From contig NZ_CP018221.1 of the NCBI RefSeq assembly GCF_001890385.1, positions 793,501 to 857,500 of the forward strand: a stretch of 64,000 nucleotides of DNA. The letters run 5' to 3'. The translations under genes and the position numbers were made by a program. Origin of the DNA: Tardibacter chloracetimidivorans. GTDB taxonomy: Bacteria > Pseudomonadota > Alphaproteobacteria > Sphingomonadales > Sphingomonadaceae. Shown here piece after piece: positions 1 to 64,000 of this stretch; positions within the stretch are counted from its first letter, which is position 1, and each line of letters begins with the position of its first letter. The notes beneath the pieces were generated by a model. It saw only the letters and a list, made by a program, of their open reading frames with translations, did not search any database and was not told the origin of the DNA.

Positions 1-89
1 ACGCCGCCGTAACGGTCGCTTCAGCATCCAGTCAGATGACATGGTGCTGGATCGGGGATAGAGAAAACCCACGAAAAGGGAGATTGAAG

Positions 90-476
90 ATGAAGGCACG
101 GTTGCTTGGAGCCATGATCGCCGCATCGATCGCAGCGCCCGCGCTTGCCGATCCGCCCCCCTGGGCGCCCGCCCATGGCAAGCGCGCCAAGGACGCGCGG
201 GAAGCCTGGTATGCCGATCGCTACTACCGCGACGGGCGGTCCTACAAGGCGCGCCGCCTGAGCCATGACGACCGCATCTATCGCGGGCGCGACGGACGCT
301 ATTACTGCAAGCGCGACGACGGAACCACGGGCCTTATCATCGGCGCGGTCGGCGGCGGCGTGCTTGGCAACATCATAGCACCGGGCGATTCAAAGACGCT
401 TGGCACCATCATCGGCGGCGGGCTGGGCGCTGTGATCGGCCGCGCGATCGACCGTGACGGAGTGCAGTGCCGCTAG
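90..476 (+). CDS. glycine-zipper 2TM envelope protein, hypothetical
   Basis: This is a 128-residue exported protein of unknown exact role. The start at 90 follows a purine-rich AAAAGGGAGA ribosome site and gives a clean signal peptide (MKARLLGAMIAASIAAPALA). The middle is basic and tyrosine-rich (residues about 30-75). The C-terminal third (about 78-120) is a glycine-zipper pair, seen as repeated GxxxG spacing in GAVGGGVLGNIIAPG and GTIIGGGLGAVIG, typical of the glycine-zipper 2TM family of envelope proteins. Two cysteines (near residue 71 and in the terminal VQCR) could form a disulfide in the periplasm. It stands alone, convergent with mutL. The function is not known; an envelope-stress or outer-membrane role is only inference from the family. 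Confidence 0.8.
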   Translation: MKARLLGAMIAASIAAPALADPPPWAPAHGKRAKDAREAWYADRYYRDGRSYKARRLSHDDRIYRGRDGRYYCKRDDGTTGLIIGAVGGGVLGNIIAPGDSKTLGTIIGGGLGAVIGRAIDRDGVQCR

Positions 477-835
477 CACACACGCCACTGGCCCGGCGGG
501 CGGGTTGCCTGCCGGGTGGCGGAATGGGAACTGATGACCGGCGCGGAGTTGCCGCGTTTTGTGCCCGGACCCGACGATTGGGATTTGGAGAGTGATCGCA
601 CGTCGGGATTTGACGCCAGCGGCAGCCCGGCCCGCCACTCGATGACGGACAAACGGACCTGTCGGCTTGCTGACTATGTGCCTTGCGAACGTTCGGCTTG
701 TTTCCGGGACGTCCGCGCCGGTCATCTCCTCCATTGCTGGAAGAACGTCCGTCCCGCGCATGTCGACCTGCCGAGACCCGAATCACCTAACCGATACGGT
801 TCGATGTAGGACAGCGGAATTTTTCGGCCCGCCGG
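477..835. other. intergenic, no gene recognised
   Basis: These 359 bases lie between the convergent ends of the glycine-zipper gene and mutL. Several short frames are open on both strands, but none has a ribosome site, a recognisable product or coding-like composition. Only a weak 5-bp hairpin (AACCG-ATA-CGGTT near 800) was seen, too short to call a terminator. Confidence 0.5.
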
Positions 836-2611
836 TCACTTTCGCCCGAACAGTTTCTCGATATCGCCATGGCCGAGCTTCACCCAGGTGGGGCGGCCAT
901 GGTTGCACTGGCCGCTGTGCGGCGTGACCTCCATCTCCCGAAGCAGCGCGTTCATCTCGGCGACCGACAGCGGCCGCCCGGCACGGACCGAGCCGTGACA
1001 GGCCATGGTGGCGGCCACCTGATCCAGCCTTTCCTTCAACGACAGGGCTTCATCGAATGCGGCGAGTTCATCGGCAAGATCGGTGACGAGCCCCTTTGCG
1101 TCCCCCTGCCCGAGCAGGGCGGGCGTCGCGCGGACGAGCATGGCGGCGGGGCCGAAACGCTCCAACTCCAGCCCGAAGGAGGCAAGCTCCGCCGCCCGCG
1201 CTTCCAGCCGGTCGCAGGCCGCCTCGTCCAGTTCCACCACTTCGGGAAGCAGCAGCGCCTGCGACGACACGCCGCCATCGGCCATGGCGCGGCGCATCCG
1301 CTCCAGCACCAGCCGTTCATGGGCGGCGTGCTGGTCGACGATGACGAGCCCGTCCTCCGCCTCGGCGACGATATAGGTGTTGCGCACCTGCCCGCGCGCG
1401 ACGCCAAGGGGATAGCTTGCAGTCTGCGGCACGGGCGCATGAGCCGGTTCGGCGCGGGCCATGGGCGGCGGCGCGAAGCTCTGCGGCCGGTCCCAGACCG
1501 ATGGCTGGGCGGGCGGCGAAGCAAAGGCAAAGCCGCGCGACGGCAATGACGGGGGCGATGACCCGGGCGCGAAGGGTTCGCTCACCCAGCTTCCAAGCGC
1601 CGCCGCCGATGGCCGCTGGACCGAGCGATGCCCCGCCCCGTCCAGCGCCGCGCGCAGCCCGCCGACGATCATGCCCCGAACAAGCCCGGGATCGCGGAAC
1701 CGCACCTCGGTTTTGGCCGGGTGGACGTTGACGTCGACGAAATCGGCGGGAACATCCAGAAACAGCGCGGCGACGGGATGCCGGTCGCGCGCGAGCATAT
1801 CCTGATAGGCGGCGCGGAGTGCGCCGACGAGCAGCCTGTCCTTCACCGGACGCCCGTTGACGAACAGGAACTGATGATCGGCGACGCCGCGATTGTAGGT
1901 CGGCAGCCCGGCGACGCCCGCAAGCGTGAGATCGCCGCGTGCGAAATCGATGGCGATGCTGTTGTCGGCAAGCTCCCCCCCGAGCAGGGCGGCGACCCTG
2001 ACGGCGCGCTCCTGCCCCGGCTGGACGGCGATCTGCCGCCTGCCCTCGTGCACAAGGGTGAAGCCCGTGTCCGGCCGGGACATGGCGAGACGGCGCACGA
2101 CATCGACGCACGCGCCAAGCTCCGCCCGTTCGGAGCGAAGGAACTTGCGCCGGGCGGGCACCTGCGCGAACAGATTCTCGACAGTGACGCGCGTGCCGGG
2201 CGGCGCGGCCGCGGGTTCGTCTGCCACCATGCGGCCGTTGTCGACCCTGATCCGCCAGCCCTCCCCATCCGCCGGGCGGCTTTCGATGGTGAGCGCGGCC
2301 ACGCTGGCGATGGAGGGAAGCGCCTCCCCCCGGAAACCCAGGGTGGCGATCGATTCCAAATCGTCCCCGACCAGCTTGGACGTGGCATGGCGTTCCACCG
2401 CAAGGCGCATTTCGCCCGCCGTCATGCCGCAGCCGTCGTCGGCGATCTCGATCCGGCCGGTGCCGCCGCCGGCGAGCGAAACGTGGATCGCCCGCGCGCC
2501 CGCATCGATCGCGTTTTCGACAAGTTCCTTCAATGCGCTGGCCGGACGCTCCACCACCTCGCCCGCGGCGATGCGGTTTATCAGGTGCTCCGGCAGACGA
2601 CGAATGGTCAT
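836..2611 (-). CDS. mutL: DNA mismatch repair endonuclease MutL
   Basis: MutL couples mismatch recognition by MutS to strand nicking and removal. The 591-residue product has the N-terminal GHKL ATPase: NRIAAGEVVERPASALKELV then ENAIDAGA and the DDGCGM loop, followed by TLGFRGEAL (residues about 10-105). The linker near residues 330-400 is proline- and serine-rich. The C-terminal dimerisation domain carries the metal-binding endonuclease motif DQHAAHERLVLE (DQHA-x2-E-x4-E) and the accessory ACHGS and CNHGRP motifs, so this is the nicking-competent class found in bacteria without MutH. Length is normal for Alphaproteobacteria. It is divergent from mreB, and the 190-base gap between them probably holds both promoters. 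Confidence 0.97.
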   Translation of the reverse strand: MTIRRLPEHLINRIAAGEVVERPASALKELVENAIDAGARAIHVSLAGGGTGRIEIADDGCGMTAGEMRLAVERHATSKLVGDDLESIATLGFRGEALPSIASVAALTIESRPADGEGWRIRVDNGRMVADEPAAAPPGTRVTVENLFAQVPARRKFLRSERAELGACVDVVRRLAMSRPDTGFTLVHEGRRQIAVQPGQERAVRVAALLGGELADNSIAIDFARGDLTLAGVAGLPTYNRGVADHQFLFVNGRPVKDRLLVGALRAAYQDMLARDRHPVAALFLDVPADFVDVNVHPAKTEVRFRDPGLVRGMIVGGLRAALDGAGHRSVQRPSAAALGSWVSEPFAPGSSPPSLPSRGFAFASPPAQPSVWDRPQSFAPPPMARAEPAHAPVPQTASYPLGVARGQVRNTYIVAEAEDGLVIVDQHAAHERLVLERMRRAMADGGVSSQALLLPEVVELDEAACDRLEARAAELASFGLELERFGPAAMLVRATPALLGQGDAKGLVTDLADELAAFDEALSLKERLDQVAATMACHGSVRAGRPLSVAEMNALLREMEVTPHSGQCNHGRPTWVKLGHGDIEKLFGRK

Positions 2612-2624
2612 GACACTGCACTAG

Positions 2625-3842
<1,218 letters not shown>

Positions 3843-3860
3843 AGCTGAGACCGCCCTGTC

Positions 3861-4748
3861 ATGGCCGACAAGGGATGGCGTAGATCGGGATTTTCGAGGC
3901 GGGCCCAGATGGGCGCGTTCGTCGGCCTTGTGCTGTCGGTGCTGGCGATCGTCGTGGGCGTCGTGCTGCTGGTGAGGTCGGCCTTCGGGAATGACGATGT
4001 CAGCGGCGCGCGCGGCGTGGCGCTGGACGTGACCGCGCCCATCGCAGCGGCCATCGGCGCGCCGTTCCGCTGGGCGGCGGCAGGAGTGGATATGATCGAC
4101 GATCACTTCCGCGCCGTATCGCGCAACCGGGCGCTGCAGGCGCAGCTTGAGCAGGCCGTGCCCGAGCTTGTCCGCGCCCGCACGCTGAAGCGGGAGAACG
4201 CAAGGCTGAAGGCGCTGCTGGACCTGAGCGAGCCGAACCCGCGCATGATCGCATCCGCGCGGATCGTCGGCGGATCACCTTCCTCGCCGTCGAGCACGGC
4301 CGTGCTTTCGGCAGGCAGGCGGCAGGGAGTCGCCGTTGGCCAGCCGGTGCGGGAGCCGTCCGGGCTCGTCGGCCGCGTGATCGAGACGGGCAGCAACGCG
4401 GCCCGGGTGATGCTGCTGACCCATGTCGACAGCCGCGTTCCGGTCGCCATGGTGCGCGACGGCACTCCGGCGCTGGTGTTCGGGCGGAACGACGCGCTGC
4501 TGGAAGTGAAGACGGTGATCACCGACCGCAATCCCTTTCGCCCCGGCGACCTGCTGATCACATCGGGCGCGGGCGGCATCTATCCCCCCGACGTCGCGGT
4601 CGCGGTGGTAGTGAAGCCGACCGTGGAGGGCGCGCTCGCCCGGCCCGCCGTCGCGCCCGAAAAGCTGGGCTTCGTCATCGTCGAGGAGCCGTTCGTCCCG
4701 CGCGTGACCCCCACCCGCAAAGCCACCTTGCCGGAGCAGCGTCGATGA
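3861..4748 (+). CDS. mreC: rod shape-determining protein MreC
   Basis: MreC is a bitopic inner-membrane scaffold that links MreB to the periplasmic wall synthases PBP2 and RodA. The 295-residue product has a short basic cytoplasmic tail, one membrane segment at about residues 17-38 (GAFVGLVLSVLAIVVGVVLL), a coiled coil rich in Q, E and R at about 85-118, and the periplasmic beta-barrel domain with the motif SSPSSTAVLSAGRRQGVAVG. It sits in the usual order between mreB and mreD, and its stop codon overlaps the mreD start (ATGA), consistent with translational coupling. Confidence 0.95.
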   Translation: MADKGWRRSGFSRRAQMGAFVGLVLSVLAIVVGVVLLVRSAFGNDDVSGARGVALDVTAPIAAAIGAPFRWAAAGVDMIDDHFRAVSRNRALQAQLEQAVPELVRARTLKRENARLKALLDLSEPNPRMIASARIVGGSPSSPSSTAVLSAGRRQGVAVGQPVREPSGLVGRVIETGSNAARVMLLTHVDSRVPVAMVRDGTPALVFGRNDALLEVKTVITDRNPFRPGDLLITSGAGGIYPPDVAVAVVVKPTVEGALARPAVAPEKLGFVIVEEPFVPRVTPTRKATLPEQRR

Positions 4749-5278
4749 TCGCGCCCTGGCGGCAGATGGAAAGCCATGAGCGGGTGCGCGAGCTTACGCG
4801 CGGCTGGCCGCTGGTCGTCCCCTCGCTCACGATCGTGGGAGCGCTGCTGCTGGTGGCGGTCGTGCCGCTTGTCACGACGCTGCCGGTCCTGCCCGATCTC
4901 GCATTCGCGCTGCTGATCGCATGGCGGCTCTACCGGCCCGACATGGTCGCGCCCTGGGCGGGCCTGCCGCTTGGCATCGTGGCCGATATCCTGACGGGCC
5001 AGCCGGTGGGCGTATCGGCGACGGTGTGGCCGCTGGCCCTGCTTGCGCTGGCGATCATCGAGCCGCGCTTCCCCTTGCGCGACCAGCGCATGGACTGGGC
5101 GCTGGCGGCGGCCGCCATCATCCTTGGCAAGCTGATCGCCTATAAGCTGCTGGCGCTGGTGAACCTGCCCCTGCCCTTCGCCCCCGTGCTGACCGGCATG
5201 ATCTGCACCGTGCTCTTCTTTCCCATCATGGCGCGGCTTGCCGCGTGGACGGAGCGGCAGTGGCTCGCCGTCGACTGA
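4745..5278 (+). CDS. mreD: rod shape-determining protein MreD
   Basis: MreD is a small polytopic inner-membrane protein of the rod complex. The 177-residue product is almost wholly hydrophobic, with about five membrane segments (for example SLTIVGALLLVAVVPLVTTL and SATVWPLALLALAII). MreD is poorly conserved in sequence, so the call rests on size, hydropathy and position between mreC and mrdA. The ATG overlaps the mreC stop by four bases and the 3' end overlaps the start of mrdA. Confidence 0.9.
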   Translation: MIAPWRQMESHERVRELTRGWPLVVPSLTIVGALLLVAVVPLVTTLPVLPDLAFALLIAWRLYRPDMVAPWAGLPLGIVADILTGQPVGVSATVWPLALLALAIIEPRFPLRDQRMDWALAAAAIILGKLIAYKLLALVNLPLPFAPVLTGMICTVLFFPIMARLAAWTERQWLAVD

Positions 5279-7257
5279 CACCGCAGACACCGACGGAAGC
5301 GAGCCAGCAGTTCAGCTTCACCCGCAGGGCGCTGGTGCTGGGCGCGGCGCAGGGCGGCATCGGCCTGCTGCTGGCGGCGCGCATGGGCTATCTCTCGATC
5401 TTCGAGCAGGAACGCTACAAGCTGCTGGCTGAGAGCAATCGCGTGTCGCTGCAGCTCATCCCCCCGCGTCGGGGGTGGATCGTGGACCGCGCGGGCAAGC
5501 CGCTGGCGCTGAACCGGCCCGACTTCCAGGTGCAGCTGATCCCCGAGCAGGTGCGCGACCTGGAGGCGACGCTGGCTGAGCTTGGCGGCATTCTGGGCCT
5601 TTCCCCCGAGCAGCTTGCGCTTATCCGCGAGGAGGTCGCCGAGAAGGAAGGCTATCAGCCTATCCAGATTGCGCAGGACCTGGACTGGAACCAGTTCGCC
5701 GCCATCAACGTGCGGCTGACCGAACTGGCCGGGGTGCAGCCGATCCGGGGCTATGCGCGGGTCTATCCGACCGGCCCGGCGGTGGCGCACCTGCTGGGCT
5801 ATGTGGGCGCGGCGCGCGCCGAGCAATATCAGGAAACGCGCGACCCGCTGCTGATCTTTCCCGGATTCAAGGTGGGCAAGGACGGGCTTGAGAAGACGCT
5901 GGACAAGCAGCTGATCGGCAAGGCGGGCGCGGCGCGGGTGGAAGTGAACGCCAGGGGCCGGCCGCTGCGCGAACTCGCCACCCTGCCCGCCACCGCCGGC
6001 GACACGGTGCGGCTGACCGTGGACGGCGGGCTGCAATCCTATGCCGCGCGGCGGCTGGGCGACCACAGCGGCTCCGTGGTGATCATGGACTGCACCAACG
6101 GCGACATATTGGCGATGACGTCCATGCCCGCCTATGACCCGAACGCCTTCAGCGGCGGCATAAGGCAGACCATGTGGGACGGGCTGCGGGAAGACGACCA
6201 TCTGCCGCTGCTGAACAAATCGCTGCAAGGCCTCTATCCGCCGGGGTCCACCTTCAAGCCGGCCACCGCGCTCGCCCTGCTGGAAAACGGGGTCGCCCCC
6301 ACCGACGCCGTCGTGTGCACCGGCCGCTATCGGCTGGGCGGGGGCTATTTCCACTGCCACAAGCGCGGCGGACACGGCGTCGTCAGCCTGAACAAGGCGA
6401 TCGCGCAGAGCTGCGACATCTATTTCTACCACTTCGGCCGCCGCATCGGCATCGACCGGATCGCCGACATGGCGCGGCGGCTAGGACTGGGCGAGGAATA
6501 TGCGCTTCCGGTCGCCTCGCAGCGATATGGCACCGTGCCCGACCAGGCGTGGAAGGAGAAGAAATACGGCAAGCCATGGCTGGAGGGGGAGACGCTTTCC
6601 GCCGCCATCGGCCAGGGATATGTGCTGGCGAACCCCCTTCAGCTTGCAGTGATGTGCAGCCGGGTGGCGTCCGGCCGGGCGCTTTCGCCCTCCCTCCTCC
6701 TTGGAGGCGAACGGCCAAGGGAAAAGCCGCTCTCCATCGACCCCGCCCATGTCCAGCTGGTGCGGGACGGAATGAACGCGGTGGTCAACGGCGGGGGCAC
6801 CGCCGGGCGGGCGCGGATGCAGATCGAAGGCATCAAAATGGCGGGCAAGAGCGGCACGGCCCAGGTCCGCCGCATCTCCATGGCGGAGCGCCGCCGGGGC
6901 GTGATCCGCAACGAAGCGCTGCCGTGGCGGCTGCGCGACCATGCGCTGTTCATCGCCTATGCCCCGGTGGACGCGCCCCGCTTTGCCGCCGCCGTGGTGA
7001 TCGAGCATGGCATCGGCGGATCGGCCGTGGCGGCCCCCATCGCCCGCGACTGCCTGACCTGGCTGTACGACCCCGCGCGCGCGATGAAGACGCTTGAAGC
7101 GCTTGAGAAGGAATGGGGCGGCGATATTCTGGACCGGATGCAGGCCAAGGCAGCCCAGCGCGCAGCCGAACAGGCCGCCCGTGAGGAGGCGATCCGGACC
7201 GGGCAACCGCTGCCCGGCGACGACGGCAACGCAATGGGCGCGGGAGAGGCCGAATGA
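5260..7257 (+). CDS. mrdA: penicillin-binding protein 2 (peptidoglycan transpeptidase)
   Basis: PBP2 cross-links peptidoglycan during elongation, in complex with RodA. The product of about 665 residues has a single N-terminal membrane anchor (RALVLGAAQGGIGLLLAARM), a pedestal domain and a C-terminal transpeptidase domain. The three active-site motifs are visible: STFK in YPPGSTFKPATA (catalytic serine), SCD in AQSCDIYFYH, and KSGT in AGKSGTAQV. The start was set at GTG 5260 because GGAG lies five bases upstream; GTG 5245 in the same frame is possible and adds five residues. Both overlap the end of mreD, and rodA begins within the stop codon, so the operon is tightly coupled. Confidence 0.95.
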   Translation: MARRRLTPQTPTEASQQFSFTRRALVLGAAQGGIGLLLAARMGYLSIFEQERYKLLAESNRVSLQLIPPRRGWIVDRAGKPLALNRPDFQVQLIPEQVRDLEATLAELGGILGLSPEQLALIREEVAEKEGYQPIQIAQDLDWNQFAAINVRLTELAGVQPIRGYARVYPTGPAVAHLLGYVGAARAEQYQETRDPLLIFPGFKVGKDGLEKTLDKQLIGKAGAARVEVNARGRPLRELATLPATAGDTVRLTVDGGLQSYAARRLGDHSGSVVIMDCTNGDILAMTSMPAYDPNAFSGGIRQTMWDGLREDDHLPLLNKSLQGLYPPGSTFKPATALALLENGVAPTDAVVCTGRYRLGGGYFHCHKRGGHGVVSLNKAIAQSCDIYFYHFGRRIGIDRIADMARRLGLGEEYALPVASQRYGTVPDQAWKEKKYGKPWLEGETLSAAIGQGYVLANPLQLAVMCSRVASGRALSPSLLLGGERPREKPLSIDPAHVQLVRDGMNAVVNGGGTAGRARMQIEGIKMAGKSGTAQVRRISMAERRRGVIRNEALPWRLRDHALFIAYAPVDAPRFAAAVVIEHGIGGSAVAAPIARDCLTWLYDPARAMKTLEALEKEWGGDILDRMQAKAAQRAAEQAAREEAIRTGQPLPGDDGNAMGAGEAE

Positions 7258-8369
7258 GCCATCCCGCCCTGCCCCGCGCGCTGGTGGGCCTGCCGTGGCG
7301 GTTGCTGCTGGTGGTGGCGGGCGTCGGCCTGTTCGGCCTTGTCGTGCTGTTTTCGGCAGCGGGCGGCAGCCTGACGCCCTGGGCGGCAAATCAGGGCGTG
7401 CGCTTTGTGGCTTTCTTCGTTGCGATGATCGCTCTGGCGCGGGTGCGGCCCGAGCGATGGTCCGCAATGGCCTTTCCCGTCTATGCGGTGATCCTCGCCG
7501 CGCTGATCGCGGTGGAGGCGATGGGCGTGATCGGCGGCGGCAGCCAGCGCTGGCTGGACCTGGGGCTGATCCGCCTGCAGCCTTCGGAGTTCATGAAGCC
7601 TGCGGCGATACTGGTGCTGGCCCGCTTCTATTCGCGACTGCCGGCCGTCCATCTGCGCAGCCTGCAGGCGCTGTGGCCGGCCGCGCTGCTGATCGGCGTT
7701 CCAGCGGCGCTGGTGTTGGCGCAGCCCGACCTGGGCACCGCGCTGATGATCACCTTCGGCGGGGTGACGGTGATGTTTCTGGCCGGGCTGCCGCTCTGGT
7801 GGTTCCTTGGCACGGGCGGCGTCATCGCAGCCGCGCTGCCGGTGCTGTACACGCAGCTGCACGAATATCAGCAGAAGCGCGTGCTGATCTTCCTTGACCC
7901 CGAAAGCGACCCGCTGGGCGCTGGCTATCACATCAGCCAGTCCAAGATCGCCATCGGCTCCGGCGGGCTGTTCGGCAAGGGGTTCCTCAACGGCACGCAA
8001 AGCCATCTGGAATATCTGCCGGAAATGCACACCGACTTCGCCTTTGCGACCATGGCCGAGGAATGGGGCCTGGCCGGCGGGATCGTGCTGCTGGCGGCCT
8101 TCGCCTATGTGCTGGGCTGGGGATGGAAGCTGGCAGTGACATCGGAAGGCCGGTTCGAGCGGCTGCTGGCGGGCGGACTGACGGCCAGCATCTTCTATTA
8201 CATCTGCATCAACCTGATGATGGTGATGGGGCTGGCGCCGGTGGTGGGCATTCCGCTGCCGCTCATTTCCTATGGCGGATCGGCGATGATGACGGTGATG
8301 CTGTGCCTGGGCGTGCTGCTGGGCATAGACCGCGCGAACCGGAGGACGGCGGCCTACCGCCATATCTGA
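7254..8369 (+). CDS. rodA: rod shape-determining protein RodA (SEDS peptidoglycan glycosyltransferase)
   Basis: RodA polymerises lipid II into glycan strands during lateral growth. The 371-residue product is polytopic, about ten membrane segments, and carries SEDS-family signatures: SQRWLDLGLIRLQPSEFMK, QPDLGTALMI, and PLPLISYGGSAM near the C-terminus. The ATG overlaps the mrdA stop (ATGA). This is the last gene of the mre operon; no strong hairpin terminator was seen in the 235 bases before the tRNA gene, so read-through into it cannot be excluded. Confidence 0.96.
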   Translation: MSHPALPRALVGLPWRLLLVVAGVGLFGLVVLFSAAGGSLTPWAANQGVRFVAFFVAMIALARVRPERWSAMAFPVYAVILAALIAVEAMGVIGGGSQRWLDLGLIRLQPSEFMKPAAILVLARFYSRLPAVHLRSLQALWPAALLIGVPAALVLAQPDLGTALMITFGGVTVMFLAGLPLWWFLGTGGVIAAALPVLYTQLHEYQQKRVLIFLDPESDPLGAGYHISQSKIAIGSGGLFGKGFLNGTQSHLEYLPEMHTDFAFATMAEEWGLAGGIVLLAAFAYVLGWGWKLAVTSEGRFERLLAGGLTASIFYYICINLMMVMGLAPVVGIPLPLISYGGSAMMTVMLCLGVLLGIDRANRRTAAYRHI

Positions 8370-8604
8370 GGGGGAGGTGTTGGTAGGGCCGGAGCGAAGT
8401 GGCGGCAGCGCAAGGCGGTGGGTCCGGTGCGGGCGGGCGTTCGATGAGCCGAGGCGCGGCGGCGGGAGACCTGAGGCGCGGAGAGGCCGACCCGAGCTGG
8501 CTTTCCGGCGGGGCTTTCAGCGCCGCATTTTCGTTTTGACCCCCGCCCGGAGAAGTGCTACCCGGCGCGCTCCCGACCGGATCGGGCCTTGCCGGAACGG
8601 CAAT

Positions 8605-8680
<76 letters not shown>

Positions 8681-8728
8681 CTTTCTCCTTGAAATTGCAG
8701 TGTTTTCTTAAAACTCGTCGCTCCGCAT

Positions 8729-8765
8729 GGAACCTAGTTTTCTGTATAGGTTCCTCATAGGTTCC
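8729..8765. repeat. repeat cluster just inside the element edge
   Basis: An 8-base unit occurs three times in 37 bases: GGAACCTA at 8729, then TAGGTTCC at 8747 and at 8758. The first two form an inverted repeat and the last two a direct repeat 11 bases apart, about one helical turn. The cluster lies between tRNA-Lys and the AlpA-like gene, where arm-type integrase or excisionase sites are expected. That role is inference. Confidence 0.5.
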
Positions 8766-8799
8766 AGTGGGCCGAACGCATCAAATGATGGGGCATCCT

Positions 8800-9015
8800 T
8801 TATTTTACGCCCCGTCGCCGGCTAAGGAGCGCTTCGAGGCTCGCAACTGAAATTAGCGTGCTCCTGCCCAGTTTGATCGTTTCGACCTCCCCAGCCTGCA
8901 TGAGTTTGTAAAAGGTCGAGCGGCCGATCCCGAGCATCCGCGCGGCGTCCGGTATCCGGACCGTGAGACAGTCGATCGGGGAAAGCCGATCGTCCTTGTT
9001 CGCTGCGCGCGCCAT
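8800..9015 (-). CDS. AlpA/excisionase-like helix-turn-helix protein
   Basis: This 71-residue DNA-binding protein has a MerR/AlpA-type winged helix: VRIPDAARMLGIGRSTFYKL is the helix-turn-helix, followed by the wing region VETIKLGRSTLISVASLEAL. Proteins of this kind act as excisionases or as regulators of integrative elements. It is the last gene of the trb operon, six bases after the DUF2274 gene, and lies closest to the tRNA. Whether it works as a recombination directionality factor or as a plain repressor cannot be told from sequence; no integrase lies nearby. Confidence 0.8.
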   Translation of the reverse strand: MARAANKDDRLSPIDCLTVRIPDAARMLGIGRSTFYKLMQAGEVETIKLGRSTLISVASLEALLSRRRGVK

Positions 9016-9021
9016 GACGGT

Positions 9022-9258
9022 TCAGTCAGACGATGTGCCGTGTTCGGCCGTTGGCCGCGAGCGTTGAAAGGCGCGATCGCTTTCGAGGAAATGCGCCAAT
9101 ATAGCCGACGCAACCTCGGCCGGTTGCTCGGCGCGCCCGTATGCTTTCTCGTAAAACTTGCAATAGGCGTCCAAAGCTTTCTTCAATTCCGGCGACAAGG
9201 TGATGGTGATCTTCACCGGTGTCCGGTCGGGAAGCCTGCGGAGCTTGATATCGGGCAT
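9022..9258 (-). CDS. DUF2274 family protein
   Basis: The 78-residue product has the DUF2274 pattern, with LRRLPDRTPVKITITLSPEL at the N-terminus and a helical segment (LDAYCKFYEKAYG) after it. The family is found next to trbI in many alphaproteobacterial transfer operons and has no proven function; the N-terminal beta strand followed by helices recalls a ribbon-helix-helix DNA-binding fold. The ATG at 9258 follows the trbI stop by two bases, so it is translated with the transfer operon. Confidence 0.8.
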   Translation of the reverse strand: MPDIKLRRLPDRTPVKITITLSPELKKALDAYCKFYEKAYGRAEQPAEVASAILAHFLESDRAFQRSRPTAEHGTSSD

Positions 9259-9260
9259 GG

Positions 9261-10511
9261 TCAACGCTCCGCCGTCCGCCAAGGCCGCGACAATACCAAA
9301 TCCTTGTGTACGACGATCCTGAGCGGCCAACCCGGACGCACCCGTAAGGTCGGCTGGATGTTGAGATTGCGGGTGACGAACTGATCGCCGGCGCGGGCGC
9401 CGCTCTGCTGCGCGGATTCGCGGATCGCGCGGACAAGATCGCTTTCGGTGCTGCCGAAGCTAAGTTCGGTGCCGACGCCGAGCAACGTCGACAACGCGAC
9501 TCCCTTCAAGAGCTGCCACGTATGACGGTCGATCCGGTCGGACAGCCCCGCATAGCCCTCTGTGTCGGTCGCCGGGACATTGTCGATGCGGATCGACGAT
9601 CCATCGGGAAGGATGATACGCTGCCAAACCAAAAGAGCGCGGCTCTGTCCGAACGCGACGACGCTATCGTAACTTCCGATCAGCCGCGAACCCTGCGGGA
9701 TAAGCAATATCCGCCCGGTCACGCTGTCATAGGCGTTCTCGGTCACTTGCGCCGTTACCAGCCCCGGAAGATCGGAGTTCAGCCCGGTGATCAGACTGGC
9801 CGCGATCACGCTACCGGCGCTCAGCGTGTAGGGTGATGGGGCCGCGGTCAGCCGATGCGGATTAATGTCGTCCCCGGCATTTGACCGGCCGACCAGCGCG
9901 TTCTTGCGCTCCTGCGCGCCTGGATCGCGCGCGGGATCGAGGGATTTTGTCGCCGCGGCATTATCCGGGCCGGTGGGACTGGCCGCCGCATCCGATGCTG
10001 GCGGCGCCGCCGCGGCTCGCTGCGTCGTCCCCGCAATCTGCAACATCACGGCCGATTCCCGTGCCGCCTTCTGCTCGGCCGCGATCCGCTGCCGCTCCGC
10101 CTCAGCGTCCCGCGCGGCACGCTCCGCCGCATCGGTGGCAGGGTCGACCGGGGCTACAGCGCCGATGCCGCGCTGATGGTTGAGGATCGGCCGGCCAAGG
10201 TCGCCGGGCAGCGGTGCCCCGAGCTGCGACACATCACCATATCCTTTCGGCGCGCCCGCGAGCGCGTCTGGTGGCGCCTTCGCAGCGACCTGTTTGTCAT
10301 CGCTCGACGCGACCAGGCTCAACGTCGTGGGTTTCAGCGCCAGCCATGCAACGCCGACGATCGCGGTCGAACCCGCGGCGGCAATGGCGATGATCGCCCC
10401 CCGCCGGAACCGCGTGACGCGGCCGGGCGCCGCGCGCAGCACCAGCGTTTCCGGATCGGCCTTGGCTGCGGGGGCTGCGGGCGCGGCGGGCGGAATAGGT
10501 GCGTCGGTCAC
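9261..10511 (-). CDS. trbI: type IV secretion protein TrbI (VirB10-like)
   Basis: TrbI spans the envelope and forms the outer-membrane core channel with TrbG. The 416-residue product has a short cytoplasmic proline- and alanine-rich tail, a membrane segment at about residues 38-58 (GAIIAIAAAGSTAIVGVAWL), a long proline/alanine-rich periplasmic linker with an alanine/arginine-rich helix near 130-160, and the conserved VirB10/TrbI beta-barrel domain from about residue 225 (YTLSAGSVIAASLITGLNSD, then GRILLIPQGSRLIGSYD). It overlaps the upstream trbG by four bases. Confidence 0.93.
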   Translation of the reverse strand: MTDAPIPPAAPAAPAAKADPETLVLRAAPGRVTRFRRGAIIAIAAAGSTAIVGVAWLALKPTTLSLVASSDDKQVAAKAPPDALAGAPKGYGDVSQLGAPLPGDLGRPILNHQRGIGAVAPVDPATDAAERAARDAEAERQRIAAEQKAARESAVMLQIAGTTQRAAAAPPASDAAASPTGPDNAAATKSLDPARDPGAQERKNALVGRSNAGDDINPHRLTAAPSPYTLSAGSVIAASLITGLNSDLPGLVTAQVTENAYDSVTGRILLIPQGSRLIGSYDSVVAFGQSRALLVWQRIILPDGSSIRIDNVPATDTEGYAGLSDRIDRHTWQLLKGVALSTLLGVGTELSFGSTESDLVRAIRESAQQSGARAGDQFVTRNLNIQPTLRVRPGWPLRIVVHKDLVLSRPWRTAER

Positions 10512-11365
10512 GACGCCCTCCGCCGGGAAGTGCGCGCGGGATCGCCGCGCGTGATGCGGACGATCTTCTGGCGCTTCTCGCCAAGGCGCAGCTCGGCCGC
10601 GCCGAACAGGCGATCGACGACATAATAGCGGCCAGCGACGCGGTAGTTGACGAGCTGGGCTTCGCCATTGTCGCCGGTCACGAACAGCGGCGGCGCTTCG
10701 CCGACCGCGATGCTCGCCGGAAACTCGATGAACGTCTGCCGCCCATCATCGAACGCACGCAGTGGCCGCCAAGCGGGCTTGTCCCCGGAAACGGCATAGT
10801 TGAAGTTGAGGCTCTCGACGGCAAGGCCGGACGCTATCGGTGCCGCAGCCTCGGCTGCTGCCTGGGTACGGCGGAGCGCTATCAGCTCATCTTGGGGATA
10901 GGTCCACGAAAGCGCAGCCATCGCGGTCGTGGCGGTGCTTTCCAGCGCCAGGTGATAGGCGCGACGATCAGTCGTGATGAAAAGGTTCGTGCGCAGTCCT
11001 GCGGAAAAGGGCTTCACGAGGATATGTGTGCGGCGGGTCTCACCGCTGCCGCTCGTCGTATCGCCGACCGTCCAGCGCACCGTATCTCCCGCTGCGACCG
11101 ACGTGACTGTTTCGCCCGGCTGCAAGGCGATGTCGGTCACGCGCTCGGGCGCGGCATAGAGCCGGTAGAGCACGCCTTCCGAGTAAGGATAGACCTGCAC
11201 GGCATGGATATAACCCGCGCTCGACGGCTCTCGCAGTGCCGCCCGGTTAGCAGCGGTCACGCGGGCCGTTGGCGATGCGGCCTCGCGCGTCTGCGCGGCG
11301 GCGGGTGCCAGAGTGAGAGGGGCGAGCGCGAACAGGCTCGCCGACAGGAGAATGGGTCGGATCAT
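10508..11365 (-). CDS. trbG: type IV secretion protein TrbG (VirB9-like)
   Basis: TrbG is the VirB9-type component of the outer-membrane core complex. The 285-residue product has a signal peptide (SASLFALAPLTLAPAAAQT), an N-terminal VirB9 domain with YPYSEGVLYRLYAAPERVTD and LQPGETV, and a C-terminal domain with NFNYAVSG, PLRAFDDGRQTFIEFP and NYRVAGRYYVVDRLF, all typical of the family. The start overlaps the trbF stop (ATGA) and the end overlaps the trbI start. Confidence 0.93.
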   Translation of the reverse strand: MIRPILLSASLFALAPLTLAPAAAQTREAASPTARVTAANRAALREPSSAGYIHAVQVYPYSEGVLYRLYAAPERVTDIALQPGETVTSVAAGDTVRWTVGDTTSGSGETRRTHILVKPFSAGLRTNLFITTDRRAYHLALESTATTAMAALSWTYPQDELIALRRTQAAAEAAAPIASGLAVESLNFNYAVSGDKPAWRPLRAFDDGRQTFIEFPASIAVGEAPPLFVTGDNGEAQLVNYRVAGRYYVVDRLFGAAELRLGEKRQKIVRITRGDPARTSRRRAS

Positions 11366-12195
11366 TGGGCGTTCCTTTCCGGGGTCTGCGGGGGCTGGGG
11401 CGGCTGTCCAAGACCGGGATCGAGCGGCGAGCCGAGCGGGAGATCAGCAGGCGGTGCGGACGTGGGTAGCGGCGCTGACACGGGCGTCGGCGCGGGCGGC
11501 CGATCGGCCGGCGTTTCCAGCTCGCGGCTCCAGTCGATCGCATCGACATAGAGTCCAAGCGGGTTCTTCCTCAGCACGTCGGCCGAGCGCGGCGGCTGGA
11601 TCTTCACCGTCACCATCGCCGTCCAGCGCGACGTGCTGGCGAGGCTGCCGCGCTCATATTGCTGTTCGGTCCATTTCACCTGAAAGCTGGTGTCGGATGC
11701 GCGCACGACGCTCGTTACCTGTACGGACACGGTGCGCCGTCCGACCTCCGCGAACGGATTGGCCGTCCGCGCATATTCGCCGAGGAACAGCGATCCCCGC
11801 TCAGTCGCGAAGTCGTAGGCGGATAGCCAGTTCTCGCGCATCAGCACGGCGTCGAGCGACCGCGACCGGATGTTGGAGATGAAACGGCCAAGATGCCACG
11901 CAATCTGCGGATCGGTCGGCCGGTAATCCTTGGCGGCCGGGGTGACCGCCTGCGCCTGGCCGAGATTGTCGACCTCGACCACATAGGGCACAACGCGGCT
12001 CTGCATCGACTGCCAGACCAGCGCGCCCGAGAGGCCGGTGGTGAGGAACAGCCCGCCGAACGCCATCAGCCGCCAGTTGTGTGCCTGCACACGCGCCGAG
12101 CCGATGCGCTCGTCCCATAATTGTCCGGCGCGCTGATAGGGCGTCTCCGGTTCGGGCGTCTGTCCGTAGCGCTGCAAGGCGCGTTTGAATCGCAT
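11362..12195 (-). CDS. trbF: type IV secretion protein TrbF (VirB8-like)
   Basis: TrbF is a bitopic inner-membrane VirB8-type assembly factor. The 277-residue product begins with the family-typical FKRALQRYGQTPEPETPYQR, has one membrane segment at about 43-63, then the NTF2-like periplasmic domain with PTDPQIAWHLGRFISNIRSR. The C-terminal 40 residues are proline-rich and probably disordered. It follows trbL by three bases. Confidence 0.92.
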   Translation of the reverse strand: MRFKRALQRYGQTPEPETPYQRAGQLWDERIGSARVQAHNWRLMAFGGLFLTTGLSGALVWQSMQSRVVPYVVEVDNLGQAQAVTPAAKDYRPTDPQIAWHLGRFISNIRSRSLDAVLMRENWLSAYDFATERGSLFLGEYARTANPFAEVGRRTVSVQVTSVVRASDTSFQVKWTEQQYERGSLASTSRWTAMVTVKIQPPRSADVLRKNPLGLYVDAIDWSRELETPADRPPAPTPVSAPLPTSAPPADLPLGSPLDPGLGQPPQPPQTPERNAQ

Positions 12196-12198
12196 AGC

Positions 12199-13500
12199 TC
12201 AGTCCTTCTCTTTGATGTCGGGAGTGGCGGAGGCCCCGCCCTTGTCGCCGTCGCGAACGGCGTGGATCGCCATCTGACGGCGGTGCCGCGCGGTCTGGCT
12301 GGCCTGAAGCTTCTGCGCCCAGGCGGGCGCCGATCCTGAGGAAGCGGCACCTTCGGACGCAGCCGGTGCGGGGAATGTGGAGCCTGCCTGCCACGCGGCC
12401 TGCTGGCCGCGTTCGGCCGCCTCGCGGATTCCAAAGGCGCCGCGCATCGAATTGGAGGCGGCACCTCTGGCCGCGGTCGCCATGCCGCCGAGGCCGGCGC
12501 CCACGCTTGCGGAGCCGGATGTCTCCTGCCCGAGCCTGTAGGCGGTGGACGCGGCGCTTCCCATCGACGTGCCGGCCCGGATCGCACCAAGACCGGCGCC
12601 AGCAACGCCGCGGGCGGCCGCGACGGCGCCGGCACCGCCCATCGCCAGCCCGCCGGCGGCGAGTGCGGCGGTGCCGACAACCGAACCCGCGCCGAGTTGC
12701 GGCGCCCCGGCGACGAGGCCCGAGGCGATGCCGGGACCGAAGATTCCGAGCCCGAACAGCGCGAGGCTTGCCAGCATCAGCGAGACGGCTTGGTCGATAT
12801 TGGGCTCCTGCCCCTGCAGGGCGCTTACGAAGTCAGCGAAATAGTTGGAGCCGATACCGACGATGACGGCGAGCACCATCACCTTGATGCCCGAGCTGAT
12901 GACGTTGCCGAGCACGCGTTCGGCAAGGAACGACGTGCGGTTCCACAAGGCGAACGGCACCAGCAGGAAGCCGGCGAGCGAGGTCAGCTTGAACTCGAGG
13001 ATGGTGATGAAGAGCTGGATCGCGAGAATAAAGAAGGCGACGATGACGATGATCCAGGCGATCACTAGCACGGCGATTTCGACGAAATTGTCGAAGAAGG
13101 CGATCGGACCGACCAAGTCCTTCGCCCGCTCGAGCAGTGGCCAGGCCGCCTCGAAGCCGGTGCCCGCGAGACGGCCGGGGTGTAGGAGATCATCGGCGGT
13201 GATGGCGCTGCCGCCCGCCGTCAGACCGAGGCCAGCGAACGAGCGGAAGATGATTTCGGAGAGCGTCGAGAAGCTGTTGAGGATCAGCGCGAAGACGCCG
13301 ACATAGAGAATCTTCTTCAGGAACTTCCCGATCACGTCATCCTCGCCACCCAAGGCCCAAAAGAGCCCGGCAAGCGCGATGTCGATGCCGATCAGGATGG
13401 TGGTGAGGAACGCAACGTCGCCGCCCAACAGCCCGAAGCCGCTGTCGATGTAGGCGATGAACGCCTCCATGAACTGATCGATGACATTAAGGTCGTTCAA
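12199..13500 (-). CDS. trbL: type IV secretion protein TrbL (VirB6-like)
   Basis: TrbL is the polytopic inner-membrane channel component. The product of about 433 residues is set to start at TTG 13500, because the family opens with NDLNVIDQF and AGGAA lies eight bases upstream; the same frame is open further upstream but without family similarity. Residues up to about 250 hold five or six membrane segments (for example AVLVIAWIIVIVAFFILAIQ). Residues about 265-360 are a glycine/alanine-rich region and the C-terminal tail is hydrophilic, ending in lysine and aspartate. Confidence 0.9.
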   Translation of the reverse strand: MNDLNVIDQFMEAFIAYIDSGFGLLGGDVAFLTTILIGIDIALAGLFWALGGEDDVIGKFLKKILYVGVFALILNSFSTLSEIIFRSFAGLGLTAGGSAITADDLLHPGRLAGTGFEAAWPLLERAKDLVGPIAFFDNFVEIAVLVIAWIIVIVAFFILAIQLFITILEFKLTSLAGFLLVPFALWNRTSFLAERVLGNVISSGIKVMVLAVIVGIGSNYFADFVSALQGQEPNIDQAVSLMLASLALFGLGIFGPGIASGLVAGAPQLGAGSVVGTAALAAGGLAMGGAGAVAAARGVAGAGLGAIRAGTSMGSAASTAYRLGQETSGSASVGAGLGGMATAARGAASNSMRGAFGIREAAERGQQAAWQAGSTFPAPAASEGAASSGSAPAWAQKLQASQTARHRRQMAIHAVRDGDKGGASATPDIKEKD

Positions 13501-13529
13501 GTCGCTGTTCCTGCTTTTGCGTGGGAGGT

Positions 13530-13612
13530 GTCGCGGGGGCCGGCGGCCATGAGGGGGGAAGCCCAACGGCCCCCGCGACGAGAGAAAGCGGTCCGGGGAG
13601 CTGGGGGACCGC
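13530..13612. other. tandem hairpins between trbJ and trbL
   Basis: The 123-base gap between trbL and trbJ holds two strong inverted repeats. The outer one is a perfect 13-bp pair, GTCGCGGGGGCCG at 13530 and its complement at 13567. The second is GCGGTCC at 13588 with GGACCGC at 13606. This is where related operons carry a small trbK lipoprotein or entry-exclusion gene; none was recognised here. The hairpins could act as an attenuator or a processing site in the trb transcript. Confidence 0.6.
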
Positions 13613-13623
13613 CCTCCCTCAGT

Positions 13624-14376
13624 TCATTGCCGCGGCGTGTAGGCCTTGCCGTCGCCAAGGAAGCGCCGTGTCGATTCCTGCGCTTCGCGCGCAATCTGGC
13701 CGCGCCGCGCCTGCTCGATCGATTCGCTGCGGAACTGTGCGGCCATCAGATTCTGAATCTGGAGCTGCTGCTTGGCGGTGAGCGCGAGCAGCTGATTGGT
13801 CGCCTGTTGTGCCTGCAAACCACCTTCCGCGCGCTGGCTGCGCGACACGATCTCGGCGAGCGCCTGCGTGTCACTGCGGACATTGTCGACGATGCGGTTC
13901 TGTACGCCCATCGTCTGCCGGAAAGAGGTCATCGCTGTGTCGAGCTGATCGCGTGCCCGGGCCAGGCGCTGATCGCGCCGGAAGGTCTGATCGAAGCTGT
14001 CGGGGAATAGCTGGCGATAGCGATCGTCGAGCTGATCGATTCGAAAGTCGATGCCCTGCGCCTGGCCCATCAATTGGTCGATCTGCTGAAGCCGCTGCCG
14101 AAGCTCGCTGAGCTGCGGGAAATCGATCCGGCTGAGGTTCTTGCCCTGATTGATCAGTATCTGTGCCTCGTTCTGGAGGCTTTGGATCTGATTGTTGATC
14201 TGCTGGAGCGTGCGAGCGGCGGTGAGCAGGTTCTGGGTGTAGTTCGACGTATCGAACACGCTCATCTGCGCCGACGCCGGCGTGCTGGTCATGCTGACGC
14301 CCATGATGAGGGCGCCGGTCGCGCTCAGACCGAGCGCGGAGGCGATCGCATATTTGCGGAGGGGGATACGGGGCAC
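13624..14376 (-). CDS. trbJ: type IV secretion protein TrbJ (VirB5-like)
   Basis: TrbJ is a periplasmic VirB5-type component, thought to sit at the pilus tip. The 250-residue product starts at GTG 14376, chosen for the AGGAG seven bases upstream and the clean signal peptide ending in TPASAQ. The rest is largely helical and glutamine-rich (RTLQQINNQIQSLQNEAQIL), typical of the family, with the SVFDTSNYTQNLLTAARTL opening. Five bases separate it from trbE. Confidence 0.9.
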   Translation of the reverse strand: MPRIPLRKYAIASALGLSATGALIMGVSMTSTPASAQMSVFDTSNYTQNLLTAARTLQQINNQIQSLQNEAQILINQGKNLSRIDFPQLSELRQRLQQIDQLMGQAQGIDFRIDQLDDRYRQLFPDSFDQTFRRDQRLARARDQLDTAMTSFRQTMGVQNRIVDNVRSDTQALAEIVSRSQRAEGGLQAQQATNQLLALTAKQQLQIQNLMAAQFRSESIEQARRGQIAREAQESTRRFLGDGKAYTPRQ

Positions 14377-14381
14377 GTCGA

Positions 14382-16838
14382 TTACTCCTTTTCTGCTGGA
14401 AGTCGGGCAGCGGAAAAATCGGCCAGCAGGTCGGCCGCCCATTCAAGGCCTGCGGACGTGAGGAAATCGGCGGCGAAGCGTGCCGCGCCATGCTCGGCGA
14501 GGATGGCGTCGATGCGCTTCTGGCTTTCGGGATCGGAGGCGCCGCACAGGGCGAGCGCGATCGGGCCAAGCCCCAGCTCGAACAGCCGGTTGCCGCGCGC
14601 CGATTGCAGATAATATTGCCGCTTGGGCGTCGCGCGGCTGACCAGCTCGATTTGCCGCTCGTTCAATCCGAAACGGACATAAGCCGCCTGGCTCTGCGGC
14701 TCGATGGCGCGGTCGTTGGGCAACAATATGCGCTGCGGACAGCTTTCGATGATGGCGGGCGCGATCGTCGAATCCGCGATGTCGGCGAGGCTTTGTGTCG
14801 CGAACACCACCGCGACGTTGCGCTTGCGCAGGACTTTCAGCCATTCGCGGATGCGCGCCGCGAACAGCGGGTGGTCGAGGAACACCCAGGCTTCGTCGAG
14901 AATGAGCAGCGTCGGCCGCCCGGTGAACCGCTCTTCCAAGCGGTGGAACAGATAGGTGAGCACCGGGGCAACAACGCCGGCCTGTCCCATCAGCGCCTCG
15001 GTTTCGAAACACTGGACGTCGGCGATGGCGAGATCGTCTTCGGCCGCGTCGAGCAGCCGTCCGAACGGACCTTCCAAGGTGTAGGGCGACAACGCCGATC
15101 GCAGCGCCGCCGATTGCAGCAGCAGCGCTAACCCTGTCAGCGTGCGTTCCTCGATCGGCGCCGTGGCGAGGCTGTTCAGCGCCGACCACAAGGATTTCTT
15201 GATCTCGGGGGTGACGACGACATGCTCGTGCGCGAGCAGCGCGGCGATCCATTCCGCCGCCCATGCGCGCTCGTCGGCCCGGTCGATGTGGCGCAGCGGC
15301 TGGAAGGCGATGGCCTGCCCGGTATCGGCATCTTCGCCGCCGAGGCCGAGCGCGTGATGCGCGCCGCCCATCGCCAGCACCGCCGCACGGGCCGAAAAGC
15401 CCTTGTCGAAGATATAGACCTGGGCTTGCCGGTAGCGGCGGAACTGGAGCGCCAGCAGTGCGAGCAGCACCGATTTGCCGGCGCCGGTCGGGCCGACGAT
15501 CAGCATATGGCCGACATCACCGACATGCGTGCTGAGCCGAAACGGGGTCGAACCGCTGGTTTCCGCATAGAGCAGCGGCGGGCCGTCTAGATGCGTGTTG
15601 CGCGCCGGCCCCGCCCATACCGACGACAGCGGCATCAGGTGTGCGAGGTTCAGCGTGTGGACGAGCGGCTGGCGGACATTGGCATAGACGTGGCCCGGCA
15701 GGCTCGACAGCCACGCCTCCACAGCGTTGATGCTTTCGCGGATGCAAGTGAAACCGAGGCCGTTGACGATCCGCTCGACGGCACGGACCTTTTCTTCCAC
15801 ACGGGCGCAATCGGTGTCGGCGACGGTGATTGTCGTGGTCAGATGGCCGAAGGCCACATGATCGCCGCCGAGCGCCTGCAAGGCGAGATCGCTATCGACC
15901 ACCTTGTTGTCGGCGTCGCTGTCGAGCAGCTGGACGGGCTGGTTGTAGATGACCTCGCGCAGCAGCGCGGTGATCGACTTCCTCTTGTTGAACCATTGGC
16001 GGCGCAGCTTCGTCAGCGCCTTGGTCGCGTCGGTCTTGTCGAGCGCGATGAAGCGCGTCACCCAGCGATAGGCGAAATCCTGATGATTGAGCGCGTCGAG
16101 GATGCCGGGGCGGCTGAGATTGGGGAAACCGAGAATGGTGAGTGTGCGGATGTGCGCGTCGCCCAGCATCGGTTCGAGGCCGCCGGTCAGCGGCGTGTCC
16201 GCCAGCAGACCATCCAGATACATCGGCGTTTCAGGCACGCCGACCGGATGCCGGCGCGTGGAGATGGTGCCGTGCAGGAAGGTCAGCGTCTCGGCATCGT
16301 CGAGCGCGCGGACCTCGGGCATGAACCCGGAGAACAGGTCGAGCGCGCGATCGGTCTCCGCGACGAACGCGGCGAGCGTCTGCCGCCAGTCGCGCCCCTT
16401 CACATCGTCGCTGCGCTCGACCAGCGCACGGCCCGCAGTATCCGCCTGATCGGGTCCGGCGAGGAAGGTGAGCGTCAGGTAATAACGGCTCTCGAAATGC
16501 TGTCCGGCGCTTTCGAAGCCACCACCGCGTTCCTCGTCGACCAGCCAGGAGGCGGCATCGGGAAAGTCGCTGACCGGATAGCCGAGCGCCTCGCGCCGTT
16601 GGGCCTCAAAGTGAAGCGCCCATCCCGATCCGAACCGCCTGAGCACGTTGTTCGCCCGTGCGCAGGCGGCGATCAGCTCGGCTTCGGTCGCGCTTTCCAG
16701 GTCCGGCCCGCGGAACTGCGACGTGCGCTGGAAACTGCCGTCCTTATTGAGGACAATGCCGGGTGCAACGAGGGCGGCCCAGGGCAGATGGTCCGCCATG
16801 CGGTCGGCGCGCTGCCGATATTCACGCAGGCTTAGCAC
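14382..16838 (-). CDS. trbE: conjugal transfer ATPase TrbE (VirB4-like)
   Basis: TrbE is the large inner-membrane-associated ATPase that powers pilus assembly and substrate transfer. The 818-residue product starts at GTG 16838 (reading MLSLREYRQRADRMADHLPW), matching the family start and overlapping trbD by seven bases. Walker A is VGPTGAGKSVLLALLAL at about residue 440 and Walker B is TLLILDEAWVFLD at about 640, followed by the conserved KVLRKRNVAVVFATQSLADI. Length is normal, so this gene appears intact. Confidence 0.95.
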   Translation of the reverse strand: MLSLREYRQRADRMADHLPWAALVAPGIVLNKDGSFQRTSQFRGPDLESATEAELIAACARANNVLRRFGSGWALHFEAQRREALGYPVSDFPDAASWLVDEERGGGFESAGQHFESRYYLTLTFLAGPDQADTAGRALVERSDDVKGRDWRQTLAAFVAETDRALDLFSGFMPEVRALDDAETLTFLHGTISTRRHPVGVPETPMYLDGLLADTPLTGGLEPMLGDAHIRTLTILGFPNLSRPGILDALNHQDFAYRWVTRFIALDKTDATKALTKLRRQWFNKRKSITALLREVIYNQPVQLLDSDADNKVVDSDLALQALGGDHVAFGHLTTTITVADTDCARVEEKVRAVERIVNGLGFTCIRESINAVEAWLSSLPGHVYANVRQPLVHTLNLAHLMPLSSVWAGPARNTHLDGPPLLYAETSGSTPFRLSTHVGDVGHMLIVGPTGAGKSVLLALLALQFRRYRQAQVYIFDKGFSARAAVLAMGGAHHALGLGGEDADTGQAIAFQPLRHIDRADERAWAAEWIAALLAHEHVVVTPEIKKSLWSALNSLATAPIEERTLTGLALLLQSAALRSALSPYTLEGPFGRLLDAAEDDLAIADVQCFETEALMGQAGVVAPVLTYLFHRLEERFTGRPTLLILDEAWVFLDHPLFAARIREWLKVLRKRNVAVVFATQSLADIADSTIAPAIIESCPQRILLPNDRAIEPQSQAAYVRFGLNERQIELVSRATPKRQYYLQSARGNRLFELGLGPIALALCGASDPESQKRIDAILAEHGAARFAADFLTSAGLEWAADLLADFSAARLPAEKE

Positions 16839-17104
16839 GAGAGATATCCCTTCTGGCGAATGTGGCGAGCGAGCACCGGCGCGAAGTCCGGATCGCGCTT
16901 GGCGGCGAACACCGCCAGCGTGTGCCCGAACGCCCACATCACCAGCCCGGCGATCCATTGCTGGAGGCCGAGGCCGAGTGCGGCGGCGACCGTGCCGTTG
17001 ACGATCGCGATGGCGCGCGGAGCGCCGCCGAGCAGGATCGGCTCGGCGAGCGACCGGTGCATCGGCGCCTCGAAGCCTTCGATGTGAGCGCCCGTGCCGT
17101 TCAC
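16832..17104 (-). CDS. trbD: type IV secretion protein TrbD (VirB3-like)
   Basis: TrbD is a small inner-membrane VirB3-type protein. The 90-residue product starts at GTG 17104, which overlaps the trbC stop as GTGA. It opens with the family pattern EGFEAPMHRSLAEPILLGGA and has a hydrophobic double segment at about residues 30-68. Size and order (trbB-C-D-E) fit. The frame is also open upstream across trbC, but that extension is only a shadow of trbC. Confidence 0.9.
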   Translation of the reverse strand: MNGTGAHIEGFEAPMHRSLAEPILLGGAPRAIAIVNGTVAAALGLGLQQWIAGLVMWAFGHTLAVFAAKRDPDFAPVLARHIRQKGYLSC

Positions 17105-17448
17105 GAGATCAGCGCTCCGCCGCCGAAGCTGAAGAAGCTGAGAAAGAAGCTCGACGCCGCAAACGCGATCGACAGGCCGAACACGATCTGGATCAATCGG
17201 CGGAAGCCGCCCGCCGTCTCGCCGAACGCCAGCGTCAGGCCGGTGACAATGATGATGATGACCGCGACAATCTTGGCGACCGGCCCCTGCACCGATTCCA
17301 GAACCTGTTGCAGCGGTTCTTCCCAGGGCATGCCGGAGCCGGCGGCCTGGGCGGTTGCCGCGAGCGAGAGGCCAAGGCCGATGGCGCCGCCGGTCAGAAA
17401 CACGCTCTGGCGATCGGGAACGCGGGCGGAAATACGGGACAGGCGCAT
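17101..17448 (-). CDS. trbC: conjugal transfer pilin TrbC (VirB2-like)
   Basis: TrbC is the major pilin precursor. The 115-residue product has a long signal region (VFLTGGAIGLGLSLAATAQA) and two hydrophobic segments separated by a short hydrophilic loop (AKIVAVIIIIVTGLTLAFGE then RRLIQIVFGLSIAFAASSFF), the VirB2/TrbC pattern. It follows trbB by two bases. Confidence 0.92.
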   Translation of the reverse strand: MRLSRISARVPDRQSVFLTGGAIGLGLSLAATAQAAGSGMPWEEPLQQVLESVQGPVAKIVAVIIIIVTGLTLAFGETAGGFRRLIQIVFGLSIAFAASSFFLSFFSFGGGALIS

Positions 17449-17450
17449 GG

Positions 17451-18458
17451 CTATTCTCCTTGAGGGTCGAGGGTTGGATCAGGGGTGAGGTCGAGGACGG
17501 CGTAGCCGCCGTCAGGGTCGAGGCCGGCGACGCCCGCGATCGTTTCGACGCGGCGGGCAAGCCCGCGGCCTGAAATGAACACGATCATGTCGATGGCGTC
17601 GGCGATCAGCCGACGCGGCACGGTGACGACCGATTCCTGCACGAGCTGCTCGAGCCGGTAGAGCGCCGACACGGCGCTGTTGGCATGCACCGTCGCGATC
17701 CCACCGGGATGTCCGGTGTTCCAGGCTTTGAGCATGTCGAGGGCTTCCTTGCCCCGGACTTCGCCGACGATAATGCGGTCGGGGCGCAGACGCAGCGTCG
17801 AGCGTACCAGATCGGCCATGCTGACGCCGCCGACCCCGGTCGCACCGCCGGAGCGCGTGCGCAGGGCGACGACATCGGGGGCGGCGCATTGCAGCTCGCG
17901 CGTGTCTTCGATGATCAGCACGCGCTCGTCGAGACGCGCCATTTCCGAAAGCAGCGCATTGGCGAGCGTCGTCTTGCCCGACGAGGTGCCGCCCGCGACG
18001 AGGATATTCCGGCGTTCGACCACCGCCATCGACAGGAGCTGCGCGGTCTCGGCCGGCATGATGCCGTCGTGGACATAGTCGAGCAGCGTGTAGATTCTCG
18101 CCGCGGGCTTGCGGATCGAGAAGCACGGCGCGAGGCTGACCGGCGGCAGCACGCCCTCGAAGCGCTCCCCGGCCCCTTCTCCATGCGGCGGCAGCTCCGC
18201 CGAGACGATCGGCGCCGCGGCATGAACTTCGGTCCGCGCATGCGACGCGACCAGCCGGATGATCCGCTCGACCTGTGCCGGATCGTAGCGCGTGCCGGTA
18301 TCGACCCGGCCTTCGCCAAGCCGGTCCAGGCGCAAGACGCCGTCCGGATTGAGCATGATCTCGATGACGGCCGGATCGGCGAGCGCGGCGGCGATGGTCG
18401 GTCCCATCGCGCTGCGCAGCATCGCGCGGCGGCGCTCGAAGGAAACGGCCTCGCTCAT
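17451..18458 (-). CDS. trbB: conjugal transfer ATPase TrbB (VirB11-like)
   Basis: TrbB is the hexameric traffic ATPase on the cytoplasmic face of the secretion channel. The 335-residue product has an N-terminal domain with IEIMLNPDGVLRLDRLGEG, Walker A at about residue 155 (VAGGTSSGKTTLANALL), the aspartate box LIIEDTRELQC, and RLRPDRIIVGEVRGKEALD followed by the histidine box GHPGGIATVHANS. The start overlaps the end of the ribbon-helix-helix gene by four bases. Confidence 0.95.
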   Translation of the reverse strand: MSEAVSFERRRAMLRSAMGPTIAAALADPAVIEIMLNPDGVLRLDRLGEGRVDTGTRYDPAQVERIIRLVASHARTEVHAAAPIVSAELPPHGEGAGERFEGVLPPVSLAPCFSIRKPAARIYTLLDYVHDGIMPAETAQLLSMAVVERRNILVAGGTSSGKTTLANALLSEMARLDERVLIIEDTRELQCAAPDVVALRTRSGGATGVGGVSMADLVRSTLRLRPDRIIVGEVRGKEALDMLKAWNTGHPGGIATVHANSAVSALYRLEQLVQESVVTVPRRLIADAIDMIVFISGRGLARRVETIAGVAGLDPDGGYAVLDLTPDPTLDPQGE

Positions 18459-18859
18459 GTGCGCGCGTCCGACGGATCGACGCTATCGAGCGTGCGCTTG
18501 CCCGCCGCGATCTGGCGGCCGAGCTGGGCGATGAAGCGGTCGAACCGCTCGTTGCCGGCGGCAAGCGCGGCGGCATCCGCCTCGGGCAGCGGCGCGGTGA
18601 CGGTGAGCTGATAGCGCACGAACAGCGACAGCGCTTCGAGCACGACTTCGATATCGCGGCGGCACGCACCGATCTCGCGCGAGATGCGGTCCAGCCGGAC
18701 TTTGAGCAGGTCGTCGACCTGTTTGGTTGCGCGGCGGGCGAGCCAGGTGCCGAGCGCCTCGTTGACGATGCGCGACTTGTTGCCGCCGGGCCGGATGGCG
18801 AGCGCATCCAGCGCATCACTCAGTTCGCGGTCGATATAGAGGTTCTGCCGGACCTTCAT
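18455..18859 (-). CDS. CopG-type ribbon-helix-helix protein of the trb operon
   Basis: The 134-residue product opens with a ribbon-helix-helix fold: MKVRQNLYIDRELSDALDAL is the strand and first helix, and GGNKSRIVNEALGTWL the second helix. The C-terminal part is helical, with several charged heptads. Genes of this type sit between traG and trbB in many alphaproteobacterial transfer regions and probably autoregulate the operon; that role is inferred from context. It overlaps trbB by four bases. Confidence 0.85.
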   Translation of the reverse strand: MKVRQNLYIDRELSDALDALAIRPGGNKSRIVNEALGTWLARRATKQVDDLLKVRLDRISREIGACRRDIEVVLEALSLFVRYQLTVTAPLPEADAAALAAGNERFDRFIAQLGRQIAAGKRTLDSVDPSDART

Positions 18860-19518
18860 TGTCTAGAGTCCCGGCAGCAGGTCTTGCCCGCGACCCTGGT
18901 TCATGGCGTGGCCGCGCACGAGCGCGGTGCGCACCCGGTCCATCGCGCGCTTATCGGTGGCGGCATCGCTGTCGTCGCGATCGATATCGGGCAGTTCGAG
19001 CTGCTTCGCGGGCTCGGCCTTTGCGACCGGCTGTTCGAGGCCGGGATGCCGCTCCTGCTGGAGACCGCCTTCATCGCCGGCTTCCCTGGCGTCGTCGTCC
19101 GCCCCGGCCAGCCGGGTATCGGCGCTGCGAACCATGCCGCTCCAGTCGTCGGGGCGCGGCGCGGGCCGATCGGCGAAATCGCCGGGTGCCAGCTCGGGCG
19201 CGGGCGCAAGCCGGCTCTGGAAATTGCCGTCCTCGTAATAGCGCAGCTTCTTCGCGCGGATCGGCGACATGCCAGAGACCAGTACCAATTCCTCGGCGGG
19301 CGGGAGCTGCATCACCTCGCCCTGGGTCAGCAGCGGGCGCGCGGTCTCCTGCCGGCTGACCATGACGTGCGCGAGCCACGGCGCGAGCCGGTGGCCGGCA
19401 TAGTTGCGCATCGCCCGCTGCTCGGTCGCGACGCCGAGCGCATCGGAGATGCGGCGGGCCGTCCGTTCGTCGTTGGTGGCGAAGGCGACCCGGACATGGC
19501 AGTTGTCGAGGATCGAAT

Positions 19519-20668
19519 CGTGCCTATCCGCTTAAGGCATACACCCACTAGATATGGTATGGTGGGTCCATTGGCCTGAGTAGAGTTCGGCAAAGGTCGG
19601 CGCCTCGATATCACTGGCGATCCCGAGGAGGGATCGGAAGGCGTTGAACGGGTAGAAGCGGCGATTGAAGCGGAAAGTGAACTCGTTGAGGTAGGCTTGC
19701 AGATGCTTGGTGCTGACGCCGTGGTGGATGCCGTTGAGCCACGCTTTGAGGTTTGAGAACACCAGATGGACGATGGGCAGGAACTCTTCGGACACCTCCG
19801 GGTCGCCACACTGGGCGATGGCGTGATGGTCGTAACCGCCGCCCTGCAACCCGCTATAGCCGCTCCAATCATCGGTGATGACCAGCGTTCCCGGCTCGAC
19901 CGCGCTCTGTACAAAGCCACCAAGGGCACCGGCACTGCGGTCTGCACCGATGGCCAATCGAACCCTTCCGGCATAGCGTCCGTTCCGGCGGCGGTCCTGG
20001 CCAGTGCCAGGCTCCCGGTGACGAACTTCGACGGCGGCGACCACCAGCGTTTTGTGGTGGGTTCCCCGGCCTTCGCCGCGCGTTCGCCCGCCGATCCAGG
20101 TCTCATCGACCTCGACATGCTGACCGCTCTGCCCGCCGATCCGATCCTGATCGGGGCGCACCATCGCGGCGCGCAGTTTATGGAGCAGGCCAAAGGCCGT
20201 CTCGTACCGGGTCAGGCCAAGCTGGCGCTGCAACTGGACGGCAGATATGCCGGTCGTCTGACTCGCAACCAGGTAAGCGGCCCAGAACCACACGCTGAGC
20301 GGGATGTGGCTTCGTTCCATGGCCGTGCCGACCATCAGGCCGGTCTGACGGCGACACGAGCGGCACATCAGGATGACAGGCCGAGTGGTGAAACGAAACG
20401 GATCGCCGACGACGCCACAGCGTGGGCACGCAAATCCATCAGGCCAGCGAGCTTTTTCAAGCCAGGACGCGCAAGCGCCATCATCCGGGAAAAGCCGCTG
20501 GAACTCGGGGAGGGATTTCGGGAACGGCAGCTTGTCGCGGTCAAGAACGTCCACAATCCCCACCCTTTACAACCGCTTTGGGTGGCACCAAGCCGCAGGA
20601 AAAGTCAGGCGCGCGCCACAAGGCAGCCACTAGATGTAGTGGGTGTATGCGTCAAGCGGATAGGCACG
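19519..20668. mobile_element. IS1595-family insertion sequence, 1150 bp
   Basis: The element is bounded by 32-bp terminal inverted repeats beginning CGTGCCTATCCGCTT, with two mismatches between the ends. It is flanked by a perfect 8-bp target duplication, GATCGAAT, at 19511-19518 and 20669-20676. Eight base pairs is the duplication size reported for IS1595. It carries one transposase gene and sits inside traG. Confidence 0.95.
19532..20563 (-). CDS. IS1595-family transposase
   Basis: The 343-residue product starts at GTG 20563. It has the N-terminal zinc ribbon of the family (CPRCGVVGDPFRF then LMCRSC, a CxxC...CxxC site), and the DDE-type core: VEVDETWIGG (first acidic residue), LVITDDWSGYSGL (second), and HLVFSNLKAWLNGIHHGVS with the NxK/H pattern that replaces or accompanies the last acidic residue in this family. 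It fills almost the whole element, and its stop lies in the left terminal repeat. Confidence 0.93.
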   Translation of the reverse strand: MGIVDVLDRDKLPFPKSLPEFQRLFPDDGACASWLEKARWPDGFACPRCGVVGDPFRFTTRPVILMCRSCRRQTGLMVGTAMERSHIPLSVWFWAAYLVASQTTGISAVQLQRQLGLTRYETAFGLLHKLRAAMVRPDQDRIGGQSGQHVEVDETWIGGRTRGEGRGTHHKTLVVAAVEVRHREPGTGQDRRRNGRYAGRVRLAIGADRSAGALGGFVQSAVEPGTLVITDDWSGYSGLQGGGYDHHAIAQCGDPEVSEEFLPIVHLVFSNLKAWLNGIHHGVSTKHLQAYLNEFTFRFNRRFYPFNAFRSLLGIASDIEAPTFAELYSGQWTHHTISSGCMP

Positions 20669-22204
20669 GATCGAATTATGCTCGCCGTAAGCCTTCTCGA
20701 TCTGGTTGAGCGATTGTGCGATCAGGAAGGCGCGCACGCCATAGCCGGCCATGAAGGCAAGGCTGGTTTCGAAGAAGTCGAGCCGCCCCAATGCCGGGAA
20801 TTCGTCGAGCATCATCAGGAGCTGATGCTTGCGGCCTTGGGTGCGGTCGGCATCGAGCTTCTCTGTCAGACGGCGGCCGATCTGGTTGAGCACCAGACGC
20901 ACCAGCGGCTTGGTGCGGCTGATGTCCGACGGCGGAATGACGAGATAGAGCGAGGCCGGCTGCTTGCCTTCGACCAGATCGGCAATGCGCCAGTCGCAAC
21001 GCGCGGTGACCTCGGCGACGGTGGGATCGCGGTAGAGGCCGAGGAACGACATGGCGGTCGAGAGCACGCCGGAGCGCTCATTGTCGGACTTGTTGAGCAC
21101 TTCGCGCGCGGCCGACGCGACGACGGGATGGACGCGCGGCGCATCCGCCGTGCCGAGATGATTGGTCGTCATCATCCGGCGCAGCGTGGCGGTGAACGGG
21201 CGCTGCGGATCGGACAGGAACGTCGCGACGCGGGCGAGAGTCTTCTCTTCCTCGGCGTAAAGAACATGGAGGATCGCGCCGACCAAAAGCGAGTGCGATG
21301 TTTTTTCCCAGTGATTACGACGCTCGAGCGCCCCTTCCGGGTCGACCAAAATATCGGCGATATTCTGCACGTCGCGGACCTCATGCTCGCCGCGGCGGAC
21401 CTCGAGCAGGGGGTTATATTTGGCGGAGCGCGGATCGGTGGGGTTGAACAGCAGCGCGTGGCTGAACAGCGCGCGCCAGCCGGCGGTCAACGTCCAGTTC
21501 TCGCCTTTGATGTCGTGGATGACCGCCGAGCCAGTCCAGCTCAGCAGCGTCGGAACGACCAGACCGACGCCCTTGCCCGAACGGGTCGGGGCAAACGCCA
21601 TGACATGCTCGGGACCTTCGTGGCGCAGATAGCGGCCGCGCAGCCGGCCAAGGAAAACGCCAGTGTCGCGGTGCAGGCCGGCGCGGTCGATCTCGCGCGG
21701 CGTTGCCCAGCGTGCCGAGCCATAGGTCGTGACATGCCGGGCCTGGCGCGCACGCCACAGCGACCCGGCGATGGCCGCGCCGCAACCAAGGAAGCCGCTC
21801 GCGCCAGCAAGCGCGCCGGCCTTGTCGAAGACATGCGGCGCATAAGCGTCGAACGAATACCACCACCAGAAGATCGCCCACGGCCGATAGATTGGCGTGC
21901 CAAGCAGGGTGAACCAGGCTTCCCCGAGCTGCGCCTGATAGCCGAGCATCGCGGCGGCCCACTGCGTGGCCGCCCATACGCCTAGACAAACGATCGCGAA
22001 AACGACGAGAATCTGGCCGATTAGCAATTTTGTCGGGGTCACTGGTTTGCTCCGGGAAGGACGGTTCGTCCTGACCTGGAAAGACTCCCACCGATCGCCA
22101 TATGAGCGATAGCGTCTCTACGCCGTCATGCGCCGCATCCCGCCGCCGCGCTACGCGTCATGCGCGGCGATTGACTAAATGTTCCCAATTTGTTCTTTAG
22201 ACTC

Positions 22205-22459
22205 ATGTCCCGAGTCGCCGATGATATCCTCACCACGCATCTGGAGGTAGCGCTTGCCACCTCGCCCGCTGCCCTGCTCGATGGCCTTGCCGACAATGAT
22301 GGACGCCGCCGCCATGCCGCGATCGGCGAGATCGCCCGGCAGCTGGTCGACCGGCTGCGCTGTTTCGAGTTTCGGTGCGTGGACAGCGAACGCTGGCCGC
22401 AGGATCATCTGTCGTTATTCCCCGAGGACCTCGGACCCATCTCGGGCAGGCGGCCGTGA
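22205..22459 (+). CDS. hypothetical protein, divergent from traG
   Basis: This 84-residue frame has coding-like composition, with G or C at most third positions, but no clear ribosome site and no domain I recognise. It is mildly acidic and helical (THLEVALATSPAALLDGLAD). It lies between the divergent traG and the first toxin-antitoxin pair. It could be an orphan piece of a transfer-region gene. The opposite strand is partly open too and is considered a shadow. Confidence 0.4.
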   Translation: MSRVADDILTTHLEVALATSPAALLDGLADNDGRRRHAAIGEIARQLVDRLRCFEFRCVDSERWPQDHLSLFPEDLGPISGRRP

Positions 22460-22471
22460 TAGTAAAGGCTC

Positions 22472-22502
22472 TTGCGGCTTGAGACTTCAGATTGTATATA
22501 CA
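22472..22502 (+). promoter_or_regulatory. promoter and palindromic operator of the first toxin-antitoxin pair
   Basis: TTGCGG at 22472-22477 and TATATA at 22495-22500 are separated by 17 bases and resemble a sigma-70 promoter. A perfect 10-bp palindrome, TGTATATACA (22493-22502), covers the -10 box, which is where a ribbon-helix-helix antitoxin would bind for autorepression. GGAGG at 22518 then precedes the start codon. Confidence 0.6.
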
Positions 22503-22530
22503 GATGCGTTACATTTTGGAGGACTCAGCT

Positions 22531-22812
22531 ATGGCAATGCAGGCGACACGCAAGGAAACGCCGGTTTCCATGCGCTTTCGCGACGACGATCTAGCGGTGA
22601 TTGATCGGGGCGCTGCGCTGCTTGGTCTGTCCCGTACGGAATTCGTGCGCCGTGCCGCCCTTCACGACGCTCAGCTCGCCATGCTCAACCAGACCGTCGT
22701 ACGCGTCTCGAGTGAGACCTATGCCGATTTCCTGGCGGCGATCGATGGTCCTGTGCAGCCACTGCCTGCCAAAGCGATCGAGCGCCTTGGTCGAAACGTG
22801 TTGCCGGCCTGA
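22531..22812 (+). CDS. DUF1778 (TacA-like) antitoxin
   Basis: The 93-residue antitoxin starts at ATG 22531, nine bases after GGAGG. It has the DUF1778 ribbon-helix-helix at the N-terminus (TPVSMRFRDDDLAVIDRGAA, then GLSRTEFVRRAAL) and a C-terminal toxin-binding tail (YADFLAAIDGPVQPLPAKA). Antitoxins of this family bind the partner acetyltransferase and repress their own promoter. The toxin gene starts six bases downstream. Confidence 0.9.
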   Translation: MAMQATRKETPVSMRFRDDDLAVIDRGAALLGLSRTEFVRRAALHDAQLAMLNQTVVRVSSETYADFLAAIDGPVQPLPAKAIERLGRNVLPA

Positions 22813-22818
22813 CTCATC

Positions 22819-23325
22819 GTGCCGCTCTCGGCTGTCGAGCCGCTTTCCGACGCCCATGATCTCGACGGTTTCGAGTGCGGCAAGCCTGCGCTCGATGAGT
22901 GGCTCAGGACATTTGCGCGCGCCAACCAGCGCCAGGATTTCACGCGCGTCATGGTGATCCACGAGGATGGAAAGGTCGTTGGCTACTATGGCCTCGCGCC
23001 AAGCGCGGTCGATCCAAGCGCTGCGCCCCGCCGTGTCCGCACCGGCCGGCCGCCCGATCCAATACCTTGTCTGCTGATCGGTCAGATAGCGGTCGACCGC
23101 CGCCAGCAGGGGCGCGGGATCGGTTCAATGCTCGTCGCCGATGCCTTTCGGCGCTGCATAGCGGGCGCAGAGATCATTGGTGGCCGCGCCATCGTCGTCC
23201 GCGCGATCGACGTCGAAGCGGAGCGCTACTGGCAAAGCTGGGGTTTTGTTCCGGCGCGAGACAATCCGTCGATCCTTATGCGATCGATCGCCGACATCCG
23301 CGCCGCGCTGCTGACCTCGCACTGA
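22819..23325 (+). CDS. GNAT-family (TacT-like) toxin
   Basis: Toxins of this class acetylate the amino group of charged tRNAs and block translation. The 168-residue product starts at GTG 22819. It has the family opening LDGFECGKPALDEWLRTFA, the acetyl-CoA loop VDRRQQGRGIGSMLVADAF, and the C-terminal YWQSWGFVPARDNP with the conserved tyrosine. It pairs with the DUF1778 antitoxin upstream. The unit lies on the plus strand between the two transfer systems and may have helped retain the element. Confidence 0.9.
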   Translation: MPLSAVEPLSDAHDLDGFECGKPALDEWLRTFARANQRQDFTRVMVIHEDGKVVGYYGLAPSAVDPSAAPRRVRTGRPPDPIPCLLIGQIAVDRRQQGRGIGSMLVADAFRRCIAGAEIIGGRAIVVRAIDVEAERYWQSWGFVPARDNPSILMRSIADIRAALLTSH

Positions 23326-23491
23326 CTGCCATCGCGACGAGCCTTATAGCAGCCGTTGGATCGGCGAGATTGCAACACTGTTGATTTCCGTTGAGAGTTG
23401 ACCCGGGAGGGGCATAAATTTCCACTGAGAAGTGACCCATGTTCTGACCTTCCCCCTGGCTGATGCGTCGGGGGACATTGGAGTGATCGAC

Positions 23492-25012
23492 ATGGCGTTA
23501 CTGAGCGTAATCCGGCGCTGGCATTTTCGTGAGGGGATGCCGATCCGGGAGATTGAGCGACGGACCGGACTGTCGCGCAACACGATCCGCAAGTACCTTC
23601 GGGCGGGCACGGTTGAGCCCAGGTTCAAGGTTCCCGAACGGCCAAGCAAGCTGGACCCGTTCGCAGGGAAGCTGGCGGGTTGGCTGCGGATCGAGGCTGG
23701 TCGCTCGCGCAAGCAGCGGCGCACGGTCAAGCAGCTGCACGCCGATCTCGTCGCCCTGGGCTTCGATGGCTCCTACGGACGTGTTGCGGCCTTTGCGCGC
23801 AGTTGGAAGGCCGACCGCCAGCGTGATGCCCAGACCAGCGGGCGCGGGACCTTCGTGCCGCTGGTGTTTCAGCCTGGCGAAGCGTTCCAGTTCGACTGGA
23901 GCGAGGATTGGGCGATCATTGCCGGCAAGCAGACCAAGCTACAGGTGGCGCACACCAAGCTGTCGCACAGCCGGGCGTTCATCGTCAGGGCCTATCTGCT
24001 CCAGACCCACGAGATGCTGTTCGATGCGCTGACGCAGGCGTTCCGGGTGCTGGGCGGTGTGCCGCAGCGCGGGATCTTTGATAACATGAAGACCGCGGTT
24101 GATCGGATCGGCAGTGGCAAGGCACGGCAGGTCAACGCCCGGTTCGCGGCGCTGGCCAGCCATTACCTGTTCGAGCCCGAGTTCTGTAACCCGGCCTCGG
24201 GGTGGGAGAAGGGGCAGGTCGAGAAGAACGTCCAGGATGCCCGTCGCCGGCTGTGGCAGCCGATACCCAGCTTTGCGGATATCGATGCGCTCAATGCCTG
24301 GCTCGAGGAGCAATGCATCGCCCAGTGGAGCCATATCCCCCACGGCGCGCTACCCGGCAGCATCGCCGATATGCATGCCGCGGAGGTCGCCAGCCTGATG
24401 CCGCTGGGGCGGCCCTTCGACGGCTTCGTCGAGCATACCAAGCGGGTATCGCCGACCTGCCTCGTAAACTTCGAGCGCAACCGGTACTCAGTGCCGGCCT
24501 CCTTCGCCAACCGCCCGGTGAGTCTGCGAGTTTATCCGGACCGTATCGTCATCGCCGCCGAGGGGCGGATCCTGTGCGAGCATGGGCGGATCATCGCCCG
24601 CTCACATCATCTGCCGGGACGGATCGTCTATGACTGGCGGCACTATCTGGCGGTGATCCAGCGTAAGCCCGGTGCTTTGCGCAACGGCGCGCCGTTTACC
24701 GAGATGCCCGATGCGTTCCGCCAGTTGCAGGGGCATCTTCTCAAGCGCCCGGGCGGCGATAGGGAGATGGTCGAGATACTCTCGCTTGTGCTGCACCACG
24801 ACGAACAGGCGGTGTTGGGCGCCGTCGAGCTGGCGCTGGAGGGCGGTGTTCCGACCAAGATCCACGTGCTCAACATCCTGCATCGGCTGACCGATGGCAA
24901 GGCGCCGCCAGCATCACCGATCGATGCGCCGCAAGCCCTGCGCCTTGCCCAGGAACCGCTCGCCGACGTCGGCCGCTATGATAACCTGCGGGAGCTGCGC
25001 CGTGCGTCATGA
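23492..25012 (+). CDS. istA: IS21-family transposase IstA
   Basis: IstA is the DDE transposase of IS21 elements. The start at ATG 23492 follows GGAG and gives 506 residues; an in-frame start at 23432 is possible. The N-terminal helix-turn-helix is [20 protein letters not shown], and the catalytic core has [18 protein letters not shown] and [10 protein letters not shown] supplying the acidic triad. It overlaps istB by 11 bases. Confidence 0.93.
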
Positions 25013-25781
25013 TCCCGCCAGCGCTGCCGTCGAGGTCATGCTGCGCGGTCTCAAGATGTACGGCATGGCCCAGGCAGTGAGCGATCTCATCGCCCAGGGC
25101 GCCCCGGCCTTCGATGACGCCGTGCCGATCCTCTCCCAGCTGCTCAAGGCCGAGATGGCGGAACGCGAAGTGCGATCCATCGCCTATCAGATCAAGGCGG
25201 CCCGGTTCCCGGCCTACAAGGACCTCGCCGGGTTCGACTTTGCTTCCAGCGAGGTCAATGAAGCCCTGGTCCGCCAGCTCCATCGCGGCGAGTTCATCGA
25301 CGGCGCCGATAATGTCGTGCTGATCGGCGGCCCCGGCACGGGCAAGACCCACATGGCCACCGCGCTCGGTATCCAGGCCGTGGAACACCACCGCAGGAAG
25401 GCCCGGTTCTTCTCCACCGTCGACCTGGTCAACATGCTCGAACAGGAAAAGGCCATGAACAAGGCTGGCCAGCTTGCCGAGCGCCTGCTGCGCCTCGACC
25501 TCGTCATCCTCGATGAGCTTGGATACCTGCCGTTCAGCCCGTCAGGCGGCGCCCTGCTGTTCCACTTGCTCTCCAAGCTCTACGAGCAGACCAGCGTGAT
25601 CATCACCACCAACCTCAGCTTCAGCGAATGGGCTGGCGTGTTCGGCGATGCCAAGATGACCACCGCGCTGCTCGACCGGCTCACCCACCACTGCCACATC
25701 CTGGAAACCGGCAACGACAGCTTCCGGTTCAGGGCGAGTTCTGCCGCACCCAAAACCAGAAAGGAAAAATCACCAGCTTGA
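25002..25781 (+). CDS. istB: IS21-family ATPase IstB
   Basis: IstB is the AAA+ helper that selects target DNA for IstA. The 259-residue product starts at GTG 25002 within the 3' end of istA. Walker A is [17 protein letters not shown] and Walker B is [13 protein letters not shown], followed by [17 protein letters not shown] and the arginine-bearing [13 protein letters not shown]. The order and overlap with istA are standard. Confidence 0.93.
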
Positions 25782-25867
25782 CCCACATCCCGCAACGCGG
25801 GAGACACACATCCACCAGGGTCACTTCTCGATGAAAATCCCGGGTCAACTCTCAACGGAAATCAACA

Positions 25868-27229
25868 ACTACTCCCGCTTCCGCGCAAAGCTGGGCCGAG
25901 AGCTGGTTCGACAATGTGACATACACGTCGCCGGGCAGTTTCGAGGATCAGACCCGTGGCTATATCACGGCAGGCGGCATGTCGGGCCGGGTCGACTTCC
26001 ACAACGACTATCTGATGAGCGTCACGCTGCCAAAAATCCGCGCGGGATGCGGCGGTATCGACATGTTCCTCGGCGGCATGTCGTTCCTTGACCCGGACTA
26101 TCTCGTTCAGAAGCTCGAAAGCATCCTCCAGGCCGCGCCCGCCGTCGCATTCCAGTATCTGCTCGAAACGCTCGACGAGAAGATGGGCAACATCATCTCG
26201 AAGATGGAGGCGGCCACGAATTTTCTTAATTCTATCCAGGTGAATGACTGCCGGCTTGCCAATCGCATGGTGCAGATCGCCAAGGGTGACGACAACATGT
26301 CGGGCATTATTGAGGAGATGACCGGCTACAAGTCGGTGCGCGCGGGCTTCTCCAAGAGCTATCAGCAGAGCCGCGAGAAGATCCAGGCCAATCAGGGCAA
26401 TCCCACGGAAGACCTCAAGGATGCGCTGGAGAACTGCCCCGCCGAAGTCACCGAGATATTCAAGACCGGCTCGCTGCTGGCGCACGCCGCCGCGCGTGTC
26501 GGCGCGTCTGACTGGGCCGGCGTCATGCGCGCCCGCGTCGGGGACGTCTATATGCGCTGGGATGCGACCGACAAGGTGCCGATCTTCTCAGCCATACCTG
26601 CCTGCCCGCGCCAGGACACCGAAAGCGTCGACGATTTTCTGACCGGCAAGGTCCAGTCTCGCACACTGTCGGTTCCGCCGAAATCGGCGGACTGCTCGGT
26701 GGACGGTAATGGCAAGGGTGCTCTCATCCTTGCACGTACTCGAATGGAATCGATCGCCATCAAGATCCGCACGCGCGCGGCGTTGACGCCGGAGGAACGG
26801 CAGTTCGTCGCCAATGTCCGCACGCTTCCCGTCTATCGGCTGCTCGAATGGGGCGTGCGCCAGGGCATGGTCGAGAGCGTGATCGGTGATACCGACGAAC
26901 TGGTGGCGCTGACGCTCGCCTATCAGATGCTCAACGACCTCACGCGCAGCATCGATTTCGCCGTGTCGAACGCCGAGCGCGGCGCGAGCGCGGCGGGTGC
27001 CAGCGACGCGGGCAATGCCAAGGTCTGCCAGACTCGCATCCTCTCCAAGGGGATCGAGCAGCTCGGGGACCTTCGAGACGAGGTGCTGCGCCAGCGCGCG
27101 CAGATGCGTCAGTCCTATATGGCCGCGCTCAACCAGGCGAACCTCTCGGCGAACTATGCCGGCGTCGTTCGCCAGCGCGACCGTGATGCGCGCGACGCCG
27201 CCGGCGCTGCCGCCAACCGCAACCGCTGA
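25868..27229 (+). pseudogene. traH: F-type conjugal transfer protein TraH, 5' end lost at the IS21 junction
   Basis: TraH is a periplasmic pilus-assembly protein of F-type systems. The open frame continues upstream of the GTG at 25916 to the IS edge, where it encodes TTPASAQSWAESWFDN, the end of a signal peptide and the mature N-terminus. The start codon and most of the signal peptide are missing. The rest looks intact (about 437 residues from GTG 25916): RAGCGGIDMFLGGMSFLD is the family signature, followed by a coiled-coil middle and a C-terminal helical region. From GTG 25916 a protein could still be made but without an export signal. It is followed by traG 14 bases on. Confidence 0.85.
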
Positions 27230-27243
27230 GCGAGGGCCACGCC

Positions 27244-30200
27244 ATGATCCGCATCCTTCGCGCCCTGTCAGTCCTGATCGCGCTTTTCGCGGCCGCGCCC
27301 GCATTCGCGATCGACACCAGCTTCCATACCTATGACGGCTTTGCCGAGACCGTGGACGCCTTCCGCCTGGTCTCGATGATCTTCGGCGATCCGCGCTACG
27401 AGACGCTGGTGCTGATCGTCGCGGCGGTCGGCATCGGCCTGGGCGTCCTGCTCGCCAGTATTCGCGGCTCGGGCATGGGGCTGGTCGGGTTCGGATTCCA
27501 GATGTTGATCGGCGTCGGCCTGTTCGTCGGCATGGTGGCGACGACGGGCACGGTCCATGTCTATGACCGCGTCCGCAACGCCTATCAGCCGGTAGGCGAT
27601 GTCCCCAACCTCATCGTGCTGGTCGCGGGCATGACCAACATGATGGAGCGCGCGCTTGCCGAGGTGATCGACGATAATACGACCGATCCTCATGCGAAAC
27701 TCGAGTTCGGCGCGGGTGGCCACACGTTCGATCTCTTCCTCAATGCCGCAAGCCCACGCGGTCCTATGACCGACACTTTCCTCGACGCGACGATCAAGGA
27801 CTATGTCCGCCAATGCTATCCGGTGGCGCGGGTCTCGCCCGCCTATGGCGTCGACGATGACATGCTGTTTCGCACCGCGACCGATCTGCCCGCCGCCTTT
27901 GCGGGCATGGCGGGGCCCGCGACCTTCAGCACGGTATTCACCTCGACCGACAAGGGCGGCACGACGGTCAGTTGCAACGAGGCCTGGGAGCATATCTCGA
28001 CGCGGCTCTCCGAGCCCACGCTGTTCGACAACTATGTCGCACAGGTCTGCACGCGCACCGGATACGACATCACCAATACCACTCAGCTTCAGCGCTGCCG
28101 CTCGAACATCGGCGAGCTGGGTCAGATGATGATGGACACCCCGCAGTCGCTTCAGCAATTCCTGACCAACGTCATGCTCGGCAGCACTGTCGGCGACGTG
28201 CTGTTCGAAGATAGCCCCGCGACCGCCGCCCGCGTCATGGCCAACCGCGCCGTCGTCTCATCCGGCCTTGCCACCATGTCGACCGCCAATGAGTGGATGC
28301 CGACCATCCGCGCTACGGTGTTCGGAATCATGCTGTTCATGATGCCGATCGCGCTCCTGTTCATCCTGACCCCCATCAACCTGCGCGTCGCCAGCTTCAC
28401 GCTCGGCCTGTTCGTGTTCGTGGCGCTGTGGGGCGTGATTGATGCCGGGATATATCAGTTGACGCTCGGCCGCGCGACCGATGTGCTGGCCGAGATGCGC
28501 GCAAACAATGTCGCCGCGAACGCATGGATGCTCGCACCCTCCTCAGCGATGAAAGCGCTGGCGATCTTCGGCAGCTTTCGCACTGCCGCGGCGGGATTGG
28601 CTGGCGCGTTCGTATTCACCGTGTTCCGGTTCAGCGGCAATGTTTTCACGTCGTTCACCTCCGGCGCGCTCGGCGTCCAGGGCCAGGGGACGGCGGCAGC
28701 CGCACCGCTCGCGACCAGCGAGGGCTATGCCGGTGCGCTCGAAACGCAGGCAGCAGCGGCCGGCACCATGGCGCGGCGCGGTGCGGCTTCGAACTTCGGG
28801 GATTTCGGGGAGCGCACGACCTTCGGCGCCAACCGGGCGTTCGGCGCCGCGAGCCGCGTGCTCGCCGTACATGGCGGCGGCGCGAACGGGACGGCCGCCT
28901 TTGGCATGGGCGGGCTCGATGCCGGGCGCGAGCTCGGCGGGCTATCTCCTGCGCTCACCGGCCGCAGTCTTACCGATCCCGCGACGATGCGCGCCGTGCG
29001 CGACAATGCGACCACGTCGGCGATCCACAATTTCGCGGAGAAGGATGCGCTCCGTGCTCTCGGCACGGGCTACTTCGGACAGGGCCAGGCTGGCGAAAGT
29101 GCCTTTGCCGCCTTCGCGCAGAGGATGGTCCAGTGGAAGGCATTCGGTGATACGCGCGCCTTCGACATGATGATGTCCGGCGCTCAGCGGCATTTTGAGC
29201 GGAACGGCTATGACCAGAAGGACGCGGCGCTGAAAGCCTCAACGGTGATCGCGCAGGCCTCGGCCGATCCGACCTTCGCCAAGCTGATCGCCAATACGTT
29301 CGATCAGGAGCAGATGCTGAGGAACGATCTGACGGCAGCGCAGGTGCAGGTTGGCGCGATGGAAGGCCGCCGGGATTTCGCGGGCGACAATGTCGCTCGC
29401 ATTGAACGCGGCAATGTCGCAACCGAACAGGCGCACCGGACGGGCAGCAACGAGGGCCAGCGCAACGCCTCCGCCATGCTCGGTCTCCCCGTTCAAGAAA
29501 CCTCGCGCCGCATCGCCTTCATCAACGCCCTCTCGGGCGAAGCCCGCTCCACCGCCATCTCCCAGCTCTCCCGCGCAACGGGCCGCAACGAAGCGCAAGT
29601 CATGCGGGCGCTGGAAACCTACAATGCCGCCGCGCAGGTCGGCACTGCCGATGGAGCAACCGCCGAGGCGGCGCGCGAAGGCACCAGCGTCTATGGCCGC
29701 ACGCGCGAGGCGGCAGGGTACGATTTCGCCGAGCGGTCGGGCAAACTCGATGCCCAGCGCGAGGTCGGTCACGACGGCACGCGATCCGCCGCGCGGATCG
29801 GCGAGCAGCGGCGGCAAGCCGACAACGCGGGGTTCGCGGAAGGCGCGGCGGCGGCCGGCATGTCGGTGCGGCAGGCGGCGCGGCTCGACAGCTTTATCCG
29901 CACCTTGAGCCAAGGCGCCGGCAACCAGGTCGACATGGCCGAAGGCGGCGCGGCAGGCATCGCCGATCGTGCCCGCAACGAGCGTCTCACCCGCATCGTC
30001 GAGAATGAGCGCCTGACCCGCATGCAGCAATTGCTGGGCGAGCACGGCGTGCAGATGTCGAAGCGGCAGATCGCCATGGCGCAGAATGGCGACCTCAGCC
30101 TCAATCTGACGCCAGAGACCGCGGCCCAGATGTGGCGGGGCGGGCTCATCAACGAAAGCCAGCTCGGCGCCATCGCAAATGGTGGGCGTGCCCGCTTTTC

Positions 30201-31008
30201 ATTCGCCGACAACGACGTCCTTGTTTCGAGTTCGGTCGGGTTGTCAGCACGCAATGACACCAGCACGCGCTTCGAAGCCGGCAAACAGGCCGGGCCGGAT
30301 ACGATCGAGCATTTCCTGAGCGGCGGCGAGCAAGGGCAGGCCATGATGCAGAACTGGCTTCGCGGCGGGTTCGAGATGGATCGCCACGGCAACTGGCGAC
30401 TCAATCCGCAGGTTGCGGATACGCTGACCAGGGACGTGCAGGCGATCATCGCGCAGACCGGATGGCAGCGCGGGCTATCGCGGTCCGCGCAGGATCAGAC
30501 AACCATGGGCACGTCGCTCGGTGCCCACCTCGGAGGGAGTGTCGACACACACGAATCCGAAGCCATTGGAGGTCGCGGACAACCCAGCGGAAAAGGGCAG
30601 CAATCGAGCCAAACCCCAACCACCCAAAAGGGTCGCTCCACTACGGGACGGGTTGGCGCCAGCCTGGGCTTCGAGAGCCGTGATGTCGGAATCACGACGG
30701 AGAATGCTCAATCGAGTCTCGATATAGTGAACTACGACGTGCGCGAAGCGATTGCGGCATCCGAGCGTGCAGCTGCACGATCCAATGATCCCGCAGCAGC
30801 CTTCTCCCGGGAACTGTCAGACCGTATCCTTGGTCCGAACGGCATGCGTAACCGCTACCTTCAGGATGCGGATTCCGGACGAGCGACATTCGATATCACC
30901 GGCCCGCTGACTTCCATCGAGCAGAACTCAGTGCTGAAAGGTGGAAGGTTCTCGGTCGATTTGGATAACAGCCCCGGCGATGGAGACAGCAGCTTCAAAA
31001 AACGCTGA
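27244..31008 (+). CDS. traG: F-type conjugal transfer protein TraG (mating-pair stabilisation)
   Basis: This is the F-type TraG, not the VirD4 coupling protein of the same name upstream. It has 1254 residues. A signal peptide (ALSVLIALFAAAPAFA) precedes the TraG N-terminal membrane domain, with membrane segments near residues 55-110, 355-400 and 430-460 (for example FGIMLFMMPIALLFILTPIN). From about residue 480 the protein is a long alanine/glycine-rich hydrophilic region, thought to be periplasmic in the family and to act in mating-pair stabilisation and surface exclusion. It directly follows the truncated traH, as in F-like transfer regions. The 3' end overlaps the convergent membrane gene by 14 bases. 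Confidence 0.88.
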   Translation: MIRILRALSVLIALFAAAPAFAIDTSFHTYDGFAETVDAFRLVSMIFGDPRYETLVLIVAAVGIGLGVLLASIRGSGMGLVGFGFQMLIGVGLFVGMVATTGTVHVYDRVRNAYQPVGDVPNLIVLVAGMTNMMERALAEVIDDNTTDPHAKLEFGAGGHTFDLFLNAASPRGPMTDTFLDATIKDYVRQCYPVARVSPAYGVDDDMLFRTATDLPAAFAGMAGPATFSTVFTSTDKGGTTVSCNEAWEHISTRLSEPTLFDNYVAQVCTRTGYDITNTTQLQRCRSNIGELGQMMMDTPQSLQQFLTNVMLGSTVGDVLFEDSPATAARVMANRAVVSSGLATMSTANEWMPTIRATVFGIMLFMMPIALLFILTPINLRVASFTLGLFVFVALWGVIDAGIYQLTLGRATDVLAEMRANNVAANAWMLAPSSAMKALAIFGSFRTAAAGLAGAFVFTVFRFSGNVFTSFTSGALGVQGQGTAAAAPLATSEGYAGALETQAAAAGTMARRGAASNFGDFGERTTFGANRAFGAASRVLAVHGGGANGTAAFGMGGLDAGRELGGLSPALTGRSLTDPATMRAVRDNATTSAIHNFAEKDALRALGTGYFGQGQAGESAFAAFAQRMVQWKAFGDTRAFDMMMSGAQRHFERNGYDQKDAALKASTVIAQASADPTFAKLIANTFDQEQMLRNDLTAAQVQVGAMEGRRDFAGDNVARIERGNVATEQAHRTGSNEGQRNASAMLGLPVQETSRRIAFINALSGEARSTAISQLSRATGRNEAQVMRALETYNAAAQVGTADGATAEAAREGTSVYGRTREAAGYDFAERSGKLDAQREVGHDGTRSAARIGEQRRQADNAGFAEGAAAAGMSVRQAARLDSFIRTLSQGAGNQVDMAEGGAAGIADRARNERLTRIVENERLTRMQQLLGEHGVQMSKRQIAMAQNGDLSLNLTPETAAQMWRGGLINESQLGAIANGGRARFSFADNDVLVSSSVGLSARNDTSTRFEAGKQAGPDTIEHFLSGGEQGQAMMQNWLRGGFEMDRHGNWRLNPQVADTLTRDVQAIIAQTGWQRGLSRSAQDQTTMGTSLGAHLGGSVDTHESEAIGGRGQPSGKGQQSSQTPTTQKGRSTTGRVGASLGFESRDVGITTENAQSSLDIVNYDVREAIAASERAAARSNDPAAAFSRELSDRILGPNGMRNRYLQDADSGRATFDITGPLTSIEQNSVLKGGRFSVDLDNSPGDGDSSFKKR

Positions 31009-31409
31009 TACGAGCGCCATTGTTGGGACTTATCGGATTGCCGATGTATAGCGCCCCGGACCGTGGATCGTGAATATCGCTGCCAGCACGGAGAGCTTCC
31101 ATGGCCCGATCATGGTCCTCCCACACCCGGGTAATGTTGGCCCGTGCGTCATCGGATAGCGGAACACCGTCACCCTGCGGCGAAAACGCTGCCAACCAAT
31201 GCTGCACATAGCCGATGCCCAACACCATGAGCGCGGTCATCGGGAAGAACAGGACATTGAGAAAACCGGGGAGCGCGCTGTCGTAAAAGGCTTCGAGCGG
31301 CGCGACCTTGGTGGAAACCGCCATGCCGATCCACCAGACCGGGATCGCGGCCCACCATGCCTTCGCATACCACGGACGCCACAGCCAATCGGCTAGGGTT
31401 GAGACTCAA

Positions 31410-31844
31410 TCAGAGCCAGAAAGCCACAGCGGCAGCGAGGCTTACGGCTGAGAGGAAGTTTCGTGCAAGCTTGTCGTAGCGAGTAGCGATCCGGCGGAAA
31501 TCCTTGAGGCGGCAGAACATAGCCTCGACCCGCCAGCGATCTTTGTAGCGGCGTTTGTCATATTGGATCGGGCGCTTGCGGTTGCGGCGGCCGGGGATCA
31601 CCGGGGTCGTGCCCTGTTCGCGCAGGATGGTCCTAATGCGATTGGCGTCGTAGCCGCGGTCGGCGATCACCCGCTTCATTCCCGCTGTTTCGTTGATGAG
31701 CAGGTCGGCGCCCTTCACGTCCGATGTGTTGCCGGGCGTCAGGACGAGACGAAGCGGCCGTCCGAGGACGTCGACAAGGGCGTGGATCTTTGTTGTCCGG
31801 CCGCCACGCGAGATCCCAATGGCATTGGCTCGCGCCCCCCCTTT
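31410..31844 (-). CDS. IS5-family transposase, second frame (OrfB)
   Basis: The second frame supplies the rest of the DDE core: RANAIGISRGGRTTKIHALV directly after the frameshift run, VIADRGYDANRIR with the second aspartate, and RRYKDRWRVEAMFCRLKDFR with the YREK-like glutamate motif. The start given is the frameshift site, not a start codon; an internal GTG at 31718 is available but would give only the C-terminal 102 residues. Confidence 0.85.
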   Translation of the reverse strand, partial: KGGARANAIGISRGGRTTKIHALVDVLGRPLRLVLTPGNTSDVKGADLLINETAGMKRVIADRGYDANRIRTILREQGTTPVIPGRRNRKRPIQYDKRRYKDRWRVEAMFCRLKDFRRIATRYDKLARNFLSAVSLAAAVAFWL

Positions 31845-32167
31845 GCCCCACCGGCGCTACGGTGAGCCTTGATGTAGCTGCTATCGATCTGCCCGGTCTC
31901 GGCGATCCAGCCTTCTTCGGTCAGTGCAGCCAGGATGCGTGTCCAGATGCCCCGCCGGCTCCACCTGTTCCATCGGTTGTAGACCGTCGTCGCCGGCCCG
32001 TATTCGGCGGGGCAATCTGCCCAGCGACCGCCGCACTTGAGCATGTGAACGATGCCGGAGATCACCCGCCGGTCATCAACACGTCGTGCTCCTGGCTGGT
32101 TCTTGGGCAAGTGGAGCTCGATTGCTGTCCACGCTTCATCCGATAGCCAGAACAACGAACGCGACAT
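31739..32167 (-). CDS. IS5-family transposase, first frame (OrfA)
   Basis: The first frame starts at ATG 32167 after GAGGAGG and holds the N-terminal DUF4096-like domain (FWLSDEAWTAIELHLPK, then RRVISGIVHMLKCGGRWADC) and the first catalytic aspartate region (IDSSYIKAHRSAGGAKGG). After that point the useful sequence moves to the next frame. A run AAAGGGGGGG (31835-31844 on this strand) lies exactly at the switch and is a likely programmed frameshift site that yields the full transposase. Confidence 0.88.
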   Translation of the reverse strand: MSRSLFWLSDEAWTAIELHLPKNQPGARRVDDRRVISGIVHMLKCGGRWADCPAEYGPATTVYNRWNRWSRRGIWTRILAALTEEGWIAETGQIDSSYIKAHRSAGGAKGGREPMPLGSRVAAGQQRSTPLSTSSDGRFVSS

Positions 32168-32549
32168 CCCCAAGGCCTCCTCTTCAGCGAAAACGCCTTG
32201 AATCAATGAGACCAACGATTTTCAAGAGGCTGATTGAGTTTGGACCCTAGCTTCAGCCGTGTCGCTGCAGGGTCGGTTGGGGGCATGTCGACTGCGGTAT
32301 TCATCGATAGTTCCTCGCAGGCGACTATAGCAGAGATCTTGTCATTGTTCCATCGTTCATAGTCGGTTTCGTGCGGCAAATCGCACCGGAACACTGGTTT
32401 GATCCCGCTGATTCTGTTCTCTGCAAGCTGATCTGGAGCGCGCCTCTGCCTTGGCGTTTCGATGCGGGATATGGTCGTGTGAGTGCCCGCCAGTGTGGAA
32501 CTTACGTCCAACGCGAACGACGTTGCTCGGCGCATCGCACCCTAAACGC

Positions 32550-33077
32550 CTAGATCTGGCCAGCAGCTCTCAATTCACGTTCGAGTGTCGCAAAAGGCAA
32601 TATGAGTGTCAGCGGTTTGTCGTGCAGCGGAATTGCGCCGTAGCTCGCATACCACTCGGCAGCGCGCTCGTTTTTGGCGTCGATGATCAGCATAACCCCG
32701 CCGACCTCGGCCGCGACGCGAATGCATCTGCGCCCGATCGCGCCCAGGAGCTGACCCCCGAGTCCTTTCCCCTGCACACGCACATCCGTCGCAAGCCGCG
32801 CGAGCCGGAAGCCCGGCACCTCATGCCTGGCGAGTCCTCGCCTCGCCAGTTCTGGCGTATCCGCATGATCCATGCTGCCCGGAGCGATGCTGTAAAAGCC
32901 GAGAACCGTCTTGTTGTCGGTGTCGTCGATGGCGAGGAACGTCTTCGCCCCGCCTGCCTCATGGCTTTGCCGCGCATAGCGCTGCAAGTAGACGTTCAGA
33001 TCATTGTCGCCGCAGTCGAATGAAGCCCGATCATGCGCTTTCGAAATCGCTTCCTCGTGCCATGAAGGAAGGGTCAT
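32550..33077 (-). CDS. GNAT-family (TacT-like) toxin, second pair
   Basis: The 175-residue product is an acetyltransferase toxin of the same class as the one at 22819, but clearly diverged from it. It has the opening FDCGDNDLNVYLQRYARQ, the acetyl-CoA loop RVQGKGLGGQLLGAIGRR, and the C-terminal EWYASYGAIPLHDKPLTLIL. Its ATG overlaps the antitoxin stop by four bases. It is on the minus strand, directly before the disrupted membrane gene. Confidence 0.9.
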   Translation of the reverse strand: MTLPSWHEEAISKAHDRASFDCGDNDLNVYLQRYARQSHEAGGAKTFLAIDDTDNKTVLGFYSIAPGSMDHADTPELARRGLARHEVPGFRLARLATDVRVQGKGLGGQLLGAIGRRCIRVAAEVGGVMLIIDAKNERAAEWYASYGAIPLHDKPLTLILPFATLERELRAAGQI

Positions 33078-33352
33078 GCCAACTTCGGCATCGCAGCGAT
33101 GGCAGCGCGCAGTTTCGCATTCGCCGGCGGCGGGTTCTCGAGCAGATCAAGAACGAGCAGGCTGTCTCTCTCGCTCAGCTTCGTCCGCTCCGCCTCTTCG
33201 ATCACGTTCTCGGCCTCACGCAGCGCCGAACGTGTTACAAAGGTCGTGAGATCGGTGTGCTTGAGCGCAGCCGCCCGGGCGAGCAAAGCCTTTTGCTCAG
33301 GCCGAATGCGCAGGCTCATGCGCCTGTTGTCTTCCACTACTGCTCGCGGCAT
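33074..33352 (-). CDS. DUF1778 (TacA-like) antitoxin, second pair
   Basis: The 92-residue antitoxin starts at ATG 33352, six bases after GGAGG. The ribbon-helix-helix segment is RRMSLRIRPEQKALLARAAA with LTTFVTRSALREAENVI, and the C-terminus (RDSLLVLDLLENPPPANAKL) matches the toxin-binding region of the family. It overlaps the toxin gene, as usual. The residues upstream of this start lack a ribosome site and were not included. Confidence 0.9.
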   Translation of the reverse strand: MPRAVVEDNRRMSLRIRPEQKALLARAAALKHTDLTTFVTRSALREAENVIEEAERTKLSERDSLLVLDLLENPPPANAKLRAAIAAMPKLA

Positions 33353-33379
33353 TGTGTGCCTCCACTCGTACGGCTTCAA

Positions 33380-33418
33380 TAGGTACACCCTTCCGCTGCA
33401 GTTCGTCAAGCAGTGTAC
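33380..33418 (-). promoter_or_regulatory. promoter of the second toxin-antitoxin pair
   Basis: On the minus strand TTGACG (33404-33409) and TACCTA (33380-33385) are 18 bases apart and point into the antitoxin gene. A six-base inverted repeat, GTACAC at 33383 and GTGTAC at 33413, brackets the promoter and could serve as antitoxin operator half-sites. Confidence 0.45.
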
Positions 33419-33602
33419 GCCTTAAAAGAGCACGGCGGGTACGCTCGGGGGGCCTCAACACGCTTCCCCACTCCCCACCTTTCCGGTTCTACTACCCCGC
33501 CTCAACCAACCTCCACCCTTCCGCGCTGCTCGCCGCAAAAAGGTCCAGGCCGTATTTGGGCAACAGTTTGCTCCCATCACACCACGGGGAGCACCATGGA
33601 GA

Positions 33603-34364
33603 CTATTCACACTCTGGCTTATCGCCGGCGCTGTCGGGCACCCTGTCCTGGCCATCGCGGATGAGCTGAGCATCGACGATCGCACGCGCGACCAGCTCCG
33701 AGCGCCTGAAGACGCCGTAGCGTTGCTTGGCTCGCGAAATGAAGTACCGCACTGTGGTCTGGGCGATGCCGAGGATCTGGCCGATCTCCCAGTCGGTCTT
33801 GCCGAGTGCGATCAGCGCCGTGCATTCGGCTTCGCGCCGCGTGAGCCTGGGAACATTGCGGCCGTGCATGGCGTGATGAAGATAAAGGCCCGCCTTGAAC
33901 GCGAAACCCGCGACGATCTGGAGCGTGGTCATCAGCGACGGCGTTATTTCGATCGGCTCCGAACGGGCGAAGGTGCAGGACGCATAGGATACGCTCGGTA
34001 TGCACAACGGCACGGTGATGCCGTGAACGATACCGTAGCGCCGTGCTTCCTCGAACAGGGCCAGCTGGTGGTCGGCAAGCTCGACGAAGTTGGCGATCTC
34101 CTCCCAGCCGAACGGCCGGTCGAGCTGCTGGCTCACGTCATAGACTGGATCAATGATGAAATAATGATTCTCTCTGTAGGATTGAACGAATTCCGCAGGG
34201 TAGTTCGTAACCACCATCGAGTGCTCGACGAGCCGTGGAAGGCCGCCATGCTGGACGAGCGCAACAAAGGGAAAGCCCATTTGCAGAGCAGCATCAGCAA
34301 GTCGGTCGCGAAGCGCCTCGATCGAAGATGCCCTGTTGTCAACGGCGGAGCAAAAGTCGGCCAT
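33603..34364 (-). CDS. LuxR-family quorum-sensing-type regulator (orphan)
   Basis: The 253-residue product has an N-terminal autoinducer-binding domain and a C-terminal LuxR helix-turn-helix (LTRREAECTALIALGKTDWE then ILGIAQTTVRYFISRAKQR). In the binding domain the conserved tyrosine and Asp-Pro are in SYRENHYFIIDP and the second tryptophan in PFGWEE, but the first conserved tryptophan appears as phenylalanine (AEFVQSY). No luxI gene lies in the window. LuxR/TraR-type genes often control conjugation in sphingomonads and rhizobia, so it may be a remnant regulator of the F-type region. An IS21-family element now lies directly upstream of its start, so its native promoter may be lost. Confidence 0.85.
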   Translation of the reverse strand: MADFCSAVDNRASSIEALRDRLADAALQMGFPFVALVQHGGLPRLVEHSMVVTNYPAEFVQSYRENHYFIIDPVYDVSQQLDRPFGWEEIANFVELADHQLALFEEARRYGIVHGITVPLCIPSVSYASCTFARSEPIEITPSLMTTLQIVAGFAFKAGLYLHHAMHGRNVPRLTRREAECTALIALGKTDWEIGQILGIAQTTVRYFISRAKQRYGVFRRSELVARAIVDAQLIRDGQDRVPDSAGDKPECE

Positions 34365-34395
34365 TCGGCGGCGTAAAACCAGGCCATCGTGTTAC

Positions 34396-34448
34396 ATGCC
34401 GGGGGGAGTGGCGTGAGGGCGTAGCCCGAGGGCCACTCCCCCCGGCAT
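34396..34448. repeat. long nested hairpin between luxR and istB
   Basis: A perfect 17-bp inverted repeat, ATGCCGGGGGGAGTGGC at 34396 and its complement ending at 34448, encloses a 19-base loop that itself contains GGGC-GTA-GCCC-type pairing. It is just past the stop of istB and just upstream of luxR. It may be the transcription terminator of the IS21 unit or part of the IS end. Confidence 0.6.
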
Positions 34449-34459
34449 TGGTGTAATTT

Positions 34460-35227
34460 TCAGGGTCTGGTTTTGGCCTTGCGGGCCCGGCTGTGCGCGA
34501 GGCGATAGCTTTCGCCGTTCATCTCGAGGATGCTGACGTGATGGGTCAGGCGATCGAGGAGCGCGCCTGTGAGACGCTCAGATCCGAAGGTTTCGGTCCA
34601 TTCGTCGAAGGGCAGGTTGCTGGTGATGAAGGTGGAGCCGCGTTCGTAACGCTGGGAGATCAGCTCGAACAACAGTTCGGCGCCGGTCTTGGAGAGCGGC
34701 ACAAAGCCCAGTTCGTCGATGATGAGCAGCTTGTATCCGGCCATCTGCTTCTGGAAGCGCAGAAGACGGCGCTCGTCGCGGGCCTCCATCATTTCGCTGA
34801 CCAGCGCTGCCGCGGTGGTGAAGCCCACCGACAGTCCTTTCTGGCATGCTGCCAGTCCGAGCCCCAACGCTACGTGCGTCTTTCCGGTGCCTGATGGCCC
34901 CAGAGCGATGGCGTTCTCACGCCGCTCGATCCACTCGCAGCGCGCCATCTCGAGCACCTGCATCTTGTTGAGCCTGGGGATGGCGGCGAAGTCGAAGCTG
35001 TCGAGGCTTTTGACGGCGGGGAAGCGCGCGGCCTTGATGCGCCGCTCGACCATGCGACGCTCCCTGTCGATCATTTCCATCTCGACGAGGCGGGCGAGGA
35101 AGCGGATATGATCGACGCCTTCAGCGGCACATTGCCGCGCGAGCTTGTGATGCTCACGCAGGCACGTAGGCAGCTTGAGCGCCTTGAGATGGTGAGCGAG
35201 AAGGATCTCCGGGGCCTGATCGCTCAT
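34460..35227 (-). CDS. istB: IS21-family ATPase IstB
   Basis: The 255-residue AAA+ helper starts at ATG 35227, overlapping istA by four bases. Walker A is ALGPSGTGKTHVALGLG, Walker B is LLIIDELGFVPLS, and the family motifs FITSNLPFDEWTETFGSERL and [14 protein letters not shown] follow. It recruits target DNA for the IstA transposase. Confidence 0.93.
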   Translation of the reverse strand: MSDQAPEILLAHHLKALKLPTCLREHHKLARQCAAEGVDHIRFLARLVEMEMIDRERRMVERRIKAARFPAVKSLDSFDFAAIPRLNKMQVLEMARCEWIERRENAIALGPSGTGKTHVALGLGLAACQKGLSVGFTTAAALVSEMMEARDERRLLRFQKQMAGYKLLIIDELGFVPLSKTGAELLFELISQRYERGSTFITSNLPFDEWTETFGSERLTGALLDRLTHHVSILEMNGESYRLAHSRARKAKTRP

Positions 35228-36732
35228 GCGGCCTCCTGCCGGTCGGAGAGCAGGCTCAGATAGGCTCTGGCAAAGGTCTTCTCGACCGTGGTGCGTGGCA
35301 GGAAGGGATAGACGTCCAGGTCCAGCCTGGGCGGTACGCGTTCGATCCGGCACAGGACGAGGTGCTTGACGGCATCGAAGCCGATGGCGCCAAGATCGAT
35401 GGCCTGTTCGACCGCCGCCTGGAGATCGGCGAGGGTGAACGTTTCCAGCAGGCGCAGTACCTGCACATATTCGCGCTTGCCATGTTTGTGCATGCGCCCT
35501 TCCATCAACCGCTGCAGTGTCGTGAACGCTTCGGGCAGGTCCCAGCCCTGCAAAGGCGCAGCCTGGTCGAATGCGTTGATCTTCTGCTCGATCAGCGGGA
35601 GATAATGGAGCGGGTCGAAGACAACCTCCTCGCGGGCATAGCAACGAGGATGACGGGCGATGACTTCGCTGCGGCAGCCGATCACCACCTCATCGACATA
35701 GGCCCTGATCCAGACCTCCTGATGGCCCCAGGCCACCGGAACCGAATAATCGTTGGTCCTGTAGCGCACCAGGGATTGCGAGGAGACCCGCCCGCCTTTC
35801 TGATCGCAGGCCTCGAAGGGTGTAGCGGGCAGAGGCTGCATGGCCGCGAGATCGCGTTCCAAGCGCTCACCGATCGTCTCGCTCTGCCCGCGCACCTTGT
35901 CCTGCTGGCGCTTGCGGCATTGCTCCTCCAGCCACAGGTTGAACGCCTCCCAGGTCGGGAACTTCGGGATCGGCACCATGAAGTTGCGCCGGCAATAGCC
36001 TACCAGCCCCTCCACATTGCCTTTCTCGTTCCCCTTGCCCGGGCGAGCATAGCGGTCGCGGATCACGTAATGTGACAGGAAAGCGCTGAACAGCGTGGCA
36101 CGCTGCCGCGTGCCGTCGGGCAGGATCTTCGCCACAAGGCAGCGATCGTTGTCATAGACGATCGAGCGCGGTACCGCGCCGAAAAACGCGAAGGCATGCA
36201 CGTGTCCGTCCACCCAGGCCTCCGCCACCGCCGCCGGATAGGCCCGCACATAGCAGGCATCACTGTGCGGCAGATCGAGCGCGAAGAAGTAGGCCTTCTG
36301 CTCCACCCCGCCGATCTCCACCAGCGCTTCCCCGAAATCGGCCTGCGCATCTCCCGCAGGGTGCGCCAGCGGCACGAACATCTCCCGGCTGCGCTGTTCG
36401 CGCTCCCGGATGTAATCCTTGATGATCGTATAGCCGCCGGTGAAACCATGCTCGGTGCGCAAACGGTCGAATACCCGCTTCGCCGTATGGCGTTGCTTGC
36501 GCGGGACACTGCGGTCACCCTCAAGCCATCCATCAATGATCGCCACAAACCCGTCCAGCTTCGGGCGCTGCGGTACGGACTGGCGCCGGTAACCCGGCGG
36601 CGATGAAAACGACAGCATCTTGCGTACCGTATCGCGCGACACATTGAAACGCTTCGCCGCCGCCCGTTGGCTCATGCCATCCGCGCAAGCCAGACGGACC
36701 TGAAGATAAAGTTCCACGCTGTAGATCCCCAC
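35224..36732 (-). CDS. istA: IS21-family transposase IstA
   Basis: The 502-residue transposase starts at GTG 36732; another in-frame GTG lies 15 bases on. It has an N-terminal helix-turn-helix (SQRAAAKRFNVSRDTVRKML), then the DDE core with AQADFGEALVEIGG, SIVYDNDRCLVAK and KGNEKGNVEGLVGY carrying the acidic triad. The C-terminal beta domain has VRYRTNDYSVPVAWGHQEVW. It appears intact. Confidence 0.93.
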   Translation of the reverse strand: MGIYSVELYLQVRLACADGMSQRAAAKRFNVSRDTVRKMLSFSSPPGYRRQSVPQRPKLDGFVAIIDGWLEGDRSVPRKQRHTAKRVFDRLRTEHGFTGGYTIIKDYIREREQRSREMFVPLAHPAGDAQADFGEALVEIGGVEQKAYFFALDLPHSDACYVRAYPAAVAEAWVDGHVHAFAFFGAVPRSIVYDNDRCLVAKILPDGTRQRATLFSAFLSHYVIRDRYARPGKGNEKGNVEGLVGYCRRNFMVPIPKFPTWEAFNLWLEEQCRKRQQDKVRGQSETIGERLERDLAAMQPLPATPFEACDQKGGRVSSQSLVRYRTNDYSVPVAWGHQEVWIRAYVDEVVIGCRSEVIARHPRCYAREEVVFDPLHYLPLIEQKINAFDQAAPLQGWDLPEAFTTLQRLMEGRMHKHGKREYVQVLRLLETFTLADLQAAVEQAIDLGAIGFDAVKHLVLCRIERVPPRLDLDVYPFLPRTTVEKTFARAYLSLLSDRQEAA

Positions 36733-36846
36733 ACCTCCCTGACTCGGCAGAAAGGCTTCAAGGTGGACGACTTTTACGCCGCCCGCAGCAGGACTATCCC
36801 GCCGCTACCGTGGTCGAATATTGCTCCGCCGTTCTCAGCTAATGAT

Positions 36847-36857
36847 TATTGACAATA
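36847..36857. promoter_or_regulatory. palindromic operator site 1 (TATTGACAATA)
   Basis: The 11-bp palindrome TATTG-A-CAATA contains a perfect -35 hexamer (TTGACA, 36849-36854) pointing to the plus-strand dehydrogenase genes at 37010 and 37818; no good -10 box follows at 17 bases. The same core occurs at 41384-41398 and 50779-50787. Confidence 0.5.
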
Positions 36858-37009
36858 TCACGACGGGAGTTCAGTCTGGAGTTGGGTGCTGGAACTTGGG
36901 ACGGCCAAGGCATCAGATCCATGTTGACGGATCGCATGCGGCGCGTGTTACCCGTCCTCCGAACAGGCAGCGAAAAATGCATGCCTGACCGGAAACCAGG
37001 AGATTGTCG

Positions 37010-37762
37010 GTGGCTGGAAGGTTGCAGGGAAAAGTGGCGATCGTCTCGGGGGGGGCGCGCGGCCTCGGAGCTGCCCATGTGGAAATGTTCGCCCAGGAAG
37101 GCGCCGGCGTGATGATCGGGGACATCCTGATCGATGAGGGCAAGGCGCTGGCGGAGCGTCTAGCCGACGATGGCTATCCGGTAACATTCATGGAACTGGA
37201 CGTCACCGATGAGACGCATTGGGCGCGCTTGGTTGCGGCGACCGTCGAGCGGTATGGCAAGCTGACCACGCTGATCAACAATGCTGGCATCTACCACGGC
37301 GCAGGCATTGAGGACGAAACCACGCAAGGCTGGAATCGCCTGGTCGCGGTGGATCAGACAGGCGTGTTCTTCGGCATGAAGACGGCGATGCCACACCTCG
37401 TGGCAAGCGGCCATGGCGCGGTGATCAACATCTCTTCGACAATGGCGCTGACCGGCAGCCTGCGCTGCTTCACCTATCATGCGGCCAAGGGTGCCGTGCG
37501 ATCGATGAGCATGGCGGCGGCTTCGGAATATGGCCCCAAGAACGTCCGGGTGAATTCGATCTATCCCGGATCGATAGAGGCCAAGAGCCACGAGGACACG
37601 CTGCCGGGCGACGTCGAAGCGATCCTGAAAGCGACGCCGATGGGCCGCAAGGGCGTTCCGCGCGACATCGCGGCCGCGTCATTGTTCCTCTGCTCGGATG
37701 AAGCGAACTTCATCACGGGCGCGGAATTGATTGTTGATGGTGGGTGGCATGCGGGCGTCTAG
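37010..37762 (+). CDS. short-chain dehydrogenase/reductase (SDR)
   Basis: This is a 250-residue classical SDR, an NAD(P)-dependent alcohol or hydroxysteroid dehydrogenase type. The GTG at 37010 is chosen because AGGAG lies seven bases upstream; a TTG six bases earlier is too close to it. The cofactor motif is SGGARGLGAAHVEMF, the structural motif LINNAGIY, and the catalytic YHAAK with the serine in NISSTMAL. The C-terminus ITGAELIVDGGWHAGV is typical. Similar enzymes oxidise cyclic alcohols to ketones, which would fit a Baeyer-Villiger route, but the substrate is unknown. The aldehyde dehydrogenase starts 55 bases downstream. Confidence 0.9.
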   Translation: MAGRLQGKVAIVSGGARGLGAAHVEMFAQEGAGVMIGDILIDEGKALAERLADDGYPVTFMELDVTDETHWARLVAATVERYGKLTTLINNAGIYHGAGIEDETTQGWNRLVAVDQTGVFFGMKTAMPHLVASGHGAVINISSTMALTGSLRCFTYHAAKGAVRSMSMAAASEYGPKNVRVNSIYPGSIEAKSHEDTLPGDVEAILKATPMGRKGVPRDIAAASLFLCSDEANFITGAELIVDGGWHAGV

Positions 37763-37817
37763 CAAATGACGGCGTATCTAGCGGATATTCAATCTCGATC
37801 TTCACAGGAGAGTAGCG

Positions 37818-39305
37818 ATGGCGACTTTAGAGCGCAGCCATGACGAAAAGCAGAAGCTGCTGAAACATGCCGGCCGGATGTTCATCAACAACAAGTGGGT
37901 CGATGCCGTTTCGGGCCGAACCTTCGATGTTTTTGATCCGGCAACCGGAGAGGTCCTTACCAAGGTGGCCGAGGGTGACAAGGCGGATGTCGACATAGCC
38001 GTGGCGGCCGCCCGCGCCGCGTTCGACGGCGGCGCATGGTCGCGGGTCAGCCCGGCGGAGCGTGGCCGGCTGCTGTGGAAGGTCGCTGACCTGCTCGAGC
38101 GCGACGCCGAGGCGTTTGCAAGGCTCGAGACGATCGACAACGGAAAGCCATTGTCGATGTCGCGCGGCGACGTGGGCCTGGCGATCGACATGTTCCGCTA
38201 CATGGGCGGTTGGGCGACGAAGATCGTCGGAGAAACGATGGAGCTTTCCGTCGGCTTCCCGCACCACAGCTATACATCGCGCGAGCCCGTCGGCGTCGCC
38301 GCGCAAATCGTACCGTGGAATTTCCCGCTGCTCATGGCCGCATGGAAGATCGCGCCGGCGCTGGCGGCCGGCTGTTCGGTTGTGCTGAAAAGCGCAGAGC
38401 AGACGCCGCTTACCGCGCTCAAGCTGGCCGAGATCTTCGAGGAGGTCGGCTTCCCGGCTGGCGCCGTCAATTTCCTATCGGGTTTCGGCGAAACCGCCGG
38501 CGCGGCGCTTGCCGCGCATCCCTATGTCGACAAGGTCGCCTTCACGGGATCGACCGAGGTCGGCAAGCTGATCGCTAAGGCCGCGACGGGTAATCTGAAG
38601 CGGCTCACCTTGGAACTCGGCGGAAAGTCCCCCGTCATCATCTTTCCCGATGCCGATCTTGATGCGGCCGCCCAAGGCGCAGCAGCCGGCATCTTCTACA
38701 ATCAGGGTCAGGTATGCTGCGCCGGTTCGCGCGTTTACGTGCATGAATCGGCGTTCGACCGGGTGGTCGCGGACATCAGCGATCGCGCAGACGCGATCAA
38801 GGTCCGCCCCGGCCTGGACGAAGACAGCGAGATGGGTCCGCTGGTTTCCGACGAGCAGCTATCCCGGGTGATGGGTTTTTTCGATTCCGGCCGCGAGGAT
38901 GGCGCCCGCGTCGTGACGGGCGGCGGGCGCCATGGCGACAAGGGCTATTTCGTCAAGCCGACAGTCTATGCCGATACGAACCGCGACATGCGGCTCGTGC
39001 GTGAGGAGATCTTCGGACCGGTCATCGTTGCCGAGCCGTTCGGAGACGACGATCTCGACCGCATCGCCGCGATCGCGAACGACACGGAATATGGCCTGGC
39101 TTCCTCGGTATGGAGCCGCGACATCTCCAAGGCGCTCATGATGACGAAGAAGATCAAGGCCGGCACCGTGTGGGTAAATTGCCACAATGTGTTCGACTCC
39201 AACCTGCCCTTCGGCGGGTTCAAGCAGTCGGGCTGGGGCCGCGAAATGGGCCATTATGCGATCGAGAATTATACCGAAGTGAAGTCCGTCACGATCAAGC
39301 TCTGA
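37818..39305 (+). CDS. aldehyde dehydrogenase (NAD-dependent)
   Basis: The 495-residue product is a tetramer-type ALDH: a Rossmann domain with IVPWNFPLLMAAWKIAPALA, the catalytic glutamate in LELGGKSPVII, and the catalytic cysteine in YNQGQVCCAGSRVYV. The C-terminal FGGFKQSGWGREMGHYAIEN is typical of betaine- and phenylacetaldehyde-type enzymes. AGGAG lies upstream of the ATG. It probably oxidises an aldehyde made after the SDR or lactonase steps. It is a different protein from the ALDH at 45721. Confidence 0.92.
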   Translation: MATLERSHDEKQKLLKHAGRMFINNKWVDAVSGRTFDVFDPATGEVLTKVAEGDKADVDIAVAAARAAFDGGAWSRVSPAERGRLLWKVADLLERDAEAFARLETIDNGKPLSMSRGDVGLAIDMFRYMGGWATKIVGETMELSVGFPHHSYTSREPVGVAAQIVPWNFPLLMAAWKIAPALAAGCSVVLKSAEQTPLTALKLAEIFEEVGFPAGAVNFLSGFGETAGAALAAHPYVDKVAFTGSTEVGKLIAKAATGNLKRLTLELGGKSPVIIFPDADLDAAAQGAAAGIFYNQGQVCCAGSRVYVHESAFDRVVADISDRADAIKVRPGLDEDSEMGPLVSDEQLSRVMGFFDSGREDGARVVTGGGRHGDKGYFVKPTVYADTNRDMRLVREEIFGPVIVAEPFGDDDLDRIAAIANDTEYGLASSVWSRDISKALMMTKKIKAGTVWVNCHNVFDSNLPFGGFKQSGWGREMGHYAIENYTEVKSVTIKL

Positions 39306-39312
39306 CCGCGGC

Positions 39313-39356
39313 AATGGCGCCCCCGTGCTGCCGATATGGCGACATGGGGCGCCATT
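39313..39356. terminator. hairpin between convergent ALDH and EthD genes
   Basis: An 11-bp perfect inverted repeat, AATGGCGCCCC at 39313 and GGGGCGCCATT at 39346, with a 22-base loop, lies just after the ALDH stop codon and ahead of the convergent EthD gene. It lacks a T run, so it is a probable rather than certain terminator. Confidence 0.55.
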
Positions 39357-39482
39357 CACCTGTCCATTTCAAGTTGGCGCTACTGCGTCCACCGGGTGTC
39401 GGCAGCCAGAGACAGCGACGATCCATACCATCCCGAGCGCGCAGCCGCGGCGCGGGACCGCCGCATTCATATCAACGAGCGA

Positions 39483-40271
39483 TTACCCGCCCCTGCCGAT
39501 GTCGGCGGCGGGCGTCACACGTTCGTCCACCATGAAGCGCTGGATCCTGCTACGATCCAGGATCTTTTCCTCGTCATCAGCGAACAGCTTGGCCGCTACC
39601 GGCTCGGACAGCGTGTCGATCATCTCCTGGATGTCTTCCTGCTTCCGGAACCATATTTCCGTGATGGCATCGAATTCCGGCCGCCGTGCGCTCTCGAGCG
39701 CGCCCGTGTCGAGGCTACCGTCTGAAATGACATAGTTGCGGTGGTAGCTGGCCAGCATCGAGAGATATTTTGCCGCCAGGACCGAATGGTGTCCCTCGTA
39801 ATAATCCCGCATCTGGTCGACGGTGATGGTGGGGTTGCGGTTGAGCATAACGACCATCTTGGTCATCTTCTCTCCCGTCTGCCCCTTGGGAGCGCCTCTG
39901 AGATTGGCGTCGGGCGTCGCGTACTCATCCACGAAGAAGGTGATGGTGCGGTCACGCTCGATGAAGTTGTTCTCGTCTTCAATGATCGCGCTCCGGATAT
40001 CCGGTTGATCGAGAGCCCGAAGCGCCGCTTGCAGCGCCGCCCGATCGCTAAACCATAGAGAGGTCACGACGTTGAAGTCCGGCGCCGCCGGGGTGTCTTC
40101 GATATGCCCGCCTTCAACTTGCCCGTTGGGCAGGACATAGTTGCGGGAATAGGCGGAGAAGCCGGGGAATATCCGGTTTATCAGCGGCACGTGGCGATGC
40201 TCGTAATAGTCCACGAAGTCGGCATAGTTCATGCCGCTCTTCTTAGTTAAAAGCCCGATCAGCCTAATCAT
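39483..40271 (-). CDS. tandem EthD-domain protein
   Basis: The 262-residue product is two EthD-type ferredoxin-like (dimeric alpha-beta barrel) domains in one chain. Domain 1 (about 1-115) begins IRLIGLLTKKSGMNYADFVD and has the histidine-rich YYEHRHVPLI; domain 2 (about 130-245) begins KMVVMLNRNPTITVDQMRDY and has YYEGHHSVLAAKYL. Both keep the YYxxxH pattern. EthD proteins accompany degradation of ethers and aromatics, with unclear function, and related folds act as small decarboxylases, dehydratases or monooxygenases. ATG 40271 is preferred over the ATG six bases upstream for AGGAG spacing. It follows the SDR gene with an 86-base gap. Confidence 0.85.
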   Translation of the reverse strand: MIRLIGLLTKKSGMNYADFVDYYEHRHVPLINRIFPGFSAYSRNYVLPNGQVEGGHIEDTPAAPDFNVVTSLWFSDRAALQAALRALDQPDIRSAIIEDENNFIERDRTITFFVDEYATPDANLRGAPKGQTGEKMTKMVVMLNRNPTITVDQMRDYYEGHHSVLAAKYLSMLASYHRNYVISDGSLDTGALESARRPEFDAITEIWFRKQEDIQEMIDTLSEPVAAKLFADDEEKILDRSRIQRFMVDERVTPAADIGRGG

Positions 40272-40357
40272 ACTCATCTCCTGTGACTGTGTTCCGCGGT
40301 GGCGACGCTCGCCCCGACTGCAATCATTCTTGATCGCGCCGCCCGAGCGCGCCGAAC

Positions 40358-41113
40358 TCAGATGGCCAGGAAGCCGCCATCGACCGGCAGCGACACGCCG
40401 GTGACGAAGGATGCCGCGTCCGACAAAAGCCATTTCACCGCCTCGCCCACTTCGCGGGGTTCACCAAAGCGCTCGATGGGATGGTGGTCGATGAGCTTCT
40501 TCATATTCGCCGTCAGCGCCGGATCGCTGTTGGCCCGCGCCACCATCGGCGTGTTGATGGTGCCCGGCAGAATCGCGTTCACACGGATATTCTGGCCGCC
40601 ATAGTCCAGCGCCGCGGCCTTGGTCAGGCCGATCACGCCATGCTTTGCCGCCACATATTCGGATGCGTGGAGCCAGGCGACTACACCGAGCGCCGACGAG
40701 GTGTTGACGATGGAGCCGCCGCCGCATTCCAGCATCGCGGAGATCTGATATTTCATGCACAGGAATACGGCGGTAAGATCGACACCGACGACCTTGTTCC
40801 AATCGGAAACCGACAGCTGGTGCAGTGGCATGCCGCGGTGTTCGACGCCGGCATTGTTGAAGGCGCCGTCCAGGCGGCCATAGGCAGACACCGCGGTCGA
40901 CACCATGTTCTCAACGGCGCTTTCGCTCGAGACGTCGGTCTCGACGAATTTGCAATTTGCTCCCTGCCCTGCCAGCTCTCTTGCCAGATCATGCCCAGCC
41001 GAGCCGATATCCGCCAGAATGAGCTTAGCTCCCGCCTGCGCCAGGACCTTTACCGTAGCCGCGCCAATCCCGCCCGTTGCGCCGGTGACGATGATAACCT
41101 TGTTCTGGAGCAT
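40358..41113 (-). CDS. short-chain dehydrogenase/reductase (SDR)
   Basis: The 251-residue classical SDR has the cofactor motif VTGATGGIGAATVKVL, the acidic ADI at the end of strand 2 (suggesting NAD preference), FNNAGVEHRG, the serine in NTSSALG and the catalytic YVAAK. The C-terminus FVTGVSLPVDGGFLAI is typical. It is the first gene of a two-gene minus-strand unit with the EthD gene and is divergent from the KstD-like flavoprotein across a 527-base gap. The substrate is unknown; secondary alcohol or ketone in the same pathway is likely. Confidence 0.9.
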   Translation of the reverse strand: MLQNKVIIVTGATGGIGAATVKVLAQAGAKLILADIGSAGHDLARELAGQGANCKFVETDVSSESAVENMVSTAVSAYGRLDGAFNNAGVEHRGMPLHQLSVSDWNKVVGVDLTAVFLCMKYQISAMLECGGGSIVNTSSALGVVAWLHASEYVAAKHGVIGLTKAAALDYGGQNIRVNAILPGTINTPMVARANSDPALTANMKKLIDHHPIERFGEPREVGEAVKWLLSDAASFVTGVSLPVDGGFLAI

Positions 41114-41640
41114 GGAATTGTTCCCACTTGAATTGGACAGCGCCGATCCGGTTCGTCCGTTCGGAAAATTTGTTTATCGGCCTGAAACTCGTGCCGTCGG
41201 CCACAGCGCAACGCCGATCCGGCCAATAGAACCAGGCCGCGATCCGGGAGGGCGCGGCGCGGGGTGAGCGCGCCCGAAGGGACGACCTGGTTATTGCCGG
41301 CGTCGAGAGAAAACCCGCTTTCCATCCGCTCCTGTCCGCTCGGCAGCTTTGCCGTAGTCGTGTAACGGCTATTGGCTGCCGTCTATATTGTCAATATACA
41401 GTATCGTTCTCCAGCATTCACCATGCGGGCAATGGCGAGGATTGCATGAAATAATCCTTTGGATTCGACATAATTCATGGCGGATGAGAACTTTCATCGC
41501 ATTGCATAACATACGTTTGAGTTACTAATTCACTCGTGTATTCTGCCGCGAAATTCGCCGAGGAGACGGGTGCGATTCGGCCGGAAGGCCGACGCCGATG
41601 ATCCAAGCAGAAGAGTGATGCTCGAATTCGGAGAAGGTGC
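41114..41640. other. long divergent regulatory gap
   Basis: These 527 bases between the divergent SDR and KstD-like genes contain no convincing coding frame. The visible content is one strong palindrome in a promoter-like context (41372-41400) and an AT-rich stretch at about 41440-41540. The KstD-like gene would have a leader of about 235 bases. Confidence 0.6.
41372..41400 (+). promoter_or_regulatory. promoter with palindromic operator site 2
   Basis: TTGGCT (41372-41377) and TATACA (41395-41400) are 17 bases apart, a fair sigma-70 promoter toward the KstD-like gene. A perfect 15-bp palindrome, TATATTG-T-CAATATA (41384-41398), fills the spacer and overlaps the -10 box, a classic repressor position. 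The core equals that of sites 36847 and 50779. Confidence 0.6.
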
Positions 41641-43359
41641 ATGCAGTCGTTAGATTCGCCGGAATATGATGTCATCGTCGTCGGCACCGGCGCGGCCGGG
41701 CTGACCGCCGCCGTGACAGCCTCATTGCGCGGACTCTCTGTTCTTGTCCTGGAGAAGACAGACAAATTCGGCGGCACGACAGCCTATTCGGGCGGCGAAA
41801 TATGGATTCCCGCCAACCACATGATCGAGCAGGCCGATATGGGCTGGGCTCTGCCGAAGATCGGTCTGGCCGATAGCGTCGAAAAAGCAAAAACCTATCT
41901 GATGCAGCTGGTCGGACCGACCGTGAAGCCCGAACGGATCGACGCGTATCTCCACAGCGGACCGCAGATGATCCGTGAACTCGAGGGTAAGATCGGCCTC
42001 AAATGGCTGCATCATCCCTTGCCCGATTATTATTCGGAGCTGGTCGGCGGGATATCCTATGGCCGGACGATCGAGCCGGCGCCGTTCGACGGTGCCAAGC
42101 TGGGCGCGGAACTTGCCGATCTGCGTAGCCCCTCGCCTGCCTTTGACGTGCCGCTTGGCGCCATGACCAGCATGGAAGGCATCAACCTCAGCTTCGGGCT
42201 CGGCGACAAGCGTGGGCCGAAGGCGCTTCGCGCGATCATCGCCCGCGCGATCAAAGCCAAGCTCACGGGCGCGAAGCCATTGGCCTGCGGCCGGTCGCTG
42301 CTCGCGCAGTTGCGCCTCGCGCTCAAGCAGCGTGGCGCGCCACTGTGGCTATCCACGCCGGTGACCGCCCTTGTCACCGAGGGTAAGGGCAGCGATCAGC
42401 GGGTCGTCGGCGTGGAGGCCGTTCGCGACGGAAAAAAGGTCGTCCTGCGCGCTAGCCGGGGTGTCGTGCTGGCCATGGGTGGCTTCGCGGGTTCGCAGAG
42501 AATGCGCGAGAAATATCTCCCGATGCCGACCGATGCGGAATGGTCGCTGGCGCCTCGCGATGGCCAGGATGGCGATGGGCTTTCCCTCGCCGAAGGGGTT
42601 GGAGCCGAATTGCGGAACACCGAAAAAGCCTGGGGCTTTCCCACGGCTGTGCTGCCTGATCGCAACGGAAAGCTTCAGCCGATGATGGCGCTCTATGAGC
42701 GGATGAAGCCCGGAACCATCACCGTCAACGGCCAGGGCATGCGCTACGTCGACGAATGCAAACCCTATGAGGATACATGGAAAGCCATGTATGCCAGCGA
42801 TAGCAAAGAGGCGTCGACGATACCGTCCTATCTGATCTTCGATGCCCGCGTGAAAAAGAAATATGCAATGTTTTTCTCGGCGCCGATGGTGCCGTTTCCA
42901 AAGCATTGGATGAAGCCAGGGCTGATCCGGAAAGCCGACAGCATCGCCGAACTCGCCGCATTGATCGACATCCCGCCGGCCAATCTCGAAGCATCGGTGA
43001 CGCGCTTCAACGAGATGGCGTTGAAAGGCAAGGATGAGGATTTCGGCCGCGGGCGGACAGCCTTCGGCCGATATTTCGGCGATGCGAGTTTCGACAACCC
43101 CAATCTTGGACCGCTGAAGGACGCGCCCTTCTACGCGGTGCCGATCTGGCCCGGCGACCTGGGTACCAAGGGCGGCGTGTCGATCAACGAATATGCCGAG
43201 GCCCTGCGGGCAGACGGGAGCGTGATCCAAGGCCTGTTCGCGTGCGGAAATACGTCGGCGTCCGTGATGGGGGACACCTATCCCGGTGCGGGCGGAACGA
43301 TCGGGCCGGCGATGACTCTGGGCTATATCGCGGCGAACCGCATGGCGGGCACGAACTGA
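41641..43359 (+). CDS. FAD-dependent 3-ketosteroid delta1-dehydrogenase-like flavoprotein
   Basis: The 572-residue product belongs to the KstD / fumarate-reductase flavoprotein fold. The FAD site is DVIVVGTGAAGLTAAVTASL with FGGTTAYSGGEIWIP, and the C-terminal FAD segment is CGNTSASVMGDTYPGAGGT. The catalytic region FYAVPIWPGDLGTKGG (about residue 495) matches the KstD tyrosine and glycine that bind the substrate carbonyl, and LPDYYSELVGG resembles the region of the other active-site tyrosine. Such enzymes insert a double bond next to a ring ketone; relatives act on steroids and on 4-oxocyclohexane carboxylate, where repeated desaturation leads to a phenol. It is monocistronic, ending in a strong hairpin. 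Confidence 0.88.
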   Translation: MQSLDSPEYDVIVVGTGAAGLTAAVTASLRGLSVLVLEKTDKFGGTTAYSGGEIWIPANHMIEQADMGWALPKIGLADSVEKAKTYLMQLVGPTVKPERIDAYLHSGPQMIRELEGKIGLKWLHHPLPDYYSELVGGISYGRTIEPAPFDGAKLGAELADLRSPSPAFDVPLGAMTSMEGINLSFGLGDKRGPKALRAIIARAIKAKLTGAKPLACGRSLLAQLRLALKQRGAPLWLSTPVTALVTEGKGSDQRVVGVEAVRDGKKVVLRASRGVVLAMGGFAGSQRMREKYLPMPTDAEWSLAPRDGQDGDGLSLAEGVGAELRNTEKAWGFPTAVLPDRNGKLQPMMALYERMKPGTITVNGQGMRYVDECKPYEDTWKAMYASDSKEASTIPSYLIFDARVKKKYAMFFSAPMVPFPKHWMKPGLIRKADSIAELAALIDIPPANLEASVTRFNEMALKGKDEDFGRGRTAFGRYFGDASFDNPNLGPLKDAPFYAVPIWPGDLGTKGGVSINEYAEALRADGSVIQGLFACGNTSASVMGDTYPGAGGTIGPAMTLGYIAANRMAGTN

Positions 43360-43373
43360 CGAGGTCGATCCTG

Positions 43374-43402
43374 TCCGAGCCGGGAAATCGTCCCGGCTCG
43401 GA
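43374..43402. terminator. bidirectional hairpin terminator
   Basis: A perfect 12-bp stem, TCCGAGCCGGGA with its complement, and a 5-base loop lie between the convergent KstD-like and Rieske genes. It is very stable but has no T run on either side. Confidence 0.75.
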
Positions 43403-43413
43403 TATCGCCGCGT

Positions 43414-43797
43414 TCACAATCGCCCGATCAGCAATTCTCCACCATCATTCTCGCTGATCGGCACGGCAATCAGGCGGTTGTCAACGCATGCGCCCGAAAC
43501 GCACAGACCATCGTCCAGCCGGAATTCGGCGAAATGCCGCGAGCATCGGATGTAGCCGTCGAACACGAACGCGTCCGGCTCATGGTTGAGCGCAAGCGAG
43601 AAATGCGGGCAAAGGTTCAGATATCCGCGAAAGCTCGCCCGCGACCGTACTACGAACATTCTGAATGCACTGCGTCCGCGACCGAATCTGAATTCGCGCG
43701 CCGCCCCGTGGGGGATCGCCGCCGCCGCGCAAAGCGGCGTCCCCACGGCAGGCGCGTTCGGCCGCAGGCTCCAATAATCGCGGTCGTCCGACGACAT
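43414..43797 (-). CDS. stand-alone Rieske [2Fe-2S] ferredoxin
   Basis: The 127-residue product is a single Rieske domain. The cluster ligands are Cys and His in NLCPHFSLAL and in IRCSRHFAEF (CxH...CxxH). It is the last gene of the hydroquinone operon, six bases after the intradiol dioxygenase gene. Small Rieske proteins like this pass electrons to ring hydroxylases or sit as in vivo reactivating ferredoxins beside iron dioxygenases; no partner oxygenase is in the window, so it may serve a hydroxylase elsewhere or keep the iron of the dioxygenase reduced. Confidence 0.85.
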   Translation of the reverse strand: MSSDDRDYWSLRPNAPAVGTPLCAAAAIPHGAAREFRFGRGRSAFRMFVVRSRASFRGYLNLCPHFSLALNHEPDAFVFDGYIRCSRHFAEFRLDDGLCVSGACVDNRLIAVPISENDGGELLIGRL

Positions 43798-43803
43798 CGC
43801 GTT

Positions 43804-44652
43804 TCAGCCGTCCTTAGCGAGCTTGAAATCATAGCGAACGACACGACGCCCCTCGTCGTCTTCGACCGGCGTCACGATCAACGACTCCTTCACGCCGAAC
43901 ACGGCATCGCTGTGCAGATAGGGATCGCCTGCGATGAACAGGTGCGTCACCAACCGCCGATAGCCGGGCGCCGTGATCATGAAGTGGATATGCGACGGCC
44001 GGTTGGGATGGCGCCCCATCTGATCGAGCAGCCGACCGACCGGTCCGTCGTCGGGGATGGCATATGACACGGGCGTGACGGTCTCGAAGCGGTATGCGCC
44101 GCTTTCATCGGTCTGAAAGGTCGCGCGCAAATGACCTTGGGGTTGGGCAGGATCCTGGACATCGTAAAGACCGTTGGGCGCCGTCTGCCAGACCTCGATC
44201 AAGGCGCCGGCCAGCGGCGATCCATCGCAATCGGCGATGCCCCCTTCCATCACCATCAACTCGCCGGGCTCGCGCCGCTTGAGGATCGACGAGCCGATGG
44301 GCGATATCGGCTGGAGCCCGGCGTAAAATGGTCCGAGCACGGTGGACTCGCTGGCGCCGCCATCGGCGCCGTGATTGATCGCGTCAATCAGCATCGATAT
44401 GCCGAGAACATCGGACAGCAGGATGAATTCCTGTCGATTGCCATCGCACATCTTGCCCGTCTGGGTCAGGAATTCGATCGCCAGTGCCCATTCCTGCTCG
44501 GTCACGTACGCCTCGCGGACGGCGTCGTGGATGTGACGCAACAAGATGGTCATCACCTCGCGCAGCCGCGGTTCGGCGGTTGCCATGCGTGCGATCGCAT
44601 CGTCGGTGAGCGGCTCGAACAGCGGCGTCGTTGCCGATTTCACTTCGCTCAC
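43804..44652 (-). CDS. intradiol ring-cleavage dioxygenase (hydroxyquinol 1,2-dioxygenase type)
   Basis: The 282-residue product opens hydroxyquinol or catechol between the hydroxyls; hydroxyquinol would give maleylacetate. It starts at GTG 44652, two bases after the upstream stop, with GAGGGG ahead. The N-terminal helical dimerisation domain includes EFLTQTGKMCDGNRQEFILL. The Fe(III) ligands are visible: tyrosine in NGLYDVQDP, tyrosine in TPVSYAIPDDGP, and two histidines in RPSHIHFMI. Its position directly after maleylacetate reductase favours hydroxyquinol over catechol as substrate; that is context inference. Confidence 0.9.
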   Translation of the reverse strand: MSEVKSATTPLFEPLTDDAIARMATAEPRLREVMTILLRHIHDAVREAYVTEQEWALAIEFLTQTGKMCDGNRQEFILLSDVLGISMLIDAINHGADGGASESTVLGPFYAGLQPISPIGSSILKRREPGELMVMEGGIADCDGSPLAGALIEVWQTAPNGLYDVQDPAQPQGHLRATFQTDESGAYRFETVTPVSYAIPDDGPVGRLLDQMGRHPNRPSHIHFMITAPGYRRLVTHLFIAGDPYLHSDAVFGVKESLIVTPVEDDEGRRVVRYDFKLAKDG

Positions 44653-44653
44653 G

Positions 44654-45718
44654 TCACCCCTCGACCGGCCGTTCGCCGGCATAGGCCCGCGCGACCATCG
44701 TCCTGATCGCCTCGAATTCGACTGGTCTGGGGTTCCAATAGGGATTCTTGACGGCCTGCTCGGCCGCCGTCTGGATTCCCGCCTCAGGCATCCCCAGGGC
44801 CTTGAGCGACGCGGGCGCGCCGACGGTTCGGCCCAGATTGAACAGGGCGCCGGCGGGATCCTCCGTTCCCAGCGCCCGGCGCAGGGCCGCCATCGCTTCG
44901 GGGATCATCGGCGCATTGAACGCCAGTGCATGCGGCAGGACGATCGAATGTGTCTCCGCATGCGGCAGATCGAAGGCACCGCCGAGCGTGTGGCAAAGCT
45001 TATGGTGCAGCGCCATGCCCACTGAGCCAAGCACTGTTCCGCACAGCCAGGCCCCGAACAACGCCTGGCTTCGCGCCTCGATATCCTGCGGCGCCGCCAT
45101 GATGCGGGGAAGCGATGTCGCCAGCGTCCTGACGGCCGCCTCTGCCATTAGCTGCACAAGTGGATTGGTGTCGCGTGCATAAAGCCCCTCCACTGCGTGC
45201 GCGATCGCGTTGAGCCCACTGATCCCCGACAGAGCCGGCGGTAGGCTGAGCGTGAATTCGACGTCATAGATGACGACGTTCGGAAGGATTTTCGGGCTCC
45301 GCTGCGTGGTCTTGCGGCCATCCACCGTTTCGCCCAGGATCGGCGTGACCTCCGACCCAGCATAGGTCGTGGGAATAGCGATCTGCGGCACGCCGGTGCG
45401 GAGCGCGAGCGCCTTGCCCAACCCTATGGTCGAGCCGCCGCCGAAAGAAATCACGCAATCGGCGCCGGTCTGCTTCAGCACGTCGAGCGCCTGTTCAGTC
45501 ACCCCAAGTGGCGTGTGCATCGTCGCGCCGTCGAAATGGCCGACGATCTGGCCTTCCGCCGGCAAAGTGGCCTCGCGCGCCTGCTCGGTCTGCTGCGGAG
45601 TCGACAGGAGGAGCGCGCGCGTGCCGGCGACCTCCTCGATCGCATCGGCCAGGGAAGCGATGGTCCCCCGCCCGAATTTTATGCGAGCCGGCAGGCTTTC
45701 ATAGGTGAAGCTGAGCAC
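44654..45718 (-). CDS. maleylacetate reductase
   Basis: This enzyme reduces maleylacetate to 3-oxoadipate with NAD(P)H. The 354-residue product is a group III (iron-type) alcohol dehydrogenase of maleylacetate reductase size. It shows FGRGTIASLADAIEE near the N-terminus, the nucleotide motif VISFGGGSTIGLGKALAL, IAIPTTYAGSEVTPI, and the histidine-bearing LHHKLCHTLGGAFDLPHAET. It joins hydroquinone and hydroxyquinol cleavage to the 3-oxoadipate pathway encoded at 54937-57538. Two bases separate it from the upstream ALDH. Confidence 0.93.
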   Translation of the reverse strand: MLSFTYESLPARIKFGRGTIASLADAIEEVAGTRALLLSTPQQTEQAREATLPAEGQIVGHFDGATMHTPLGVTEQALDVLKQTGADCVISFGGGSTIGLGKALALRTGVPQIAIPTTYAGSEVTPILGETVDGRKTTQRSPKILPNVVIYDVEFTLSLPPALSGISGLNAIAHAVEGLYARDTNPLVQLMAEAAVRTLATSLPRIMAAPQDIEARSQALFGAWLCGTVLGSVGMALHHKLCHTLGGAFDLPHAETHSIVLPHALAFNAPMIPEAMAALRRALGTEDPAGALFNLGRTVGAPASLKALGMPEAGIQTAAEQAVKNPYWNPRPVEFEAIRTMVARAYAGERPVEG

Positions 45719-45720
45719 GG

Positions 45721-47211
45721 TCAGCGCCGATAGAAGGGCGGAATCTGGGCGTCGACATTGACCCAGACCGACTTGGCGACCGTATATTCGCGCATGGCCT
45801 CAAAGCCCATTTCGCGTCCATAGCCGGACTGCCCCTGCCCGCCGAACGGCGACGCGGGGTGCACCCGCTTGTAGCAGTTGATCCAGACCATGCCGGCGTG
45901 GATCTGCTTGGCGAAGCGGTGCGCGCGCCTGATATTCTCCGTCCACAGCCCGGCGCCGAGACCATAGTCCGTGCCGTTGGCGATCGCGAGGGCCTCCTCG
46001 TCGGTCTTGAAGGTCAGCACCGTGACGAACGGGCCGAACACCTCCTCCTGCGCCACCCGATCCCCGGCCTTGGCGCGGACGATCGTCGGTTCGATGAAGC
46101 AGCCATTGGCGAAGGCATCGCCCGCCGGCTTCTTCCCGCCGAGCAGGATTTCGCCCCCCTGTTCCCGCGCAACATCGACGAACGACAGCACGCGTTGCTG
46201 ATGCAGCGGCGAGGTCAGTGGCCCCATTTCGGTTTCGGGATCGAGCGGATCGCCGATGCGGATCGATCGCGCCAATTCCACGAAGCGGGCGAGAAACTCG
46301 TCGGCGATATCCTCGTGCAGGATCAGGCGCGAACCCGCGATGCAGGCCTGCCCCTGATTGTGGAAGATTGCGAACGCCGAACCGTTGACCGCCGCCAAGA
46401 TGTTGGCGTCGGGGAAAACGATGTTGGGCCCCTTTCCACCTAGTTCGAGCTGGATCTTCTTCAGATTGCCTGCCGACGCCTGGACAATGCGCCGACCGGT
46501 GGCCGTCGACCCTGTGAAGGCGATCTTGCCGATATCCGGATGATCCGCGAGCCGCTGCCCGGCGGTATCCCCATAGCCCGGTACGATGTTGATGACGCCG
46601 GCAGGAAAGCCGACTTGCTGCATCAGCTCGCCGATCCGCAAGGTGGAAAGCGGAGTGATTTCGGACGGCTTCATGACCATCACGTTCCCGGCCGCCAGCG
46701 CCGGGCCCATCTTCCAGCTGGTGAACATCAGCGGGAAGTTCCACGGCACGATGGCACCGACGACTCCGATCGGCTCACGCTCGACATAGTTGAGGAAACC
46801 GGCATCGACCGGGATGACCGAGCCTTCGAGCTTGTCCGCCATTCCGCCGAAATAGCGGAAGCACAGCACCGTCCGCGGCACGTCGAGCGAGAGGCAATCC
46901 CGGATCGGATGCCCCGTGTCTATCGCCTCTATGCGCGCCAGATTCGGCGTGTCAGCCTCGATGGCGTCGGCGAGCTTTAGCATGAGCCGTCCGCGCTCGT
47001 GGGCCGGCAGGGCGCGCCAGGCCGGAAACGCCGCCTGGGCGGCGATCACCGCCTTGTCCACGTCGGCCGCCGTCGCCTCGGCGATATCGGCCAATTTTTC
47101 GCCGTTGAAGGGATTGGCGACGGCGATAGTCCGGCCTTCGGTGCCGTCCAGCCATTCACCGCCAATCAAGAGCTTCGTCTGAAATTGGGGAACGGTATCT
47201 TTTATAACCAC
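45721..47211 (-). CDS. aldehyde dehydrogenase, probable 4-hydroxymuconic semialdehyde dehydrogenase
   Basis: The 496-residue ALDH has the catalytic glutamate in LELGGKGPNIVFP and cysteine in FHNQGQACIAGSRLIL, plus FGGQGQSGYGREMGFEAMRE at the C-terminus. It lies between the hydroquinone dioxygenase large subunit and maleylacetate reductase. In characterised hydroquinone pathways an ALDH in this place oxidises 4-hydroxymuconic semialdehyde to maleylacetate, so that role is assigned by context. The fold itself does not prove the substrate. Confidence 0.88.
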   Translation of the reverse strand: MVIKDTVPQFQTKLLIGGEWLDGTEGRTIAVANPFNGEKLADIAEATAADVDKAVIAAQAAFPAWRALPAHERGRLMLKLADAIEADTPNLARIEAIDTGHPIRDCLSLDVPRTVLCFRYFGGMADKLEGSVIPVDAGFLNYVEREPIGVVGAIVPWNFPLMFTSWKMGPALAAGNVMVMKPSEITPLSTLRIGELMQQVGFPAGVINIVPGYGDTAGQRLADHPDIGKIAFTGSTATGRRIVQASAGNLKKIQLELGGKGPNIVFPDANILAAVNGSAFAIFHNQGQACIAGSRLILHEDIADEFLARFVELARSIRIGDPLDPETEMGPLTSPLHQQRVLSFVDVAREQGGEILLGGKKPAGDAFANGCFIEPTIVRAKAGDRVAQEEVFGPFVTVLTFKTDEEALAIANGTDYGLGAGLWTENIRRAHRFAKQIHAGMVWINCYKRVHPASPFGGQGQSGYGREMGFEAMREYTVAKSVWVNVDAQIPPFYRR

Positions 47212-47309
47212 TATCGGCTCCTTGCTTCCAACCTGCGCGGAGCAGTTCAGATCGGGTGATGCGGGGCAGCGCCGATCAGGGGTGACCTCCCCGAAGCCGC
47301 CCGCATGAC

Positions 47310-48338
47310 TCAGAATGTTACGGGAACGACCGGCGCCGTGCCGTTAGCAATCATCTCCGGAATCCGGGGCGATCCATTTTCCCACACCAGCAGCATCGAC
47401 CGCTTGGTCGAATAGCCCTGGTGGCGGATATCGGCCGGCATACAGCAGATGTCGCCGGCCCGGGCGAGGACGCGGGCGCGGGGCTTGCCCGTCTCCTTGT
47501 CCTTGACGTCCCAGCTGATCTCGTCCGAAAGCTGCAGGAACCATTCGCAGCGATCATTGCCATGTTCGATCGGAAGCACGAACTCCTCCGATGTCGGGCA
47601 GAAGAGACTGTCGCCTACGACCGAACAGACGCTCGGATTCCAGGTGACGTCCGAACGCGAGAGATAGGCGAACAGATTGAAGGCGCTGACCTCGTTCTCG
47701 AAGCCCGGCTCGACCTCGACGTCGGGAACGTCCTGCGCCACATCGGCGAACTGACGGTTTACGGGGAAGCCCGCTTCGTCGGTGCGCAGCGGCGCGTCGC
47801 CCGGCAGACCGACCATCCGCCGGGCCGCGACGCGCCGACGATCGATAGCCGCGTCATTGTTGCCGTTCTTGCGGCCCCAGGGTTGACCGGTTTCCATCGG
47901 CGCGGCGAACGGATCGAAGTCCTGGTTGGTCCAGTCGCCGAGCAAATCCTTCAGAAGCCCCATCAGCGCATCCGAACGGAACCGCTGCTGATAATCGCGG
48001 CGGGCGTTGCGATAGGCATCGTTGAATGCGCCGGCGAAGAGCGTGACTTCGCCATAATGGTTGATGGTTCCGAAGACGCCGTCGAAGTTCACGACCCCGT
48101 AGAAGAAGCCCCATGACACATCGCGCATCGCCGCCCGCAGAAAGGCATCGACAGGGATGACATGCGTTCCGCCGGGCCAGGATATCCGCGCGAAATACTC
48201 GTCGCGGCGCAGCACGAAGCCGCCCGCGCGAAACGCGCGATATCCGGTTTCATTGCAGATCGGCAGCACCTCCGTATCGGTGCTTGCCGTGGACGCCGGG
48301 TTGGCATTCTCGCGCTCGGATGCTTCGGACATGGCCAT
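47310..48338 (-). CDS. hapD: hydroquinone 1,2-dioxygenase, large subunit
   Basis: The large subunit of the two-component Fe(II) hydroquinone dioxygenase (HapCD / PnpCD type) cleaves hydroquinone to 4-hydroxymuconic semialdehyde. The 342-residue product has the family patterns SWGFFYGVVNFDGVFGTINH and FDPFAAPMETGQPWGRKNG, and a cupin-like C-terminal half with LPIEHGNDRCEWFLQLSDEI and AGDICCMPADIRHQGYSTKR, which hold likely iron-binding histidine and glutamate residues. Size (about 38 kDa) fits. AGGAG precedes the ATG, and the small-subunit gene is 22 bases upstream. Confidence 0.88.
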   Translation of the reverse strand: MAMSEASERENANPASTASTDTEVLPICNETGYRAFRAGGFVLRRDEYFARISWPGGTHVIPVDAFLRAAMRDVSWGFFYGVVNFDGVFGTINHYGEVTLFAGAFNDAYRNARRDYQQRFRSDALMGLLKDLLGDWTNQDFDPFAAPMETGQPWGRKNGNNDAAIDRRRVAARRMVGLPGDAPLRTDEAGFPVNRQFADVAQDVPDVEVEPGFENEVSAFNLFAYLSRSDVTWNPSVCSVVGDSLFCPTSEEFVLPIEHGNDRCEWFLQLSDEISWDVKDKETGKPRARVLARAGDICCMPADIRHQGYSTKRSMLLVWENGSPRIPEMIANGTAPVVPVTF

Positions 48339-48360
48339 TATGCTTCTCCTGTAATTTCGC

Positions 48361-48873
48361 TCAAACGGACTCGGTCTGGCAGATCGAAGCCCATTTCTGG
48401 ACGGTGACTTCGCCCTCGATCGTCTGAAAAAGGATCACGCCGGGCTGGTCCGCATGAAAGCGATAAGCCGCTCCCGTCGGTAGCGCGGCCATATGCCCGC
48501 GGCCAAGGCTGATACGGCCCATCTTCCGTCCTGGGAGGGTGTCCTCGCCGATGCGGACCGCGCCCTCACTTTCCGGATCGACATAATCCTCCGGCCGATC
48601 CAGCTTGATCAGGTGGACCTCGGTCCTGCCGTCGAGGCAAAGGACGAACTCGTCATGCGCGCAGGTGAACCAGCTGGACGTTCCTTCCGCCCGCGCGGCT
48701 TCGATGACATATTCGAAATTCTTGCCCACCGCGATCCGCTCATAAGGCTCCGCACCCTCGGCGACTTCGAACACGTTTGAGAAGACATAATTGCGCGGAT
48801 CGTCTTCGATGATCTCGACCCCGCCCTTGCGATAGTCCTTCAAACTGCCGAACTGGGTAACAACGCCTTCCAT
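48361..48873 (-). CDS. hapC: hydroquinone 1,2-dioxygenase, small subunit
   Basis: The 170-residue product is about 19 kDa and matches the small subunit of HapCD-type dioxygenases in size, order and sequence style (FGSLKDYRKGGVEIIEDDPR, then EGTSSWFTCAHDEFVLCLDG and GRGHMAALPTGAAYRFHADQ, a cupin-like fold). The ATG at 48873 follows GGGAG; a start 21 bases earlier is less likely. It is the first gene of the six-gene minus-strand operon running to 43414, and a conserved direct-repeat promoter element lies 90-120 bases upstream. Confidence 0.87.
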   Translation of the reverse strand: MEGVVTQFGSLKDYRKGGVEIIEDDPRNYVFSNVFEVAEGAEPYERIAVGKNFEYVIEAARAEGTSSWFTCAHDEFVLCLDGRTEVHLIKLDRPEDYVDPESEGAVRIGEDTLPGRKMGRISLGRGHMAALPTGAAYRFHADQPGVILFQTIEGEVTVQKWASICQTESV

Positions 48874-48935
48874 CGCAATCTCCCGAAAGCACATATGTCC
48901 TGTCGCTTCTCAAGCGACGGAAATTCGTCCGATCC

Positions 48936-48991
48936 AAGATAGAGTGAGCAGGGCTTGCGGTCCTGCATAAAGCGGACTTTCTTTGGCATAA
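48936..48991 (-). promoter_or_regulatory. GCATAA direct-repeat promoter element, copy a
   Basis: Two GCATAA boxes (48965 and 48986, plus-strand reading) are exactly 21 bases apart. On the minus strand the proximal box abuts an AGGACC -35-like hexamer, followed after 17 bases by TATCTT at 48936-48941. It lies upstream of the hydroquinone dioxygenase operon. The same layout recurs at 49896 and 62524. Confidence 0.65.
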
Positions 48992-49041
48992 TCGCGTGGG
49001 ATGGTTCCTTGCGATGGCCACGCGCATCAACGCGCAAAAAT

Positions 49042-49821
49042 CTAAAGCGCGAAGCCACCATCGCAATGCACGACCTGGCCGGTAACGAACGATGCCCTCG
49101 CCGAGGCCAGGAAGACAACAACCTGAGCGACCTCGGACGCCTGCCCCGCGCGTCCCATCGGCGTCATGCTGGCCGCATTTTCATAGATGAAGGCAGTCGG
49201 CCCCGTCTTGAGGATTTCCGTCATGCCGGCGTCGATCATTCCCGGGCCGACGCCGTTGGCGCGAATGCCCGTCCTTGCTTCCTCGAGCGCGATGTGGCGC
49301 AGCAGGGTCGCAACGGCCGCTTTGGGCGTAGCCGAAAGGCCGTCGTTGCCGAAAGTCCGGTCGATCGCCGCCGTGAGGAGGGCGGTAAGGGAGCCGCCGC
49401 CGCCCTCGCGCAGATAGGCGACGGCGGCCTGCGCGATGTTGAAGAAGCCGATCACGTCGGTATCGATAACCGCGCGGAAGGATTCGAGGCTGAACTCCAC
49501 GACAGGCCCGATCTCCAGAACCAACCCGCCCGCCGAGATGACGCTGTGAATGCGGCCGTGTAGACCGGCCGCCTTTTGCAGAACGTTATCCACCGACTCC
49601 TTGCTTCGAACGTCGCACTGAACGATCTCCGCACTGCCCCCTGCGGCCCTGATCTCGCCCACCACGCCTTCGACATTCTCAGGCCGGGAAAAATAGGTGA
49701 TCATGACAGGCACGCCGCGCTCCGCGAGCAAGCCGGCAATGGCTTGACCAATGCCACCTGAACCACCGAAAACGACGGCACAACCTTGAGGGAACTCGGG
49801 AGTTTCGAGATCAAATTTCAT
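49042..49821 (-). CDS. SDR-fold protein lacking the usual catalytic tyrosine
   Basis: The 259-residue product has the SDR cofactor motif VVFGGSGGIGQAIAGLLA and the C-terminus SFVTGQVVHCDGGFAL, so the fold is clear. The YxxxK site, however, reads SATPK (in GLSATPKAAVATL), with serine in place of tyrosine, and NNAG is replaced by SAGG. It may use another residue, catalyse a non-redox step, or be a poor enzyme. It is a single-gene unit with its own copy of the GCATAA repeat promoter and probably belongs to the same regulon as the hydroquinone operon. Confidence 0.82.
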   Translation of the reverse strand: MKFDLETPEFPQGCAVVFGGSGGIGQAIAGLLAERGVPVMITYFSRPENVEGVVGEIRAAGGSAEIVQCDVRSKESVDNVLQKAAGLHGRIHSVISAGGLVLEIGPVVEFSLESFRAVIDTDVIGFFNIAQAAVAYLREGGGGSLTALLTAAIDRTFGNDGLSATPKAAVATLLRHIALEEARTGIRANGVGPGMIDAGMTEILKTGPTAFIYENAASMTPMGRAGQASEVAQVVVFLASARASFVTGQVVHCDGGFAL

Positions 49822-49866
49822 GGCACCCCACCTCCGTCACATTTCTAACGACGGATTCTTGGGCCT

Positions 49867-49922
49867 ACGATGACAGCGGAGGGATTTTCGATCCTGCATA
49901 AAGCCAACTGTCTGCGGCATAA
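49867..49922 (-). promoter_or_regulatory. GCATAA direct-repeat promoter element, copy b
   Basis: GCATAA boxes at 49896 and 49917 are 21 bases apart. On the minus strand the proximal box abuts AGGATC (-35-like), and a weak -10, CATCGT, follows after 17 bases at 49867-49872. The start of the SDR-fold gene is 46 bases further on. Confidence 0.6.
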
Positions 49923-50064
49923 TCGCAGCACCTACGATGACTTCCGGGATGGTACGCGAGCCCCGGTTCCGTTTCAATGATAGGAGCCCGAATTCGCAGA
50001 AGGCCTCAGGCCTCCGGTGGTTAGGCGACGATGCTATCGAGCGCTCGTGCTCGGTAATGCCATC

Positions 50065-50562
50065 TCAATCGGATATGATGGATTGAAGCGCGACATCGGG
50101 TGTTTTGGCTTCCGCTCCCTCCGGCCCGGAAACCTTGTCGAGAAGCTCGACAAAGATGGCACGCTCCCCCGGCGTCATCGCTACCGTAATTCGATCCTCG
50201 ACCGCATCGACGAGCACAGCTGCACGCTCCATCAAATCTTCACCCGCTTTGGTGAGGCGAATGGCCCGAACGCGGCGGTCCTTGACACTCTGCGTCCGTT
50301 TGATGATTTCGCGCTGCTCCAGTTTGTCCAATATCGTTGTCAGGTTCTGCATCGATATGCCCAGAGCGAGGCTGATGCCCGACTGCTGCGCATCGCCGCC
50401 ACTGATATGCGCAAGCACTGTGAACTCGACAGGCGTGAGGCCAATTTCGGCGGTTCCGGCACGAAAGGCGCGGCGTACGCACAGATACGCCCGTCCTATC
50501 CTGCTCCCGACCAGCGAATTGAACTCGCCGGAGGAATACGCGCCATGCCTTTTCTTGCCCAT
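50065..50562 (-). CDS. MarR-family transcriptional regulator
   Basis: The 165-residue product is a winged-helix MarR regulator. It has the dimerisation helix RAYLCVRRAFRAGTAEIGLT, the recognition helix SLALGISMQNLTTILDKLEQ and the wing IKRTQSVKDRRVRAIRLTKA. MarR proteins bind palindromes as dimers and are released by phenolic ligands, which fits an aromatic pathway. It is divergent from the Baeyer-Villiger gene and is the only regulator within the catabolic cluster, so it is the best candidate for the ATTGACAAT palindromes. That pairing is inference. Confidence 0.92.
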   Translation of the reverse strand: MGKKRHGAYSSGEFNSLVGSRIGRAYLCVRRAFRAGTAEIGLTPVEFTVLAHISGGDAQQSGISLALGISMQNLTTILDKLEQREIIKRTQSVKDRRVRAIRLTKAGEDLMERAAVLVDAVEDRITVAMTPGERAIFVELLDKVSGPEGAEAKTPDVALQSIISD

Positions 50563-50910
50563 TCAACCTCAACAATATCAAGCGCCCGCCACTATATTGG
50601 CGGATTCGCGCAACTTCAAACGCAGAGCGGATCAACCCTATTCAGCCAGGCCAAATTGTAAACTAAAGTTTGTACTCCGGTGGTCGATTGAACGATAACT
50701 TCATGCTTGGCATTCCGATTCCGTCTCGGAAATCGGAGGGCAGCAGCCACCATCGCAGCCGCCATAGTAGTAACAGAGATTGACAATAGATTCGCCAAAC
50801 TTTAGGCAGCACAAACCGGCAAACGGCGCAAAAAGCTAAACGGGCAGTAAGATTCCTGGCGTCGGCGCACATGGTATTCGGTGGCTGGAACCGCGGTTTG
50901 GAGAGATGGA
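50563..50910. other. divergent regulatory gap, marR / BVMO
   Basis: These 348 bases have no convincing gene. They hold operator site 3 at 50779 and the ribosome site of the monooxygenase gene. Confidence 0.6.
50779..50808 (+). promoter_or_regulatory. promoter with palindromic operator site 3
   Basis: The palindrome ATTGACAAT (50779-50787) contains a perfect TTGACA -35 box (50780-50785). TAGGCA follows at 17 bases (50803-50808) as a weak -10. It points to the monooxygenase-lactonase-reductase-pca genes. The core equals that of operator sites 1 and 2. Confidence 0.55.
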
Positions 50911-52740
50911 ATGGAAGAGGTCAGTGCGGAAGTGCGGCAACTGGTCGGTCAGCTCGACTTCGATCAGGCAGAGCTGGCGCGCCGTTATGCCTATGAACGG
51001 GACGTTCGTTTGCGCCCCGACCGTAACAATCAGTATATCGAGACGGAGAAGGAATTCTCCCATTATGCCGACGACCCTTATGCAGAGCCCCTTGTCCGGG
51101 CCGCGGTCGAAGGTCACACCGATGTTATCGTGGTCGGCGGCGGGATCGGCGGACTTGTGACAGCCTCCTATCTTCATGACGCCGGTGTCGACGACGTCCG
51201 GATCATCGAAAAGGGCGGCGACTTCGGCGGGACCTGGTACTGGAATCGCTATCCCGGCCTGCGGTGCGACGTCGAATCCTATGTCTACATGCCGCTGCTG
51301 GAGCGCTTCGGGGGCTTCCCCACCGAAAAGTACAGCAGGGGTTCGGAGATTCTCGACCATCTGCGCAAGATCGCGCGGAAGCTCAACCTGTACGACAAGG
51401 CACTGCTGCAGACCCAGGTCATGGGCCTGAAATGGGACAAGGACGCGGCACTGTGGCGCGTCGAGACCGATCGCGGCGACAAGGTCACCGCCAAGTTCGT
51501 CATCATGGCCAATGGCCTGCTCGTGAAGCCCAAGCTGCCGGGCATTCCCGGCATCGAAGATTTCAAGGGTCACACCTTCCACACCAGCCGTTGGGACTAT
51601 GACTATACCGGCGGCAGCCAGAACAGCGCGCTGGTGAACCTGGCCGACAAACGGGTGGGAATTGTCGGCACGGGCGCCACGGCGGTTCAGGTCGTGCCCG
51701 AGGTCGGCTCGGTCGCGAAGGAACTCTACGTCTTTCAGCGGACGCCCGCCGCGGTCGATTACCGCTATAATAGGCCGACGGACGTTGCCTGGGCCGGAAA
51801 CCTGGCTCCTGGCTGGCAGGACGACAGGGTGGTCAATTTCCACGCCGTCGCCGGGGGGCTCATCGACGGCCCCGATCTGGTGAAGGACGGTTGGACCGAA
51901 ATCGGCAAGCTGCAGGATTCGACTGCCAGCTGGGCAGCGAAGAAGATTGGCCGCCCGCTCAACAGCGCAGAGGCGGAATTCGTCACCAACGCGCTGGACG
52001 ATCTAAAGATGAACCATCTGCGCGCCCGTATCGACGCGGAGGTAAAGGATCCGGCAACGGCAGAGGCGCTCAAGCCATGGCATCGTCGCTGGTGCAAGCG
52101 GCCTTCGTTCAGCGATGAATATCTGCAGACCTTCAATCGGCCCAACGTCTCGATCGTCGATACCGCCGGCAAGGGCATCGAGCGGATGACGGCGAACGGC
52201 GTCGTCGCCGGCGGCAAGGAATATGAGCTCGACTGCCTGATCTTCGCGACCGGCTATGAGGTCGGCACCGAATATACCCGCCGGGCCGGCTATGACGTCA
52301 TCGGCCGTGACGGCGTGGAGCTGGGCCAATATTGGCATAATGGGATGCGGACCTATCAAGGCATTTTCATTCACGGCTTCCCGAACCTGTTCATGTGCGG
52401 TTGGGGACAGAGCGCCGGCACTTTTTCGGTCACGTTCATGCTGTCCGAGCAGGCGAAGCATATCGCATTCGTCCTGAAGACCTGTCTTGATCGCGGGCTG
52501 CGCACAGTCGAGCCCTCTGCGGAAGCCGTCGAGGACTATGTCCTGAGCGTGCGCCCGCTATCGATCAGCCAGCGGAAGTTCTGGCAGGATTGCACACCGA
52601 GCTATTTCACGACGGAAGGCGATACCGCCAATCCTCACGGCATGTTTGCGAACATTCCGCCCGTGGGACCGATCCAATTTTACCAGGATCTGGAAGCGTG
52701 GCGCGCCCGAGGCGACCTGAAAGGCCTTGAGCTTGCCTAA
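50911..52740 (+). CDS. type I Baeyer-Villiger monooxygenase
   Basis: This flavoenzyme inserts oxygen next to a ketone to give an ester or lactone, using FAD and NADPH. The 609-residue product starts at ATG 50911 (GGAGAG upstream). It has an N-terminal extension of about 75 residues ([20 protein letters not shown]), then the FAD motif [20 protein letters not shown] with [19 protein letters not shown], the BVMO fingerprint [12 protein letters not shown], and the NADPH motif [13 protein letters not shown]. The extension and the [13 protein letters not shown] form recall the cyclopentadecanone / steroid monooxygenase subgroup, which accepts bulky cyclic ketones. It heads a plus-strand run of catabolic genes. 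Confidence 0.93.
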
Positions 52741-52813
52741 GTCCGCAGTTCGGAGCGGCCAGGGGCTGCAGGGCGGCGGCTTCGACTGTCGACATGATCA
52801 GGGTGAAAGGACT

Positions 52814-53710
52814 ATGATGGCCGAGGAATGCAAGATTGTCGCTAGTGGCTTTCGCTTCAACGAATGCCCCAGATGGCATGATGGCGCGCTCTATCTCGTC
52901 GATATGTATGATCGACGCGTCTGCCGCATGGACAGCGATGGTCAGGTTAATACCGTCGTCGAACTGGAACATCCCGGCGGCCTTGGCTGGTTGCCGGACG
53001 GCAACCTGCTGGTCGTTGCCTCGCACGACTGCAAGGTCCTCCGCTATGACGGGCATGGCTTGCACGAACATGCCGATCTGACCGGCCAAGGCCTGGTCAT
53101 GGTCAACGACATGGTCGTCGGCAAATCGGGCAATGCCTATGCCGGCGGGCTCGGCGCCGGCTTTGCGGACGGGCTGCTGCCACCCATCCCAATCTTTCAC
53201 ATCACGGCGGACGGCAAGGTCCGCCCTGTTGCCGAAGGGCTCTACGGCCCCAATGGCATGGTGATCACCCCCGACGGCAAGACGCTGATCGTGGCCGAAA
53301 GTTTTGCGAGCCGACTGACAGCTTTCGACATCGCCGGTGACGGCAGCTTATCGAACAGGCGGACGTGGGCGTCCCTCGGCGGCGGTGAGATCAGCTCGGT
53401 GGAGGCTCTGCTGGAGAAAGACTTCGTGATCCCCGACGGCATTGCTCTCGACGCCGAAGGCGCCGTCTGGGTAGCGGACGCGCGCGGCGGCGGCGCTTTG
53501 CGCGTCGCAGAGGGTGGCCAAATCCTGGAGCGGCGCTCCTTCGGTTCCGATACCGCTGTTGCCGTCGCACTGGGCGGACAGGACGGACGGACGCTTTATG
53601 CGATGGCCGGCCCACCCTTTCACAAGATGGCTGAAATTTTCGGCTCGACCGATCGGCTTTATTCCATCCGGACCTGCGCGGTCGATGTTGCCGGGGTGGA
53701 GGTATATTGA
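52814..53710 (+). CDS. SMP-30/gluconolactonase-family hydrolase
   Basis: The 298-residue product is a six-bladed beta-propeller of the SMP-30 / gluconolactonase / LRE family, metal-dependent lactonases. Typical features are FNECPRWHDGALYLVDMYDR (metal-binding glutamate region), HPGGLGWLPDGNLLVVASHD, VNDMVVGKSGNAYAGGL (asparagine and aspartate ligands), GPNGMVITPDGKTLIVAESF and IPDGIALDAEGAVWVADARG. Placed right after a Baeyer-Villiger monooxygenase, it most likely hydrolyses the lactone or ester product; this is a context inference. Two adjacent ATG codons (52814, 52817) can serve as start. Confidence 0.88.
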   Translation: MMAEECKIVASGFRFNECPRWHDGALYLVDMYDRRVCRMDSDGQVNTVVELEHPGGLGWLPDGNLLVVASHDCKVLRYDGHGLHEHADLTGQGLVMVNDMVVGKSGNAYAGGLGAGFADGLLPPIPIFHITADGKVRPVAEGLYGPNGMVITPDGKTLIVAESFASRLTAFDIAGDGSLSNRRTWASLGGGEISSVEALLEKDFVIPDGIALDAEGAVWVADARGGGALRVAEGGQILERRSFGSDTAVAVALGGQDGRTLYAMAGPPFHKMAEIFGSTDRLYSIRTCAVDVAGVEVY

Positions 53711-53807
53711 TCGACCGGTCGCGGCTTGGCGCGCGCCCGGAGTCCAACCCATCGAGCAAAGCACCGATCTGGCGCGAAAGCGTGATCGGCACACGCGAAG
53801 GAAGTTC

Positions 53808-54881
53808 ATGCAGACTTACGAAGGAAAGGCTATCGTCCTGGCATCCAGGCCGACGGGCAAACCCGCCCCCGACAACTTTCGCGTGGAAGATATCGCGATT
53901 TCGCACGTTCCCGACGGGAAGGTCCTGATCCAGAATCTGTGGCTGTCGATCGAGCCCTATATGATGCTGAGCATGAAGGGCTCGATCCCGATGTCGCAGC
54001 GGGTCCACGCCAACCGGCTCAACCGGCTGTCGGACCTCTATGTTAGCGGCGTCGATATCGGACAGGTCATGTGCGGCCCCACGATCGCGCGCATCCTGGT
54101 GTCGAAGCGGGATGATTTCCGTGCCGGCGACATGGTCGTGGCCTATGGCGGCTGGCAGGACATCCTCATCGACGACGGGAGCGCCCTGCTCAGGATCGAT
54201 CCCTCGGCCGGTCATGTGACGGCACAGCTGGGCGTGCTGGGGATCCCGGGATTCACCGCTTATGGCGCCATGCGGGAAATCGCACAGCCGAAGGCCGGCG
54301 AGACGGTCGTCGTGTCGGCAGCCTTCGGTCCGGTGGGCTCGGTCGCCGGGCAGATGGCGCGGCTGGCCGGTGCGCGAAGCGTGGGGATCGCGAGCGGCCC
54401 GGACAAATGCCGCCGGCTCGTGACGGACCTTGGCTTCGATGTCGCACTCGACCGTCTGGTGCCGGATTTCGCCGCGCAGCTCGCCGAGGCCTGCCCAAAC
54501 GGCATCGACGTCTATTTCGAGAATGTCGGCGGCATGATCTGGTGGACCGTGTTGCCCTTACTCAACGAACGCGCGCGCATCCCGCTCTGCGGGCTCGTGT
54601 CGCGATATGCATCGGACGGCGTCGATGACGGCATCGACCGTAGCATGGAGGTGATTGAGGCGATCCAATATAAGCGCCTGCTGATCCGCGGCGTGTCCGT
54701 CTTCGACTATGTGCCCCTGGAGGCGGACTTCTATCGCGAGATGGCTGGCTGGGTGGAGCGTGGCGATATCCGGTATGTCGAGGATGTCGCGGAAGGTCTC
54801 GCATCGGCGCCGCAGGCACTGATTGACGTGCTGAAGGGCCGCAACAACGGCAAGATGCTGGTCCGGCTGGGGCGCCGATGA
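53808..54881 (+). CDS. zinc-independent MDR-family NADP-dependent reductase
   Basis: The 357-residue product is a medium-chain reductase of the leukotriene B4 dehydrogenase / curcumin reductase type, which reduces alpha,beta-unsaturated ketones with NADPH. It shows LWLSIEPYMMLSMKG near the N-terminus, LGIPGFTAYGAMREI, the nucleotide motif SAAFGPVGSVAGQMARLAGA and the family-typical GIDVYFENVGG. No zinc ligands are seen. AAGGAAG precedes the ATG. It may reduce an enone intermediate in the pathway before or after ring cleavage. Confidence 0.9.
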   Translation: MQTYEGKAIVLASRPTGKPAPDNFRVEDIAISHVPDGKVLIQNLWLSIEPYMMLSMKGSIPMSQRVHANRLNRLSDLYVSGVDIGQVMCGPTIARILVSKRDDFRAGDMVVAYGGWQDILIDDGSALLRIDPSAGHVTAQLGVLGIPGFTAYGAMREIAQPKAGETVVVSAAFGPVGSVAGQMARLAGARSVGIASGPDKCRRLVTDLGFDVALDRLVPDFAAQLAEACPNGIDVYFENVGGMIWWTVLPLLNERARIPLCGLVSRYASDGVDDGIDRSMEVIEAIQYKRLLIRGVSVFDYVPLEADFYREMAGWVERGDIRYVEDVAEGLASAPQALIDVLKGRNNGKMLVRLGRR

Positions 54882-54936
54882 AACGTCTGGGCGCTATGCA
54901 TGCCGCGCATCGGCAGAATGCGGGGAAAGCCCGCAT

Positions 54937-55638
54937 ATGATCGACAAAGCCTCTTCCTCGCCCAAGATCGCGGTGGGAGATATCCGTGATGGCGCGTCGA
55001 TCATGATCGGTGGCTTCGGCACCGCGGGCATGCCGGACGAGCTGATCGAAGGGCTCATCGCCGGCGGCGCCCGCAACCTGACCATCATCAGCAATAATGC
55101 CGGAAATGGCGAGACCGGCGTAGCCGCCCTGATCAAGGAGGGCCGCGTGAGCAAGATCGTCTGTTCCTTCCCGCGGCAGTCCGACTCGCACCATTTCGAT
55201 GCCGCATACCGCGCAGGCCAGATCGAACTCGAACTCGTCCCGCAGGGGAATCTCGCGGCGCGCATTCAGGCCGCCGGCGCCGGCCTCGGCGCGATCTTCA
55301 CCCCTACCGGCTTCGGCACCCTGCTCGCCGAGGGCAAGGAAACACGCCGCATCAATGACCGCGATTACGTCATGGAATATCCGATCCATGCGGATTTCGC
55401 ACTCATCAAGGCGCTCAAGGGCGACAGGTGGGGCAACCTCGTCTATCGCAAGACCGCGCGCAATTTTGGCCCGATCATGGCCATGGCCGCCAGGACGACC
55501 ATAGCCCAAGTCGAAGAGCTGGTCCCCCTTGGCGCGCTCGATCCCGAGGTCGTCGTGACGCCGGGCATCTTCGTTCAGCGCGTCGTCCGGATCACCCATG
55601 TCGCTGCAGCCGAAGCGCGGTTGGGAGAGGCGACATGA
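54937..55638 (+). CDS. pcaI: 3-oxoadipate CoA-transferase, subunit A
   Basis: Together with subunit B it transfers CoA from succinyl-CoA to 3-oxoadipate. The 233-residue product has the CoA-transferase alpha signature MIGGFGTAGMPDELIEGLIA, then LTIISNNAGNGETGVAALIK, LVPQGNLAARIQAAGAGLGA and FTPTGFGTLLAEGKE. Related acetoacetate transferases (ScoA, AtoD) are close in sequence; the neighbouring thiolase and maleylacetate reductase favour the 3-oxoadipate role. The stop overlaps the pcaJ start. Confidence 0.88.
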   Translation: MIDKASSSPKIAVGDIRDGASIMIGGFGTAGMPDELIEGLIAGGARNLTIISNNAGNGETGVAALIKEGRVSKIVCSFPRQSDSHHFDAAYRAGQIELELVPQGNLAARIQAAGAGLGAIFTPTGFGTLLAEGKETRRINDRDYVMEYPIHADFALIKALKGDRWGNLVYRKTARNFGPIMAMAARTTIAQVEELVPLGALDPEVVVTPGIFVQRVVRITHVAAAEARLGEAT

Positions 55639-56273
55639 ACCGGCTGGACCGTAAACAGATGGCCGCGCGCGTAGCGCAGGACATCCCGGAAGGGGCTTAT
55701 GTCAATCTCGGCATCGGCCTTCCGACGATGATCGCCAACTTTCTGCCGGCCGATCGTGAAATCCTACTTCAGAGCGAAAATGGTCTTCTCGGGATGGGGC
55801 CCGCCCCGTCACCGGGCGACGAGGATTGGGAGCTTATCAATGCCGGAAAGCAGGCGGTGACGCTGCTGGCCGGCGGCTCCTTCTTTCATCATGGCGACAG
55901 TTTCGCGATGATGCGCGGCGGCCATATCGACATTTGCGTCCTGGGCGCGTTCCAAGTTTCCATTCTCGGCGATATCGCCAACTGGCATAGCGGGGCGCCC
56001 GGCGCGATCCCGGCCGTGGGTGGGGCGATGGATCTGGCCATCGGCGCCAAGCAAACCTTCGTGATGATGGATCTGCTGACCAAGCAGGGGCAGAGCAAGC
56101 TCGTGCCGTCATGCTCGCTTCCCCTGACCGGCCTTGGCTGCGTCTCCCGCCTCTATACCGATGTCGCCGTGTTCAATCTTGGGCCCGAGGGTGTTCGCGT
56201 CGTCGAAACCGTCGACGGGGTCACGATCGACATGCTGCGTAACCTGACGGGCATAGCCCTTGTGAGCCAGTGA
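55635..56273 (+). CDS. pcaJ: 3-oxoadipate CoA-transferase, subunit B
   Basis: The 212-residue beta subunit starts at ATG 55635 (ATGA overlap with pcaI). It has YVNLGIGLPTMIANFLPAD and the catalytic glutamate in LLQSENGLLGMGPAPSPGDE, followed by GGHIDICVLGAFQVSILGDI. Both subunits are full length, so the enzyme should be functional. The thiolase gene follows after 56 bases. Confidence 0.88.
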   Translation: MNRLDRKQMAARVAQDIPEGAYVNLGIGLPTMIANFLPADREILLQSENGLLGMGPAPSPGDEDWELINAGKQAVTLLAGGSFFHHGDSFAMMRGGHIDICVLGAFQVSILGDIANWHSGAPGAIPAVGGAMDLAIGAKQTFVMMDLLTKQGQSKLVPSCSLPLTGLGCVSRLYTDVAVFNLGPEGVRVVETVDGVTIDMLRNLTGIALVSQ

Positions 56274-56329
56274 GCGTTCCGCCAGAGGCCTGAGAAACGC
56301 ATCGATATCCATCGGAAGGTCAAAAAAAT

Positions 56330-57538
56330 ATGAGCGATGCCTATATCTGCGACGCCATCCGCACGTCGATCGGGCGATATGGCGGTGGCCTGGCTAACCT
56401 TCGCGCGGACGATCTGGGCGCGCTGCCGCTGAAAGCGATGCTGCAGCGCAATCCGGGGCTTGATCCGGCGGCGGTCGAAGAGGTGTTTTTCGGCTGCGCC
56501 AACCAGGCCGGCGAAGACAATCGCAACGTTGCGCGCATGAGCCTATTGCTCGCCGGGCTGCCGCACAGCGTCCCCGGCGTTACGCTCAATCGCCTATGTG
56601 CTTCGGGCCTGGAAGCGATCGGCGCGGCCGCGCGCGCCATCGGATCCGACGAGATGGCGCTCGCCTTCGCCGGTGGCGTCGAAAATATGACGAGAGCTCC
56701 CTTCGTCATGGGCAAAACCGCGCAGCGCTTCGGTCGCGATCAGAAGATCGAAGACACTACGATGGGCTGGCGCTTTATCAATCCCGCCCTCGATGCGGCC
56801 GTCGGCACGGAAACGATGCCCCGGACGGGCGAAAATGTCGCCGCCGCCTATGGCATCAGCCGCGCCGATCAGGACGCCTTCGCGCTGCGCAGCCACGAGC
56901 GCGCGCTGGTCGCCCAGCGAAGCGGCTTTCATGCCGAAGAAATCCTCCCCCTGAGCGTGCCTTCGGGCAAGCGGGGCGAGGCAACCCTTTTCGGCATGGA
57001 CGAGGGCCCGCGCGCGGACACGACCCTGGAAGCGCTACAAAAGCTGAAGCCGCTTTTTGGCGCGGATGCGACCGTGACCGCCGGCAACGCCTCGAGCATC
57101 AACGACGGCGCGGCCGCGCTGATCGTCGCGAGCGAAGCAGCTGCCAGGGATCATGGGCTGACGCCGCGGGCGCGAATCCTCGGCATGGCGGCGATCGGGG
57201 TCGAGCCACGCATCATGGGTATCGGCCCGGTGCCCGCCACGCAGAAACTCATGGCCCGCCTCAATCTAAAAATCGACGATTTCGATGCGATCGAACTCAA
57301 TGAGGCGTTCGCCAGCCAGGCCCTCGCGGTCTTGCGCGCCCTGGGCCTTCACGACGACGCACCGCATGTGAACGCCAATGGCGGCGCGATCGCGCTCGGT
57401 CATCCGCTTGGCATGTCCGGTGCCCGCCTGGCCCTGACGCTGGTCCACCAGCTCGAGAAGACCGGAGGAAGGCTCGGCCTCGCCACGCTCTGCGTCGGCG
57501 TCGGCATGGGCCTAGCCCTCGCGGTCGAGCGCGTTTGA
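56330..57538 (+). CDS. pcaF: 3-oxoadipyl-CoA thiolase
   Basis: The thiolase splits 3-oxoadipyl-CoA into succinyl-CoA and acetyl-CoA. The 402-residue product carries the PcaF-type stretch CANQAGEDNRNVARMSLLLA, the nucleophile cysteine in LNRLCASGLEAIG, the histidine in GGAIALGHPLGMSGARLALT and the second cysteine in LCVGVGMGLALAVE. GENVAAAYGISRADQDAFAL is also typical of the family. This is the last gene of the plus-strand run and completes the route to the TCA cycle. Confidence 0.92.
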   Translation: MSDAYICDAIRTSIGRYGGGLANLRADDLGALPLKAMLQRNPGLDPAAVEEVFFGCANQAGEDNRNVARMSLLLAGLPHSVPGVTLNRLCASGLEAIGAAARAIGSDEMALAFAGGVENMTRAPFVMGKTAQRFGRDQKIEDTTMGWRFINPALDAAVGTETMPRTGENVAAAYGISRADQDAFALRSHERALVAQRSGFHAEEILPLSVPSGKRGEATLFGMDEGPRADTTLEALQKLKPLFGADATVTAGNASSINDGAAALIVASEAAARDHGLTPRARILGMAAIGVEPRIMGIGPVPATQKLMARLNLKIDDFDAIELNEAFASQALAVLRALGLHDDAPHVNANGGAIALGHPLGMSGARLALTLVHQLEKTGGRLGLATLCVGVGMGLALAVERV

Positions 57539-57549
57539 TGGGGCATGTT

Positions 57550-57578
57550 GGCCGACCGTCGCCCAGCGATGGTCGGTC
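57550..57578. terminator. bidirectional hairpin between pcaF and TonB receptor
   Basis: A 13-bp stem (GGCCGACCGTCGC with GCGATGGTCGGTC, including two G-T wobbles) and a 3-base loop lie between the convergent stop codons of pcaF and the first TonB receptor gene. Confidence 0.7.
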
Positions 57579-57583
57579 GGATA

Positions 57584-60004
57584 CTAGAATTTGAAACGGG
57601 CCTCGATCGTGAAGGTGCGCGGCTCACCGGGGACCAGGGTGTTGAGCTGGTAGCTCTCGCCCGTCGCCACGCCACCGACATAATAGATTTTGTCGAAGGC
57701 GTTTTTAAGATTCGCCGTGAGCGACCAGCCCGCGGAATCATTTTGAAGGCCCAGCCGGAAGTTCGCGGTCGTGTAGGACGGAATGATCGATCCAGCGCTG
57801 TTCAGGCTGCGCGGGCTCGTGAAGTTCGACGACTGCCGATAGACATCGCCGTGCACCAGAAACGAGAGTTCGGCCGATAGCGGGATCGTCACGTCGGCAT
57901 AGGCTACGCCCGAGAATTTCGGGGTGTCGGCGACCCGGTCATAGACCACGGGCAGTCCGTTGGCATTCACGTTGCCATCGACGAATTTTGATTTGGTCAG
58001 ATTGACGTTGCCGCCGAGGAAGAGCCAAGGCGTCGGCTGGATCGAACCGTCTAGCTCCAGACCATATACCTCGGCCTTCGGCACATTGACGGTGAGCACC
58101 GCTGGTCCGCCGCCGACGAACGTATAGGCCGCCCTCTGGTTGTTGCTGATCCAATTGTAGAAGAAGGCGGCGTTAAGACGCGTTCGCACGTCGCCAAGCT
58201 CGCCGTTGAACTTGGTACCGAGCTCCGCATCTATGATTTTCTCGGCGCCATAGCTGTCGCCGCCCTGAACTCCCTGTCCATCGAGAGGCGGCAGAAGCAG
58301 GTTGTATCCGCCGCTTTTATAGGCGCGCCGGGAAGCGGCATAGACGAGCAGCGTCGGATCGACCTGATGTTGGAGGCCGAGCGTCCAGCTCAATTTGTTG
58401 TAGGTCGCCGACTTATTATAATCATAGCCGGCGGGCGCCGGATCGCCGAGGGCGATACGCGAACTGTTGGTCGGAAGCGTGACGCGCGTCACCTTCTCGC
58501 TGGTGTAGCGAAACCCGGCGGTCGCCGAGAGACCCGTATCGGTCAGCTTGAACGAACCCTGGGCATAGCCGGCATAAGTGAAGTTTTTGACGGTGTTATC
58601 CAGATGCTGCAGGAAGCCGCCAAACAGAATGTCGAGAGAATTATTGGTGAGGCGCTGAGTGGTTTTCTCGTCCGAGAAATAGCCGCCGATCGTATAATCG
58701 AGACGATCCGACAGCGCCGTACCCTGCAATTGCAGTTCGTCGGAAATCTGGCGCGTGAAGTTACAAATGCACTCGCCGACCCTTTGGCCGGATACCAGAA
58801 AGGGGAAGCCATCCGCGTCGTTGCCGTAATTCTCGCGAATGCGGGTATAACCGAGGATATTCTTCAGCCGCGCGGTGCCACCGAGCTCCACGGTCGTCGC
58901 GTTGGTCACGATCAGATTCTTAGTGAGATGGAAATTAGCCCCATCGTCGTTCACCACATAGGGGCCGCGGGCCAGCTGCGCGGCAAGTTCGTCGCGGGCA
59001 CTGTTCGCATGCCGGGGATCGGCGAAATAGGTATCGTAGAAGGGCGCGACCACCGATGCCGGAGCACCCGTAAAGGCCGAAATCGTGCCGATGCCCGTGG
59101 CTCTGGCAGTGGGCGTCCCGACGCCGGCATAGAGCAACTCCAGTGGAACGAGCGGAGTCGGGCCTCCGGTCAGCGGTAACAGGCCGCTGACGGTGCCGAG
59201 CATATTCTCGCCCTTGTCGTGAAAATAATCGACGACGAGTTCGTTTTTGATCGAGCCGAGATTGACCGTGACGCTGCCGCGCCCGCCATAGCGTTCGAAG
59301 TCGCCGATGCGACGGCCGCCATAATAGAGATTCTTCTGAAAACCATGACGGCGCTGGAATATGCCGGCCAGACGAGCGGTCAGCGCGTCGCCTGCAATTG
59401 GCCCGCTGATAGCGCCTTCGATCTTCCGCGCGCCATGGTCGCCCGCAAGGGCGCTGGCATAGCCCGACAGCGTTTCGGTCGGCTTAGCCGTCGTGAACAG
59501 AACCGCGCCACCTGTCGCGCTGCGCCCGAACAACGTGCCCTGAGGGCCCTTGAGCACTTGGACGGACTGAAGGTCGTAGAAGGCGGTCGCGGACCCCTGC
59601 CCGCCGATCTGCACCTCATTGATATAGGGCAGCACGCCGGGGCGGGAGTTGCTGTACGCATCCTGCGACTGGCCGCGGATGGAATAGTTGAGCGATGTGG
59701 CAGACAGGCCGGCGCGCACTGTTAGGCCGGGAGCGACAAAGCGAAGATCCTGCTCGGACCCGACCTGCGCCTTGGCGAGGGTGTCCGCCGAGATCACAGC
59801 GACGGAGACGGGAGTCTTCGACAGGCTCTCGTCACGACGGCGGGCCGTCACGACGATGTCGCCCACTTCTGTTTCCGCCCCCGGAGCCGTTCCCCGCGCG
59901 GCCTCGGAAGGGACTATATGCGCAGCCGTCTGGGCTAAGGCGATATCGGGAGCGAGCAAAGCAGTGCCAAGAGCGGTCGTGACCGCAAGCTGCCTTTTTA
60001 ACAT
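57584..60004 (-). CDS. TonB-dependent outer-membrane receptor
   Basis: The 806-residue product starts at ATG 60004 (TTGGAG upstream) with a signal peptide ending in DIALAQ. The plug domain has GDIVVTARRRDESLSKTPVS, then KGPQGTLFGRSATGGAVLFT, and the 22-stranded barrel ends in the usual aromatic terminus FTIEARFKF. Sphingomonads use many such receptors for uptake of poorly soluble aromatics and other nutrients; the position beside catabolic genes suggests substrate import. It is transcribed separately from the next receptor gene, with a strong hairpin between them. Confidence 0.93.
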   Translation of the reverse strand: MLKRQLAVTTALGTALLAPDIALAQTAAHIVPSEAARGTAPGAETEVGDIVVTARRRDESLSKTPVSVAVISADTLAKAQVGSEQDLRFVAPGLTVRAGLSATSLNYSIRGQSQDAYSNSRPGVLPYINEVQIGGQGSATAFYDLQSVQVLKGPQGTLFGRSATGGAVLFTTAKPTETLSGYASALAGDHGARKIEGAISGPIAGDALTARLAGIFQRRHGFQKNLYYGGRRIGDFERYGGRGSVTVNLGSIKNELVVDYFHDKGENMLGTVSGLLPLTGGPTPLVPLELLYAGVGTPTARATGIGTISAFTGAPASVVAPFYDTYFADPRHANSARDELAAQLARGPYVVNDDGANFHLTKNLIVTNATTVELGGTARLKNILGYTRIRENYGNDADGFPFLVSGQRVGECICNFTRQISDELQLQGTALSDRLDYTIGGYFSDEKTTQRLTNNSLDILFGGFLQHLDNTVKNFTYAGYAQGSFKLTDTGLSATAGFRYTSEKVTRVTLPTNSSRIALGDPAPAGYDYNKSATYNKLSWTLGLQHQVDPTLLVYAASRRAYKSGGYNLLLPPLDGQGVQGGDSYGAEKIIDAELGTKFNGELGDVRTRLNAAFFYNWISNNQRAAYTFVGGGPAVLTVNVPKAEVYGLELDGSIQPTPWLFLGGNVNLTKSKFVDGNVNANGLPVVYDRVADTPKFSGVAYADVTIPLSAELSFLVHGDVYRQSSNFTSPRSLNSAGSIIPSYTTANFRLGLQNDSAGWSLTANLKNAFDKIYYVGGVATGESYQLNTLVPGEPRTFTIEARFKF

Positions 60005-60118
60005 TGGAATCTCCAATTTTATTTCATTCGACAGCCCAGAGCTCTTGGGGTCGTGACGACGCCGTCGTGACAACCGAAGAGTTAGCGTCTGCTCCCTTGT
60101 CCGGCCGAACACCGACAG

Positions 60119-60174
60119 GCGAGCCAGTCAGTCCGAGGGCGACGCGGCGTCGCATATCGGACTGACTGGCTCGC
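60119..60174. terminator. nested hairpin between the two TonB receptor genes
   Basis: A perfect 18-bp stem, GCGAGCCAGTCAGTCCGA at 60119 with its complement at 60157, encloses a loop that contains a second perfect palindrome, GCGACGC-G-GCGTCGC. It begins just past the stop of the upstream receptor gene (60177) and should end that transcript. Confidence 0.75.
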
Positions 60175-60176
60175 TG

Positions 60177-62399
60177 TCAGAATTTATAGGAAGCCGAGAT
60201 GCCGTAGACCGCCGGCTGCCCGTAATTCTGCGCGATCGAGAAATTGACCGGCGTCAGCTGGTTCACATATTTCTTGTCGGTCACGTTCGTCCCGTACACG
60301 GCAAAGGAAGTATGCCCGTCCGGCAGAGTATATCCAACGCGCAGATTCAACAGGCCATAAGCGCCCTGCCCGAACTGCTCCGCCGGATCGAAAAAGATCT
60401 TCGAGGTGCGGTAGTAATTGGCCGAGAACGCGATCTCACCGCCGGCCAGGGGCCGCGTATAGTTGACGGTCACGTTGCCGCTGAATTTCGGCGAACGCGG
60501 CATCGTGAAACCGCTCGCATCGATCGGCGTCGTGATGAACAGGCCGAAAAACGCTCCGCAGGACACGAGGTCGAGACATTGAACCTGGGCCGGGGCACCC
60601 AAGAACTTCTTGAACCGCGCATGGGTGTAGGCGCCCGCGACCCTGATCTCGAGCCCCTCGACCGGATTGACCGACACGTCGCCTTCGACGCCGTACACTT
60701 CCGCCCGCGCGGCATTCTTCAACGTCACGGTCGTCGACGTGTAGGAGGCGAGCTGAAGGTTGGTATAATCGTAATAATAGCCGGCCGTGCTGAAGCGCAC
60801 GTTGCGTGACGCCGTCTTAAATCCGACCTCATAGGCCGTCAGTTTCTCAGGCTTGACCGGCGTGGTGAGGTCGATCGAGAAGGTGTTGAACGCGCCCGAT
60901 TTGAAGCCCTTCGAGAAGGACGCGTAGACGCTAGTGCGAGGCGCGAGCTCGTAGCGGATGACCGCGCGCGGCGTCAGACTGTTGAAGGTCTTCGACGCGC
61001 TGTCATTGGCGCCGGGCGTGCCGAACGCCGTGCTCTGGACCAGATAGTCCGCCAAGCGCTTCTCGCTGCTGTACCGAAGACCACCGGTCAGAAACAACTT
61101 GTCGGCCAGTTCGTAGGTCGCATCTCCAAAAAAGGCGAAGGATTTGCTTGTCTGCTGGTGAACGAGCCCGAGCGCAAGGGGCGCACCGGCATAGAATTGC
61201 TGAGCATCCTTATCATAGAAATAGTTGGCGCCCAGCACCCAGCTCAATCGACGCGATGTATCTTGGGGCGACGTCAGGACGAATTCCTGGGACGCTGACT
61301 TCTGTTGATTGCGGTATAAAACGTTGAACACGCTGGCGCTTGCCGCATCGTTGTCGTTGGCTGACAGCGTCCTCTGATCGCGATACATCGAGTAGGAGGT
61401 CAGCTTCCCAAAGCCTAAATCCGTGTCGGCCGTGAGGTAGGCACCGTCGACATTGAGCTTGAATCTAGGATCGTAGTCCGACGAAATATCGCCGCGCTTC
61501 GATGCGATCACCGATCCCGGAATGAAGGCGTCGATGGTTAGACCCTGATAGGCATTATACATCGCGGACGTCGGATCGCTGACATCCGTATGCTGGTAGC
61601 TCAGCATGACATCGGTCGCGTCGGAGACCTCCCACAATATCTTGGACTTGAAGCTCAGGCTGTGGAATTTGCCCGGATTGTCGTCGCCGGTGAAGATATT
61701 CTTGTAGAAGTTGTCGCCGCGCTCATAAGCTGCCGTGATGCTCACGGCCACCTTCTCGGTCAGACCGGTCGACAGGAAGCCACCGACGCTCGGATGGTTG
61801 AAGCGTTCGTAGCTCGCCATGATGTTGCCGGTCGTCTGAAAGGTTGGCTTCTTGGTCGTCACCAGGATGGCCCCGCCGGTCGCATTGCGGCCGAACAGCG
61901 TACCCTGGGGGCCTTTCAGCACGCTGACATTGTCGACATCTAGCAGTTTGAAGTCGGTGCTGAACGGACTCGAAATATAGAAGCCGTCGACATAGGTCGC
62001 GATGTTCGAGTTCAGGCCGGGGCCGACCGCAGCGGTGCCGACGCCGCGGATGGTCGGCTGGGCGAAGCTGGCCGAATAATCGAAGCGCAGGCCGGGCACG
62101 ACCTGGGCCAGCTGACCCGTGCTGGTGACCGACGATTTGGCGAGCCCGCCGCCGCCGATCGACGTGATCGCGATCGGAACAGCCTCGAGCGATTCCGCGC
62201 GACGCTGGGCGGTCACGACGATCTCGCCGACATCCGCATTGTCGCCGGCCGCCGCAGCGGCGGCCGGCGATGCCGCGGCATCACTTTGCATGGCAGCGAA
62301 AGCGGTTCCTGAAGATGCCGCGAAAAGTGCCAGCGCAGAAGCTCCCAAGGCATAAGGACGCCCGATTCTCGCCAGCATGAAGCCGCTATAGAAGTTCAT
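60177..62399 (-). CDS. TonB-dependent outer-membrane receptor
   Basis: The 740-residue product starts at ATG 62399 after GGGGGAGGAG. It has a signal peptide (ALGASALALFAASSGTAFA), the TonB-box-like segment VGEIVVTAQRRAESLEAVPI, the plug motif LKGPQGTLFGRNATGGAILV and a C-terminal barrel ending in YGISASYKF. It is related to, but not a close copy of, the receptor at 57584. A copy of the GCATAA direct-repeat promoter lies about 100-150 bases upstream, so it is probably co-regulated with the hydroquinone operon. Confidence 0.94.
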   Translation of the reverse strand: MNFYSGFMLARIGRPYALGASALALFAASSGTAFAAMQSDAAASPAAAAAAGDNADVGEIVVTAQRRAESLEAVPIAITSIGGGGLAKSSVTSTGQLAQVVPGLRFDYSASFAQPTIRGVGTAAVGPGLNSNIATYVDGFYISSPFSTDFKLLDVDNVSVLKGPQGTLFGRNATGGAILVTTKKPTFQTTGNIMASYERFNHPSVGGFLSTGLTEKVAVSITAAYERGDNFYKNIFTGDDNPGKFHSLSFKSKILWEVSDATDVMLSYQHTDVSDPTSAMYNAYQGLTIDAFIPGSVIASKRGDISSDYDPRFKLNVDGAYLTADTDLGFGKLTSYSMYRDQRTLSANDNDAASASVFNVLYRNQQKSASQEFVLTSPQDTSRRLSWVLGANYFYDKDAQQFYAGAPLALGLVHQQTSKSFAFFGDATYELADKLFLTGGLRYSSEKRLADYLVQSTAFGTPGANDSASKTFNSLTPRAVIRYELAPRTSVYASFSKGFKSGAFNTFSIDLTTPVKPEKLTAYEVGFKTASRNVRFSTAGYYYDYTNLQLASYTSTTVTLKNAARAEVYGVEGDVSVNPVEGLEIRVAGAYTHARFKKFLGAPAQVQCLDLVSCGAFFGLFITTPIDASGFTMPRSPKFSGNVTVNYTRPLAGGEIAFSANYYRTSKIFFDPAEQFGQGAYGLLNLRVGYTLPDGHTSFAVYGTNVTDKKYVNQLTPVNFSIAQNYGQPAVYGISASYKF

Positions 62400-62494
62400 T
62401 TCACTCCTCCCCCACTTTTGTTCTTTGGATCATCGATGTGATTGCTGTGCTAAGAAAACCAGGAATCAAATAACCAACTCACTACGCCTATTGC

Positions 62495-62550
62495 ACCATG
62501 CGGGCGAACCCGCCGACCGTCCTGCACAAATCCAACTTTCTTCGGCATAA
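62495..62550 (-). promoter_or_regulatory. GCATAA direct-repeat promoter element, copy c
   Basis: GCACAA at 62524 and GCATAA at 62545 are 21 bases apart, in the same layout as copies a and b. On the minus strand AGGACG follows the proximal box directly and CATGGT follows after 17 bases (62495-62500). It is upstream of the second TonB receptor gene. Confidence 0.6.
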
Positions 62551-62691
62551 TCGCACAGTGAAAGCCATTGGCCTTGGCTGGCGAGCGGCGAATCCCCGGT
62601 AGTTCCCGCGTGATGCCGAACTCGACCAGCGGCCGGTCGCATAGCCCGACATGTCGGAGGCTCCGTAACGCTTGAGGTCAGGCGATTCTCC

Positions 62692-63675
62692 TCAGCTCTC
62701 AGAATTCAACTCTATCCGATAAATCGAAGCGGCGGTTTGCGAGAACAGCTTGGTACGATCGGAGACGGAAAAATCGGCGGTTATGCGCTTGAAGCTGTTC
62801 CACAAATTCCCGTAGGAGATAATTTGCGAGTCGACGGGCGCGTTGCTTTCAAACATGCATCGATCCGGGCCAAACAGATCAATCGCCGTCAATATATGCC
62901 GGCGGTGCAACTCGTTCGCCTCTGCCGCACTCTGGACAGCCATCCCCGTCGTAACGATGTTCATGCCACCGAGCTTTATTATGACGTTGGGGCAGGTAGC
63001 AACCGCTTCCAGATTTGTCTTCCAATCGGCGAAGGCCTCCTTGAGGCGGCCCTGATAGCGCCCGGTACCTCTGGGCCCGCCCAGATGATTGACGATGATG
63101 ACGACATCGGGAACCGCATTGGCAATATCGACGACCTCCAGCAGTTGATCCTGGAACAGCCAGGCATCGAAGGTCATTCCTTTGCGGGCGAGTGCGGCCA
63201 GACCTTCCTTGAACGACGGCCGCAGCATCACCTGCCCCTGGTCGCACCCCCAATTGGGCAGCTCATCGGCGAAAGCGGTCATATGCCGAATGCCTCGGAA
63301 ACGGGGTGAAACAGCAGCGAACTCGTCCAACACCTCCTCGACGGCGCGACCCATGGTCAAATTTGCGGTGCCGACGATGCCTGCGCACAGGCCCGGAAGT
63401 CTGCCATTGCGGCGGGCATAGCCGGCGACGGTCTTTTCGACAGATTCCACCTCGCCGACGACGCGCAGATGCTCGGGTCCCGACGTTCGGTATCCGACCA
63501 AAGAGTCGTTATAGACACTTGCTATGACATTGTGCCCCGATCTTAGGATTTCGTCGGCGAACTGATCTATCGTGTAAGGCATATAGCCCTCTAGCGGCGC
63601 CCGCTCCCACAGGTGGTGATGGGCATCGATGATCGGCAGATCCGGATCCAGGGGCAGTTCTTCGGATGGGATCAT
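62692..63675 (-). CDS. amidohydrolase-family (amidohydrolase 2) hydrolase or decarboxylase
   Basis: The 327-residue product is a TIM-barrel amidohydrolase. The metal-binding HxH motif is in IIDAHHHLWE near the N-terminus, with VVIIVNHLGGPRG and DRCMFESNAPVD giving the later histidine and aspartate. The ATG at 63675 follows GAGGAG; the frame is open further upstream without a good start. Relatives include lactonases and aromatic acid decarboxylases such as those for 2-pyrone-4,6-dicarboxylate. A hydrolytic step on a ring-cleavage or lactone intermediate is plausible, but the substrate is unknown. Confidence 0.85.
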   Translation of the reverse strand: MIPSEELPLDPDLPIIDAHHHLWERAPLEGYMPYTIDQFADEILRSGHNVIASVYNDSLVGYRTSGPEHLRVVGEVESVEKTVAGYARRNGRLPGLCAGIVGTANLTMGRAVEEVLDEFAAVSPRFRGIRHMTAFADELPNWGCDQGQVMLRPSFKEGLAALARKGMTFDAWLFQDQLLEVVDIANAVPDVVIIVNHLGGPRGTGRYQGRLKEAFADWKTNLEAVATCPNVIIKLGGMNIVTTGMAVQSAAEANELHRRHILTAIDLFGPDRCMFESNAPVDSQIISYGNLWNSFKRITADFSVSDRTKLFSQTAASIYRIELNSES

Positions 63676-63795
63676 GACCGTCTCCTCATCGCTTATCAAC
63701 GCTGCCCGGATCGGTAGCCCTACAAGGGGCAACGCTCGACCAGCTTTGCGGCGCTGGGAACCGAGCTTCAAACCAGCCAGGATTTCGAGATGTCA

Positions 63796-64000
63796 TCAGA
63801 TAGCCTCTATATGCATCCATCTGAGCCGCCACGCCGCGATTTTCCATGCGCTCCCGATCCTGATCAGGCGATGCTCGTAACGGCCCCAGCCATGGAACTT
63901 CATCGCGGGGGTGAGCAGGTGGTCCTCCAGCGCCCAGAACCCGATCGCATTGCTATCATCCACGAAGCTAATCTCGGGCGAATGGACATGATGGGCGCTC
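63796..64000 (-). CDS. SnoaL/NTF2-like protein (partial, runs off the window)
   Basis: Only the C-terminal 67 or so residues are in the window. They read HHVHSPEISFVDDSNAIGFW then LEDHLLTPAMKFHGWGRYEH and end in WRLRWMHIEAI, the pattern of SnoaL-like polyketide-cyclase / nuclear transport factor 2 fold proteins often found in steroid and aromatic catabolic clusters. The function cannot be stated. It lies 120 bases upstream of the amidohydrolase gene on the same strand. Confidence 0.75.
   Translation of the reverse strand, partial: SAHHVHSPEISFVDDSNAIGFWALEDHLLTPAMKFHGWGRYEHRLIRIGSAWKIAAWRLRWMHIEAI

Follow-up and report, generated by a model that had tools for sequence, protein, structure and literature searches.

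The window analysed here, a stretch of 64,000 nucleotides from Tardibacter chloracetimidivorans, raises the question of why three separate promoters, those of a hydroquinone ring-cleavage operon, an SDR-family gene and a TonB-dependent receptor gene, share one direct-repeat element, and of which regulator reads it. The GCATAA and GCACAA boxes described in an earlier note, with their coordinates, 21-bp period and spacer words (ACTTTCT or ACTGTCT), were all recovered on re-scanning. The three elements are very probably operators for a dimer of an HqdR-type activator of the AraC/XylS family encoded at C1:857864-859066, and the locus appears to be best read as a small, local HqdR regulon whose design resembles that of XylS. 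The features concerned are the following.

43414-47211, minus strand: remainder of the hqd operon
43414-43797, minus strand: Rieske-type protein of the hqd operon, assigned by position and by likeness to the annotated S. cloacae order
43804-44682, minus strand: intradiol dioxygenase of the hqd operon
44654-45718, minus strand: maleylacetate reductase of the hqd operon
45721-47211, minus strand: aldehyde dehydrogenase of the hqd operon
47310-48338, minus strand: hqdB, hydroquinone 1,2-dioxygenase large subunit (PF18191, E 2.9e-52)
48361-48870, minus strand: hqdA, hydroquinone 1,2-dioxygenase small subunit, 70-76% identical to hqdA of seven sphingomonad loci, with no Pfam match of its own
48936-48941, minus strand: -10-like hexamer TATCTT, its first base 19 bases after the ...TGCAGGA of operator 1
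48961-48993, minus strand: candidate operator 1, 33-mer GATTATGCC...TTTATGCAGGA, upstream of the hqdAB-ALDH-MAR-intradiol dioxygenase-ferredoxin operon; 90 bases to the hqdA start at ATG 48870, or 66 if the start is ATG 48894
49042-49821, minus strand: SDR-family oxidoreductase without the catalytic Tyr
49867-49872, minus strand: -10-like hexamer CATCGT, weak, at a 19-base offset from operator 2
49892-49924, minus strand: candidate operator 2, 70 bases upstream of the SDR gene
57584-60112, minus strand: second TonB-dependent receptor, 64 bases downstream of the first
60177-62399, minus strand: TonB-dependent receptor (PF00593, PF07715)
62495-62500, minus strand: -10-like hexamer CATGGT, weak, at a 19-base offset from operator 3
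62520-62552, minus strand: candidate operator 3, 120 bases upstream of the first receptor gene; best match to the relatives' consensus

The second TonB receptor is probably co-transcribed with the first, given the 64-base gap. All three candidate operators lie within one stretch flanked by two identical IS21-like copies.

The bare pair GCATAA-N15-GCATAA (up to two mismatches) was found five times in the window against 1.9 expected, and 7 of 100 shuffles reached five, so that alone it is not unusual. Unlike this bare pair, the longer shared element lies far beyond chance. The 32-bp element has exactly three matches in the window and none in 100 shuffles; the pattern TGCAYAAANNNNACTNTCTNNGGCATAATCGC occurs without mismatch at 48964-48995, 49895-49926 and 62523-62554, and allowing up to three mismatches added no further match in the window. 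A scatter of copies at random positions would have counted against the proposal, but a scan of the 3.79-Mb genome with the 28-base core at up to three mismatches returned the three window places only (reversed control, 0). A genome-wide model search likewise gave three strong matches, with E from 6.6e-7 to 2.9e-4 and the next at 0.17 (best 150 of 3054 candidates scored).

Although the GCATAA hexamer is present as first described, the true repeat unit is longer, namely two copies of YRTGCMGRA set 21 bp apart when read toward the genes. A lag of 21 is the best lag within the window sites (6.3 of 9 positions, the mean over lags being 2.3); it gives 5.9 of 9 in the relatives' sites, a partly circular figure because those sites were first picked with the window consensus. 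The three window 33-mers agree pairwise at 28-29 of 33 positions. Because the unit is longer, the AGGA that had been described as a -35 abutting the proximal box does lie at the predicted -35 and also forms the end of the proximal repeat.

The position of the -10 was assessed over 13 sites, two of which are identical 33-mers and all of which are related, so that counts over them are not independent. A YAnnnT box starts 19 bases after the element in seven of these and 20 bases after it in three more, while none of 20,000 shuffles reached seven at any offset from 12 to 24; the strict form TAnnnT was found in 4 of 13 (P 5e-5). With the offset at 19-20 bases in 10 of 13 sites, a predicted -35 hexamer at 17-18-bp spacing takes in bases of AGGA. 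A -10-like box is thus present at each window site as the earlier note had it, but operators 2 and 3 have weak ones. A class II-type operator of the AraC/XylS family consists of two direct repeats separated by about two turns, the proximal of which overlaps the -35; judged from the -10 offset, the element fits this layout, and the sequence thereby supports the proposed AraC/XylS-type activator site at all three promoters. The element does not carry the TGCA-N6-GGNTA repeats of XylS and CphR; its conserved columns are YRTGCMGRA.

The regulator had been thought missing, but an AraC-family gene occupies C1:857864-859066, about 360 bases past the right edge of the window. Its product has the domain of two helix-turn-helices, about 100 residues long, that AraC/XylS proteins carry at their C-terminus (PF12833, E 7.5e-24, residues 319-396), and its N-terminus has no Pfam match. 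A profile of six regulator orthologues matches the DNA-binding domains of AdpA, RamA, MarA and AraC in the PDB. The AlphaFold model of the orthologue at locus L010 (mean pLDDT 88, pTM 0.60) shows a beta-domain, with nine strands before the first long helix, and two helix-turn-helices; in Foldseek its nearest PDB structures were full-length members of the AraC family (best E 1.0e-10, although the whole-chain TM is about 0.35), and the BgaR sensor domain stands further down the list (TMt 0.69). Assignment to AndR (NCBIfam NF041686) was rejected at 53.8 bits against a curated cut-off of 350 bits.

The available text of two reports already names hqdR in the hqdRAB clusters of S. cloacae and S. amiense, and describes an hqdRAB-orf1-orf2-hqdCDEF cluster in Sphingobium cloacae JCM 10874, S. 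amiense and Sphingomonas sp. TTNP3 (PMC5146444, PMC6308004). The regulon is in this respect less new than first claimed, while no description of an HqdR binding site, or of a receptor in an HqdR regulon, was found among open-licence papers. The gene found here matches the S. cloacae gene directly upstream of hqdA (64% over 313 aa by tblastn, 67% over 288 aa) and would on this likeness be the orthologue of hqdR. The S. cloacae gene lies on a linear record, and hqdRAB is placed on a linear plasmid in the published account (PMC5146444); judging by the hqdRAB order, that gene is probably the hqdR of the paper. This genome carries nine PF12833 genes, among which this one is the candidate regulator by its proximity and orthology. 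Around the regulator gene itself no strong site was found, the best score being 10.7, in L004.

Of 20 genomes or records, 10 have a regulator orthologue (E <= 1e-40), always as a single copy. The carriers are the genome of the window, eight others with a site (one weak) and L015 with a variant of 22-bp spacing; none of the eight loci without an orthologue whose hqdA upstream region could be read has a site. L016 and L021, with this region unreadable, stand outside the count, and the co-occurrence partly reflects shared ancestry, 8 of the 10 carriers being sphingomonads. In L010, L011, L012, L014, L015 and L025 the regulator gene is the immediate upstream neighbour of hqdA, and the stretch separating the two genes holds the site or, in L015, its variant.

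The element recurs before hydroquinone dioxygenase genes in other sphingomonads and in one Caulobacteraceae MAG. A matrix built from the window sites only is a test free of circularity. Among the eight loci with an orthologue and an uninterrupted hqdA upstream region, it placed the position before hqdA first in the whole locus in six (L009-L012, L014, L025) and second in the other two, behind another site in L026 and with a score at background level in L015. In the eight loci without an orthologue the hqdA place ranked 8th to 643rd. In S. mali (L008) hqdA is separated from its promoter, and the two sites of this locus took ranks 1 and 2. The reverse matrix, from 10 relatives' sites, ranked the window sites 1-3 of 127,936 positions (38.9, 26.7 and 25.1 bits; next 12.9) and, with each locus's own sites omitted, put the hqdA site first in 7 of 8 loci, L015 missing at rank 30; it is partly circular for the same reason as the relatives' lag. 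These scans omit L001-L003 and, for the matrix scan, L027, which are copies of window stretches.

Some sites are less clear. The distal copy in L012 has decayed, and the site is still top of its own locus, with a leave-one-out score (12.7-14.1) inside the background range elsewhere (up to 17.5 in one scan and 18.4 in another); the L009 hqdA site is second in its locus by simple count and first by matrix. Weak model matches (E >= 0.066) in this and the relatives' genomes were not counted as sites; a second match in L014 at about 11320 (E 0.066) was rejected at a score below 8 in the 33-column matrix.

A pattern scan of 396 genomes of the order, this one included, at up to two mismatches gave three matches outside this genome (reversed control, 1). 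All three were taken as chance; the surroundings were read for the G177 match, which by eye adjoins a CTP-synthase-like gene and which scores 18.4 with CATAGT at 19 bases. The hqdA family (E <= 1e-20) was found in 13 of 397 genomes, with more than 47% identity only in this genome and G499, and 12 short loci with hqdA relatives from other genomes had no matrix match above 11. G499 has hqdAB with neither regulator nor site in the 18 kb read, and G676 has a regulator relative (41-42%) beside a maleylacetate reductase with neither an hqdAB relative nor a site in the 19 kb read.

For the proposed mechanism we infer binding by a dimer, and activation rather than repression. Each monomer would occupy one YRTGCMGRA copy and the bases between, the copies lying two helical turns apart; the proximal copy shares the four bases AGGA with the predicted -35, which would bring the bound dimer into contact with RNA polymerase and let it activate a promoter whose -35 is poor. 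Hydroquinone, or a precursor from the cluster's own pathway, would probably be the inducer, and the targets here would be three units, the hydroquinone ring-cleavage operon, the SDR gene and one or two TonB receptors, whose cargo may be presumed from this shared control.

The alternative that survives best, though improbable, is that an AraC-type regulator acts at these sites mainly as a repressor, or as a dual regulator by looping. AraC itself is described as repressing without inducer in the available part of one source (PMC4225500), and three sites within 13.6 kb could pair. The -35 overlap and the weak -35 and -10 boxes, however, fit an activator-dependent promoter, and 6 of 9 relatives searched have one site each with E <= 0.013 (best 150 candidates per genome scored), so that a looping partner would be lacking there; on the same terms S. 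mali and N. humi have two and L015 none. Very unlikely is a role for the MarR-family gene at 50065-50562 (PF12802, E 1.2e-10), which shares the strand of operator 2 and lies 140 bases away from it, as a repressor also reading sites 1 and 3. MarR regulators often govern aromatic catabolism, but their sites are usually palindromes, whereas here the repeats run in the same direction and keep a nearly constant distance to the -10; this gene was rejected as the main reading because the relatives' loci compared showed no MarR relative (more than 35% identity at E 1e-15) alongside the element. Less credible again is a core promoter for an alternative sigma factor, with two TTATGC-like boxes as its -35 and -10. 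Two boxes of fixed spacing and fixed orientation to the genes would suit it, but the bases between them are conserved too (A11 and G16 in all 13 of the related sites), a separate -10-like box stands 19-20 bases further on in 10 of the 13, and the element, with only three strong copies among the best 150 of 3054 candidates in the genome, tracks the AraC gene. That the element is a shared unselected relic, copied for example by recombination between island promoters, is scarcely believable: although its three copies lie between the two IS21-like copies, the 60 bases flanking them match at just 12-21 of 60 positions, so that the sites did not arise by duplication of a promoter or of a single upstream region, and other genera retain this layout.

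The putative HqdR-type activator and its sites resemble several known systems in part. In S. cloacae, hqdA and hqdB are 76% and 80% identical to those of this genome, the regulator is 64-67% identical and the same 21-bp element stands between hqdR and hqdA; here, in contrast, the regulator gene stands on the far side of the receptor genes, some 15.5 kb away from hqdA, and the SDR and TonB receptor promoters also carry the element, whereas one site was found on pSCLO_6 (best 150 candidates scored). The element's conserved boxes lie about 10 bases nearer the -10 than in Pm. XylS acting at Pm on the TOL plasmid shares the family, the two direct repeats and the proximal overlap with the -35, but as far as the sources cover it the repeat is TGCA-N6-GGNTA instead of YRTGCMGRA, and the overlap is two bases at Pm against a predicted four here (PMC4225500, PMC5481539). 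CphR of Rhodococcus YH-5B is likewise reported as an AraC-type activator of a phenolic pathway with two imperfect direct repeats upstream of the start, although its repeats are TGCA-N6-GGNTA and its enzymes differ (4-chlorophenol monooxygenase) (PMC6205950, available text). From the accessible portion of another report, PheR of Sphingobium SHPJ-2 is one sphingomonad regulator affecting both TonB receptors and aromatic catabolism, but it is an IclR-family repressor whose receptor effect comes from deletion-strain transcriptomics (PMC13273656). PnpR and PnpM of Pseudomonas WBC-3 regulate a hydroquinone pathway operon but are given as LysR-family proteins in the text available (PMC5603801).

The coupling of import to ring cleavage suggested by the earlier note is supported at the level of shared sites. 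In S. mali a site precedes a TonB receptor unrelated to the window receptor (26% identity), which supports a putative joint control of uptake and hydroquinone breakdown. Before a third receptor, in N. humi, there is a much weaker likeness (score 18.2, no better than the G177 chance match), and no clear site precedes the N. capsulatum receptor gene, which shares 66% identity with the N. humi one; both count against a general receptor coupling. We offer as a tentative idea, held to be almost as likely as its opposite, that HqdR-type operators are a portable switch into which lineages plug different outer-membrane receptors, and that the regulon here is a self-contained island (regulator, sites, import and ring cleavage) between two identical IS21-like copies, so that sensing, uptake and cleavage of a phenolic may have been acquired in one event.

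The named regulator HqdR thus gains a candidate 33-bp operator, conserved across genera, with three target promoters, and sphingomonads gain a sequence-level case in which one putative activator would link aromatic ring cleavage with a receptor of the outer membrane. Sphingomonads have many TonB receptors, most of them of unknown cargo, and a shared operator could directly suggest which class of substrate such a receptor takes up.

The three repeats described in the earlier note were confirmed at their positions, and each was extended to a 33-base site. The sites and the gene considered here as their regulator are as follows.

Window 48961..48993, minus strand: operator 1, upstream of the hqdA operon (hqdA and hqdB being the small and large subunits of hydroquinone 1,2-dioxygenase)
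Window 49892..49924, minus strand: operator 2, upstream of an SDR gene
Window 62520..62552, minus strand: operator 3, upstream of a TonB receptor gene
C1:857864-859066, minus strand: AraC-family gene, right of the window

Read toward the genes, the element is two copies of YRTGCMGRA 21 bp apart, a predicted AraC/XylS-type operator. The six-base direct repeat originally put forward is unconvincing if taken alone; a longer 32-bp pattern common to the three repeats makes the stronger case, with three matches in the window and none in 100 shuffles. A 28-base pattern allowing up to three mismatches did not recur at random positions, as all three of its matches across the 3.79-Mb genome of 5 contigs fall within the window (C1:793501-857500). 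With up to 150 candidates scored per genome, a sequence-only model search identified three strong sites here; among nine genomes or records of relatives, eight had one or two (E <=0.013), all within about 7 kb of the hqd genes. The 21-bp lag was the best among the window sites, and also in the relatives, whose sites had been selected by means of a 21-bp consensus.

The earlier note held that the regulator was missing, with no AraC-type gene in the window, but this simply ends too early for it to be seen. In the 20 kb to its right, a SnoaL-like gene is followed on the minus strand by the AraC-family gene C1:857864-859066, the best of nine PF12833 matches in the genome. Its open frame has 400 codons, and comparison with its orthologues, which are shorter, points to a start roughly 60-100 codons into it. 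Of the 20 genomes or records examined, 10, counting this one, carry a single orthologue. This gene immediately precedes hqdA in six loci; N. capsulatum, S. mali and N. humi have it at a distance of 3-10 kb. By its place, the S. cloacae orthologue is hqdR of the hqdRAB cluster described in PMC5146444 and PMC6308004. The named residues of the second HTH, including GF-x-x-QEH-x-TR, are unchanged in all nine aligned sequences (N. capsulatum not among these), in keeping with TGCAGG being invariant in the proximal unit of the element across 13 aligned sites. A 41-42% HqdR relative was also observed directly before a maleylacetate reductase in another genome (L088, G676:C1:544000-563000), a stretch in which no hqdAB relative was found; it is possibly a sister regulator of a hydroxyquinol pathway.

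Searching for the large subunit of hydroquinone dioxygenase yielded 17 named loci; 20 records came from a plasmid search, and two of these, S. cloacae pSCLO_6 and Novosphingobium humi, were used. The relatives' loci were scanned with the window consensus, and the 200 bases before hqdA were read in 17 loci. The same layout precedes hqdA in N. capsulatum, Sphingomonas sp. PP-F2F-A104-K0414, Novosphingobium sp. SG751A, a Caulobacteraceae MAG, S. cloacae and N. humi, and in Novosphingobium sp. Rr 2-17 with a decayed distal copy. A second N. humi site lies divergent to the regulator gene. S. mali has two sites, one before a receptor gene and one before a broken hqdA copy. In this last locus (L008:4794-7451) after the hqdA promoter comes a fragment of hqdA, its N-terminal part, which by eye continues into a beta-glucosidase-like frame, and an intact hqdA lies further on without a site before it; an insertion has apparently separated operator from operon. 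The 13 aligned sites (three from the window and ten from relatives) give, toward the gene, a consensus of roughly YRTGCCGAAGCACGCTGnnTTYGTGCAGGA, of which the window sites are an A/T-richer version.

With a matrix of the three window sites alone, the place upstream of hqdA ranked first of its locus in six of the eight loci in which the regulator is present and the region upstream of hqdA is uninterrupted. It came second in L026, behind another site of that locus, and second in L015, which carries a 22-bp variant, at a background-level score. In eight loci that lack the regulator, the highest-scoring position ahead of hqdA ranked from 8th to 643rd. Conversely, a matrix of the ten relatives' sites placed the window sites at ranks 1-3 of 127,936, a partly circular result because those sites had been picked with the window consensus. 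Leave-locus-out matrices put the hqdA site first in seven of the eight loci, L015 being the miss. A -10-like YAnnnT lies 19 bases from the element in 7 of the 13 sites and 20 bases in three more; the count at 19 bases exceeds all 20,000 shuffles, although the sites are related by descent and the comparison thus overstates their independence.

A -10 box at 19 bases with a standard 17-bp spacer would place the -35 hexamer at AGGANN, so that the proximal repeat would overlap it by four bases, with the distal repeat two turns upstream. According to PMC4225500, the second XylS site at Pm likewise overlaps the -35, there by two bases, but its repeat letters are not those of the present element. Operator 1 would drive hqdA, hqdB and genes for an aldehyde dehydrogenase, a maleylacetate reductase, an intradiol dioxygenase and a Rieske-type protein, with gaps of 22, 98, 2, -29 and 6 bases between successive genes. 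The established pathway of these enzymes leads from hydroquinone toward 3-oxoadipate. Operator 2 would serve the SDR gene (window 49042-49821), the translation of which has LSATPK where YxxxK is expected and so lacks the catalytic tyrosine. Operator 3 would serve the TonB receptor and probably a second receptor 64 bases downstream. As targets of the three predicted operators, these units make sense together.

Several features of the surroundings were also observed. Two IS21-like istA/istB stretches (window 23432-25781 and C1:867972-870321, the latter L004:10972-13321 in the stretch right of the window) are identical over 2350/2350 bases in inverted orientation and frame the catabolic genes, the hqdR orthologue included. 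About 8 kb from one copy lies a gene for a LuxR protein (window 33603-34364) with an autoinducer-binding domain (PF03472, E 2.6e-25), and near the other a frame that resembles it by eye (L004:14851-15603). Left of the catabolic genes, window 9261-31008 holds genes resembling, by eye, a conjugative type IV secretion system, interrupted by IS elements. A MarR gene (50065-50562) is divergent from a Baeyer-Villiger-type monooxygenase gene (50881-52740; NCBIfam PtlE-like, 723 bits, under the cut-off of 1100), and the two may form a local regulator pair unconnected with the HqdR sites.

Mechanisms of this kind are known, and the regulator already has a name. Neither an HqdR operator nor a receptor in the HqdR regulon was found described in the open-licence literature searched. 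A possible third receptor case occurs in N. humi (score 18.2, TAG at 19 bases), compared with 18.4 for a chance match elsewhere, and no clear site was found before the N. capsulatum receptor, which is 66% identical to that of N. humi. According to PMC13273656, PheR, a sphingomonad regulator of another family than HqdR, connects receptors with aromatic catabolism. The operator 3 receptor shares only 26% identity with the one at the strong S. mali site, and different receptors therefore seem to have been placed under the predicted HqdR operator.
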